Shown: piece by piece, positions 1 through 38,661 of the stretch
How positions within the stretch are numbered: position 1 is the stretch's first letter
Layout of the letters: each line of letters starts with the position of its first letter
Origin: a virus
Length of the DNA: 38,661 nt
Direction: 5' to 3' (one strand)
IMG/VR virus record: IMGVR_UViG_3300048823_000077
Coordinates: 1-38,661 of that record
Translations under genes and position numbers: made by a program
Notes under the pieces: generated by a model
Seen by the model: only the letters and a program-made list of their open reading frames with translations
What the model was told of the DNA's origin: nothing
Database searches by the model: none

Positions 1-1822
1 GGGGCGGCTCCAACGCAACGATGGGCGGCACGTTGAACAACGAGACATACACGGGCAGGACGGAGCCGACATAGGTGTAGCTAACCTGAACGCCTGCGCC
101 TACGTCCGCCAAATTGAACACGTACCGCCCGTTGGTGGGCTCGACCTGATACTGTCCTTGTGCGGGCGCTGTTTGAACTTCGACCAACGGCGTGCCAGTC
201 TGCGAATAGATAACCCCCACGTTTTCCCAGAAGTTGGTGAATGGGGTATCGGAGAAATGATTTACCTGCACCACGCCTGAAGCTGGGATCGTCTGTGCTT
301 CGTTGGTAACCGAGATGAGTTTTGCCGCTTCGCCGACAAAAGCCCACGTGGATGCATTGTCGAGAAGCGAGTTTGTCCCACGAAGCCACGTGAAGACCTG
401 TTGGTTGTACCACCCTGCGGTGTTCGAGAGACCGAGTGCGGGGGAGACAGTTGCCACGAGGAGCGGGTATGCGGGCGCTGTTCCCTGCGCTGGGAGCGGG
501 GTCACTAGATTGAATGGCTCCAGCAAATAGGCCAAGCTCACGGTGCCGAACTGCGTAACCGACAGGACTGCTTGAACAATCGAGCCGTTGAGCGAGGTGC
601 CGTAAACGGGGCTAAAGAGCCACGGATTCCCAGCTTGCAGCGTACCGAGCATCACGTTCCCGATGAGACCCTCGGGGGTGGTGCTTTGATTCCAGAATGA
701 CCAGTTCAAATAGCGATTGCCGAATGCGTCAGCAATGACCGTCAGGCTATCGTCGGCGTAGCGAGCCGTGAACCCAAAGAGATTGGTCGCGGGAGCATCC
801 CATGTCCCGGCTATGCGCTCAATGAAATTGATCGTGAACAACTGATCTTTGAAGGTGTAAACCTTCGGGTGCGCCCCGTAGTAAAGCTCGATGTTTATTC
901 CATCTGGGGTGACTAAACTCACGGCACTGAATGTGCTGCCTGAGCGGTCGGGAGAAGATGCGACGATGTAGAGCGAGCCCGGGACGTAATTGTCGTTTGT
1001 GTCCAATTCGAAGGCGATCAGGTTTTCGCCGGAGTAGTACAAAGTCGCCAACGCTGTTGGTGATGTCTCAGCAGCGGAGTAGTCGGGGTAGTTCGTGGTG
1101 TATGCCGCAGTGAATCCCGTTTGCGTGGCGGGGGAACCGAACATAACCACGCTCAGAACTTGCACCGTCAAACCGTTGAGGAACGTATTTCCACCACTCA
1201 ACCCCGCCAAGGTAACCAATTGACCGACCGAGAATGCGTTGTTGGCCGTAACTGTCAGTGTGGTTTCGGCAGGCGTCCCTGCGGTCGCGATCTGTACGGA
1301 CGTGATCGGGGCTTGGAACAGGGGCGGGACTTCAGCCCCAATCATCGTAGCATCAACAACTGACACAGCGACAATGCGATGCCCATTATCGAGCACCACC
1401 ATATCATACCCATCGCGTACCGCCGAGGCGGATGTCAAGGTGATCGGCCCAGAGAGGGTCTGGGCATTCGTGTCAAAAGTAAATTTAATCAGGTCTGAGT
1501 AGCGAGGATTGATCGCGTTGTTTTGCGCCCCGATAATGTGAAGCAGACCCGAGTTCGGGTCGTAGGCGACGACGGGATCGAAACCGCTGTTTGGTAGCGG
1601 AGGAGAGCCGTGAAAAGGGAAGGTGTATGTCGCCACGACAGTGAACGACGCGCCGGGGCCCGGAGCGGGCGGTACGGGGTCTGACTTGAAGATAGCAAAG
1701 GAATTGTCCTGACGCACGTTGCTGACGACATAAAGCGTACCGTCAGCGACCTGTATAAACTGAGCCCCCCCAGTCAAAAGCTCCTTAGACCACGAGACTT
1801 GATGATCCAATTGGGTAATCAT
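1..1822 (-). CDS. Large virion/structural protein, C-terminus outside window
   Basis: An uninterrupted frame of about 607 codons runs off the left edge. It starts at ATG 1820-1822, overlapping the stop of the upstream nuclease gene as ATGA, with a GGGGGTGAG ribosome site. The protein is rich in Ser, Thr, Asn, Gly and aromatic residues, has few Cys, and shows beta-type patterns. Around residues 180-235 is a VTANNAFSVGQLVTLAGL stretch followed by FLNG, a beta-sandwich-like segment I know from phage and environmental bacterial surface proteins. A tail, fibre or virion-decoration role fits the composition, but no specific family is certain. Overlapping coupling to a homing nuclease upstream suggests the nuclease inserted next to it. 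Confidence 0.8.
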   Translation of the reverse strand, partial: MITQLDHQVSWSKELLTGGAQFIQVADGTLYVVSNVRQDNSFAIFKSDPVPPAPGPGASFTVVATYTFPFHGSPPLPNSGFDPVVAYDPNSGLLHIIGAQNNAINPRYSDLIKFTFDTNAQTLSGPITLTSASAVRDGYDMVVLDNGHRIVAVSVVDATMIGAEVPPLFQAPITSVQIATAGTPAETTLTVTANNAFSVGQLVTLAGLSGGNTFLNGLTVQVLSVVMFGSPATQTGFTAAYTTNYPDYSAAETSPTALATLYYSGENLIAFELDTNDNYVPGSLYIVASSPDRSGSTFSAVSLVTPDGINIELYYGAHPKVYTFKDQLFTINFIERIAGTWDAPATNLFGFTARYADDSLTVIADAFGNRYLNWSFWNQSTTPEGLIGNVMLGTLQAGNPWLFSPVYGTSLNGSIVQAVLSVTQFGTVSLAYLLEPFNLVTPLPAQGTAPAYPLLVATVSPALGLSNTAGWYNQQVFTWLRGTNSLLDNASTWAFVGEAAKLISVTNEAQTIPASGVVQVNHFSDTPFTNFWENVGVIYSQTGTPLVEVQTAPAQGQYQVEPTNGRYVFNLADVGAGVQVSYTYVGSVLPVYVSLFNVPPIVALEPP

Positions 1823-2742
1823 AGACTGCTCACCCCCGCTGTACGAGTCTTAGCTAGCTTCGCGGTAGTTTCCTTACGAATACAGCCGCAGCTTTTTGTA
1901 GCTAACTTCCTTAGACTCGCCCCGAGAACTACCTTTCTTGAACTACCACAGTCGCATTGAACGACCCACTGAGAACGTTTACCCGAGGAATTTTCTGAGC
2001 GAGCAACCACCACCAGCCTTCCAAACCTTTGTCCTATTGAAATTTTTGGGTGCTTTGGATGACAAGTGCCTTTACCACAACTCTTTGCATCTCCCGACAG
2101 CAAGGACTTTCTAATGACCACCTTCTCCGCGCCACAGTCACACTTGCAGAGCCATGCGCTATTTCGGTGGCGTCCGATACCTTTGAAAGCAACAACTACT
2201 AGTTTGCCGAACCTTTTTCCAACCAAATCTAAAACAATTCCCCTGCAAACACCGCTGCCGCAACTTATGGTTTTGCCGCTTATCAAGCTAGTGCCCAACA
2301 CCGTCATTTTCTTACCGCAGGCGCACTGCACGAGCCACGTAGACTGGCCCGAGGGGGATGACGGAAAGGGGCGTATGCCCGCAAACCCCAAAACCGACAA
2401 TTTCCCAAACGTCATTCCTACCAAGTTCAGTCGGCTTGGGATTGTGGCATTTATCCAGTCGAACCCACCTTCGCCGCCTTTCTTCAAGTTCATACACAGC
2501 GGGTCGCTGACGTGGGCGTCAACGAGTTCCGCCTCCTTCTGGAATGCTGCTTTAGCGTCGGAGTAGACGAACAGAACATCTTTCCTGAAGCCCCCGATTC
2601 CGTATTTAGCGACGGCGTTCTTGAGGTATTTTCCTGACCCGAGGTAGGCGTCGTTCGGATCATCGGTTTTGTGGCAACCGATGTAGAATTTACTGTTCTG
2701 GAGGTTCGTCGTCTTGTAAACGGTATGGAACATTGTGTGCAT
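1819..2742 (-). CDS. GIY-YIG homing endonuclease with three C-terminal DNA-binding repeats
   Basis: Residues 5-95 form a GIY-YIG nuclease domain: VYKTTNL then KFYIGCHKT, followed by YLGSGKYLKNAVAKYG, as in phage Seg-like enzymes. After this come three repeats (about residues 105-170, 172-235 and 238-295). Each has a G-x-x-FGKLxV start, a W/C-C-x-CG core and a final SCG, the small Cys-containing module often found with phage homing nucleases. The enzyme probably nicks or cuts a specific site in related phage genomes and copies its own gene there. Its stop overlaps the next gene's start. An alternative start is ATG three codons later. The same repeat occurs in the HNH gene at 5715-6353. Confidence 0.85.
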   Translation of the reverse strand: MHTMFHTVYKTTNLQNSKFYIGCHKTDDPNDAYLGSGKYLKNAVAKYGIGGFRKDVLFVYSDAKAAFQKEAELVDAHVSDPLCMNLKKGGEGGFDWINATIPSRLNLVGMTFGKLSVLGFAGIRPFPSSPSGQSTWLVQCACGKKMTVLGTSLISGKTISCGSGVCRGIVLDLVGKRFGKLVVVAFKGIGRHRNSAWLCKCDCGAEKVVIRKSLLSGDAKSCGKGTCHPKHPKISIGQRFGRLVVVARSENSSGKRSQWVVQCDCGSSRKVVLGASLRKLATKSCGCIRKETTAKLAKTRTAGVSSL

Positions 2743-2793
2743 TCCCTACCAATAGTTTAGAAGTTGTTTTACCTCATCGCGGATGATGGAGGC

Positions 2794-2819
2794 AAAATAC
2801 GGCGTAAAGTCCGTATTTT
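2794..2819 (-). terminator. 9-bp perfect hairpin in leader of the GIY-YIG gene
   Basis: AAAATACGG (2794-2802) pairs perfectly with CCGTATTTT (2811-2819) around an 8-base loop. Read on either strand it has an A-run before and a T-run after the stem, so it could end transcription in both directions. It lies 52 bases before the GIY-YIG start, where it could attenuate transcription into that gene. Confidence 0.5.
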
Positions 2820-3036
2820 CAAGATTGTGTGTCGAGTGTGGTAAGCAAGTCGGTTGATCCCCTACCTAATACGGAGAAAAGCCGATTCTTTCTTTACATA
2901 GACGGGCACTCGTCTTCTCAACTTGAAGTTGGGTAGGGACGAAAAATTTCAAGTGATGCGACTCGCGTTACGTACATATATACAACAAAATAAAGGATTT
3001 AATTGGCTAAACTTCTTCAAGTAAATAAATTTTAAA

Positions 3037-3078
3037 TTTCCTAGCAAAAACGCCCGTCTTTTTGGTAGAATAGGTTCC
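3037..3078 (+). promoter_or_regulatory. Phage promoter, TTTCCTAGC-N20-TAGAAT
   Basis: TTTCCTAGC (3037-3045), 20 bases, then TGG just before the -10 box TAGAAT (3066-3071). Only 7 bases separate the -10 box from the ATG at 3079, so transcription would start at or within a base or two of the start codon. The same upstream element and spacing recur at 23138-23172, 26116-26150 and 27151-27185. Confidence 0.75.
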
Positions 3079-3693
3079 ATGAGGCGCAACGGCGGAAAAT
3101 ACGAATGCGAGCAGAAGCAACAAGAGGCTCGGATTCCTATCTGGAAAATCCTGCTCGAAACGTATCGCGGCGGCGACGTTCTCATCCTTCCCGAAAAGAA
3201 TCGCAAAGAACTTGATGTCCTCCTCTCCTCGGGTGTACAACCCCGCAGCGTGTACACCGTTGATAAATCTCCCGCCGTCATCGCAACCTTTACCCGCACG
3301 TTGTCCGCACCCGAACGCGACGGTATTCATCGCCGTGGTGCCTTGGTGTCCGTTGCTTGCACGACGTGGGCAAAAGAGGGAGTCCAACTTGAAGCCGCCC
3401 ATTTCGATCTTTGCGGGAACGTGCAGGGATATCGGGATGGGTCAGTAAGGCAGGAACTTGAAAACATCGCCCGCTGTGGAATTATTGATAACGCCCGCAT
3501 AGCCGTAACGGTGGAAAAGGGTCGAGAGAAATCCAAGCTTATCGAAAGGTTTGATCGTATTGCGCTGCTCGCTGCTGCGCTTAACAATGGCTTGCGGGGA
3601 CGTTCTACCGTAAAGGTGATTACTTCTCGCACATACCAAAACGGCCCCAGCCCCATGCTGTGGGTCGCATTCCAACTAGGGGGAAAATTATGA
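3079..3693 (+). CDS. Methyltransferase-fold hypothetical protein
   Basis: 204 aa. The strand order resembles a class I SAM-dependent methyltransferase: GGDVLILPE (about residue 31), SVYTVDKSP (about 53) where a binding acid would sit, HFDLCGN (about 109) at the motif IV position, then RIAVTVEKGRE and a KVITSRT strand near the end. The glycine loop of motif I is not canonical, so activity is uncertain and it could be a relative that has lost methylation. It is first in a rightward operon, reads from a probably leaderless promoter, and its stop overlaps the ParB-like gene's start (ATGA at 3690-3693). Confidence 0.6.
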   Translation: MRRNGGKYECEQKQQEARIPIWKILLETYRGGDVLILPEKNRKELDVLLSSGVQPRSVYTVDKSPAVIATFTRTLSAPERDGIHRRGALVSVACTTWAKEGVQLEAAHFDLCGNVQGYRDGSVRQELENIARCGIIDNARIAVTVEKGREKSKLIERFDRIALLAAALNNGLRGRSTVKVITSRTYQNGPSPMLWVAFQLGGKL

Positions 3694-4646
3694 AGATCGA
3701 CCATGAACTTGAAGTACCGTTAGACAAGATAGTCAAGGACTGGGACGTGCGCGTCGAAGCTGGGGCTGAAGACCCTGAGAGGGTAGTGCTTCTTCAGGGG
3801 CTCTATGTTGATGGCAAAAACATCGACCTGATAAAGGTTGCACCCGTCACCCCGCAGTTAGCAGAAAAGCTGCACCTTCCGAACGGGGGTAAAGACTACT
3901 ATCGCCTCATCGAAGGACGCACACGATACGCCGCTTTGACCGCGAACAGCATCGACTCTGAGTTGAAACGCGAAGTAAGAAGTCATTTCAAGAAAATCCG
4001 CGTTGCGGTGCTGGCTCCAGCAACCGAAGCTGAATATCTGCTGTACGCCTATAAAGCCAACTGTACGGGGCCTAAACCCCCGAAATTTGAGGACTTGAAA
4101 CAGACGGTTGAACTGCTGATTCAGAGTGGCATGAAGGAAAAAGCCATTATCAACAGTTCGCTCAACCAAGTTGAGAGCATGAAAAACCTCAAGTTGGCGT
4201 GCGATCAGGTACGTTCCAACCTCCACAAGACGGGCGTTCGCGAGGCGAAGAACATCCTCCTGAAAAACCTTGAACCCGTTCGCTCAATTACGGATCAAAA
4301 AGAACGGGAGAAAGCGGCTGCCGATTATTGTGGCATCCCAGTTAAGACCCTCAGGAAGGCGATAAATCATGAACCGGGGCGGAAACCACAAGCCCTGTTG
4401 AGTGAACTCAAAAAAGACCTTGGTGGTATGCACAACCGTCGTTCTCAGTTTGTGCGGGACTGGACAAGCAAACTGAACGGGCACTATGACAACGGTTATC
4501 CGACTGACCAAGTTCTTGATGTATTCGACCACATCATTAAGCAACTTCAAAAAAACGTGGACACGATGGTAACAGCCCGCGAACGCTTTGAAATTCGCAT
4601 CAGCGGCGGTATGGTGAAGGGAAAAGCAGCCGCAGCCGGGAACTAA
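3690..4646 (+). CDS. ParB/sulfiredoxin-fold (ParB-like nuclease domain) protein
   Basis: 318 aa from ATG 3690, chosen because it makes the ATGA overlap and has AGGGGG 7 bases upstream. The upstream ATG at 3660 lacks a site. The N-terminal domain (residues 1-110) has the ParB-like pattern: LDKIVKDWDVR, then YYRLIEGRTRYAAL (ERR/GRTRY-type box), then IRVAVL. The rest is helical, with an HTH-like part around residues 195-225 (AAADYCGIPVKTLRKAI). ParB-like proteins act in DNA partition, as nucleases or as CTP-switch regulators. Here the partners are a methyltransferase-fold protein and a small HTH protein, so a DNA-binding or regulatory role is plausible. Confidence 0.75.
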   Translation: MKIDHELEVPLDKIVKDWDVRVEAGAEDPERVVLLQGLYVDGKNIDLIKVAPVTPQLAEKLHLPNGGKDYYRLIEGRTRYAALTANSIDSELKREVRSHFKKIRVAVLAPATEAEYLLYAYKANCTGPKPPKFEDLKQTVELLIQSGMKEKAIINSSLNQVESMKNLKLACDQVRSNLHKTGVREAKNILLKNLEPVRSITDQKEREKAAADYCGIPVKTLRKAINHEPGRKPQALLSELKKDLGGMHNRRSQFVRDWTSKLNGHYDNGYPTDQVLDVFDHIIKQLQKNVDTMVTARERFEIRISGGMVKGKAAAAGN

Positions 4647-4687
4647 TCTGTGTTGTGTAGTCAAAATATCAAAGGAAGGAGACCAGC

Positions 4688-4831
4688 ATGAGAAAGAGCC
4701 AGCTATCCGACAGCGAAAAGCGGAAGATGATTCGCGGCCATGAGGACGGAAGCACCGTCTATGAACTTGCGAAGAAGTACGGCATCAAGCCAGCATCGGT
4801 CGCAGCATACGTCGCCAACGCCCACCGTTAA
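4688..4831 (+). CDS. 47-aa helix-turn-helix protein
   Basis: ATG at 4688 is preceded by a strong GGAAGGAG ribosome site. The product reads MRKSQLSDSEKRKMIRG, then ...GSTVYELAKKYGIKPASVAAYVANAHR, a clear Hin/transposase-type helix-turn-helix (helices SDSEKRKMIR, VYELAKKYG, PASVAAYV). It is probably a small DNA-binding regulator, third in the rightward operon. Its stop codon overlaps that of the convergent methyltransferase gene (4828-4831). Confidence 0.8.
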   Translation: MRKSQLSDSEKRKMIRGHEDGSTVYELAKKYGIKPASVAAYVANAHR

Positions 4832-5676
4832 ACCAAGACGGGTTGGGATGAACACCAGTGTTCGATTCGTTGCTTAGCCAGTTCAACGTGATCGGATTCA
4901 AGTTCAATCCCTACAATTTCATCCCAACCCGCCTGAAACCCACCTATCAACTCACTGCCGCTACCGCTGAAAGGCACCAGCAGCTTAGTATCGCCTGTGG
5001 GCTTAATGAGCGTTGCCAGCCATTTGCACAGATCAAGGGGCTTCACGGTGGGGTGGATGTTGCCGTTGAGACACCCCGCGTCCTTCTCTTTTTTAGACGC
5101 CTTCGAGCAAAAGAAGTAGTTACCCAGACGATCATCCTCTTGGAAGAGGAGGTTTCCGGGCCAACGCCCAATCACTTGTTTACCCGATTGCTTGCCTCCA
5201 GTGTACTGTGGGCGCATTCCCCACCCCGAATCCTTGATGTTGTTGGCGGTCTTATTCCACCGCTTCTCATTTCCGATTCGACAGGCGTCAATGTTCAAAG
5301 GCACCACCTTTTTACCGCGTTTGCAGGCCAAAATAACGGGCTCCCAAGAAGGTTTTAAGCAGGATTTTGCTTTGGGAAAGCCACTGGTGTAGCACCACAT
5401 GAAAACATCCCTCAACTCAAACCCAGCGTCCTCCATAGCAACCATCAGACGGTGGTGAGTACGTGGGAATCCGAACGCCAGCACATACGCTCCCGGCGTC
5501 AAGACGCGGTAGATTTCTTGCCACATAGGGACGCTGAAAGCAATGCCAGACTTGTCCCAGTCCCTACCCATAAAGCCAAGCTCGTAGGGCGGGTCGGTGA
5601 GGCACCCATTGAATGTATTGTCTGGGTAACGTGGTAGGGCCTTTAGAACGTCGTCGCATTGAATGTCGAAACCCAT
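4828..5676 (-). CDS. Beta-class N6-adenine/N4-cytosine DNA methyltransferase
   Basis: 282 aa. Motif IV, TDPPYELGFMGRDWDK, lies near residue 27, and the SAM-binding motif, LVPFSGSGSELIGG, near residue 243. This order, with DPPY before FxGxG, is that of the beta class. HPTVKPLDLCKWL before the FSGSGS box is also typical. A solo enzyme with no restriction gene nearby would protect phage DNA from host restriction or mark it. AGAGGG lies upstream of ATG 5676. Target base and site cannot be read from the sequence. Confidence 0.92.
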   Translation of the reverse strand: MGFDIQCDDVLKALPRYPDNTFNGCLTDPPYELGFMGRDWDKSGIAFSVPMWQEIYRVLTPGAYVLAFGFPRTHHRLMVAMEDAGFELRDVFMWCYTSGFPKAKSCLKPSWEPVILACKRGKKVVPLNIDACRIGNEKRWNKTANNIKDSGWGMRPQYTGGKQSGKQVIGRWPGNLLFQEDDRLGNYFFCSKASKKEKDAGCLNGNIHPTVKPLDLCKWLATLIKPTGDTKLLVPFSGSGSELIGGFQAGWDEIVGIELESDHVELAKQRIEHWCSSQPVLV

Positions 5677-5714
5677 GTCACCCTCTAAAGGACGGGGTGA
5701 GTAGTTCCAACATT

Positions 5715-6353
5715 CTAAATCACTGTTTTGGCGCTCTTGGCAATCCTGTGGCGGTAGATCGCCGCAATCAACCGTAGAAATTCGTCACGGGACTTGTCGG
5801 ACTTCATCTCGTTGCATGGCTGGCAACACGGGACTACGTTTCCTTCAACGTACCCCTTGTCGCTGTCGATACGGTCGATGCCGTTGTAACGAAAAGACTC
5901 GTAACTGGAATGCCGCATTTGACTAGGGGACATCGGTCGTGACGGCGGCTCGCCACAGTAATCGCACGGTTGGGAAATGATGAAAGCGAGTTGTTCCAAT
6001 GTGAGCGTAAATGATAGGTCTCGACGCTTCGCCGAGCCGCGATAATTGAACCAGACGTATTTGTATGGCGGAACTCGCTGGTTTCGTCTTACACCCATAC
6101 CACAACGGCAGGATTCTGTCCTACCAGCGGCTAAGTTTTCAGCGGATACGACAGTGTGGTTGCCGCACTCGCAATCACAATTCCAGCGGACTCTTCCACA
6201 CTTTCCGTTATTGGCTTGGCTACGGACAACTAATTTCCCGAACGTTCTACCCGTCAAGTCAACGAAGCCGCCAATGGATTTGCCTTGTGCCTTGGCGCAA
6301 AGCATTCCGTCTTTGACTTTTTGTGAGAATTCTTCAGATTGGCGATAGTTCAT
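5715..6353 (-). CDS. HNH homing endonuclease with N-terminal DNA-binding repeat
   Basis: 212 aa. Residues 30-85 carry the same GRTFGKLVV...CDCECG...SCRCG module as the GIY-YIG gene at 1819. Residues 125-195 are a zinc-containing HNH domain: CDYCGEPP, then YNGIDRIDSDKGYVEGNVVPCCQPCNEMK. It is a free-standing homing nuclease placed just downstream of the portal gene, a common target for such elements. No ribosome site is visible: a TATAAT box lies only 5 bases before the ATG, so it may be transcribed without a leader. Confidence 0.9.
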   Translation of the reverse strand: MNYRQSEEFSQKVKDGMLCAKAQGKSIGGFVDLTGRTFGKLVVRSQANNGKCGRVRWNCDCECGNHTVVSAENLAAGRTESCRCGMGVRRNQRVPPYKYVWFNYRGSAKRRDLSFTLTLEQLAFIISQPCDYCGEPPSRPMSPSQMRHSSYESFRYNGIDRIDSDKGYVEGNVVPCCQPCNEMKSDKSRDEFLRLIAAIYRHRIAKSAKTVI

Positions 6354-6364
6354 ACTCTATTATA
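6354..6364 (-). promoter_or_regulatory. -10 box directly before HNH start
   Basis: TATAAT (6359-6364, minus strand), preceded by GTGG (extended -10 type), with 5 bases to the ATG at 6353. It lies in the gap between the portal stop and the HNH gene. The TTTCCTARC element is absent. A start point 6-7 bases after the box would fall on the ATG. Confidence 0.5.
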
Positions 6365-6370
6365 CCACGG

Positions 6371-8998
6371 TTATCCCATACCCTCGCCGCTACCTTCTGG
6401 ACCTTCGTCATCCATTTCGGCCTCAATCGCGTTCAGGTCGAGACCCTTCGTGATGCGCTTGCCGAGATCGGTGTTGGTCATGAGCCAGTCACCCACGGAG
6501 TTGTAGATGTTGCTCAAAAGCTCGTTAAACTTCGAGTCCTTGACGGTGAACATCGCGTCTTCTAGTTCTCGCTTCGCATCCTCTGGATCGATATCTAAGA
6601 ACTCGTAGATAATATCCACTGGCAACGATCCCTTACTATATAAATTGAAAAGCATATCGTAAATATCGCCTTGATCGCGAAGCGCCATGCGACTAAAGGA
6701 GATTTTGGGATATATCCAGCGGGGACGGCCATACTTGTCCATCTCGTAATATCCGCGTTTTTGGCTGTAAGGTTTGAAAATCTGCTCCTCGATAACGTAT
6801 GTCAAGAGATCACGGAACTGGGCATAGGACGTTTCCATCAATTGCAGTTGCACGTGGTTGCCTGAGTACATGCCCTCACCAATGAGGATTTCAGGCGACA
6901 GGCCAAGACCGATTGCCAAGTCGGAGTTCGTGTGCTGCCACTCAGCGTCGAGCGAGAGCAGACGACCTTCGGAACCAATCTCATCCCATCTACATTCGTA
7001 ATTGACCACGACGGAATAATCGGGATCGGCGATAGCTTCGTCGATGTGGGCGCGTAAGGCAATAACTTCATTCGCTGGAATGTCAGGGGCTACAATCAAA
7101 CGCTTTGGCGTCATGTTACGGGATGCCAACGTGCTCTGCACCTGACGCAGCTTCTCGCGGTAGATAACCGTGCGGATGCAGCGTTGCAGGATCGAGCGGC
7201 CATGCAGTTCGTAGCCGCTCTTCTTGCGGGCGAAGTGGATGACGTAAGAGCCTTGGAACGGGTCGTTGTTCAGCGGAATCTTGCCTTCCGTCTGAATCAC
7301 GTCCTTCACTTGGTTCGGGACATCAGGATCATCCATGTAGGCTTGCTTCTGAGCCTCGGGTGGTTTGTAGTAGATCGTCGGACCATCCACCATCGTGCCC
7401 TCGTTGGTGATCTCGATCTGCTCAGGCGGAAGAATCTGAATGCGATCAGGTCCCTCGTAATCCTTATTCTCGATGTGGCTGAAGAGTTCCAGTTCTTCGC
7501 GCTTCTTCTCACGAATTTCCTTCAATTCTTCGAGCAGTTCTTTCTTCTTTTCGAGCAACTTGAGGAGGTGCTTCATTTCCATCAACTCACGCTGTGCCGA
7601 AATCGTGGCACCCATGGCGATAGCGTCCTTCACGCCCCCAGCGGCATCAGCGGGAGTAATCGGACCACCTCCACCGCCGCCTCCACCACCCATTGGGGCA
7701 CCGCCGCCCATACCTTCAACGTCGCCAAGACCGCCCTCACCTAACGGGGCACCTTCGCCGCCTGCCGCTGGGTCACCAGCAGCGGGGTCGCCCGCAGGGG
7801 CGTCTGCGCCCGGAGGCGTACCGCCCCCAGCATCACCCGTAGGTGGTGCCGCAGCGGGTGCGGCCGGAGCGGGTGGTTGAGCAACTTTGGACATTTCGGC
7901 TAAGATTTGAAGCGGGTAAGTATCGTCACCTTTTTCGTTACGGATAAGCTTCGCCAGCTTGTCGTTAGTCTCCGAAGCCAAAATCATCTTGGCGAGTTTC
8001 TTCGGGGCAATGCCTATGACCTTGGCAAACTTACGAGCACCCTTGTTGAGTTCTTTACGGGTCGCCTCGATCTTAACCGCGACTTTGGCAAGGTCTTTGA
8101 TAATGCTGTCGGCCCCGAAATCGAAATCAATGCCCGCAGCCTTGAGTTCATCAAACACTGAAGCGCGTTTCTTGATCCACGAAGAACGCTTCTCAGGTTG
8201 GAGGTATTCCAAAATCTTATCCGCCGTACCGCCTTCGGGTGGGTGGAAAGCTCCATCTCTGCTACCCGCTTCGGTGCTGTCGCCGCCACGTTTGCCTTCC
8301 TTTTCAAGAATTTCCTTGGCTGCCGAGCATGGTTCAATGTCTTCGGGGTCTTCGATGAATAGGAAGGTCTCTCCAATGCACCAGTACTCTCTGGCCGCAT
8401 CGATGATGACTTGAAACAGGCGGGTGCGGTTCATAAACCGCTGGAAATCGTCGTACACATAATCGGCGTACTCTTCGGACGAGCACTTCGGTTTCTCTGC
8501 CGTCATCTTACTGACGGGGAGTTCCGTGTGCATATCGATTGCGCGACCGACGATTGGGTCACGATCATACGCCAGACGATAGAAACGAAGTTCTTCTGCA
8601 CGGGACGCAGGAAGCTCAAGGGCATCAACTGGAAACTCGTAAGAGTAGTAGCCGATGTTATTCGAGTCTTGGATATCGGCAGCGCCCAAACCGCCGTCAC
8701 TGAAAAGACCAGCAGCCGTTTTAGCCGCCTCGTACATGCCCCAGCCAGAGTTTGGGTTGGTGCTTACGGTGCCGCTACGTGCCGCGCCTTGGATAATACG
8801 GAGCTTGTTCATCGCCGAATCTTCGACGATCTCGCCCTTATTGTTCATCTGCGTGTACTTGCCAGCCGATGCGAATTCCTTGTTGCCTACTTTGGCAACC
8901 TTCCGCTTTACCATGGACGGTGAGATGCGCGTATTTGCGCCTCGCTGACGGGTAGTAACCCGCTTACCTTGACCGTCGTCTGCTGTCTTATTTGCCAT
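6371..8998 (-). CDS. Portal protein with large low-complexity insert
   Basis: 875 aa. The portal vertex ring through which DNA is packaged. The core regions are residues 110-220 (FYRLAYDRDPIVGRAIDMHTE, then REYWCIGETFLFIEDPE) and 540-800 (DPFQGSYVIHFARKK, ELHGRSILQRC, then a WQHTNSDLAIGLGLSPEILIGEG region and a FKPY...YPKISF end), typical of large myovirus-type portals. In between, about residues 370-465 are rich in Pro, Ala and Gly, with nine glycines in a row, followed by a charged helical segment (about 470-510). This makes it longer than the usual 500-600 aa. GAGAGG lies upstream of ATG 8998. Confidence 0.88.
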   Translation of the reverse strand: MANKTADDGQGKRVTTRQRGANTRISPSMVKRKVAKVGNKEFASAGKYTQMNNKGEIVEDSAMNKLRIIQGAARSGTVSTNPNSGWGMYEAAKTAAGLFSDGGLGAADIQDSNNIGYYSYEFPVDALELPASRAEELRFYRLAYDRDPIVGRAIDMHTELPVSKMTAEKPKCSSEEYADYVYDDFQRFMNRTRLFQVIIDAAREYWCIGETFLFIEDPEDIEPCSAAKEILEKEGKRGGDSTEAGSRDGAFHPPEGGTADKILEYLQPEKRSSWIKKRASVFDELKAAGIDFDFGADSIIKDLAKVAVKIEATRKELNKGARKFAKVIGIAPKKLAKMILASETNDKLAKLIRNEKGDDTYPLQILAEMSKVAQPPAPAAPAAAPPTGDAGGGTPPGADAPAGDPAAGDPAAGGEGAPLGEGGLGDVEGMGGGAPMGGGGGGGGGPITPADAAGGVKDAIAMGATISAQRELMEMKHLLKLLEKKKELLEELKEIREKKREELELFSHIENKDYEGPDRIQILPPEQIEITNEGTMVDGPTIYYKPPEAQKQAYMDDPDVPNQVKDVIQTEGKIPLNNDPFQGSYVIHFARKKSGYELHGRSILQRCIRTVIYREKLRQVQSTLASRNMTPKRLIVAPDIPANEVIALRAHIDEAIADPDYSVVVNYECRWDEIGSEGRLLSLDAEWQHTNSDLAIGLGLSPEILIGEGMYSGNHVQLQLMETSYAQFRDLLTYVIEEQIFKPYSQKRGYYEMDKYGRPRWIYPKISFSRMALRDQGDIYDMLFNLYSKGSLPVDIIYEFLDIDPEDAKRELEDAMFTVKDSKFNELLSNIYNSVGDWLMTNTDLGKRITKGLDLNAIEAEMDDEGPEGSGEGMG

Positions 8999-9027
8999 TA
9001 CGGTGCCTCTCTAAATACAACAAAAAG

Positions 9028-9816
9028 CTAGTTTTCTTGTTCTTCCGCGTCCTTTTGGAACTTCTTGGTCCGCTGGGCAAGCTGGATTTTGACTTGCTCC
9101 ATAAGCTCTTCGGGATCAAGGTCTACCAAATCAACGGTTTCAAAACCCTCCGAATCCGCCCCGGGGGTAGTTAATTTCGTCGCTTTCTTGATCGCTGCAC
9201 TGATTACATCTTTGGCTGACCGAACTGTGCGAGCTTTCCGTTTTTCTCGCAACAGAGCCTCTTCCATTTGAGCCGCCAGATTTACTTTCTTGGAACTCAG
9301 TTCGGCCAACCCCATCAACCCTTGCTTCAGCAGTTCGGCGGTAGGAGCGAATGATTCACGCTCAGGCTCATCCAAGAACCCCCATAAATTAGAGAGGCAT
9401 ATTAGAACCTTCTTCTGAGTTTGGTAGGCACGCATCGCTAAGCCCATCTGGTTGTATACCTTGCGGGCGTCAAGTCGCATCAAAGAACGCTTTCGAACAA
9501 TCTCCGTGTCGTCGTCGCCGTCGTTTATCTCCCAGTGTTTGAACATCGGTGAGTCGTGTTTCTTAGTGCCGACAGGTTTGGCTTTTTTGCCAACTATTTC
9601 TTCTTTCTCACGTTCAAGGGCGGCCTCACGTTCGCCGACGAGTGTGGGCTCTTCGCGACCCTCTTGTTCCGCTTCTAGTTTCTCAGCCTCGGTGAGTGCT
9701 GGAGTCCATGGGCGTCCACAAGTGCGGCAGGTGTTGAAATAATCAATCGGCCCGAAGCACTTAGGGCAAGAGTGGAACTTGTCTTCTTTTGTGAGTGCTA
9801 CTTTTTTCTTCGCCAT
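9028..9816 (-). CDS. Zinc-ribbon, helix-rich hypothetical protein
   Basis: 262 aa. Residues 15-40 hold a zinc ribbon (CPKCFGPIDYFNTCRTCG). The remainder is strongly charged and helical, with likely coiled-coil stretches at 40-75 and 185-205. Sitting directly before the portal gene and translated with it, it may be a packaging or head-assembly helper such as a small terminase-like protein, but no family is recognised. Its start overlaps the endonuclease VII stop at 9816 (TAATG). Confidence 0.7.
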   Translation of the reverse strand: MAKKKVALTKEDKFHSCPKCFGPIDYFNTCRTCGRPWTPALTEAEKLEAEQEGREEPTLVGEREAALEREKEEIVGKKAKPVGTKKHDSPMFKHWEINDGDDDTEIVRKRSLMRLDARKVYNQMGLAMRAYQTQKKVLICLSNLWGFLDEPERESFAPTAELLKQGLMGLAELSSKKVNLAAQMEEALLREKRKARTVRSAKDVISAAIKKATKLTTPGADSEGFETVDLVDLDPEELMEQVKIQLAQRTKKFQKDAEEQEN

Positions 9817-10238
9817 TAGTCGTTAAATTCCTTTAAGTACACAATCGCTTTTTGGAGGAGCACCAAGCTGTCTTCGAATTGACCCAACCCACGATTGCAT
9901 TTGTGGCATAGCAACCCACGAACTTTGCCTGTCTCATGGTCGTGGTCTATCGGTGCATCCTGCAAAATTGGGATGGAGCAAATCGCACATTTTCTTTCTT
10001 GTCGTTCCCACAACTCGACCAACTGCTCTTTCGTAAAATCGTAACGGCGTAACCGCATGTACTCGTTGTAGGCGAGCCTCGCATCATCCGCACTTCGAAT
10101 TTCCGCGTTCAACTTAGCGTGCTTACGTCTATAGTCGGGATGGTTTCTCCAGTAAGCTTTCTTTCCGCAAGAACGGCTACAAAACTTTTGATTCCGCCCC
10201 GTCTTCTTGAACGGTTTTTCACAAAATCCGCAATCCAT
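9816..10238 (-). CDS. Recombination endonuclease VII-like (Holliday junction resolvase)
   Basis: 140 aa from ATG 10238, with GAGG 6 bases upstream. A GTG 12 bases earlier is an alternative. An N-terminal Cys cluster (CGFCEKPF, FCSRSCGKK) is followed by the conserved His-Me nuclease core: CAICSIPI, APIDHDHETGKVRGLLCHKCNRGLGQF. T4 gp49 of this family cuts branched DNA before packaging. Free-standing relatives also act as homing nucleases, so both roles are possible. Position beside packaging genes favours debranching. Confidence 0.85.
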   Translation of the reverse strand: MDCGFCEKPFKKTGRNQKFCSRSCGKKAYWRNHPDYRRKHAKLNAEIRSADDARLAYNEYMRLRRYDFTKEQLVELWERQERKCAICSIPILQDAPIDHDHETGKVRGLLCHKCNRGLGQFEDSLVLLQKAIVYLKEFND

Positions 10239-10288
10239 AGATGACCTCACTATAAAAGACTGTGGTAGTCAAAATAGTGATGCCTCTT

Positions 10289-10702
10289 TTACTTTCCGAA
10301 CTCCCGTATCACTCGGCCCTCAGCATCGAAATACTTGATGTAATAATTCGGATGACAGTTGAGGATTAGTCCTTTGTGAGGACCTTCAAGAAAAAGCACG
10401 TCCAAGTTGGCCGATGAGTTTTTTCCCGCGATTTCCCCCTTGAGTCCGCCGATTTCAACAAGCATTCCAATTCTCGCGAATGGGACACACCTATAGGTTG
10501 CGGTACGTAGGAATTCGTCGAAGACATTCTTGTTCGGATGATCGGAACCTCTGCAAACCGTTATCTGCGTATACTTTACGTCAGGCCAAGACTCAGTGAC
10601 ATCGCGCCAAAATTTGTACTTCGCTTTTCCAGCGGTGATGTGGTAGATGGTTGTTGGGGGGAATGTACTCCCCTTGACATTGCAATCGAAAGCTTTTAGC
10701 AT
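10289..10702 (-). CDS. Hypothetical phage protein
   Basis: 137 aa from ATG 10702, chosen because GGAG lies 6 bases upstream. The longer frame reaching 10771 has no site. The product begins MLKAFDCNVKGSTFPPTTIYH and is mixed alpha/beta with many aromatic residues: TQITVCRGSDHPNKNVFDEF in the middle and LFLEGPHKGLILNCHPNYYI near the end. The EGPHKG part resembles the surface loop of small beta-barrel (KOW/SH3-like) folds. No function is assigned. It lies downstream of the polymerase in the same direction. Confidence 0.65.
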   Translation of the reverse strand: MLKAFDCNVKGSTFPPTTIYHITAGKAKYKFWRDVTESWPDVKYTQITVCRGSDHPNKNVFDEFLRTATYRCVPFARIGMLVEIGGLKGEIAGKNSSANLDVLFLEGPHKGLILNCHPNYYIKYFDAEGRVIREFGK

Positions 10703-10739
10703 CTTATCTCCAGTCCGACGCCCACGAAATCGCCTTATA

Positions 10740-10826
10740 TCAGTCCTTGAACGTGACGTGGGTATCACCACGCGGTGAAACAGCCGTCCATTTCCCGTTG
10801 ATTTTTCTGACCCACCATTTACGCAA
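10740..10826 (-). CDS. Possible 28-aa peptide (TTG start)
   Basis: A frame from TTG 10826, overlapping the last 8 bases of the polymerase gene, encodes RKWWVRKINGKWTAVSPRGD and then THVTFKD. The sequence looks protein-like (Trp-rich and basic, with a short beta-hairpin pattern). AGGTGA lies just upstream. The start codon is weak and the peptide is very short, so this is tentative. Confidence 0.4.
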   Translation of the reverse strand: MRKWWVRKINGKWTAVSPRGDTHVTFKD

Positions 10827-13800
10827 GGGTCACCTGCTTCAGGAATTCCTCCGGCACGTGGTCGAGCTTCTTTCCCGTCACAGTCACGACCTTACCGCCG
10901 ATCTTGATATTGACGGTGTTCGGCCCCCTGCCTAGAGCTTCCTTGAGTTGCCGCTGAAGTTCCGCGTTGGTCTGCACCTCATCGATCAATTCGTAGATGG
11001 GCTCGGTCCCGTGTAACTCTGCCAAAATCTTCGGTAGGTTAGCGACAGCCTCAGCGTGCTTTTCAGCTTCAGCTTTGTCCTTGGCGGCACGCTCGGATTC
11101 CATCTCCCGCATGGTCTCCGCATTCATTCTATGAGCAACCTCGGCGATGGCAGCCTGATCTATCGTTGCGGGGATCGTAGCAGTGATCTCATTCTCCGAT
11201 ACAGTGATGAGCGGAAGCTCGGCTTGGACTTCTTCACCGAGGATGAGCAGCGTCGGACGGATAACCTTCGCATCCAACGGAATCGCCCCTGAGTATCCGA
11301 ACGACGGCATCATGCCGCGATCTTTCGCAGTAAGGCCGACACGTTGCTCGTACTGTTCCAACGTTTCCATCGTGGCATCCTGTCCATCAGGCACGTGGTC
11401 AATCGTCCAGTATTCATGCAACTGAAGAATGGCGATCAGAATGCGCTGGGTTTCCTTGGGGTTCTTCGCCTTATCGAGAGCGTTGATCGTTTCGTACACG
11501 TCCGTATCGTGCACGCGACCGACAGCCCGTGGATGCAGGTTCTCTATCATCCAAGCCTTGACTTTTCCAACTTTGATCGGATCGCCCGATGTCAGGGAGT
11601 TGAGCATAGCCTTGACAGACTTGGAGTCAAACAGGTCGGGCAGGTATCTCTCCATGCCTTCGACGTGCGTCCAAGCGTAGGCTTTCTTCGGGTCCGTAGC
11701 GTTCCAGTCAACATCCCAGCTATGCCCGTATTCCGCATCGCACTCAATCGGCACGGGCCACTTCATCTGCTCGTGGTACTTGCGGAGCTTCATGAGGCGG
11801 GTGACACGCGGCAGAATGAACGGGACGTACTCGTTCTTCACCGAGAAATCAACTTCGTCGTGCACCGACGTATGCAGACGGAACACCGACTGTATCAACG
11901 GGTCGCTTTCCACCCACTTACGGAGGCGGTTCAATGCAATACGCATGAAGTCTCCGCAGATGCCTTGAATGGGAGCGTTGACGGCGATACGTTGGACCTT
12001 GCCGATGAACTTGTTGTACTCCATCGCGTTGCGGACGCCCGAATCAGGGTCTTTCCACAGGCGGTCGGCGCGACCTTTATACTTCTGGTAATCCGCGTCG
12101 TTCCCCGCCTTCTTTGCCTGCTCCGCTTCGCGGTTGTTTCCATAGTATTCGTAAAGGTTATGACGTTCTTCGTCAAACGGCTTGTGCAGGTGCAGGGCTT
12201 CCAATGCCGAGTTGAAGTTGATGACGCGACCCGTCGAGGTTTCGCAAATCATCTCGGTCTTCGCCTTCGTCTGTTTCATCTGCACGAACTCGGCAAACTT
12301 AGGCACGCCTTCCCAATATTTATCCACCATCTTCTTGCAATCTTCCTTGGTGATATTGGGGTCTTTTTCCTTCATGTTGAGGTAGATGGCGTGCTCAGTG
12401 CCGCCATACAGGAGGGCGAAGTTGATGATCTTAGCGATATCGCGGAAGCCCTTCTTCTTGTCGGCTGAAGTGTTCGGGTCGTTGAATTCGGGGAAGACGT
12501 TGGACGCAGTTAGGGTGTGGAAATCGCCCTTGCCCTTAAGGAATTCGTCAATGAACTTTGGCTCACCGCTCATGTTGGCGGCGGCTCGCATCTCGATGTT
12601 CGAATAGTCAACGGAGAACCACGTCCAGCCCGGGGGCGAACACATCAGCACACGCAGGTTGACGACTTCGTTGGCATCCATCTGCGTATCTTTGATGAGG
12701 ATGCCGTATTTCTCCGCGCAAGACGTACACTTCGGGACAAGACAGATTGCGTATCCCGTGTACTGCCCGATGTGGTTCTTGATGATGCCTTTGGCTTTCT
12801 TGATGACACCTTTCTCAAGATGGAAACAGGACGGGTCCAAGTCGGCTTCGGTGTACTCCTCCATCTCATCGAATGGAATTTCATCGGGCGACAGTACGTT
12901 GCCGTGCACACGCCACTGCTTTTCGGGCTCGACCTTCTTGACGCCCTGCGGGTTCATACCGAAGCCGCCGTCTTCCTCGAAGTCCCCGCCTGATGCCGAT
13001 AGACGACCGCCAGCTACCGTGCTCTGTCGCAAGTGAATACGGGCGGACAAGTCCTTCGGGTCATACCGCAGGTTGGCTGGGTGGAGTGCTCCGTACTTCT
13101 TGAACTCCATAAGGGTCTTAAGGAATTCATCATCTGGATGGTCTTTCACCAAGTCGTCGATGGCATCGCTATCGCAGGACGGGGCTCCAGCCTTCTTTGT
13201 CCAGTGCTCGATCTCGTACCCCTTGACCCCGTATAGAAGCTTCTGCAACTGCGGGCCGCTGCCGGGGTTGAACTTGTCATCCTCGTTGACCTTGCCCTCT
13301 TCATCAGCGGGCTCCTTAAACCCAGCCTCAAGAGCTAGATTGCGGAGCTTGTTGTACAGACTGTCGAGCAGCCCTTGGTGCCACTTGGCGGTTCGCCCGT
13401 GACGCTCGGTGTCGATCAGGAACCGTTGACGCTCAACGAAGATGATGCTGTCCACCAACTCGTGGTCGATGCGGTGCGGCAGGCGACGGCTACGTGCCAA
13501 ATCCTTCATCTTCTGCCACAGGAGCCACGTGCAGATGGCATCACCTGCGGCATACCAAAGAGCAATGTCCGTGGGAACCCATGTGAACGGGGCGTACACG
13601 TTCTTCTTGCCGTGCTTTTTATCCTGTTGGGACAGGGCCTTTATCTCTTCTTCCGTGCAATTGCAGAGAGGCTTCTTGGTCAGCGGGCACACCACGGCTT
13701 TGACTACGGAGATTTCTTCTATCTCGATCTGCTCGATACCCAGCACGGTCTTGGACAACGCCTTCAAACCACCAGCGGAGCCCGTGTACTTCTGCTTTTT

Positions 13801-14430
13801 ATCACCCAGATCGGCCTTGGGGTCATTGATGTACGCGAGGGACTGCACGTCTTCGAAGTGCGGATAACCGCGTAGATTGATGCCCAGACACAGACGTATG
13901 ACTTCGCGGTCAAATTTCGCGTTGTAGAAAATCAGATGGCAGCGGTCGAAGAGGTATTGGAGGATGCGACGTGCGGCTTCACGGGGGACGTTCTTGCCCC
14001 TCTCGTGATTGATCGGAACATAGATGCCCTCAACACCGTCCGCGCTCAAGCAGACACCAGCGATCTCAACCTTGACTTCGTAGGTCAACTCATACGAGCC
14101 GTCTGGTTGCTCCTGCATGTCGATCAGGATTCGAGTATCGAGACCATTGCCTTCGGTGTCTACCGCGAGAGCGGGGGACGTTTCTTTGCCGTATGTGTGG
14201 TGACGAGACTTGTCCGCGAGCAGATTGTCTACCCACGCTTGAAGGGCTTCTTCCGTATCCAGCAGTTTGAAGGCTTTCTCAGCCATCCACGGCTTCTTGA
14301 TCTTCTCAATGTCTAGCTCGCGAAGACGAGCCCGATACATGGAACGGAGATCGGACGGCGGCTTTGGTTTCTTGACCTTCTTGGTCCGCTTGAGCTTGAC
14401 CTCGCCCGTGTCCTGTTGAATCTTTGCCAT
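10819..14430 (-). CDS. Family A DNA polymerase with 3'-5' exonuclease and long C-terminal extension
   Basis: 1203 aa replicative polymerase. Exonuclease motifs: AVDTEGNGL (about residue 90), FYNAKFDRE (about 170), YAAGDAICTW (about 291). Polymerase motifs: A, FSVDYSNIEMRA (about 604), where most family members have DYSQIELR; B, RDIAKIINFALLYGG (about 661); C, TSVHDEVDF (about 855). All catalytic acids are present. The exonuclease-to-polymerase linker and the C-terminal 250 residues (about 950-1203, charged helices then a VNIKIGGKVVTVTGKK strand pair) exceed the usual 600-900 aa. ATG 14430 overlaps the upstream gene's stop. Confidence 0.95.
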   Translation of the reverse strand: MAKIQQDTGEVKLKRTKKVKKPKPPSDLRSMYRARLRELDIEKIKKPWMAEKAFKLLDTEEALQAWVDNLLADKSRHHTYGKETSPALAVDTEGNGLDTRILIDMQEQPDGSYELTYEVKVEIAGVCLSADGVEGIYVPINHERGKNVPREAARRILQYLFDRCHLIFYNAKFDREVIRLCLGINLRGYPHFEDVQSLAYINDPKADLGDKKQKYTGSAGGLKALSKTVLGIEQIEIEEISVVKAVVCPLTKKPLCNCTEEEIKALSQQDKKHGKKNVYAPFTWVPTDIALWYAAGDAICTWLLWQKMKDLARSRRLPHRIDHELVDSIIFVERQRFLIDTERHGRTAKWHQGLLDSLYNKLRNLALEAGFKEPADEEGKVNEDDKFNPGSGPQLQKLLYGVKGYEIEHWTKKAGAPSCDSDAIDDLVKDHPDDEFLKTLMEFKKYGALHPANLRYDPKDLSARIHLRQSTVAGGRLSASGGDFEEDGGFGMNPQGVKKVEPEKQWRVHGNVLSPDEIPFDEMEEYTEADLDPSCFHLEKGVIKKAKGIIKNHIGQYTGYAICLVPKCTSCAEKYGILIKDTQMDANEVVNLRVLMCSPPGWTWFSVDYSNIEMRAAANMSGEPKFIDEFLKGKGDFHTLTASNVFPEFNDPNTSADKKKGFRDIAKIINFALLYGGTEHAIYLNMKEKDPNITKEDCKKMVDKYWEGVPKFAEFVQMKQTKAKTEMICETSTGRVINFNSALEALHLHKPFDEERHNLYEYYGNNREAEQAKKAGNDADYQKYKGRADRLWKDPDSGVRNAMEYNKFIGKVQRIAVNAPIQGICGDFMRIALNRLRKWVESDPLIQSVFRLHTSVHDEVDFSVKNEYVPFILPRVTRLMKLRKYHEQMKWPVPIECDAEYGHSWDVDWNATDPKKAYAWTHVEGMERYLPDLFDSKSVKAMLNSLTSGDPIKVGKVKAWMIENLHPRAVGRVHDTDVYETINALDKAKNPKETQRILIAILQLHEYWTIDHVPDGQDATMETLEQYEQRVGLTAKDRGMMPSFGYSGAIPLDAKVIRPTLLILGEEVQAELPLITVSENEITATIPATIDQAAIAEVAHRMNAETMREMESERAAKDKAEAEKHAEAVANLPKILAELHGTEPIYELIDEVQTNAELQRQLKEALGRGPNTVNIKIGGKVVTVTGKKLDHVPEEFLKQVTLA

Positions 14431-14627
14431 TATTCCTCTAACTCGTACAAGGCGTTGAGGAAATCCAGAAGATAGTCGTCAACTGGTTCATCAATTTGCA
14501 AGTTTTGAACATGGAGCAATCCGCCTTCTTGATCCGCTCGACAGTGTAAACAAACACAGCCTTCATACACAAAATCGGTATGTCGGCATGGAGCACCAGT
14601 GATGGGGTCGGAGCACTTGACTGCCAT
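14430..14627 (-). CDS. Small Cys/His-rich protein
   Basis: 65 aa. Cys and His residues (CSDP, PCRHTDF, GCVCLHCRAD) suggest one zinc site in the first half. The second half is acidic and ends LLDFLNALYELEE. It lies between the polymerase and another zinc protein, with one-base stop/start overlaps on both sides, so the three are translationally coupled. Function unknown; replication context. Confidence 0.65.
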   Translation of the reverse strand: MAVKCSDPITGAPCRHTDFVYEGCVCLHCRADQEGGLLHVQNLQIDEPVDDYLLDFLNALYELEE

Positions 14628-14893
14628 TAGAACCTCCTTAACGCCAGCCCACTCATGCCCGGACGCTTGACTTCAGTCAACACGCCGTCCTTCAATTCAA
14701 CGTCGGCGTATAGCTCGAACATCGCCCGCGCCTGACCCTTGAAACACCGCTTGATGCAATTGAATCCAACGGGTTTTTGGATGATCCTCGTACCGCCGTT
14801 GGCACCTGTGGCGGCTATGGGCTTGGTGATGGTGTCGTACTTCTCTTTGTCGGCGAAAATCTTACCGCAGTAGATGCAGCGTGGTTTTAGCAT
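14627..14893 (-). CDS. Zinc-ribbon hypothetical protein
   Basis: 88 aa. Starts MLKPRCIYCGKIFADKE, with a second Cys pair later (FNCIKRCFKG), making a probable four-Cys zinc ribbon. It ends SGLALRRF. It sits 5 bases after the primase-fragment stop and overlaps the next gene by one base. No family recognised; possibly a replication accessory protein. Confidence 0.65.
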   Translation of the reverse strand: MLKPRCIYCGKIFADKEKYDTITKPIAATGANGGTRIIQKPVGFNCIKRCFKGQARAMFELYADVELKDGVLTEVKRPGMSGLALRRF

Positions 14894-14898
14894 TTGGG

Positions 14899-15579
14899 TT
14901 ATTCCTTGTCGTCCAGAATTCGATTTACCGCCTCTTGTCCTAATACTCTCGCCAGACGCATTGCGGCTTTGAAATGTAGCTTTGTCGCTTCTTCGGGTTC
15001 GCGGGCCTTCTTAGCCTCGTCCGCCCCCTTCTCGAAATCGAGAGCACCGAAGTAAACGTGGATGTACTCCACGGCTAACTCGTAATCTTTCGATGTTCTA
15101 ACATCTTTGACAGCGCGAACGAGGAATGGTTCAGACAGATCACTGAAGGTGACCTCTGTTGTGATCTCTTCGTCCTCGTCTTGCTCGATGAGAACATCTG
15201 GAAGTGCGGGGAGTTCGAATTCCTTTTCGATCCATTTGAGGGCCTGCACCCACGTGCATCCGAGGGATTCTTTTACAAAGCGGATGTGATCGTAATAGCC
15301 CTTACCTGCGGGGCAACCAAAACAGAAGCCATCGTTGGAGCCGCGATAGACCTGAAAAGACGGCGTGGAGTCAGTGCCGTGGAAAGGGCAACTGATTTTA
15401 TCTCCCACGTTGCGGACGAAGTGGGCAACTACGTCATCGAACCGAACGTCTTCGCGGATTCGTTCAATTCGCCGGGGATTGATGCCCCGTATGACTCCCG
15501 CCCGATAAAGTTTATCAGCCGTGCGCTTCTGGAAATCTACATCTTGAACGTCGGGTGCTTCGGTGTATTTGTCTGGCAC
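14899..15579 (-). CDS. CHC2 zinc-finger primase-like protein without TOPRIM domain
   Basis: 226 aa from GTG 15579, which has GAGGG 4 bases upstream. The frame opens at TTG 15621, but the first 28 bases overlap a good promoter (TTGACT, 16 bases, TATTAG), so the shorter form is preferred. Residues 65-90 carry the DnaG-type zinc motif SCPFHGTDSTPSF...FCFGCPAGKGYYDHI, then helices matching the CHC2 domain end (FVKESLGCTWVQALKWIE). No TOPRIM catalytic core follows. It would bind template DNA while catalysis comes from another protein outside the window. Confidence 0.85.
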   Translation of the reverse strand: MPDKYTEAPDVQDVDFQKRTADKLYRAGVIRGINPRRIERIREDVRFDDVVAHFVRNVGDKISCPFHGTDSTPSFQVYRGSNDGFCFGCPAGKGYYDHIRFVKESLGCTWVQALKWIEKEFELPALPDVLIEQDEDEEITTEVTFSDLSEPFLVRAVKDVRTSKDYELAVEYIHVYFGALDFEKGADEAKKAREPEEATKLHFKAAMRLARVLGQEAVNRILDDKE

Positions 15580-15593
15580 GCTGCCCTCTGTGT

Positions 15594-15621
15594 CTAATAC
15601 CAAAATTTTGAGAATAGTCAA
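15594..15621 (-). promoter_or_regulatory. Sigma70-type promoter for the primase-polymerase block
   Basis: TTGACT (15616-15621), 16 bases, TATTAG (15594-15599), read leftward. The predicted start is about 8 bases before the GAGGG ribosome site of the primase-like gene. Unlike the other promoters described here it has a standard -35 hexamer. Confidence 0.6.
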
Positions 15622-15668
15622 CCAAAATAAAGGGCTGTGGCGGCACTACTTAAAAATGCAACAGTGCC

Positions 15669-15683
15669 GTTGTGTTTCGCAAC
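15669..15683. promoter_or_regulatory. Operator-like inverted repeat (copy 1)
   Basis: GTTGTG-TTT-CGCAAC, an imperfect palindrome matching the better copy at 15734-15750. It lies in the divergent gap between the primase-like and GcvH-like genes. It is likely a protein-binding site. Confidence 0.45.
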
Positions 15684-15733
15684 ATTGGAAAAATGCACAG
15701 AACACAGGGGTTACACCGAGATCGGGTTTTATC

Positions 15734-15750
15734 TGTTGCGAATCGCAACA
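15734..15750. promoter_or_regulatory. Operator-like inverted repeat (copy 2)
   Basis: TGTTGCG-AAT-CGCAACA: perfect 7-base arms around 3 bases, in the same divergent gap, 51 bases from copy 1. The spacing and symmetry suit a dimeric repressor acting on one or both flanking promoters. Confidence 0.55.
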
Positions 15751-15839
15751 AAATAATTCCGTCGTGTAAATGTAAGATACTGAGGGGTAAGGACTTAGAG
15801 TTTGGCTGTTTAATTGCTATAGTAACAGTGGAGGTTATC

Positions 15840-16475
15840 ATGACAGTCATTCTGGTTCTGCTCACGTTCATTCTCTTCCTGCTGATCGATTACTTCAAGA
15901 GTCGCGGCAAGGTTCCTGTTCCCGCCACAGCCTATCAGGTGTCGCGACCGCTCACACCCGCGCTCGTAAACGGCTTCAGTGTGCCGACGAATCTCCTCTA
16001 CCACCCCGCCCACACGTGGGCTCTCAAAGAATCCCCCTCGCTCGTGCGCGTAGGCATGGACGACTTCGCATCCAAGCTGATCGGCAAGATCGATTCGATC
16101 ACGCTACCGCAGCGTAACACATGGGTACGACAGGGACAACGGTTCGCCACGGTCACCCGTGATGGTCGCACCGTTGATCTGATTTCGCCGATTGAGGGTA
16201 TCGTGACCGATGTCAACTCTGACGCCATTCGCGACCCCGAGGCCGCACGCAAGGACGCCTATAGCGGCTGGCTCATGACTGTGGACTCGCCCGACCAGAA
16301 GACATGCCTCCGCAACCTGTTCAACGGCAGCATGGCACGATTGTGGATCGAAGAGGCCGTAGATCGCCTGCACCCCGCCATGGCACAGGACGGCGGCGAA
16401 GCGTGCAACGACTTCCTGACAGGGATGGGGAGCAGGGATTGGGAGGCAACTACTCGGGAATTCTTGCTCAACTAA
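15840..16475 (+). CDS. Membrane-anchored GcvH-like lipoyl-domain protein lacking the lipoyl lysine
   Basis: 211 aa from ATG 15840 (GGAGG 6 bases upstream; TGC-TATAGT promoter further up). Residues 2-18 form one membrane helix (VILVLLTFILFLLIDYF). Residues about 55-150 match the glycine-cleavage H-protein fold: HPAHTWAL, VRVGMDDFASKLIGKIDSI, VRQGQRF, LISPIEGIVTDVN, SGWLMTV. In enzymes the lysine of ESVKA carries lipoate. Here the matching stretch is RDGRTV, with Arg110 in that place, so lipoylation is not expected. Such anchored GcvH-like proteins are known to me from Acidobacteriota and relatives. It is probably host-acquired; its role in the phage is unknown. Confidence 0.75.
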   Translation: MTVILVLLTFILFLLIDYFKSRGKVPVPATAYQVSRPLTPALVNGFSVPTNLLYHPAHTWALKESPSLVRVGMDDFASKLIGKIDSITLPQRNTWVRQGQRFATVTRDGRTVDLISPIEGIVTDVNSDAIRDPEAARKDAYSGWLMTVDSPDQKTCLRNLFNGSMARLWIEEAVDRLHPAMAQDGGEACNDFLTGMGSRDWEATTREFLLN

Positions 16476-16495
16476 AGATTTTTTCGACCAACCGA

Positions 16496-16531
16496 GCCTC
16501 CTACCCCCCAATATATAGGTAGGAGGCTTTT
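16496..16531 (+). terminator. Hairpin that also hides a ribosome site
   Basis: GCCTCCTACC (16496-16505) pairs perfectly with GGTAGGAGGC (16518-16527), followed by TTTT: an intrinsic terminator for the GcvH-like gene. The right arm contains AGGAGG, which is correctly spaced for the ATG at 16535, so in a read-through transcript the stem would block translation of the next gene. Confidence 0.75.
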
Positions 16532-16534
16532 CTC

Positions 16535-16663
16535 ATGGCAAACGACAGCGGTCTGTGGAAACTTGTGGTGTACCCCTTTGTGGCGGGAATTGTGTTCACG
16601 GGAGCGGTGTACGGCGGGGTGCGCTGGTTAATCTATTTCGCGCATCACATTGCTTGGAAATAA
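16535..16663 (+). CDS. 42-aa single-span membrane peptide
   Basis: ATG 16535 with AGGAGG 8 bases upstream, inside the right arm of the hairpin at 16496-16527. The product MANDSGLWKLVVYPFVAGIV continues FTGAVYGGVRWLIYFAHHIAWK: a membrane helix of about 22 residues with a basic C-terminus. Its stop abuts the convergent tRNA-Phe gene. It could be a small inner-membrane peptide of holin or host-conversion type. No family recognised. Confidence 0.65.
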   Translation: MANDSGLWKLVVYPFVAGIVFTGAVYGGVRWLIYFAHHIAWK

Positions 16664-16739
16664 TGGTGGGAAGGGGGAGAATCGAACTCCCATCTCCTGT
16701 TTTTCAGACAGGCGCTAAGTCCACATCAGCTACCGACCC
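16664..16739 (-). tRNA. tRNA-Phe(GAA), divergent copy
   Basis: Anticodon arm CCTGT-CTGAAAA-ACAGG gives GAA. The T arm is GGGAG-TTCGATT-CTCCC and CCA is encoded. The D stem has only 3 bp. The acceptor (GGGTCGG with CCTTCCC) has two internal mismatches, T4-T69 and C5-T68, shared with the second copy. Confidence 0.75.
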
Positions 16740-16758
16740 ATTATGATAGGTGGAATTT

Positions 16759-16835
16759 TGGTGGGAAGGGAGGGATTTGAACCCCCGACGCCAGCCTCTT
16801 CAGGGCTGCGCTCTACCGGGCTGAGCTACCGACCC
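16759..16835 (-). tRNA. tRNA-Phe(GAA)
   Basis: D stem GCTC/GAGC; anticodon arm CAGCC-CTGAAGA-GGCTG; T loop TTCAAAT; CCA encoded. The cloverleaf is canonical except for the same two acceptor mismatches as in the neighbouring copy. Confidence 0.85.
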
Positions 16836-16907
16836 ACATGATTACAGGCCCCCGCCCATGACGGCGGGGATGGTAAACAAGTCGAGGATGCGGTAGATGC
16901 GGTTCAT

Positions 16908-17209
16908 AGTTTTAACCTACTGAGTAATCGAAGGACGGGCGGTCAACCGTAGTCAACCCCCGTCCCTCGCGGTAATGCCAGCCTGAAGCCAAAAGGCTCC
17001 AGTTTCCCCTGACAGGGCGAGCGATTCGTAACCGTGAGGTGTCAGCCTCAGAGGTCTTTATCGCCCCTTGTAACTGGCAATTAGAAAAAACCAGCGTCGG
17101 GTGGGACCTCCTAGCTGGCGCAGTCGATGCTTTGTCCCACGGTACTTGAGGAAGGCGTTCTAAACCTGTGCCATTGTCTCGGCTCGGTCATTCTGGCCCC
17201 TCCCCAAAC
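16908..17209 (-). ncRNA. Structured gene-free segment A
   Basis: About 300 bases without a coding frame but with several stable stems. CTGAAGCC (16983-16990) pairs with GGCTCCAG (16995-17002) around AAAA, with one G-U. GTGGGAC (17101-17107) pairs perfectly with GTCCCAC (17134-17140). There is also a GGACGGG/CCCGTCC stem near 16935-16970, a TGAGG/CCTCA hairpin and an AGGGGCGAT/ATCGctcgCCCT closing stem. Strand is taken from the flanking tRNAs. A structured RNA is likely; family unknown. Confidence 0.5.
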
Positions 17210-17458
17210 TTAAAATCTTTTCTTTGCTAATTGAACCTTGCGGTTCCGAATCTGCCGCACGCCCTCGGCGCACTGGCAAGCTTTCTGCAAGGCTAAACAC
17301 GTTCCACAAAAGGATTCGGAAATCAAAATACTGCTGTTGATTCCCTCTTTGAAGTACGGATTGCAGCTATACTCCATGTTGCACGGTTCCAACTTAGTGC
17401 CTTTCTGATCCGCGTGGTTTTTCACGTTGTTCAGAAAAATACAAGTATCACAACCCAT
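17210..17458 (-). CDS. Small Cys-rich protein
   Basis: 82 aa starting MGCDTCIFLNN, with eight Cys (CDTC, EPC, SC, FCGTCLALQKACQC) and a basic tail. It is probably zinc-binding. AAAGAGAG precedes the start. It is embedded between two structured RNA segments and is one of the few coding islands there. Function unknown. Confidence 0.65.
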   Translation of the reverse strand: MGCDTCIFLNNVKNHADQKGTKLEPCNMEYSCNPYFKEGINSSILISESFCGTCLALQKACQCAEGVRQIRNRKVQLAKKRF

Positions 17459-17479
17459 CTTTTCTCTCTTTCAAAGCGT

Positions 17480-17501
17480 CGGCGGGGCTTTCGCCCCGCC
17501 G
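17480..17501 (-). ncRNA. 9-bp GAAA-tetraloop hairpin
   Basis: CGGCGGGGC (17480-17488) pairs perfectly with GCCCCGCCG (17493-17501). Read leftward the loop is GAAA, a GNRA tetraloop, which favours a minus-strand RNA. It lies between two small genes beside the duplicated hairpins at 17512-17589. Confidence 0.6.
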
Positions 17502-17511
17502 TTGGTCGGGG

Positions 17512-17589
17512 CCACTTGGTTTACGTCCAAGAACGGGGGCGAGACGGCGAACCGTTTACCCTCCACCACTCGGTTTACGTCCGAGAACG
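17512..17589 (-). repeat. Duplicated 24-nt hairpin element with covariation
   Basis: Two copies (17512-17535 and 17566-17589) of CGTTCYYGGACGTAAACCRAGTGG on the minus strand. Each forms a 5-bp stem (CTTGG/CCAAG or CTCGG/CCGAG) around the same loop ACGTAAA. The single stem difference is compensated on both sides, which supports an RNA hairpin under selection. The stop of the upstream gene lies just beyond. Confidence 0.7.
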
Positions 17590-17594
17590 TGAAC

Positions 17595-17894
17595 TTATCC
17601 GCAGATTTCAGGCCCGCAGCTTTCGGCGTTACCCGTGCTCTCGTTGGGCTCGTACACTTTAGCTGCGTAAACGTACTCACCTTCGGCGAAAGGTCCTGCC
17701 GAAGCATTGACCAGCATGTACCCCAGTTTAGCCAATGTGTCGGCGTTTGTCAAGAGGCGCATTTTATTGGTCGTCTGACCGTAATGCGAAGCTTCAACTT
17801 CCAACACTGGGCGACCCTTTGTATCTGTCGTAACGGCGAATTGCACTCCACCGCCCCCGATCTCCAAAAACACTTCATTCAAAGTCTCGCCCAT
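17595..17894 (-). CDS. Hypothetical phage protein
   Basis: 99 aa. It begins MGETLNEVFLEIGGGGVQFAV and looks alpha/beta: a strand pair (LEIGGGGVQFAVTTDTKGR, VLEVEASHYG), then helix TNADTLAKLGYMLVNASAG and a short polar tail with two Cys. AAAGGAT lies upstream of the ATG. A similar layout (strand pair, then a helix and a residue-binding tail) is seen in the 64-aa protein at 19766. It is surrounded by structured RNA. Confidence 0.65.
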   Translation of the reverse strand: MGETLNEVFLEIGGGGVQFAVTTDTKGRPVLEVEASHYGQTTNKMRLLTNADTLAKLGYMLVNASAGPFAEGEYVYAAKVYEPNESTGNAESCGPEICG

Positions 17895-18864
17895 ACGATC
17901 CTTTCAAAATGCTATTGGGACCTAGCTGCGACTGGCTACGCAGGGTCGTCGGCTCCCGCCGAAGGTCTTGCCTATCAAGCGTCCCAACAGCAATCTTCGC
18001 CCCCACTGTTCTCGCGGTATTACCGTCCGATTGGATACGGAAGCGTTGCCCCAATTCTTGGGTTACCCGTTCAGGGGGAGCACCCACCCATCAATCTCAA
18101 AACTATGCGGGCACGAGCTTGGTTAGGCTCCGACCTTCTGCCGTAGTTGCAACGGCCTCCCGATCTTGCTTAGTCGCCGCACAAACTTTCCCAGTCGGCA
18201 GGGACTCCCGATTCTCCACCCTGCATGACCCCAGTCCCATTTAAGGGACACAGTTGAGCCTGTGCTCGAAGACTGTGCTGACCGCTTGGGTCTCCACGTT
18301 CGGAATCCCGTCGCAGCGGGAACCCCTTCCAAACGCTTTAGCGTCTCTATTTCTGGATCGTGTCTATTTCCGCCACGACTGGAAAAACGATTGTGGCGGG
18401 GGATAGCAGCCGTAAAACACGGCCCCACTAGGCTCACGCCCACGTTCTTTTGGTAAATCTCCCTTGAAGAACGATTGCTCATATCTCGTATCGTAGCTCG
18501 AACAGGAGCAGGACACAGAGACACCGCCACAAAATTACTACTCCCATCCGAGGCAGTTCGAACTGCTTGTCGGCGTCGGCTGTAACCAGCGAACGAGCGA
18601 TTTGAGCTTACCTTTCGGCAGAGGCTTGCGGAGTTCGTTAAAAGCGGCCTGAGAAGCGATTTCACAGGTTTCACGCCGCACGCTTTTACGTTATGGCGGT
18701 TCCCCGAACAATGACTCCACTCAGGCACAAAGTCAAAGTCCAATGAGGACCTGCTAATCACAGCCGCTATTACGCGGCAACCTTACTTGTTGTCAGGCGG
18801 CTGTCGGCTTTGGCCCTGAGGATTTACACAGGAGCGACTCACCTATCATGACCTGACAACAAAA
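17895..18864 (-). ncRNA. Large structured RNA candidate (GOLLD/ROOL-like setting)
   Basis: 970 bases with no believable frame on either strand, ending next to a tRNA. It is dense with perfect stems: GTCCCAATAGC (17911-17921) with GCTGTTGGGAC (17981-17991), one G-U; 18198-18203/18219-18224; 18249-18254/18272-18277; 18370-18376/18393-18399; 18409-18413/18419-18423; 18443-18449/18467-18473; 18763-18767/18774-18778; and an 11-bp stem 18787-18797/18852-18862. A TCGGC-GGGA-GCCGA hairpin with a GNRA loop appears on the minus strand. Large ornate RNAs such as GOLLD and ROOL sit beside phage tRNAs; family membership is not shown. Confidence 0.6.
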
Positions 18865-18943
18865 TGGTTGCAGAGGCTTGGAGTCGCACCAAGTACACCG
18901 TTCGGCTTATGAGGCCGATGAGCCGCAGTTGCTCGATCCCTGC
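18865..18943 (-). tRNA. tRNA with CAT anticodon, divergent (Met or Ile2)
   Basis: Anticodon arm CGGC-CTCATAA-GCCG, T arm CTTGG-TGCGACT-CCAAG and an encoded CCA-like end. Acceptor GCAGGGA/CCTCTGC has a G-U and a mismatch. The T loop lacks the usual TTC, and one extra A precedes CCA. It resembles a diverged duplicate of the tRNA-Met at 21115. The 5' half overlaps the end of the HNH gene. Confidence 0.6.
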
Positions 18944-19290
18944 TTCAAACTTAACAATCCCGCGTGAACCTTGCGATGACAATTCTCACACAGAACCACG
19001 CACTTTGCAATCTCAGCTAAGACTCGTTCTCGACTGAATTGCCTTGCGATTGCGTATGCTATCGTAAATTCTTTCTTGTCCTTGTCCACGTGATGAAATG
19101 AAAGGCAGCAATAAGCCGTTTCAGGACACAACTTGCAGGACAATTTCAAAGACTGGAAGAGCTTTCGTATCTCCTCCTTGTACCGTTTCTTTCGCTGGCT
19201 AACCAGCCGCTTGTGCTCCGCTCTGTACACGGGATCGTTGTTGTAACGATCTCGAAGGTACTTTGCGTGTTTTGCAGGGGTAGTAGGCAC
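18907..19290 (-). CDS. HNH endonuclease ending inside a tRNA gene
   Basis: 127 aa from GTG 19290; the frame extends to TTG 19314, but the promoter box lies there. Residues 1-45 are basic and helical (AKHAKYLRDRY, HKRLVSQRKKRYKEE). The HNH core is CKLCPETAYCCLSFHHVDKDKKEFT, then CVVLCENCHRKVHAGLL. The last 12 codons lie within the tRNA at 18865-18943. A TATACT box is 6 bases before GTG. Typical of a homing nuclease that has settled beside a tRNA. Confidence 0.82.
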   Translation of the reverse strand: MPTTPAKHAKYLRDRYNNDPVYRAEHKRLVSQRKKRYKEEIRKLFQSLKLSCKLCPETAYCCLSFHHVDKDKKEFTIAYAIARQFSRERVLAEIAKCVVLCENCHRKVHAGLLSLKQGSSNCGSSAS

Positions 19291-19302
19291 CCTACAAGTA
19301 TA
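19291..19302 (-). promoter_or_regulatory. -10 box directly before HNH start
   Basis: TATACT (19297-19302, minus), preceded by TGTGG, with 6 bases to the GTG at 19290. The arrangement matches that at 6354-6364 for the other HNH gene. Confidence 0.45.
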
Positions 19303-19380
19303 CCACAGCCGCAACTCGATCCCCGGGAGACGCTAGGCGACTCCACTTGCAAGGCGCGTGCGCCTCACTGGGGAAACCTT

Positions 19381-19457
<77 letters not shown>

Positions 19458-19765
19458 TCAAAATTATACAGCGGCCTGAGCCCACATCCACCTTCTACGG
19501 GGCTAACCCCTCGGGCGACTGCGATGCATCCCGAACCCAAGCCGACTTCCCTACCGAGGCAATGGATGAATGCCCCTTCACTAAAATGGGCTGAACGAAT
19601 GGTCAGGGTTTTTTACTGTTTAAGGTCGCCCGCCAGCCCGCTGTTGGCCGACCCCCTTTACTGCCATTTACACAGCAAGGGTAGCCTGTCCTCCGTGGTC
19701 TACCAGCGTACCACGATACTCGACAAGGTACAACTATCTGGGAATCCTTGTCAATCGCCGTGCTA
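19458..19765 (-). ncRNA. Structured gene-free segment B
   Basis: 308 bases without a gene. Perfect stems: CGTGGT (19694-19699) with ACCACG (19710-19715), and GACAAGG (19722-19728) with CCTTGTC (19746-19752). A GGTCG/CGACC stem and a GGGG-TTA-GCCCC hairpin lie further along. It is probably part of the same RNA-rich transcript as the tRNAs. Confidence 0.45.
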
Positions 19766-19960
19766 CTAAACTTCTCGCAACATGCTCTGCAATTGCTCGG
19801 CCAACTCTTTCGCCTGATCGCGGCTCACATAAACCGTGCCCGAATCCCCGCAATCCATGCGGATGCCGATCACGTTGGGCTCGTCGCCATCAGCCATCAA
19901 CCAAATGTGGTCGGTTGCGTTGCCGTTCAAGCGCAATGTCTTATCCAGTGCAATAGCCAT
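19766..19960 (-). CDS. 64-aa hypothetical protein
   Basis: ATG 19960 with GGAGG 5 bases upstream is preferred to longer frames. The product MAIALDKTLRLNGNATDHIW continues with WLMADGDEPNVIGIRMDCGDSG, TVYVSRDQAKELAEQLQSMLREV: beta strands then a C-terminal helix. Small proteins of this shape are common in large phages. Function unknown. A coding island between structured RNA segments. Confidence 0.7.
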   Translation of the reverse strand: MAIALDKTLRLNGNATDHIWLMADGDEPNVIGIRMDCGDSGTVYVSRDQAKELAEQLQSMLREV

Positions 19961-20255
19961 ACGGCCTCCAGAAAGAAAAAACCTCGGCAAGTGCACTCCC
20001 CCGTTTCGACCCGCTGGGTACTTATTCCCCAGAAGGGAGAGGCACGACGACCAAACAGAGTCGGGCACCACGTCGGCTGTCATCCGGGAGTCGGGCATAT
20101 CCGCAAAGCCCCAACTCCCTTGAACCTGCTTGTTAGCGTCCCGCAGCGGAGCGGGTGCCGAGGCACATCAGGGCATGGTCGCAACTGTCGCCAAATTGAG
20201 CCGCCTGTAATTGCCGGCGGCACCCTCATTACAATAATACGCTAGTTTCAAAAGA
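19961..20255 (-). ncRNA. Structured gene-free segment C with H-type pseudoknot
   Basis: 295 bases without a gene. GCCGCC (20200-20205) pairs with GGCGGC (20216-20221), and TGTAAT (20206-20211) pairs with ATTACA (20228-20233). The two stems interleave as an H-type pseudoknot. GGGAGT...ACTCCC and CCCGC/GCGGG hairpins and a direct repeat GAGTCGGGCA (near 20071 and 20090) lie beside it. Confidence 0.5.
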
Positions 20256-20570
20256 TTATCTACCTTCAACTTTATCGCGCCGACGAAATTCAGCTTGCGT
20301 CCACGATTGGCGAAGCGCCTTACGGCGTTTATGAGCACAAGAAAAATACTTTGCCGAGTGGCACTGACGACAGCCGCAGTTGAGGTTGAACTTTGCGTAG
20401 CGACCCCACTCCGTGGGTGTGTACCACCCCATTTGCTGCTGGTAAAACGGAGAACCCTCGTGCGGCTCCTCGTTGTAGTGGGTCCAAATTTTCGTCGCGA
20501 TGAACTTGCGACGGGCGATTACACGTTCGCGCTGGTGACGACGTTCGTCACGAGACGTTGGATGAGACAT
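20256..20570 (-). CDS. Basic Cys/His-containing hypothetical protein
   Basis: 104 aa from ATG 20570 (GGGGAG upstream); a GTG at 20594 is an alternative. The N-terminal half is a basic helix (MSHPTSRDERRHQRERVIAR). It then has a CGCRQCHSAKYFSCAH cluster that probably binds zinc. It is likely nucleic-acid-binding from charge and Cys pattern, but no family is recognised. Confidence 0.65.
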   Translation of the reverse strand: MSHPTSRDERRHQRERVIARRKFIATKIWTHYNEEPHEGSPFYQQQMGWYTPTEWGRYAKFNLNCGCRQCHSAKYFSCAHKRRKALRQSWTQAEFRRRDKVEGR

Positions 20571-20911
20571 GGCTTTCACTCCCCGACCGCTCACACCTTA
20601 TGCGGTATGTGCGGTCTTGCTAGGGTTAGTAGCCATCTGCTCGTCCTCCTGTGAATTGAATTGTCGGGTATCCGATACTGTGTTTGGGCAGTTAGTAGCC
20701 AGATGCTTTTGGCCCTATAGCCTCGGAAGGGTCCGCAGACTCCCGACTTCCCTAAATTTCGGCGGCGTTTCAGCCGCCAGCACTGCATAACCAAAACCGA
20801 GCGCGGTGCACCGCCTCGGCTGGATATTCAAAGAACGGGTGCGTCTGTTCTGCACAAACTTGTGGGGCTTTCCCCATCCGGCTCGAAGCCTACGGGTCTT
20901 AAACCTACGCT
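20571..20911 (-). ncRNA. Gene-poor structured segment D
   Basis: 340 bases. GGCGGC (20761-20766) pairs with GCCGCC (20773-20778). CCGAG (20797-20801) pairs with CTCGG (20815-20819) around a GC-rich palindrome. A GGGG-AAA-GCCCC hairpin lies nearer the tRNA. A 12-codon frame (MATNPSKTAHTA) at about 20599-20637 has an AGGAGG site 8 bases upstream and may be a leader peptide. Confidence 0.4.
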
Positions 20912-20983
20912 TTAGCGTGGTGGGATTCGAACCCACGTCCTTCCCCGTCAATAGGGGTTGCCGATCCGCTGGGCGTCACGCTA
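20912..20983 (-). tRNA. tRNA, probable Gln(TTG), odd anticodon loop
   Basis: Perfect 7-bp acceptor TAGCGTG/CACGCTA and T arm GTGGG-TTCGAAT-CCCAC. The D stem GCC/GGC is short. The anticodon region CCCC-TATTGAC-GGGG gives TTG only if position 33 is A instead of the invariant T, and 27-43 is A-A. CCA is not encoded. The identity is therefore uncertain. Confidence 0.6.
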
Positions 20984-20990
20984 AAGAACC

Positions 20991-21111
20991 TTTGGTGGAT
21001 GGTTCGCTTGGGTCGCTTTCGCGTCTTTCCGCCTTTTGGCTCCCAACATCCCCGCCCCTGCTGTTAACACGACTGTACGTGACTGCTTACGCTATCAGGG
21101 CATCCACCAAA
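20991..21111 (-). ncRNA. Structured element closed by an 11-bp stem
   Basis: TTTGGTGGATG (20991-21001) pairs perfectly with CATCCACCAAA (21101-21111), enclosing about 100 bases with no gene, between two tRNAs. A compact structured RNA or tRNA-processing element. Confidence 0.55.
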
Positions 21112-21114
21112 AAT

Positions 21115-21192
21115 TGGTGCCGGATGCTGGGATCGAACCAGCGGCCTTCGGCTTATGAGACCGACGCTCTGAGCCAACTGAGCTAATCCGGC
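21115..21192 (-). tRNA. tRNA-Met(CAT), elongator type
   Basis: GCCGGAT/ATCCGGC perfect acceptor, D stem GCTC/GAGC, anticodon arm TCGGT-CTCATAA-GCCGA, T arm GCTGG-TTCGATC-CCAGC, CCA encoded. The G1-C72 pair separates it from the initiator. Ile2 (modified CAT) cannot be excluded. Confidence 0.9.
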
Positions 21193-21251
21193 TAAACGTC
21201 GGGGAATCGGTGACCGACTCCCCAGTTCCTCCCACACGTGGTGGGTGAATC

Positions 21252-21419
21252 TTAAAAATTCAACTTACTCGCCAGAATCTCAGGTCGAATTACAACTTTC
21301 GACCAATCTGGTTGTTCGAACCATTCGGGGTGCTCGTAATAGTTACGGAGATGACTATGGATTGGAAGACCTTCATTATCTAGTATGCCAAATCCCGTCT
21401 CATCAGTATCTTGCGGCAT
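21252..21419 (-). CDS. 55-aa acidic hypothetical protein
   Basis: ATG 21419 with AAGGAG 7 bases upstream. The product MPQDTDETGFGILDNEGLPI continues HSHLRNYYEHPEWFEQPDWS and ends VVIRPEILASKLNF. It is acidic and aromatic, with no recognised family. It follows the 116-aa gene by 9 bases and is probably co-transcribed with it. Confidence 0.7.
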   Translation of the reverse strand: MPQDTDETGFGILDNEGLPIHSHLRNYYEHPEWFEQPDWSKVVIRPEILASKLNF

Positions 21420-21428
21420 TCAATCTCC

Positions 21429-21779
21429 TTAAAAGTCTGGAAAGAACGCGGTTGCTTTCTTTGCTTTGGGTGCCGCCTCAGCGGTATCTTCCGAAAGCTC
21501 GATCTGCCCCTGTTCTCTCACGACTTCATCATACGGCTTACTGTTAATCTGAGCAAGCTCTGTTTCAAAACCACTATACAAGTTGCTGCCCGATGCCAGC
21601 TTGGTGAGGTGAGCGACCTCGCGTTCAGCGTCGGCCTTCTCTTCCAAAGTCACTGGGCTCTCGGCCAACCACACGTCGATGAACGATAGCTCGCCCTTCT
21701 CAGCGGCTTTCTTCCACGGGTCATAGGTCTTTACGTCAACCTTCTCGTGACCCTCTACGCCTACACGAATCTTTGACAT
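21429..21779 (-). CDS. Hypothetical phage protein
   Basis: 116 aa from ATG 21779 (AGAGGA upstream). It starts MSKIRVGVEGHEKVDVKTYD and continues with helices (PWKKAAEKGELSFIDVWLAE, TLEEKADAEREVAHLTKLA) and a Lys/Ala-rich tail. It is helical and acidic, and might be a virion or assembly protein. No family recognised. Confidence 0.65.
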   Translation of the reverse strand: MSKIRVGVEGHEKVDVKTYDPWKKAAEKGELSFIDVWLAESPVTLEEKADAEREVAHLTKLASGSNLYSGFETELAQINSKPYDEVVREQGQIELSEDTAEAAPKAKKATAFFPDF

Positions 21780-21882
21780 GGCGGTCCTCTGTCTAATAGG
21801 TTTGATATTCACCAAGTGCCTATAGGACGATACTGCTTTCGTTGGAAAAGAGCCGCGAGTTTTCGCAAAAACCACATAAATT

Positions 21883-21957
21883 TGGTCGGGGAGGCGAGAT
21901 TCGAACTCGCGATCCCATGCTCCCGAAGCATGTGCGTTACCGCTACGCTACTCCCCG
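21883..21957 (-). tRNA. tRNA-Pro(CGG)
   Basis: CGGGGAG/CTCCCCG perfect acceptor with the C1-G72 pair and A73 typical of proline tRNA. Anticodon arm CATGC-TTCGGGA-GCATG (CGG, G37), T arm GCGAG-TTCGAAT-CTCGC, CCA encoded. Confidence 0.9.
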
Positions 21958-21961
21958 AAAT

Positions 21962-22135
21962 TGGTTGCAGGGCTGGGAGTCGAATTGAACCCAGCATCTC
22001 TCGGATCGCTGCTCAGCGTCTTGCGTCAACGTTGCTCGTCTATTTCCTTGCGGATCACCGTCTCACATCAACTTGCCAGCGCAACGACCCCGCGCACTTT
22101 CGTGCGGGATGTTCTGCCATTTGAACTACCTGCAA
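21962..22135 (-). ncRNA. 174-nt tRNA-like RNA with insert replacing the anticodon arm
   Basis: The ends look like a tRNA: TTGCAGG pairs with CCTGCAA, followed by CCA; the D arm GTTC-AAATGGCA-GAAC is perfect; the T stem CTGGG/CCCAG holds a 12-base loop TTCAATTCGACT that looks like a duplicated TTCRA. Between D and T arms are about 120 bases with no anticodon hairpin. They hold a CCCGC...GCGGG stem with a GCAC-GAAA-GTGC end, a CGTTGC/GCAACG stem and a CGCT/AGCG hairpin. It could be an interrupted tRNA or a tRNA-like domain RNA. Confidence 0.55.
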
Positions 22136-22168
22136 ACTCTTGCCGCCAGTCTTGCTACACGTGGCGGG

Positions 22169-22372
22169 TTACCCCACCTTACTCGAAAAACTTTTCTTGA
22201 ACTCTTCAACGACGACTTCGAGGCTATGTCTTGCTTCCGCCTCATCCGCGCCATAACCTACGAGTTCTGCACCGTTGTGGTGCCCGAACTCGTTGAAGAA
22301 GAAAGGAAGTTCAACCCTCGCTTCATAGCTGTCGTGCTTCTCTTTGCCATCGTTGATGATTTTTGCATCCAT
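22169..22372 (-). CDS. 67-aa hypothetical protein
   Basis: Starts MDAKIINDGKEKHDSYEARV and continues ELPFFFNEFGHHNGAELVGY, ending with helix DEAEARHSLEVVVEEFKKSF. The strand-strand-helix layout resembles small phage double-stranded-RNA-binding-like or inhibitor folds, but no family can be named. GGA lies 6 bases before the ATG. Confidence 0.6.
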   Translation of the reverse strand: MDAKIINDGKEKHDSYEARVELPFFFNEFGHHNGAELVGYGADEAEARHSLEVVVEEFKKSFSSKVG

Positions 22373-22629
22373 AAAATTCCGATGGCGTATGAAGTGAGCA
22401 TTGATCCTTGGCTGAGCACCATCAACACCGTTTGCAAAATCTTGGGGCGACCTAAGCTGGCACTGGTACTTGCGTGGTCTCCAGCCATCGACGTATTATG
22501 CACAGCCTGCGACCGAGTACCCGGCGACCTCGCAGACCGCTCCACCCCGTTCTTCGATACCTGCCTGATCCCACGTTGCAGACTTTCGTCTGTGCGAGTC
22601 AGCCCTCGGGCGGGGCACTTTCAAAACTT
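22373..22629 (-). ncRNA. Structured gene-free segment E
   Basis: 257 bases without a gene on the minus strand. CTGCGA (22507-22512) pairs with TCGCAG (22530-22535). CAGAC (22579-22583) pairs with GTCTG (22588-22592) around a loop that is GAAA on the minus strand. Same style as the other segments. Confidence 0.45.
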
Positions 22630-22719
22630 TGGTCAGGATGAGAGGATTTGAACCTCCAAGGTCATAAAGACACCTGCATCCGAGGCAGGACGGCTGCCAA
22701 GTTACCGTTCTACACCCTG
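22630..22719 (-). tRNA. tRNA-Pro(CGG)-like with long variable arm
   Basis: CAGGGTG/CATCCTG acceptor (C1-G72, A73). Anticodon arm CCTGC-CTCGGAT-GCAGG gives CGG with A37. T arm GGAGG-TTCAAAT-CCTCT; CCA encoded. The 15-base variable region and a D arm placed two bases late (TAGA-ACGG...CCGT) are unusual and are shared with the next tRNA. Confidence 0.7.
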
Positions 22720-22732
22720 ACATTGTAAAATT

Positions 22733-22819
22733 TGGTCGGGGTGGGGAGATTCGAACTCCCAGTGATCTTATCTCCCGCTTCCAAAGCGGGTCGGCTCCCA
22801 ACTACCGATTTACACCCCG
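22733..22819 (-). tRNA. tRNA-Pro(TGG) with long variable arm
   Basis: CGGGGTG/CACCCCG perfect acceptor with A73. Anticodon arm CCCGC-TTTGGAA-GCGGG (TGG). T arm GGGAG-TTCGAAT-CTCCC; CCA encoded. It has the same late D stem (TCGG/CCGA) and a 13-base variable region. Confidence 0.8.
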
Positions 22820-23137
22820 ATTATGCGTTTTTCCGCCTAAAAGCGTTTTATACGGAAAACCGCCTAAAGCACAAAATCGAGGCAAATGTCTTGGAATTCA
22901 GTTGCTTACAGCGCCCCGATGCCTAGCAGCACGGGGTTGAGGCTCTTAGAGCACTTCACCCCCGCGCACGGTAGGCGTGCACGGTCGAAACATCGGGGTT
23001 GGTCGCATTGTGTTCATAAAGTCGTCCCGATTCGTGCCCAGAGCCGTAGCTAAACTACAGATGCTCACGAATCGTAAGATTGGTGTGGGGCACGAGTTTC
23101 CACCGTTCTGTAATCTGCGCCCTTCCCAATCTCTACT
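22820..23137 (-). ncRNA. Structured 5' leader of the tRNA/RNA transcript
   Basis: Region between the promoter at 23138-23172 and the first tRNA. CGATTCGTG (23028-23036) pairs perfectly with CACGAATCG (23066-23074), with an inner GTAG/CTAC stem. CCCCGATG (22914-22921) pairs perfectly with CATCGGGG (22991-22998) and encloses GCACG/CGTGC and GGGGTGA/TCAACCCC hairpins, forming a branched, cloverleaf-like fold. No gene is seen. Confidence 0.55.
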
Positions 23138-23172
23138 ATAATACCATGGAAGTTTGAATTTTAGTTAGGAAA
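23138..23172 (-). promoter_or_regulatory. Phage promoter, TTTCCTAAC-N20-TATTAT
   Basis: TTTCCTAAC (23164-23172), 20 bases ending TGG, TATTAT (23138-23143), read leftward into the tRNA and structured-RNA zone. Same element and spacing as at 3037, 26116 and 27151, but here it drives non-coding RNA. Confidence 0.75.
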
Positions 23173-23180
23173 ATCGAAAT

Positions 23181-23231
23181 TTATTTCCAAGGCACGGGGT
23201 CATGGGCGTTCAGTTGTTCGCGGCGGTCCAT
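23181..23231 (-). CDS. Possible 16-aa peptide
   Basis: ATG 23231 with AGGAG just upstream, inside the end of the previous gene; product MDRREQLNAHDPVPWK. It is too short for confidence, but the site and the overlapping layout match other genes here. Confidence 0.35.
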   Translation of the reverse strand: MDRREQLNAHDPVPWK

Positions 23232-23365
23232 AAGCTCCTGCCTTCGCGGTTCGTGTATTTCGGCTGCACGCCATCTACGATCAGCGGCTCCCGCGTGCCC
23301 TCCACAACGACGTTCTTCCGACCCGTCCAAACTCTAGTCTTGGCGGATTTCTTCACGGCTTTCAC
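23210..23365 (-). CDS. 51-aa basic hypothetical protein
   Basis: GTG 23365 overlaps the NADAR stop as GTGA, with GAGGATG upstream. The product MKAVKKSAKTRVWTGRKNVV continues VEGTREPLIVDGVQ and ends YTNREGRSLWTAANN. Basic N-terminus; no recognised family. Translationally coupled to the NADAR gene. Confidence 0.65.
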   Translation of the reverse strand: MKAVKKSAKTRVWTGRKNVVVEGTREPLIVDGVQPKYTNREGRSLWTAANN

Positions 23366-23976
23366 AGTTCATCCTCCACGATTTGCGGCGAGGCGTTGTC
23401 AAAACCGCCAGCACACGACTCACATTCCTGCCGCTTGGTCTTGCCGTGCTTGCACATCGGTTCAGCAGTTCCCAGTCCGTAAAACTGCCGTACTTCCATC
23501 AGCAGCCTACCGAGCCAATTCTCGCCGAGGGGTGCATGAGGAAAATCACACTTGCCCATGCACACGCCCCAGAACGTGTCGTGCCAGTGATTGCCTTCGA
23601 TCAACTCGGCTTGAAACGTGGAGATCAGCTTGCGCTTGGGAATGCTCGGCCTGAACTTCTGCATGAGCAGATCGCGCATGATACCGATCTTGACTTCTTC
23701 CCAGTCGGGACGTAGCTTCAAGGACCGTCCCATCCTCTTTGCTCTCGCGGACGTTACGCCGAGGTAACGGAACTTCTCACGTTGCGCTGCATCGAGCGTC
23801 TTTGCCGCTTGGTATGCATGTTCAACCGAGGTATACACCTCAACCATGGCGTCGGGCATCTCATGGGCGTAAATCATCCCATCGGTGGTGACCCATAGCC
23901 GAACTTCGCCGAGTGCGAAGTTAGACAAGAAAGCCCAAGCTCCGGTAAAACTATCGATTTTGGTTGGGAGTTTTAT
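23362..23976 (-). CDS. NADAR-family protein, apparent ATA start
   Basis: 204 aa if started at ATA 23976, 188 aa from TTG 23928. NADAR features: SFTGAWAFLSNFALGEV, TSVEHAYQAAKTLD, GNHWHDTFWGVC, GENWLGRLLMEVR. The C-terminus adds a CKHGKTKRQECESC cluster. The family includes N-glycosidases that act on ribosyl-linked substrates; some remove ADP-ribose from guanine and so reverse DarT-type toxins, which would suit a phage. The LSNF box needs the residues before TTG 23928, and no ATG or GTG exists there: ATA sits where ATG would make the usual ATGA overlap. Confidence 0.85.
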   Translation of the reverse strand: MKLPTKIDSFTGAWAFLSNFALGEVRLWVTTDGMIYAHEMPDAMVEVYTSVEHAYQAAKTLDAAQREKFRYLGVTSARAKRMGRSLKLRPDWEEVKIGIMRDLLMQKFRPSIPKRKLISTFQAELIEGNHWHDTFWGVCMGKCDFPHAPLGENWLGRLLMEVRQFYGLGTAEPMCKHGKTKRQECESCAGGFDNASPQIVEDEL

Positions 23977-24176
23977 GTGCCCTCTGATCTGGAACTTCGG
24001 ATTATGGTTTTAGCAATGACTCTCGCTGCCAATGTTCGTTCGAGAGCTTCTGCAAACGCCATGCGGGTGCACTCTTCGCAACCGGCGGGGAACGATACGG
24101 GTGCGATCATGAGGGTAACCTTGGTGTCGTGTGGTCCGCAAACGTAACCATTTGTAGTTTCAGCTATTCTCAACAT
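23973..24176 (-). CDS. Small Cys-containing hypothetical protein
   Basis: 67 aa from ATG 24176 (GAGG 6 bases upstream). Starts MLRIAETTNGYVCGPHDTKV, with later Cys (GCEECTR) and helix MAFAEALERTLAARVIAKTI. It probably has one zinc site. Its TAA stop overlaps the presumed ATA start of the NADAR gene. Confidence 0.6.
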   Translation of the reverse strand: MLRIAETTNGYVCGPHDTKVTLMIAPVSFPAGCEECTRMAFAEALERTLAARVIAKTIIRSSRSEGT

Positions 24177-24184
24177 CTTCGTCC

Positions 24185-24367
24185 TCAATCATGACAGCCG
24201 CATTTCTTCGGGCATTGAAAGATCAGTGGGCCTGTGGCGAATCCGTTGTACACCCCGCCAAGAGCACAACAGTCGCACTCGGCACGTCCAGCAGTCAGGA
24301 TCGCCTGCCGCAGGTCGGCAATGTCAAAAGTAGGTGTCGGGTCAATCCCGTGCCATCCCTCAAGCAT
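24185..24367 (-). CDS. Small Cys-rich protein
   Basis: 60 aa from ATG 24367. MLEGWHGIDPTPTFDIADLR is followed by ECDCCALGGVY and a C-terminal CPKKCGCHD cluster, so it is probably zinc-binding. It overlaps the upstream gene's end by 8 bases. Function unknown. Confidence 0.55.
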   Translation of the reverse strand: MLEGWHGIDPTPTFDIADLRQAILTAGRAECDCCALGGVYNGFATGPLIFQCPKKCGCHD

Positions 24368-24509
24368 ACTCACTGTCCGCTGCTTCGTCGCTGGAGATCA
24401 CGCGGCAGTTGTCAGGACGGCATTCCGTCGCCGCCACGCACTCAGCTTCCAGTTCACACTCGGCTTCAATCTCCACCGTACCGCTGTATTCAACCTGATA
24501 TTTCGGCAT
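24360..24509 (-). CDS. 49-aa acidic Cys-containing protein
   Basis: Three successive ATG codons (24507-24515) follow GGAGG; the last is best spaced. MPKYQVEYSGTVEIEAECEL, then EAECVAATECRPDNCRVISS: a beta-type, acidic protein with four Cys, similar in layout to small phage proteins of unknown role. Overlaps both neighbours. Confidence 0.55.
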   Translation of the reverse strand: MPKYQVEYSGTVEIEAECELEAECVAATECRPDNCRVISSDEAADSEYA

Positions 24510-24762
24510 CATCATCCTCCATCGACAGTGGCAACTCTGCCGCACATTCGAGCCAATCCTTTTGAGTGGGCTCGTCCATAAGCTCCCAGTGCTCGTACAT
24601 GTAGTCCAGCGACGAGGCGATCATCGCGTTCTTTTGCCTCACCAACTGGTTGTACGCTTCATTGTCACCACGGGCGAATGCCAGCATCACTGCCTTGACG
24701 ACGATCAGCAATTCCATGTGCCTCTTGGCACAGTTGTTACAGAATGTTTGAACGTCGTCCAT
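24490..24762 (-). CDS. 90-aa hypothetical protein
   Basis: MDDVQTFCNNCAKRHMELLI, then helices (KAVMLAFARGDNEAYNQLVR, SSLDYMYEHWELMDEP) and an acidic tail. One CxxC pair. A TATTAC box lies 5 bases before the ATG and no ribosome site is seen, so a leaderless transcript is possible. Function unknown. Confidence 0.6.
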   Translation of the reverse strand: MDDVQTFCNNCAKRHMELLIVVKAVMLAFARGDNEAYNQLVRQKNAMIASSLDYMYEHWELMDEPTQKDWLECAAELPLSMEDDDAEISG

Positions 24763-24777
24763 ATCGGGTAATACTGA

Positions 24778-25107
24778 CTATTCGATTGTTCCGTCTTTGT
24801 GAACCATCAGGATTTCTTCGCTGATGCGGTACGCCATGACCACTTCCTGATCGTAATACTTAGCGGTCATCCAGCAAATCTCCTCGATCTGGCGTCTGGT
24901 GCCGCTGATCTTGACGGGGATCATCCGCTCGGCGAACACGTTCTTGCTGACGGGGTGAACCCACTGACCTTTCTCTACGGGACGAATGGTCAAGCCGCCC
25001 GTGATGGCACGGACGCGGGTATCCCACTTCTTGTGGAAGCCCTTGACATATTCGGTCTGGGTCCGATCAATCGTCGGCACCAAGATTTCCCAGAGTTCGT
25101 GCATCAT
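24778..25107 (-). CDS. Conserved-type hypothetical phage protein
   Basis: 109 aa from ATG 25107, which overlaps the upstream stop as ATGA. MMHELWEILVPTIDRTQTEY, then KKWDTRVRAITGGLTI, KGQWV, FAERMIPVKI, MTAKYYDQEVVMAYRISEEI. I recall proteins of this pattern in other large phages and in plasmids, without an assigned function. Alpha/beta, about 110 aa in all cases I remember. Confidence 0.7.
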   Translation of the reverse strand: MMHELWEILVPTIDRTQTEYVKGFHKKWDTRVRAITGGLTIRPVEKGQWVHPVSKNVFAERMIPVKISGTRRQIEEICWMTAKYYDQEVVMAYRISEEILMVHKDGTIE

Positions 25108-25352
25108 AAGTTCCCCTTCTTCAACATCTGGCGGACTTGATCGGGCGAAAACATAACTGGCACCCTGCCCACGCAAACCTTGGGGTGCTGCGCCTTAAGC
25201 CTCTCAATAACTTCCTCGATCCCCTGACGGTTTATGCCCGCGTCCATGATGATATTCAGGAGCTTTTCCAGCCCCTTCATCTCGCTTACCCGCATGAACC
25301 CGATGTTCAACGGGTATTCCGTCCCGTCAGGGAGAATCGCGTACATCCCCAT
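25104..25352 (-). CDS. Hypothetical protein
   Basis: 82 aa from ATG 25352 (AAGGGA upstream); the frame stays open to TTG 25448, so the start is uncertain. MGMYAILPDGTEYPLNIGFM, then helices KGLEKLLNIIMDAGINR and GIEEVIERLKAQHP, ending with SPDQVRQMLKKGNL. It is helical and unrecognised. Coupled to the 109-aa gene. Confidence 0.55.
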   Translation of the reverse strand: MGMYAILPDGTEYPLNIGFMRVSEMKGLEKLLNIIMDAGINRQGIEEVIERLKAQHPKVCVGRVPVMFSPDQVRQMLKKGNL

Positions 25353-25431
25353 CGGTCGGTCCCTTGCCGTGCAAAATGGTGAGCGATCTCTATCGTGCCT
25401 CTGCCCATCATCGTACTCGACTCGGATCGAA

Positions 25432-25665
25432 TTAGACTGGCTCGGCAATGTCGCTCTCTTTGAGAAGCTGGTACGTCATCTGGTACGGCAGGCGGTGCGA
25501 GCCCTCGGCGACATCCGCAACGGCGTTGTAGGTGTCAACCACCTTCTTGAGTTCGACGGTGGTTAGCGGGCGTACCAGAAGATCAATCTCTTCGCCAATC
25601 ACGTTAGTCACTACGATAGCGGCGAGAGTGCCGTCACGGTCTACTGCAAGTCTTGAGAGTCCCAT
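25432..25665 (-). CDS. 77-aa hypothetical protein
   Basis: AGGAGA upstream of ATG 25665. MGLSRLAVDRDGTLAAIVVT (beta pair), then RPLTTVELKKVVDTYNAVAD (helix) and a polar end. Unrecognised; part of the overlapping small-gene run. Confidence 0.6.
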   Translation of the reverse strand: MGLSRLAVDRDGTLAAIVVTNVIGEEIDLLVRPLTTVELKKVVDTYNAVADVAEGSHRLPYQMTYQLLKESDIAEPV

Positions 25666-25775
25666 GTCTTCTCCTGAATTTTCTTAAGTGTCAACCAAAC
25701 AGCTATTCGACGTACTAAGGGCTCCAATCTACTCGGCCCGAATACGGGCGTTTTACCGTCCGTGAGCAGCTTCAT
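25641..25775 (-). CDS. 44-aa protein
   Basis: ATG 25775 overlaps the upstream stop as ATGA, with GGAG 8 bases before it. MKLLTDGKTPVFGPSRLEPL, then VRRIAVWLTLKKIQEKTWDS. Overlaps the next gene by 25 bases. Unrecognised, but the coupling supports expression. Confidence 0.55.
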   Translation of the reverse strand: MKLLTDGKTPVFGPSRLEPLVRRIAVWLTLKKIQEKTWDSQDLQ

Positions 25776-25909
25776 TTATTTTTCTCCAGTTTGGCAATCT
25801 CAGCATACATGTCCATGATGGGCTGAGGGGTGCGACTCACATGCCAGTTGTTCTCTTCCCAGTGCCGCACCTTCTCTTTCAGCAGTCGAAGATAGATTTG
25901 GTTATCCAT
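25772..25909 (-). CDS. 45-aa helical protein
   Basis: ATG 25909 overlaps the upstream stop by one base (TGATG), with GGGGG upstream. MDNQIYLRLLKEKVRHWEEN, then PIMDMYAEIAKLEKNK. Helical and charged. Unrecognised. Confidence 0.6.
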   Translation of the reverse strand: MDNQIYLRLLKEKVRHWEENNWHVSRTPQPIMDMYAEIAKLEKNK

Positions 25910-26109
25910 CAATCTAGCCCCCATTTGTTCAGCCAAATTTTGAACATTGTCCAACGAAGAAGCTCCGGGTTGCTGATCGGATGCCAGCCCTGAGCCGTGT
26001 CATCGAGAGAGGTTAACCCGCGTTCGTCTTGAATGATGCACAGGTCCACTGGACAATCTGATGTGGCGGGAATCCACCAACACTCGTACCTGCCTGTTGT
26101 TGTGTACAC
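25909..26109 (-). CDS. 66-aa hypothetical protein, leaderless start
   Basis: GTG 26109 lies 6 bases after the TAGAAT box of the promoter at 26116-26150. MYTTTGRYECWWIPATSDCP, then VDLCIIQDERGLTSLDD and a Trp-rich end (WTMFKIWLNKWGLD). It is the first gene of the leftward run of small genes ending at the NADAR locus. Confidence 0.65.
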   Translation of the reverse strand: MYTTTGRYECWWIPATSDCPVDLCIIQDERGLTSLDDTAQGWHPISNPELLRWTMFKIWLNKWGLD

Positions 26110-26115
26110 GTGGTT

Positions 26116-26150
26116 ATTCTACCATGAAGGGAGAGGATTTGGTTAGGAAA
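26116..26150 (-). promoter_or_regulatory. Phage promoter, TTTCCTAAC-N20-TAGAAT
   Basis: TTTCCTAAC (26142-26150), 20 bases ending TGG, TAGAAT (26116-26121), then 6 bases to the GTG at 26109. Drives the small-gene run to about 23181. Confidence 0.78.
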
Positions 26151-26239
26151 TCGTGGTAAGTAACCGTTTTTGTTTACAATACGTTGGAGTCTGGGAATGA
26201 CAGTTCGGACAATACTAAATGGTTTGGAAGTTCAAATTT

Positions 26240-26325
26240 TGGTGTCCGAAGGGGGACTTGAACCCCCACGACCTTGCGGTCACTGGCTCCTAAGGCCAGC
26301 GCGTCTGCCATTCCACCACTCGGAC
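26240..26325 (-). tRNA. tRNA-Leu(TAG)
   Basis: Class II. GTCCGAG/TTCGGAC acceptor, anticodon arm CTGGC-CTTAGGA-GCCAG, long variable arm, T arm GGGGG-TTCAAGT-CCCCC, CCA encoded. Confidence 0.93.
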
Positions 26326-26330
26326 AAATT

Positions 26331-26415
26331 TGGTGCGGCTAAGAGGAGTCGAACCTCCACGGGGTTGCCCCACTAGGGCTTGAGCCTAGCGCGTCTGCCA
26401 TTCCGCCATAACCGC
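26331..26415 (-). tRNA. tRNA-Leu(CAA)
   Basis: Class II. GCGGTTA/TAGCCGC acceptor with one G-U, anticodon arm CTAGG-CTCAAGC-CCTAG, GGGG-CAA-CCCC variable arm, T loop TTCGACT, CCA encoded. Confidence 0.93.
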
Positions 26416-26524
26416 ATAATCAGCACCTTTGTACCGATTAAGCCTGTAAACCGTTGTAAGCGGCATATTTCCACTCCCGTCGCCATTTTGCGCTGAACAG
26501 TGAATATAGCCTTTCGAGTAAATA

Positions 26525-26610
26525 TGGTGCCGCCGACAGGGATCGAACCTGCATGGCTGTAAACCACTGGATTCTGAGTCCAGCCTGTCTGCCAATTCCA
26601 GCACGGCGGC
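26525..26610 (-). tRNA. tRNA-Leu(CAG)
   Basis: Class II. GCCGCCG acceptor, anticodon arm CTGGA-CTCAGAA-TCCAG, variable arm TGGTTTACAGCCA, T loop TTCGATC, CCA encoded. Confidence 0.93.
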
Positions 26611-26617
26611 AAAATTT

Positions 26618-26702
26618 TGGTGTGGCCGGAGGGACTTGAACCCTCACACCTTTCGGCATCACCCCCTCAAGATGACGTGTCTGCCAATTCCACCACGGCC
26701 AC
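26618..26702 (-). tRNA. tRNA-Leu(GAG), copy 1
   Basis: Class II. GTGGCCG/CCGGCCAC acceptor, anticodon arm TCATC-TTGAGGG-GGTGA, variable arm GCCGAAAGGT, T loop TTCAAGT, CCA encoded. Confidence 0.9.
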
Positions 26703-26707
26703 ATACC

Positions 26708-26794
26708 GTTTCACCATCCGATGAAACCCCTCGAAACAGTGAAACTCGCGATATGCTTTATTGCATCAAACCGCCGACCTGATGTAATAAAGCA
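26708..26794 (-). ncRNA. Two hairpins between tRNA-Leu genes
   Basis: GTTTCA (26708-26713) pairs with TGAAAC (26722-26727). TGCTTTATTGCATCA (26754-26768) pairs with TGATGTAATAAAGCA (26780-26794), 15 bp with one non-Watson-Crick position. They fill the only wide gap in this array on this side and may guide tRNA processing. Confidence 0.5.
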
Positions 26795-26803
26795 CATCAA
26801 ATT

Positions 26804-26893
26804 TGGTGTGCCTAAGAGGACTTGAACCTCCACGGGGGTATCAGCCCCAACGGACTCTCAGCCCGCCGCGTCTGCCAGTTTCGCCATAGACAC
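26804..26893 (-). tRNA. tRNA-Leu(GAG), copy 2
   Basis: Class II. GTGTCTA/TAGGCAC acceptor with one G-U, anticodon arm GCGGG-CTGAGAG-TCCGT with two G-U pairs, long variable arm, T loop TTCAAGT, CCA encoded. Second tRNA for CUY codons in the array. Confidence 0.88.
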
Positions 26894-26898
26894 AAATC

Positions 26899-26986
26899 TG
26901 GTGCCGGGAGCAGGATTCGAACCTGCGAACCTCCTAAGAGGGACTGCTTTACAGGCAGTTGGTTTTAACCGCTCACCCATCCCGGC
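26899..26986 (-). tRNA. tRNA-Tyr(GTA)
   Basis: Class II. GCCGGGA/TCCCGGC acceptor, anticodon arm ACTGC-CTGTAAA-GCAGT, variable arm CCCTCTTAGGAGG, T loop TTCGAAT, CCA encoded. Confidence 0.94.
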
Positions 26987-27008
26987 ATATTCTCCACAAA
27001 AATCAAAA

Positions 27009-27026
27009 GCCGCCTTTTCAGGCGGC
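27009..27026 (-). terminator. Intrinsic terminator
   Basis: GCCGCC (27009-27014) and GGCGGC (27021-27026) pair perfectly around six bases. On the minus strand the stem is followed by TTTTGATTTTT. It ends the short transcript from the promoter at 27151-27185, just before the tRNA-Leu/Tyr array. Confidence 0.75.
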
Positions 27027-27051
27027 TTGTTCAAATTCGGGTGTAATAACG

Positions 27052-27144
27052 TTACCCTTTGAACACACCGCCCCGACGATAGCTAAGGTACAAGCTATAC
27101 AGTCGCAGTGACGGTGATAGGGTTACGTGGGTCATAATGTTCAC
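27052..27144 (-). CDS. Possible 30-aa peptide or small RNA
   Basis: A transcript is expected here, between the promoter at 27151 and the terminator at 27009. The only frame starts at GTG 27144, 6 bases after the -10 box: MNIMTHVTLSPSLRLYSLYL, then SYRRGGVFKG. The RNA also forms a TAGCT/AGCTA hairpin, so it may act as a small RNA instead. Confidence 0.35.
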   Translation of the reverse strand: MNIMTHVTLSPSLRLYSLYLSYRRGGVFKG

Positions 27145-27150
27145 TTCTAC

Positions 27151-27185
27151 ATAATACCACGGTAGTCAAGATTTTCGCTAGGAAA
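27151..27185 (-). promoter_or_regulatory. Phage promoter, TTTCCTAGC-N20-TATTAT
   Basis: TTTCCTAGC (27177-27185), 20 bases ending GTGG, TATTAT (27151-27156), read leftward. The downstream unit is the short transcript closed by the terminator at 27009. Confidence 0.75.
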
Positions 27186-27209
27186 ATCAAAAATTATTTT
27201 TCGGCAATC

Positions 27210-27512
27210 TCAATAATCCCGATTATCTCCGGCTGAGGCGGGCGGCGGGATGGTCTTCCGCTCCTCGGGAATCGCGGGCGTGTCGATGGGTATCTGCAAG
27301 ATGGTGTTGATCTTGGCGATGCAGCGGTTGCACAGGTCTTTCTTCATCCCGAAAATGTTCGTGCCCTGAGTCACTTTGATACGGGGTAGTGGGGCGTGAC
27401 TCGCCGTGGGTGCGCCCATGTATACTGTACGGCTGCCGCTGGTGTCCTTACTGGGGTCGTCAACGCTGTCGTCCTGAGCGTGACAGCCGTCGCAATGCAA
27501 TATGTGTGCCAT
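27210..27512 (-). CDS. Cys-containing hypothetical protein
   Basis: 100 aa. MAHILHCDGCHAQDDSVDDP at the start and DLCNRCIAKINTIL in the second half form a two-CxxC zinc site split by a loop, then a Pro-rich tail. AAGGAG lies upstream of the ATG. The shape recalls bacterial/phage zinc-ribbon regulators; function unknown. Confidence 0.7.
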   Translation of the reverse strand: MAHILHCDGCHAQDDSVDDPSKDTSGSRTVYMGAPTASHAPLPRIKVTQGTNIFGMKKDLCNRCIAKINTILQIPIDTPAIPEERKTIPPPASAGDNRDY

Positions 27513-27513
27513 T

Positions 27514-28155
27514 TCAGTTCTCCTTGGTTTCTCGTGGGAGCCCGTTGGTCTGAATGTAGGCGTATCCCCAAGGCGCTAATAGCATCCGTTCCATGAATTG
27601 AGCACCAGTCTCCGATGCCCTTCCGCCGATGGCTTTCTTCTTGTCGGACGAGAAACACAGCACTTCTACGAAGGTGCGGTATTTGTAATTCAGGTTGCTG
27701 GGGTCGCACATGAGGTATTGCAGCACTTCCTTTTCCCAGTCGTACACGCCTTCTTTTTTGAACTTCTCCCGATCTCGCCGCTTCAACTCAGCTTGCCACA
27801 GGGCCTTGCGTGTTTTGCTGGTGCGTTTTTCTTCCGCCTGTTCAGCGATGTGGCAGCGACAATCACAATCCATACAACAGCCGACTGGGGAATCCCACGG
27901 GCCGTCGAGTTCCACCACGGCGCACAAGCACTTCGGCTTACGGAGTTTGGTGTGGCACTCGCAGTCGCACTTGGATAAATCGCAAGGAACGTTGCCTACG
28001 ACTCTCTCCTCGCAGTTATTCGAGCCTTGAGGTTTGCTGGGATCGTAGTTTGGGTTGGGTTCAAACGTCCACTCATCACAATGAACGCACCATGCCTTGT
28101 CCCCTGCGGGACATATTTTATTGCCGATAGTTTTACGATATTTGCGACCAGCCAT
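27514..28155 (-). CDS. Cys-rich hypothetical protein
   Basis: 213 aa from ATG 28155, which overlaps the stop of a 19-codon frame as TAATG. Many Cys motifs in the first 110 residues (KAWCVHCDEW, KCDCECH, KCLCAVV, GCCMDCDCRCH) suggest several metal sites, followed by basic helices (WQAELKRRDREKFKKEG). Probably DNA- or RNA-binding. No family recognised. Confidence 0.65.
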   Translation of the reverse strand: MAGRKYRKTIGNKICPAGDKAWCVHCDEWTFEPNPNYDPSKPQGSNNCEERVVGNVPCDLSKCDCECHTKLRKPKCLCAVVELDGPWDSPVGCCMDCDCRCHIAEQAEEKRTSKTRKALWQAELKRRDREKFKKEGVYDWEKEVLQYLMCDPSNLNYKYRTFVEVLCFSSDKKKAIGGRASETGAQFMERMLLAPWGYAYIQTNGLPRETKEN

Positions 28156-28214
28156 TAGATCACCAACCTTACGAACTTCTGCCGTTCCGCAATTAGTTTT
28201 TCCGTTGCGTTCAT
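28155..28214 (-). CDS. Possible 19-aa bridging peptide
   Basis: MNATEKLIAERQKFVRLVI: its ATG overlaps the upstream stop (ATGA) and its stop overlaps the downstream ATG (TAATG). The exact fit between two genes suggests it is translated, if only to couple them. Confidence 0.45.
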   Translation of the reverse strand: MNATEKLIAERQKFVRLVI

Positions 28215-28390
28215 AGAAACTCCTCACCCTTCGGCAACTTTTCAACTGTGCTCCACTTGAGCAGGGATTCGGGGATGTCTCCCATAATTTCACGCAAGTA
28301 TTCGCCCGCGCTTGCTTTGTCCACAGCTTGGATGTAGAGGGTGTCGCCTTCAGCGACTACTTTGAAAATTTTGCCCTTCTTGGTCTTCAT
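28211..28390 (-). CDS. 59-aa hypothetical protein
   Basis: ATG 28390, AAAGG upstream. MKTKKGKIFKVVAEGDTLYI, QAVDKASAGEYLREIMGDIP, then LLKWSTVEKLPKGEEFL. A beta-hairpin followed by a helix, close to small phage proteins of unknown role. Confidence 0.7.
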   Translation of the reverse strand: MKTKKGKIFKVVAEGDTLYIQAVDKASAGEYLREIMGDIPESLLKWSTVEKLPKGEEFL

Positions 28391-28405
28391 GCCATTTGCC
28401 TTTCG

Positions 28406-28714
28406 TCATTTTGCCCAACTCGGGTCTATCAATTTGAAATTCGTCCACAACGGTAAATCAAGTGTTGGCTTGAAAGGTTTCTTGCCGTCGCAACACCGTT
28501 CGCAGACTTGAGCATTGCCTATTTCTGTGAAGAAAAGGTGCTTCTCACAAAAATAGAGGCCGCAACCGTTGTCCCCACCGTAAAGGTCACCGCCGCAAAC
28601 GTACGACAATCCACGGTCAATTCTTTTCCCGCACTTGGGGTGGTCGCAAATGGAGGGAACCCCATACCCAATATCCCGCTTCCAGCGTTCATCGTAGCCA
28701 ACTGCCCAGCCCAT
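28406..28714 (-). CDS. Zinc-binding hypothetical protein
   Basis: 102 aa. MGWAVGYDERWKRDIGYGVP, then CDHPKCGKRIDRGLSYVCGG, CGLYFCEKHLFF and VCERC: the spacing suggests two zinc sites of treble-clef/RING-like type. Its ATG overlaps the upstream stop (TAATG). I have seen similar proteins in other phages but know no function. Confidence 0.72.
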   Translation of the reverse strand: MGWAVGYDERWKRDIGYGVPSICDHPKCGKRIDRGLSYVCGGDLYGGDNGCGLYFCEKHLFFTEIGNAQVCERCCDGKKPFKPTLDLPLWTNFKLIDPSWAK

Positions 28715-29760
28715 TAAACCGCCCCCACTTCATCTGTTAGTTCCTTAATTCTAGCACCTTCGTACAATTCAAGCATAGGGTAAACCGCTTTGAGACGCTC
28801 GAAAGTCTTCTTGATGTGGTCCCCGTTCACCGCTGTCACCACCAGTACGGAGTTCATGCGGGGAATCATGATGCACGTTTCCTTGGTGATATCGAAGTCA
28901 CGGAAGACCTCGTACATGATCTTGCGGGAGAACAGAACCTCGTTGAGGATGTCCCCGCCCGATTTAGATCGGAAATTGTACGGAATATCCTTAGCTGTCA
29001 GAATGGTTTCCGGGCCCTGCGCGAACACTGTCTCGGCAAGGCGCGGTGTCGTCCCCGGCTGCCAAGCGATGTAGAACGGTTTGAGGTTAGGGAACACCCG
29101 TAAGTATTTGTCGCCGCCAACTCCGATCATGCTGAGGTTGCGGCTGTCCGCGAAGGCTGGCGTGCTGCCTTTGGGACTCACCCTGAAGCTCACCTGTCCG
29201 TCGAACTGAGCGATCAGGTTGACCGCCCGCACCCTGCTGATGAGGTTGTTGAACTTCTGCTCATCTGTGGTCTTAGCTTCCTTGATTTTTTTGGCTTTGG
29301 GTGCAAATGGGTCGAGTTTTGGGTGCTTCCAGCTACCCTTGATACCCGCTAGTTCCTTCTGGGCATCCCCAACGGCATACTGCATCCCTGTGTAACCCTG
29401 AAGGTTCAGAAGCACCTGCGTAAAGAGGTTGTAATCCAGCAGGGGGTGGGCGAGCTTGAGGATCATCAGCTTGTCGTAGCCCGTGGGAGTGGACTTAACT
29501 TCAGGCCCAGCTTCCAGCCACGCAGCTTCGAGAATCTTCCAGATGATAGCCGCCCAGTGGTTAGTACGGCTGAATTCTACACCCTCGGGGGCTTTCTGAA
29601 GCTGTGCGGCAACGCCTTTGAAAAGGTCTTCGGATGGAATCTCGGGCGCTGGGATGGCAAAGAATCGCTTGAACGCGGCTTCGAGTGAAGTCTCAGACTC
29701 AAATGTCGAATTGATCTTAGCCGTGAAAAGCTCGGCTACACGCTGGTAGATTTCTTGCAT
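28714..29760 (-). CDS. Hypothetical phage protein, 348 aa
   Basis: From ATG 29760 (AGAAGG upstream); 25 bases overlap the HNH gene. Starts MQEIYQRVAELFTAKINSTF. The middle has LKLAHPLLDYNLFTQVLLNL and a Lys-rich linker; the end has a beta-rich part (VNLIAQFDGQVSFRVSPKGS, FYIAWQPGTTPRLAETVFAQ) and CIMIPRMNSVLVVTAVNGDH. It looks like a soluble two-domain protein. No family recognised. Confidence 0.65.
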   Translation of the reverse strand: MQEIYQRVAELFTAKINSTFESETSLEAAFKRFFAIPAPEIPSEDLFKGVAAQLQKAPEGVEFSRTNHWAAIIWKILEAAWLEAGPEVKSTPTGYDKLMILKLAHPLLDYNLFTQVLLNLQGYTGMQYAVGDAQKELAGIKGSWKHPKLDPFAPKAKKIKEAKTTDEQKFNNLISRVRAVNLIAQFDGQVSFRVSPKGSTPAFADSRNLSMIGVGGDKYLRVFPNLKPFYIAWQPGTTPRLAETVFAQGPETILTAKDIPYNFRSKSGGDILNEVLFSRKIMYEVFRDFDITKETCIMIPRMNSVLVVTAVNGDHIKKTFERLKAVYPMLELYEGARIKELTDEVGAV

Positions 29761-30368
29761 ACTTTTTGAACCTTCTCTCGTGGACAATACCCGTACATTC
29801 CTCTGGAACAGTTGCAATTCCAACACAGCAGACGAAACTCATCCTTGGGAAATCCACGTTTACGCAGCCACGAATAAAATGGCGCACCACTACTGGGGCA
29901 TTTAGCTTCTGTTCGTTGCTTTCTACCCCCACCCTTTATATGATCGACGTTCAAGAACTCGGGCTCATTAACCATACACCCACACGGGCAACTGCATTTA
30001 CCGCCATAAACTTGTAACGTTTCATGGCGTAATGCCTTAAGCCATTCTTTAATGCGTAACGCGCATTGTTCGCATTTTGAACCGTGTGCTGGCGGTTTGC
30101 CACAATGACACAAACCCAACTTTCTGTTCTTTCTTGCAGCCGCGTTCACCCGATTTGCGTGTACCGAACACTGTTTTTTACCTGACACGACAGCTTTTCC
30201 ACAGTGGCAAAGCCCCTTCAAACGATTCGCTGCCGCCCAGTCTTTCATTTGCTGGCCGCAACATATTTTGCAGACTTGACGCCTCCCACCCCTGCTTGGC
30301 GTGTGTAAGGCAAATTCACCAATGGGTTTTGGTGTATCACACTTCTTACAAGTTCGTTCCTTTTCCAT
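29736..30368 (-). CDS. HNH endonuclease with multiple zinc motifs
   Basis: 210 aa. Cys pairs in the first 120 residues (RTCKKCDTPKPIGEF, VCKICCG, GLCHCGKAVV, LCHCGKPPAHGSKCEQC) and an HNH core: CPCGCMVNEPEFLNVDHIKG, then FRLLCWNCNCSRGMYGYCP. Both ends overlap genes (23 bases upstream, 25 downstream), the mark of a homing gene inserted with no spare DNA. Similar in style to the HNH gene at 36009. Confidence 0.87.
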   Translation of the reverse strand: MEKERTCKKCDTPKPIGEFALHTPSRGGRRQVCKICCGQQMKDWAAANRLKGLCHCGKAVVSGKKQCSVHANRVNAAARKNRKLGLCHCGKPPAHGSKCEQCALRIKEWLKALRHETLQVYGGKCSCPCGCMVNEPEFLNVDHIKGGGRKQRTEAKCPSSGAPFYSWLRKRGFPKDEFRLLCWNCNCSRGMYGYCPREKVQKVCKKSTSV

Positions 30369-30786
30369 TCATGATCCCCTGAACATCTACGGCTAGGGAT
30401 ACGCCACGGTCAAAAAGGTCTTGACACCCTTCCCGTCCCTCCACAACTCCCTGCATAGAATAATTCAGAAAGTCTAAAATCTCTTGATAAGCGTCCATGG
30501 CGGCATCTCGACCATTGAATGCCTTGAGGCGAGTGCCGTACTTTCGTTCACCAAGGCGAATGCGGGCCTCAATGTCTTCTGCGATCTCGTAAAGACCTAA
30601 CGCTTTGAGCCGCTCAGCGGCAACGACAGCGACATCAATACCATCGCCAACGGGTGTGGGCTGTGGGGCAGCCGCGTCATAATGTTTGGACTTACCAAAA
30701 ACAGCGTCAGCAAAGCTCTTTGGGTCGCGCAGCGGGGTCGATGTTATATCGTCAGAATAATTGTTTGGTTCGGAAGTTATGCCCAT
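30346..30786 (-). CDS. MazG-like hypothetical protein
   Basis: 146 aa from ATG 30786 (GGAGAGG upstream); a TATTAG box lies at 30807-30812. Residues 70-130 are helical: ERLKALGLYEIAEDIEARIR, then GERKYGTRLKAFNGRDAAMD and DAYQEILDFLNYSMQG. RKYG, NGRDA and QE..D are the pattern of phage all-alpha NTP pyrophosphatase-like proteins, which hydrolyse nucleoside triphosphates. The acidic metal-binding set is only partly visible. Confidence 0.5.
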   Translation of the reverse strand: MGITSEPNNYSDDITSTPLRDPKSFADAVFGKSKHYDAAAPQPTPVGDGIDVAVVAAERLKALGLYEIAEDIEARIRLGERKYGTRLKAFNGRDAAMDAYQEILDFLNYSMQGVVEGREGCQDLFDRGVSLAVDVQGIMNGKGTNL

Positions 30787-30819
30787 GGGGAGAATCCTCT
30801 CCATGTCTAATACCCGATT

Positions 30820-31071
30820 TTAGATGTCTCCATGGAGGACAAAGGGTTTAATCTCTTCATAAATCATACGAGGTATAGGGCTATGTCGCTTGACGAGATC
30901 GAATTGATTGACACTTTCCAAGGGCCACCCCTTGGCTTCAACGCTACCCGCCTTTTCGCAAATACTTTCGGCTTGTTCCTTGCTGGTCACATATCCAATA
31001 ATTTCATAGCCAAACGCTTGATCGAGGCTGTTTTCTAATCTATCCGTCCACATCTTTTTAATGAGATACAT
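30820..31071 (-). CDS. 83-aa hypothetical protein
   Basis: ATG 31071 overlaps the phosphoesterase stop (TAATG). MYLIKKMWTDRLENSLDQAF, GYEIIGYVTSKEQAESICEK and PIPRMIYEEIKPFVLHGDI. Strand-helix-strand order with an IGYVTSKEQA helix start, as in small phage proteins with a cap domain. Unrecognised. Confidence 0.6.
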   Translation of the reverse strand: MYLIKKMWTDRLENSLDQAFGYEIIGYVTSKEQAESICEKAGSVEAKGWPLESVNQFDLVKRHSPIPRMIYEEIKPFVLHGDI

Positions 31072-31877
31072 TAAAAATCCATCTCCTCTTTGAGGCCCGC
31101 ACGCCATGCTTTCCAAAGTTCGACCTTTGGCTTCATCTTCTCCACTATCTGCTCAAGGGAAGGAGGATAGAAGTCCCAGCAATCCACGCCCACGTCGAAC
31201 GAGAGCATGTTGCCCAGTACCCTGTCCTTCCAACCCTCCAGTTGGTTGTGGGAATGCCCATACAGCGACCAGACGCCTTTGTTGGAGCCGTGCCACGTAA
31301 GATGAGCGTAATGGCTCAGCATAATCTTGTGCTTGGTCTGGCCTGCGTCCATGATGCCCGAGGGAATCACGACATCAATGCGCTTCCTGTCCTTGACCCA
31401 AATCCATGCTCCGTGCTTCGCCATCTGCACGGCGATGCTGTCATGGTTGCCTTCGAGCAGGAAGTTCTGTCCGATGAGGCGCTTTTGGATAGCCAAAGCC
31501 TGTTCCAGTGTGCAGTTCAGGAAAACGTCACCCAGATTGTAGACGCGGGAACTCTTCTTGACCACGGAGTTACGCCGCTCGATAATCGCCTCGTTCATCT
31601 CGGCGAGCCCAATGGCCTCCAACGCTTTCAGGTCGTGCTTCAGGGCGGCTTCATCGTCCGCAAAAACCTTCACCGATTCCTCGCTAACCTCTCCAGTCTT
31701 CAGGAGGGCCTTGGCAACGTTCAGATGGTTCTCGGCGGCGGACCACTTCCTACCCAATTCCATGAGTTGGGCTTGCGGACCAAACGGGCGTCCCTTCCCG
31801 AGCCACAGGATTTTGCCGTGGTTGAAGTGGTAATCGCTGGTAAAAAACACGTCAGACGTTTGCGTTAAAATGGTCAT
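31071..31877 (-). CDS. Calcineurin-like metallophosphoesterase
   Basis: 268 aa with the family motifs in order: FFTSDYHFNH (D-x-H), YNLGDVFLN (GD), LLEGNHDS (GNHD), LSHYAHLTW (H), YGHSHNQ (GHxH). The insert between motifs 1 and 2 is long and helical (residues 30-105). A soluble metal-dependent phosphoesterase; target (nucleotide or nucleic acid end) not readable. A second member lies at 33389. Confidence 0.9.
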   Translation of the reverse strand: MTILTQTSDVFFTSDYHFNHGKILWLGKGRPFGPQAQLMELGRKWSAAENHLNVAKALLKTGEVSEESVKVFADDEAALKHDLKALEAIGLAEMNEAIIERRNSVVKKSSRVYNLGDVFLNCTLEQALAIQKRLIGQNFLLEGNHDSIAVQMAKHGAWIWVKDRKRIDVVIPSGIMDAGQTKHKIMLSHYAHLTWHGSNKGVWSLYGHSHNQLEGWKDRVLGNMLSFDVGVDCWDFYPPSLEQIVEKMKPKVELWKAWRAGLKEEMDF

Positions 31878-32031
31878 AAAGCCTTACAATCCATTCACGA
31901 AATTCCTGCACCGTTCGAACATCTTTAGCACGATTACAGATTGAACAACAGGGAACGATATTACTTCGTGTGTACCCCTTTGTATTATCTTCCCTGTCAA
32001 CAATATGGCAAAACAATATTTTATTCCTCAA
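31852..32031 (-). pseudogene. HNH endonuclease remnant
   Basis: A frame from TTG 32031 (or TTG 32016, which has GAGGA upstream) encodes the C-terminal half of an HNH domain: FCHIVDREDNTKGYTRSNIV, PCCSICNRAKDVRTVQEFRE. The N-terminal half with the first Cys pair is missing. It overlaps the start of the phosphoesterase by 26 bases. This is probably a decayed homing nuclease, although a short peptide could still be made. Confidence 0.7.
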
Positions 32032-32188
32032 TGGATTTCTTCGCCACTATCATACCACAGTAGTCAAGCTGCACCTTGTCAAGGCACTCTTTGCCGCAGA
32101 CCAACGCTTTGCTCAGGGGTTCCCGCCACGCCCGCTGGTATGACATCGGCCTAGCACAGCCCGCACAGAAAAGTTCGAAGTCTCGCAT
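32021..32188 (-). CDS. 55-aa zinc-ribbon protein
   Basis: ATG 32188 overlaps the release-factor-like stop (TAATG), with GAGGA upstream. MRDFELFCAGCARPMSYQRA, then CGKECLDKVQLDYCGMIVAK: CxxC...CxxxC form a small zinc ribbon. Short partner gene in the same operon; function unknown. Confidence 0.65.
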   Translation of the reverse strand: MRDFELFCAGCARPMSYQRAWREPLSKALVCGKECLDKVQLDYCGMIVAKKSIEE

Positions 32189-32562
32189 TAGAATTCCTCG
32201 ACCTTCAAGTTACTGGGGTGCATCATCTTGTCCACGGACTCGATTACCGAATCCTCCATCTCATCGTTAAGAACACTGATCTCAAAATCCTCGTTGATCT
32301 CCCTGAGTCTGCGGGCGACCTCGGCCTTGTGCCACTTCAGGAATACGTCGTTCCTCGCCAGTTTTATGAACGCCGCCTCTCGGTTCTTGGCCTGATCCCG
32401 TCCGTCGCGGTGCTCTGCCCGTGCCCCCGAAGCCTTGTGAATGATTCGGACGCCGTTCTGTTTCGCGTTTCTATGCTGTCCGCCCGCTCCACCCGTACAG
32501 AAAGTTTGAACCAGAAAGTCTTTCTTGGTCAGGCTGAACAGCAATTTCATTTCTTTTGCCAT
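32188..32562 (-). CDS. GGQ release-factor-domain protein (ArfB/RF-1 domain-like)
   Basis: 124 aa. KKDFLVQTFCTGGAGGQHRN, then AKQNGVRIIHKASGARAEHR is the class I release factor GGQ loop and its helix-strand surround. The C-terminus is a helical region (KWHKAEVARRLREI) with an acidic end. Lacking the codon-recognition domains, it matches the size of peptidyl-tRNA hydrolase rescue factors such as ArfB, which free stalled ribosomes. Phage copies could protect translation of phage mRNA or help takeover. One-base overlaps couple it to both neighbours. Confidence 0.85.
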   Translation of the reverse strand: MAKEMKLLFSLTKKDFLVQTFCTGGAGGQHRNAKQNGVRIIHKASGARAEHRDGRDQAKNREAAFIKLARNDVFLKWHKAEVARRLREINEDFEISVLNDEMEDSVIESVDKMMHPSNLKVEEF

Positions 32563-32870
32563 TATTTTCCACCAAAATCGTCGTAGTCTTCGGGATCATT
32601 CCTGCTGGGAACGTATGGGTCACAATCCCCGATGAGAGCATCCCACTCAGGGGTGCACCGATAGACGATCTCATCGCGGTCGGTTGCCTCGAATGCTTTG
32701 ATGCATCGACGCAATGCGGAGGCATACGGGGTCTGATCGTTCATTATGAATGCCTTGGATGCCAGCAGTGTGTAAAGCATGGGCGGCTGCATGTTGTACG
32801 CAATGTCGGCCATCCCAAAATGGGCAAACAACTTCAGTTCCTTTTCGGAATAGGTCGCATCTCCAAGCAT
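32562..32870 (-). CDS. 102-aa hypothetical protein
   Basis: TAGGAG lies upstream of ATG 32870, itself 20 bases after a TATTAG box. MLGDATYSEKELKLFAHFGM, then a helical middle and an acidic tail (PYVPSRNDPEDYDDFGGK). Unrecognised. It is the first gene of the run that includes the GGQ protein. Confidence 0.6.
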   Translation of the reverse strand: MLGDATYSEKELKLFAHFGMADIAYNMQPPMLYTLLASKAFIMNDQTPYASALRRCIKAFEATDRDEIVYRCTPEWDALIGDCDPYVPSRNDPEDYDDFGGK

Positions 32871-32909
32871 TGGGAACTCCTATACTCTAATACCATCATT
32901 TACGGGATT

Positions 32910-33134
32910 TTACTTGTCGCCGCTTACACGGTAGAGTATGCGTTGAAACAGGGTGGGGGTGTCGAGTGCATCGCATATCGCTGCGTCCGCATGAAAAGCG
33001 ATTAGGCCGCAGGCAAGGACTTTGGAGACTTTAGTCTTGTGATTTCTTAGTTCATATACGCCAACTGTGGCTATCATCACATGCCAAAGTGATTTGATGG
33101 CGCGTGACCGATAGCCTTCTGATTCGGAAGTCAT
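32910..33134 (-). CDS. 74-aa hypothetical protein
   Basis: From ATG 33134 (ATGA overlap with upstream gene, AAAGAGAG nearby). MTSESEGYRSRAIKSLWHVM, IATVGVYELRNHKTKVSKVL, then LIAFHADAAICDALD. Some hydrophobic segments, perhaps a peripheral membrane protein. Unrecognised. Confidence 0.55.
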   Translation of the reverse strand: MTSESEGYRSRAIKSLWHVMIATVGVYELRNHKTKVSKVLACGLIAFHADAAICDALDTPTLFQRILYRVSGDK

Positions 33135-33376
33135 TTCTCTCTCTTTGGAGTCGGCAATAAATACGATGCCAACTTTACGAGCCATGCGGGTAATTTTTTC
33201 GGTTCATTCCACTTGGGCAGATGAGGCCAGACACCTAGCGGATATTCCAACCGAACTTGCTGGTACACCCGAATCTCTCTGGAGTGCCGTGACATCTTGT
33301 AACCAGCCCACGCAGCCCCTACAATTGAGACGGTTCCTAGCGTCACCATCGCCACATCGTACAAAGTGATGTGCAT
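33131..33376 (-). CDS. Single-span membrane protein
   Basis: 81 aa. MHITLYDVAMVTLGTVSIVG then AAWAGYKMSRHSREIR gives one membrane helix (residues 5-25) and a basic cytoplasmic side, then a Pro/Trp-rich tail. No clear ribosome site before ATG 33376. Possibly a small membrane protein of a lysis or envelope set. Confidence 0.55.
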   Translation of the reverse strand: MHITLYDVAMVTLGTVSIVGAAWAGYKMSRHSREIRVYQQVRLEYPLGVWPHLPKWNEPKKLPAWLVKLASYLLPTPKREK

Positions 33377-33388
33377 AAATTGACTCTA

Positions 33389-34390
33389 TCATGAGAGATT
33401 GCATAGTTCAAGAAATAGTTGAAGTACTTTTGGATCGTCACAAAGTTGTTTCGCGATCTCACGAGGTTCGGACGTTTCCATCCCGTCAACCACTTCATCC
33501 ATCTGCGAGAAGAAGTCCAAAACGTTGCCCGATTTTGCCGCCCTCTCGACGCCCTTATCGGCGTGCACGAAGATCACTTCTAGCGGCTTGACTGGGATGT
33601 CTTTCTCTTTGTAACGGATGCCATCCTGAGCAAAGGAGAGAATAGCCGCGACCACGGGGCGATCTTTCTCGTCGTAGGAGAACGCCGCCCGAGCCATTGA
33701 CCCCAAATTTACGTGGGCGACGTTGCCGACAGTCTCGGTCTCCTTGCGGCTATGATCGTGACCCCAGAGCAGGAAATCGAAATCTAGATGAGCCACTTGG
33801 TTGTAACCGATCTTGGGCTCTCCGTACAGGGTGCCGCCGTTCCCGGGCTCGCCGTAAGCGTGAACAACGCCCACCCGATACTTGGCTTCGGGATGACGCG
33901 GCGGGGCCGATAGCAGGGCTTGAAGGGTCTTGTCCCCCGTGGCGTAAGGAAAGGTCTCGACGCTCACCTTAACGCTATCGTCGGCATTGGAGAACAGGAC
34001 GGGCTCACGGTTCAGGTCGCGGTAGACGCCAGCAGCGATCAGCAACCCTAGCGGCTGAGAAAGGAGAGAATCCATGCGGTCGTAGGATAGATCGTGATTG
34101 CCAATAGACCCGTAGACGCAGCCCGTAGGAAAGCCCCGAAATGCATGGAGCAGACCGACAATAAGGCTGAAACTGTTAGCAGGATGTTTTGGCTTCTTTT
34201 CATGGAATACGTCCCCACCGCAAATACCAACTCCGTTGAGCTTCTTTGTAAGATCGGAAACGAAGTTTAGTTTTGCGAAAAGAGCGGCTTTGTAGTCGTC
34301 GCCACGACGACCGGGAGGAATTTCACTGAAATGCCAGTCGGTGCTCCAGACCAAATTGATCTTATCGTGCGGTAGTTGAACTCGAATCAC
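33389..34390 (-). CDS. SbcD/Mre11-like nuclease subunit
   Basis: 333 aa metallophosphoesterase with motifs WSTDWHFSE, CGGDVFHEKK, GSIGNHDLS, VVHAYGE and WGHDHSR. The length and the order of motifs fit SbcD/gp47-type recombination nucleases, which work with an SbcC-like ATPase. One is encoded at 36602. It starts GTG 34390, overlapping the stop of the upstream gene as TAGTG. Role: end processing and resection in phage recombination. Confidence 0.85.
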   Translation of the reverse strand: MIRVQLPHDKINLVWSTDWHFSEIPPGRRGDDYKAALFAKLNFVSDLTKKLNGVGICGGDVFHEKKPKHPANSFSLIVGLLHAFRGFPTGCVYGSIGNHDLSYDRMDSLLSQPLGLLIAAGVYRDLNREPVLFSNADDSVKVSVETFPYATGDKTLQALLSAPPRHPEAKYRVGVVHAYGEPGNGGTLYGEPKIGYNQVAHLDFDFLLWGHDHSRKETETVGNVAHVNLGSMARAAFSYDEKDRPVVAAILSFAQDGIRYKEKDIPVKPLEVIFVHADKGVERAAKSGNVLDFFSQMDEVVDGMETSEPREIAKQLCDDPKVLQLFLELCNLS

Positions 34391-34806
34391 TATTTACCCC
34401 AACGTTGCTGGCGTAGACCGTTCGGAGGAAAAGGACCCTCCAGTGTGGACATGGCGGGGACGCCTTTCCAGTAGTCTTCGAGTAGGCATTGCTGGGCGGC
34501 GGCGATGATGAGACCGAGCGCGTTGCTGCCATCGACCCCTTCTTGTGGAGTTTGCGACCAGCAATGACCCATGCGAATGTGGTGCCCACGGATCGTGACG
34601 GTGTACTCCGTGTTGCCGTAGGCGAACTGGTAATCCCAGCAGCCGTTGGGACATTCGGAGTAGGATTCGCAGAGGGTGCCCTCAGAAATGTAATCGCGGT
34701 AGCCGTCCTTGAGGCGACTACCGCAGATGGGGCATTGAGCATAGCCGAACCGCAGGGGTGCGGACAAGCCATACGGGAAACCGAAACTAACTGGAGCTAA
34801 AGCCAA
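34390..34806 (-). CDS. Zinc-binding hypothetical protein
   Basis: 138 aa from TTG 34806, preceded by a good GGGGAG site. Cys pairs CPICGSRLKDG and CESYSECPNGC suggest one zinc site. An amphipathic helix (GLIIAAAQQCLLEDYWK) follows. Unrecognised; coupled to the SbcD-like gene. Confidence 0.6.
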   Translation of the reverse strand: MALAPVSFGFPYGLSAPLRFGYAQCPICGSRLKDGYRDYISEGTLCESYSECPNGCWDYQFAYGNTEYTVTIRGHHIRMGHCWSQTPQEGVDGSNALGLIIAAAQQCLLEDYWKGVPAMSTLEGPFPPNGLRQQRWGK

Positions 34807-34987
34807 GGCAGTCTCCCCTCATCCAGTCGGCGTAGCACTCGGCACACAGTCGGCAATCACTTGATGAGCCGGGTCTGTTGAATGGCGCTGGCTTGTAGCA
34901 GCACCAATCAGGAGACGGCGGGATCATCATGCCGAACTTCCCTTCCCTGATGGACCCAAGGGTGCGTGTGCAATGATACTCCGTCAT
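34787..34987 (-). CDS. 66-aa Cys-rich protein
   Basis: From ATG 34987; a GTG at 35026 is an alternative. MTEYHCTRTLGSIREGKFGM, then WCCYKPAPF and CRLCAECYADWMRGDC: at least seven Cys, so metal-binding. It overlaps the next gene by 20 bases. Unrecognised. Confidence 0.55.
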   Translation of the reverse strand: MTEYHCTRTLGSIREGKFGMMIPPSPDWCCYKPAPFNRPGSSSDCRLCAECYADWMRGDCLGFSSS

Positions 34988-34991
34988 TTTC

Positions 34992-35474
34992 TTAACGGGC
35001 TGTAACTGACTCACTGGAAGCCTCACGCTTATTCAACAGAATGATTTCTGTAATCTTGAGGGCGTCATCCAGATTGTCCACGCGGAACTGGGCGATCTCT
35101 CGCACCATCGGATAGTCATGTGGGTTGCCTTCTTTTTCGATAACCAAAACCGAAGGCACCCGAGCAGCGTCACACCAGCCCATTTCGACCATTGTACCGA
35201 TGGAAATCCGTTGTGCACCCAATAAGTAGAATACCACCAAGTCGGCTCCCGTGCAATCATAGCGATCTCTAGAGGTCAGACCCTTATCTGTGGACATGGG
35301 GAATTCGCTATACGAGCCTTCGAGCGGTCCCAGATTGGCTAGGTAATCCTTACCGCGAAGCGGAGAATAAGCGGCGATGCGGGGGTCTACGCGGCGAGAG
35401 AATTCGTTCCGCCACTCTTGTGCCTCGGCGAACGTGCTTCCAGCTATAGGGCCAGCCAAATAGACTTTGAACAT
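34992..35474 (-). CDS. Nucleoside 2-deoxyribosyltransferase-like protein
   Basis: 160 aa. MFKVYLAGPIAGSTFAEAQE, the N-terminal AGPI box, then SPLRGKDYL, DRYDCTGADLVVFYLLGAQR and SIGTMVEMGWCDA, VLVIEKEGNPHDYP. These are the hallmarks of the nucleoside 2-deoxyribosyltransferase/SLOG-like fold, which handles nucleosides or related ligands. A phage role in base salvage, or in altering a nucleotide signal, is inferred. Confidence 0.75.
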   Translation of the reverse strand: MFKVYLAGPIAGSTFAEAQEWRNEFSRRVDPRIAAYSPLRGKDYLANLGPLEGSYSEFPMSTDKGLTSRDRYDCTGADLVVFYLLGAQRISIGTMVEMGWCDAARVPSVLVIEKEGNPHDYPMVREIAQFRVDNLDDALKITEIILLNKREASSESVTAR

Positions 35475-35710
35475 TATTTGAACTCCGGCGCTTCGTGCAC
35501 ATCAAAATAGTAATACTTCCCGAGCGTGAACTGCTTCAATGCTTCGGGGTTGTTGCAGGTCATCTCGAATGACCCACTGGGAGTAGAGCTATAAAACCTC
35601 TGATGCTCCTCTATACGGCTATCGTAGGTCGCCGAGAAGTAGAGAATTTCGACGGCTGGGTTATAGCAGGTCTTTTTTACCGCCTGAAACTGGAACAATG
35701 CTCTGACCAT
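35474..35710 (-). CDS. Conserved phage protein of OB-like type
   Basis: 78 aa from ATG 35710 (GAGGG upstream). MVRALFQFQAVKKTCYNPAV, ILYFSATYDSR, FYSSTPSGSFEMTCNNPEAL and KQFTLGKYYYFDVHEAPEFK. The TPSG...NNPEA...F..GK.YY pattern recurs in many large phages, where the proteins are unassigned. A single-strand-binding role is possible but unproven. Confidence 0.7.
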   Translation of the reverse strand: MVRALFQFQAVKKTCYNPAVEILYFSATYDSRIEEHQRFYSSTPSGSFEMTCNNPEALKQFTLGKYYYFDVHEAPEFK

Positions 35711-35749
35711 GGTTAGTCCCTCACTTCTCATCAATACTGAGTTTTTAGA

Positions 35750-36049
35750 TTATCCCTGTTGAAGTTCTCGGTATTGCTCCATGAGGTCCTCACCCTGCGC
35801 CAATTGGGTGTTCAGGGTTTCAAGCTGCTCGGCGAGATTGGCTTCCAAGCTAGTTGCGAGGGCTTGCAACTCTTTGGCTGTCATGGCTTCGGGGTTCTCA
35901 ATTCCGAGTTCCCGCAGCTTCCGATAAGCTTCTTCCAGCTTGCCCTGTTCGAGACCCTTCTGTTGGTTGATCTGATCCCGCCCGCTCTGAAGGGTGGTCA
36001 CCCGGGCTTTAAGCTGCTTCAATCGTTCCTGTGTCTGTTCGAGTTCCAT
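35750..36049 (-). CDS. Coiled-coil protein
   Basis: 99 aa, coiled coil over nearly its full length (ELEQTQERLKQLKARVTTLQ; EQLETLNTQLAQGEDLMEQY). GGAGAAAG precedes ATG 36049. The HNH gene overlaps its first 41 bases and separates it from the SbcC-like ATPase. It may act with that protein as a detached part of the coiled-coil arm; this is inference from neighbourhood. Confidence 0.7.
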   Translation of the reverse strand: MELEQTQERLKQLKARVTTLQSGRDQINQQKGLEQGKLEEAYRKLRELGIENPEAMTAKELQALATSLEANLAEQLETLNTQLAQGEDLMEQYRELQQG

Positions 36050-36590
36050 TTGCTTTCTCCATCTGAAATCTTACTACCCTCTCTAAATACAACATAAACT
36101 CAGCGTATCTCATGTCTCTTTTAGAGAGGTTGCACGTCTTGCAGCAGGGTAAACAGTTTTCTGGCACGTAGCCAACGACATTATCTTTTCTGTCAATACC
36201 GTTGCAGTCCCAGCCGCCGTTGTACCGTTGCTCTCGCTGCCGCTTGCTTGAATGATAAACATAGTCCCGTTCGGTCGGTGGAGCACCGCAATAGTGACAG
36301 TTCTGTTTAGCTATGACAACGAACTGTTCAACCGTCAACTCCCAGACCAATCCGCGTTGCTTTGCGGCGTGTCTGTATCGAGAGATTATCATATTTCGAG
36401 TAGCGATTCCTTTAGGCTGAAATCTCTGGTCAACCACCACTCGGTTTGCGTGAACAGCACACATTGTCTTCCCTTGCCTAGCTGGATTTGGACAACGAAT
36501 ACATTCACCATCCTTGATTTTTTGCGCTCTCCTCGCCTTAGTGTTCTTTCTTTGATTAGCGTTCTTTTCCTTGATGTCCTTATACGGCAT
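36009..36590 (-). CDS. HNH homing endonuclease inside the SbcC-like locus
   Basis: 193 aa. Basic N-terminus with zinc motif (CIRCPNPARQGKTMC), then the HNH domain: CHYCGAPPTERDYV, CNGIDRKDNVVGYVPENCLP, CCKTCNLSKRDM. It lies between the ATPase and the coiled-coil gene, overlapping the latter, as expected for a homing insertion at a recombination locus. Five other homing-type nucleases or remnants occur in the window. Confidence 0.88.
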   Translation of the reverse strand: MPYKDIKEKNANQRKNTKARRAQKIKDGECIRCPNPARQGKTMCAVHANRVVVDQRFQPKGIATRNMIISRYRHAAKQRGLVWELTVEQFVVIAKQNCHYCGAPPTERDYVYHSSKRQREQRYNGGWDCNGIDRKDNVVGYVPENCLPCCKTCNLSKRDMRYAEFMLYLERVVRFQMEKANGTRTDTGTIEAA

Positions 36591-36601
36591 TGGTTAACCC
36601 C

Positions 36602-37780
36602 CTACTGGGGGATTGCTAGTCGCTTTCCGCAATTAGGACACATCCCATCAAAGCCGCACTTCGGGCAAAGCCCCTTCTTCAAGTCTTCCTGAGCTTGAGT
36701 CAACTCTGAGTCGATTTGAGTCAATTCCGCTGTCTTGGCCTTCAGGCTGCGGCGAAGCTCGATCACCTGCCCTATCGTTCTAATACTGGAATATAAACCG
36801 ACCAGTGCCGAGTATTGCGCCCCCGTGTCCTCGATGTTTGGGAACTCGCGGCGGCTGACGATCAGGTCTCGGAGGGTCTCCACAGCGACCAGCTTCCGCC
36901 AAACCGCCAGCAGCGCAGCCCATGGCTCCGAAGTACCATCTATTACCGTGGTAACCTTACCCAGCCATTTGCTCAGGATGCGGGATTCACTCGCCTGTGT
37001 AAGGTAGGCGATTTGCTGGGCTAGTTGCTCAGCCGTAACCGTATTTGGCACCGCCAGCGCGTTCTGGAGCCGTTCTAGGGGCTTCAGGCGGGCTAGGCGG
37101 CTGGTAGCCTCCCCAACCCACACCGCCTTGGCGTCCAGCAGCCTGATGCGTAGTTCAAGCTCGTGGAGGGTGCTCTGGAGGCAGTCGCCATTGGCGCTCA
37201 AAACCATGAGCTTGTCCTTGCGCTCCTCAGCTTCACGAATCTCCGCAGCTAAGGTTTTAGCTTCACCATTCTTGTCACTTACCCGTGACCCGGCTTCCTT
37301 CTTGCCAGCTTCCAACTTCTCCGTACCGCCGAAGGCACCGAGGATGGCATTCAGGTCGGCAGGCTTGTAGGCCCGTTTGTCCAGCAGGAATTGAGGGTCG
37401 TTCTGTACCGCGAATATGGGATCGAAGTCAAAGTCCCCGATGGTGATCTCCCCGCAGAGCAGGTCTTTGACAGGCGGCGGGATGTGACCATCCAGACTGG
37501 TGTAGGCGTTCTTCTCGTCACCGTTGAGGACGTACTTGACCTTGCCTGCCTTGTTGCGGGTCGCCTTGATCGTCGTCCCGTTGATTTCGAGAGTGAGTTC
37601 GAGGGGTTCCTTTTTGGGGTCACGGATGTACGCGGCGTCAAGTTCGTTGCGGAGGATACCCCTGAGGGCACGGGACAGGGAGCTTTTGCCTTTGTTGGAG
37701 GGTCCTGTCAGGACGGTGAGCCCGCCGATTTCGAGTTCGAAGTCCGCCCACGGTTGGAAGTTTTTACCTGAGAGTCTCAC
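36602..37780 (-). CDS. SbcC/Rad50-like ATPase, N-terminal half only
   Basis: 392 aa from GTG 37780 (5 bases after TATTAT, with AGGA between). Walker A: VLTGPSNKGKSSLSRALRGI (about residue 30), followed by the AAA_23-type region with YIRDPKKEPLELTLEINGTT and FAVQNDPQFLLDKRA. A long coiled coil then leads to a Cys box (CPKCGFDGMCPNCGK) at the C-terminus, where Rad50 has its zinc hook. The second half, with signature motif and Walker B, is absent here and in nearby genes. It pairs with the SbcD-like protein at 33389. Confidence 0.82.
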   Translation of the reverse strand: MRLSGKNFQPWADFELEIGGLTVLTGPSNKGKSSLSRALRGILRNELDAAYIRDPKKEPLELTLEINGTTIKATRNKAGKVKYVLNGDEKNAYTSLDGHIPPPVKDLLCGEITIGDFDFDPIFAVQNDPQFLLDKRAYKPADLNAILGAFGGTEKLEAGKKEAGSRVSDKNGEAKTLAAEIREAEERKDKLMVLSANGDCLQSTLHELELRIRLLDAKAVWVGEATSRLARLKPLERLQNALAVPNTVTAEQLAQQIAYLTQASESRILSKWLGKVTTVIDGTSEPWAALLAVWRKLVAVETLRDLIVSRREFPNIEDTGAQYSALVGLYSSIRTIGQVIELRRSLKAKTAELTQIDSELTQAQEDLKKGLCPKCGFDGMCPNCGKRLAIPQ

Positions 37781-37818
37781 TTCCTATAATACTGCGGGGC
37801 GGGTTATTCCCCCGCCCC
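37781..37818 (-). promoter_or_regulatory. Hairpin and adjacent -10 box for the ATPase gene
   Basis: GGGGCGGG (37796-37803) pairs with CCCGCCCC (37811-37818), so it may end the secreted-protein transcript. TATTAT (37786-37791) follows, 5 bases before the GTG at 37780. Confidence 0.5.
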
Positions 37819-37825
37819 TTGCCAC

Positions 37826-38407
37826 TTACTTCGCGACCGTAATCGCTGGCTGAAACTTTGAAGCATCGAGCCGCACGTCCCCTTGAACGAAAGCAGTGAT
37901 CTGCGTTCCCTTGGGAATAGTGATGTCCTTACCGTGCATGAACAGGAAAAACGGAGCCGCAGGCCACACGATTATCGCTGCGGCAACGATTCCACCCGTC
38001 ATAGCGCCAGTATGTCCACCACCCGATCCACCCTTCACGGCGCGGAGAAGAACCCGTTGACCGTCAGCAAGGCGAACCTTGTCGATGTTCATATTCAACT
38101 TACCACCCTTTGCCATACGTCCCTTTGACTTGGCTTCGGTAACCGTTCCCCACGCCGTAGCACCGCGAGGGATGACGAGAAGACCGTTGATAATCACATC
38201 GTTCACCACTTCAAACGGAATGGTTTGTCCAACAGTGGCGTCAGCGGATGAAACATTGTCGGAGAGAACGAGTTGGACGGGGGTTGCATCTTCCAGTAGG
38301 AATCCTGTGACGGTAGCGGGGGTGGTTGGAACAGGTTGATCTTGAGCCGCCATCAACGGCATGGCGAACATTGAAAAGCAGAGAATAACAGCGAGCAGCG
38401 ACTTCAT
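37826..38407 (-). CDS. Secreted protein, probably host-acquired (Acidobacteriota-like)
   Basis: 193 aa. Residues 1-21 are a signal peptide (MKSLLAVILCFSMFAMPLMA). The mature part reads LLEDATPVQLVLSDNVSSAD, IPRGATAWGTVTEAKSKGRM, KLNMNIDKVRLADGQRV, a Gly-rich membrane-like stretch (GAMTGGIVAAAIIVWPAAPF) and FMHGKDITIPKGTQITAFVQ. I associate this pattern with secreted proteins of soil Acidobacteriota. TATAAT and AGGAGG precede the ATG. In a phage it may change the envelope or act late in infection. Confidence 0.7.
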   Translation of the reverse strand: MKSLLAVILCFSMFAMPLMAAQDQPVPTTPATVTGFLLEDATPVQLVLSDNVSSADATVGQTIPFEVVNDVIINGLLVIPRGATAWGTVTEAKSKGRMAKGGKLNMNIDKVRLADGQRVLLRAVKGGSGGGHTGAMTGGIVAAAIIVWPAAPFFLFMHGKDITIPKGTQITAFVQGDVRLDASKFQPAITVAK

Positions 38408-38426
38408 GGTTTACTCCTCCTGCTCG

Positions 38427-38457
38427 ATTATACCGAGTTCGGTGGGAGTTTGGCTAG
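38427..38457 (-). promoter_or_regulatory. Promoter related to the TTTCCTARC group
   Basis: CTAGC (38453-38457) is followed after 20 bases by TATAAT (38427-38432), the same spacing as the four main sites, but TTTC is replaced (AACTAGC). A leader of about 13 bases with AGGAGG follows. Confidence 0.55.
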
Positions 38458-38661
38458 TTATTTGGGTGAGGATGAAAGATTAAAAGGATCGGAGGGCGGT
38501 CGCCTAGACCGACGACGTTTCCGGGGCTTGGGAACGTAAGGAACGACGTAAGGCTCCCGATATACTGTCTGAACGGGCTCTTGGCGGGGTCTCACAACAA
38601 CGGGAAGAGGCGAAGAAACCACTCGGCTAATAGGGGTGGGTTTCTTTTTCTGGGCCGCAAC
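38458..38661 (-). CDS. Pro/Arg-rich protein, N-terminus outside window
   Basis: Only the last 67 residues are present, running in from the right edge. They read ...VVRPRQEPVQTVYREPYVVP and KPRKRRRSRRPPSDPF: basic, proline-rich and probably disordered. No family recognised. Confidence 0.6.
   Translation of the reverse strand, partial: VAAQKKKPTPISRVVSSPLPVVVRPRQEPVQTVYREPYVVPYVPKPRKRRRSRRPPSDPFNLSSSPK

Follow-up and report, generated by a model that had tools for sequence, protein, structure and literature searches.

The closest described systems are orphan structured phage RNAs encoded near tRNAs, a broader kind that is already known and is exemplified by GOLLD and ROOL. Why large phages carry long tRNA arrays is debated, and the RNAs other than tRNAs inside them have received little study. 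According to PMC12286853, GOLLD RNAs are often found near phage tRNA islands, one of them downstream of a Met-tRNA, and combine a conserved 3' region with a less conserved 5' region, ROOL being another large structured phage RNA located near tRNAs. In phage T4, rnaC and rnaD (species 1 and 2 RNA) are small stable RNAs encoded in the tRNA cluster, on the same strand (NC_000866).

The DNA analysed here (the window) is a virus record of 38,661 bases in which 13 tRNAs are listed by Rfam and 14 by ARAGORN, every one on the minus strand. The 223,506-bp contig L003 comes from the same or a very near phage (polymerase 100% identical), and among the relatives linked through the polymerase are contigs 455, 463 and 332 kb long. 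Of the isolates, the one closest in its polymerase (44.9% identity across 86%) is Tunturiibacter phage Tunturi_5, with a genome of 308,711 bp; PMC11924767 treats it as an Acidobacteriota virus, a jumbo phage that encodes 43 tRNAs and a tRNA splicing ligase. As in the GOLLD setting, the segment under study (minus strand, 17895-18864) follows a tRNA-Met in a phage tRNA island and has a conserved 3' part and a variable 5' part. It is unlike GOLLD in that its parts are separable and in that the family module measures about 100-260 nt, many GOLLDs exceeding 800 nt. In our view, the best overall explanation, to which we give a probability of roughly 0.6, is that the segment holds separable RNA modules, one of which (domain C) would belong to a trans-acting RNA family released by tRNA processing.

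A preliminary description made from the letters of the window had taken the segment for one large, ornately folded RNA read on the strand of the tRNAs. Several of its observations were borne out: the segment directly adjoins a tRNA gene, the two long-range stems that it named are present (Table 1), and no reading frame looks real. The longest minus-strand ORF (212 aa, 18123-18761) is without a PHROGs match at E<=0.001 and its G+C peaks at codon position 2 (0.531/0.568/0.531), a profile seen in 0 of 8 other ORFs compared; a coding gene in the segment was rejected on these two grounds. Among the relatives read, none has a clear gene replacing the RNA. Folding above chance, in contrast, was not found. 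The minus strand has an MFE z-score of -1.95 (1 of 20 shuffles as good) and the plus strand one of -2.68 (0 of 20), while there are 3 perfect stems of at least 8 bp with loops no longer than 120 where 1.26 are expected, and 68 of 500 shuffles reach that count. What establishes the predicted RNA is conservation with covariation, visible only by comparison, folding energy alone being insufficient. Covariation was scored in alignments of relatives and is strong for the modules designated domains A and C, which upholds the idea that the minus strand encodes a structured non-coding RNA next to the tRNAs of a large phage. GNRA-like loops were seen by eye in several relatives.

Table 1. Positions of the modules, helices and neighbouring features in the window and in related records
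Feature	Record	Position	Strand	Remarks
tRNA-Met (CAU)	window	18869-18943	-	ARAGORN; directly 5' of the RNA segment; unlisted by the Rfam tRNA model at gathering
5' hairpin	window	18789-18860	-	arms GTTGTCAGG (18852-18860) and CCTGACAAC (18789-18797), the stem named at 18787/18852; retained in L006
Domain A, pseudoknotted module	window	18640-18788	-	alignment A8 (6 phages) and covariance model R2
Domain A helix e	window	18763-18778	-	
Domain A helix a	window	18749-18754 with 18664-18669	-	
Domain A helix c	window	18731-18736 with its 3' arm	-	
Domain A helix b	window	18720-18726 with 18647-18653	-	
Domain A hairpin d	window	18676-18699	-	
Middle hairpin CGTTCTT...AAGAACG	window	18443-18473	-	present also in L004 (first copy) and L005
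Middle hairpin GGCCGT...ACGGCT	window	18408-18424	-	GCTG/CAGC replaces GCCG/CGGC in L005
Domain C	window	18187-18386	-	member of a family without Rfam listing; covariation and covariance models R1 and R3
Domain C P1 arms	window	18376-18386 and 18187-18197	-	
Domain C core motif ACGATCC	window	18355-18361	-	
Domain C hairpin H3	window	18298-18334	-	
Domain C H4	window	18288-18292 with 18227-18231	-	encloses variable hairpins
Domain C P5	window	18198-18224	-	loop GTGGAGAATCGGGAGTC
3' hairpin module	window	17910-17992	-	stem named at 17911/17981: TGCTGTTGGGAC (17981-17992) with GTCCCAATAGCA (17910-17921), 12 pairs, one G-U
99-aa ORF after the RNA segment	window	17595-17894	-	function unassigned; without PHROGs match at E<=0.001
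Block of about 190 nt	L018	~2779-2971	-	
Block of about 190 nt	L004	5876-6112		
Block of about 190 nt	L005	4381-4604		
Block of about 190 nt	L006	6529-6764		
Block of about 190 nt	L007	6379-6570		
Permuted-tRNA-like module	L017 (also L018)	4560-4673	-	full-length YrlA match, 38.8 bits
Permuted-tRNA-like module	L015 (L008 contig)	1171-1284		full-length YrlA match, 29.4 bits
Permuted-tRNA-like module	G007 (L010 contig)	79027-79139		full-length YrlA match, 45.1 bits

Blocks of domain C with near-constant spacing were found by blastn in the polymerase-linked relatives L004 (twice), L005 and L008, and further relatives were added through a pattern search (L018) and through the polymerase and a second blastn (L039). 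Two motifs are conserved, ACGATCC and GTGGAGAATCGGGANTC. The covariance model R1 gave matches at E<=0.1 in 9 of 33 records, one of which (9.4 bits, 17 positions) was taken as chance; the remaining 8 records represent 7 different phages, because L017 and L018 share one sequence, and score from 61.5 to 205.3 bits, the lowest being L063, which was outside the training. The window, present in the training of both models, reaches 174.9 bits with R1 (18175-18392) and 86.1 bits with R3. In the L004 contig R1 matches two places, one of them truncated: a complete domain C lies at 2747-2973, and the first copy (~7065-7460) ends abruptly within H4 and continues as sequence resembling the 99-aa gene.

When domain C was registered by hand in the 7 phages, leaving out the truncated first copy of L004, 173 of 175 cells paired and 17 of the 25 pairs changed on both sides. 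Since hand registration leans to structure, the test was repeated on a machine alignment of 6 sequences. Here, 92.0% of the cells were paired, against 85.6% after shuffling and 35-56% when slid; cells changed on both sides numbered 11 against 4.3 (0 of 500 shuffles as high) and pairs changed on both sides 7 against 3.5 (6 of 500), the count of further pair types not rising above the shuffles (237 of 500). RNAalifold recovered P1, H4 and P5 unaided, with 10 of 27 pairs doubly changed, and H3, when its register was left free, did only modestly better than chance in the individual sequences (the fractions of the 7 multiply to 1.6e-4). A first hairpin, TCGTG/CACGA, was dropped for conflicting with the longer P1 and showing no change on both sides.

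Viral DNA was scanned with a pattern made only of the P5 loop (GTGGAGAATCGGGANTC), which yielded 117 matching stretches and, among them, 112 new loci (78 in L087-L164 and 34 in L165-L198), of which 24 were duplicates, leaving 88 distinct. The core, searched as ACGA[TG]-A-AA, occurs 40-170 nt upstream of the loop in 80 of these 88, a count made without exclusions by eye, against 4.7% at random places in the same loci. Pairs 1-3 of P5 form in all 80 members (12.6% with swapped arms) and pairs 1-4 in 72 (5.4%), and the P1 score is at least 20 in 36 (0.54% with swapped arms), the CGA of the core being fixed by construction in these members through the core requirement. In the eight coreless loci (L087, L091, L100, L103, L133, L137, L153 and L162) P5 pairs 1-3 form in three. 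A first, hand-filtered set of 58 loci (the first 78 minus 12 removed by eye, L133 for want of a core, and 7 duplicates) had P5 pairs 1-3 in all 58, pairs 1-4 in 53 and P1 in 31; on it rest the RNA G+C range, the open-frame counts, the P2 and P3 counts and the nine members with a tRNA downstream that are given below. In most of its members the 3' arm of P1 adjoins the end of P5 (0 nt between them). P2 is near its swapped control (29 of 58 against 39% at score 11) and P3 moderately above it (29 of 58 against 19% at score 15). The G+C of the RNA varies from about 0.32 to 0.69 across the viral contigs.

At E<=1, R1 found 72 matches in the first 78 new loci, a good number of them spanning the whole model. 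All loci having been chosen by their loop, part of each R1 score derives from that choice, and the independent evidence lies outside the loop. An alignment of 39 sequences made by R1 (A10: the window, L005, L008, L200 and 35 family loci) was kept narrow, omitting L004, L018, L039, L063, L141, L149, L160, L088, L119 and lower-scoring members. Over its 13 pairs of P1 and P5, 95.5% of the cells are paired against 55.0% in shuffled alignments, cells changed on both sides number 176 against 46.4, and the covariation score is 0.774 against 0.155, with 0 of 500 shuffles as high in each case; the count of pairs with changes on both sides does not discriminate (12 against 11.3; 233 of 500). R3, the model built from A10, recognises the left-out members L063, L018 and L039 with 75.5, 70.1 and 51.1 bits, respectively. 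It matches 15 of 34 records (known carriers included), 14 of these 15 with a single match and the other with two, the second of them weak (24.2 bits) though its core and loop can be recognised. Judged from these comparisons, the predicted helices P1 and P5 of the domain C family are almost certainly kept by covariation.

Some pattern hits were discarded: L013 and L019-L023 were set aside as coding-like DNA by eye, and two hits in genome contigs, L066, which R1 scored at 9.8 bits, and L067, which it did not match, were taken as chance. The second, divergent copy (24.2 bits) was seen in the phage of L107, on the minus strand of L224 at 1501-1645; its P5 loop is changed and its core is the same.

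Domain A is the second, pseudoknotted module of the tRNA-array setting, in which helices a and b form a pseudoknot around hairpin c. Its blocks were found by blastn in the polymerase-linked relatives L004, L005, L006 and L007. In alignment A8 (6 phages) 91.6% of the cells are paired, against 82.7% after shuffling, and 9 pairs have changes on both sides against 2.6, 0 of 500 shuffles being as high for either measure; helix e taken alone is weaker (79.3% of cells). The covariance model R2 matches 8 of 30 records, six strongly, all of them training phages, and two more weakly, one at E 3.8e-4 with the layout kept and the other at E 0.09. A lone domain A (32.9 bits) lies at 1501-1635 of L085, between the tRNA-Ile and tRNA-Thr genes of another phage, and its hairpin d bears a GAGA tetraloop.

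With both domains at hand, one may ask whether the stems and the conservation could stem from DNA sites or undetected coding, with no RNA function at all. Such a chance or artefactual origin would agree with the unexceptional folding energy, with the 23 of 58 members in which one or more of the six frames stay open throughout the short RNA, and with the location of domains A and C in arrays that contain broken and displaced copies. It is contradicted by the covariation in P1, P5, H3, H4 and the domain A pseudoknot, by the 35 members without any such frame and by the strand bias relative to tRNAs reported below, and we hold it to be extremely improbable, considering it already refuted by A10 and the 80-member counts.

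Four phages have both domains (the window, L004 in its first copy, L005 and L039), A preceding C at a spacing of about 150 to 490 nt. In L006, L007 and the L042 phage only domain A was found, and in L008, L018 and the L063 phage only domain C, with the reservation that fragmentary records may hide the partner. Moreover, a terminator-like hairpin with a T-run stands, by eye, directly upstream of domain C in L063. Since each domain is found alone and this hairpin precedes domain C, separable modules are favoured over one 970-nt RNA, and the single ornate RNA of the preliminary description gave way to a likelier reading in which minus-strand positions 17895-18864 hold a row of conserved, separable RNA modules in the tRNA array of a large phage. 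The rival reading makes the whole 970 nt one giant RNA, a GOLLD or ROOL analogue self-assembling into a cage, with domain C as the conserved 3' region and the variable 5' part as cap or linker. Its setting and layout are those of GOLLD as PMC12286853 describes them, A comes before C in the four phages, and domain C of L063 begins 787 nt after tRNA-Met. This arrangement is nevertheless not very likely, considering that A and C occur apart in three phages each, that the L063 hairpin with its T-run would come just before domain C, and that an R2 scan of the 78 wider-family loci, often directly beside a tRNA, found no domain A.

The preliminary description had wavered between GOLLD or ROOL and a new class. 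The first alternative fell, the Rfam models being unmatched, and the second stood. With the GOLLD model (RF02032) none of 12 relevant records passed the cut-off, and the one match at E<=10 (5.8 bits, located elsewhere) was taken as chance, so that identity with GOLLD was rejected. A cmscan of region 17400-19400 against 4227 families of Rfam 15, among which the ROOL and group I intron models are presumably included, returned no match at E<=5; ROOL resembles the locus in setting, and neither it nor a group I intron was detected in that region at this threshold. At the same E-value, three wider members (L102, L135 and L139) gave nothing or matches far below gathering, and ten whole family loci scanned at Rfam gathering contained tRNAs only. 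YrlA (RF02553), which has a tRNA-like module, gave sub-threshold matches in L018 and L008, where they stand on the 5' side of domain C, and in L010 (Table 1). None of 12 records exceeded its gathering score of 69, a weak signal was obtained also in 13 of 14 control genomes, and the window segment gave none. Kinship with T4 rnaC/rnaD was rejected: unfiltered R1 over T4 69000-75000 reached at best 5.5 bits, on the opposite strand and elsewhere, which is noise.

Searches for carriers beyond the collected records gave few positives. The uncultured phage LR756501 (735,411 bp) carries one member, found with a short core probe and confirmed by R1; LR756503, matched by the core probe as well, has the same length and place, and is a sequence match only. 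The core probes of two members retrieved 4 records and 1 record, three of these matches being in annotated protein genes. Longer probes of L063 and L018 retrieved 69 and 33 records with weak partial matches, which were taken as chance or tRNA; among the matches listed, these probes are covered to at most 13% and 10%, respectively, and several matches fall on tRNA genes. In whole genomes, R3 under stricter filters found no member in T4, Bacillus phage G, Atu_ph07, CcrColossus, XacN1, KVP40, S-CRM01, Lak-A1 (a metagenome assembly) or Tunturi_5, and none in a sample of 112 + 120 bacterial genomes from two phyla, likewise under stricter filters and with no positive-control genome. Window positions 17595-19000 had no match in a DNA comparison with annotated phages, and promoter and terminator scans of the window region yielded nothing above chance for the RNA. 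Among relatives, the stretch 17926-18021, which overlaps the 3' hairpin module, matches L006 (blastn, 73.6% over 106 columns).

The domain C family appears from these scans to be new, since the members scanned match none of the 4227 Rfam families and no kinship emerged with the tRNA-array RNAs tested. No title or abstract describing it was found in the literature covered, from which preprints, most subscription papers and supplements are absent, and prior publication is possible; a text search for the letters of the loop gave, among the matches listed, only works unrelated by title.

The neighbourhood of the family is enriched in tRNAs. A tRNA or tmRNA called by ARAGORN lies within 500 nt in 43 of the 80 members, against 24.1 expected by random placement in the same loci, and within 50 nt in 30; the nearest one is on the same strand in 41 of the 43. 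In the remaining 37 members there is none within 500 nt, and 30 of the 80 have none in the fetched locus, these ARAGORN counts being possibly low (an Rfam tRNA at L107 529-640 was uncounted). The first set behaved as follows: 27 of 58 near a tRNA against 13.3 expected, 26 of the 27 on the same strand. In addition, L005, L039, L018 and L063 resemble the window in having a tRNA-Met (CAU) on the 5' side of domain C, at a distance that varies. Proximity to tRNAs and the shared strand fit an RNA that is made and trimmed together with tRNAs.

Other features of these arrays were observed in passing. Five phages share, within their tRNA arrays, a further block some 190 nt long and 80-85% identical (Table 1), which in L018 is closed by GACCGAG/CTCGGTC. 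In L039 (~8285-8330 and ~8452-8497), upstream of domain A, there are repeats like tRNAs cut down to acceptor stem and D arm, ending in CCGCAACC. In the window, an HNH endonuclease ORF (18907-19314, minus strand; PHROGs E 3.4e-21) overlaps tRNA-Met, and the rest of the tRNA array (19460-26240) has few long ORFs and may contain further structured RNAs.

As for function, domain C could be a cis-acting, riboswitch-like leader of the next gene. Its two conserved loops would suit a ligand site, and a small Cys-rich ORF follows domain C, by eye, in L005, L018 and L063. The next item differs, however, among carriers (the 99-aa ORF in the window, an HNH-like reading frame in L008), and in nine members (L104, L109, L115, L121, L126, L127, L150, L154 and L161) a tRNA or tmRNA starts within 50 nt downstream, which makes a leader quite improbable. 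Somewhat less improbable, if still unlikely, is a small ribozyme, for instance one that cuts or processes the tRNA-array transcript, as its small size, its two conserved internal motifs in a junction and its location between tRNAs that need cutting might suggest. Against it, no Rfam family, ribozymes included, matched the window or the three wider members above noise, and tRNA arrays are cut by host RNases, which do so without domain C. Compared with these two roles, it seems probable that domain C is a trans-acting RNA.

In the mechanism that we propose for this trans-acting RNA, domain C would be co-transcribed with the tRNAs and released by tRNA-processing nucleases. P1 would stack on P5, like the acceptor on the T arm of a tRNA, a stacking that is conceivable since the 3' arm of P1 begins at the end of P5, and CGAU of the core may pair with AUCG of the P5 loop, in the manner of the tRNA elbow. 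The loop GUGGAGAAUCGGGANUC accompanies the upstream core ACGAU-MMA-AAA far above chance. The fourth letter of the core is T in 55 of 58 members and G in 3, CGA being fixed by the core pattern and AUCG by the loop pattern; as the two elements are near-constant and partly fixed by the search patterns, their pairing is something that covariation cannot show. CGAU is present in 7 of 7 domain C sequences found through kinship, and AUCG is kept in L008, L039 and L224, whose loops deviate from the pattern. The likeness to tRNA thus comprises array position, a P1 that abuts P5 as the acceptor abuts the T arm, and a possible loop-loop contact; unlike a tRNA, domain C receives no ARAGORN or Rfam call and has no anticodon arm or T loop by eye. 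Acting in trans, the RNA would most likely engage tRNA-handling enzymes or the ribosome during infection, although a role in tRNA metabolism or translation can be put forward only tentatively.

The short core and the two near-constant motifs make direct in-vitro synthesis, probing, pull-down and testing feasible. A still speculative extension is that domain C represents a widespread class of phage RNA, processed from tRNA arrays and endowed with a tRNA-like elbow, which, in phages as large as the 735-kb record, might target the tRNA or translation apparatus of the host or else defences directed at tRNAs. The covariation, the usual single copy, the broad range of G+C and the enrichment near tRNAs suggest that this RNA probably does something general in infection.
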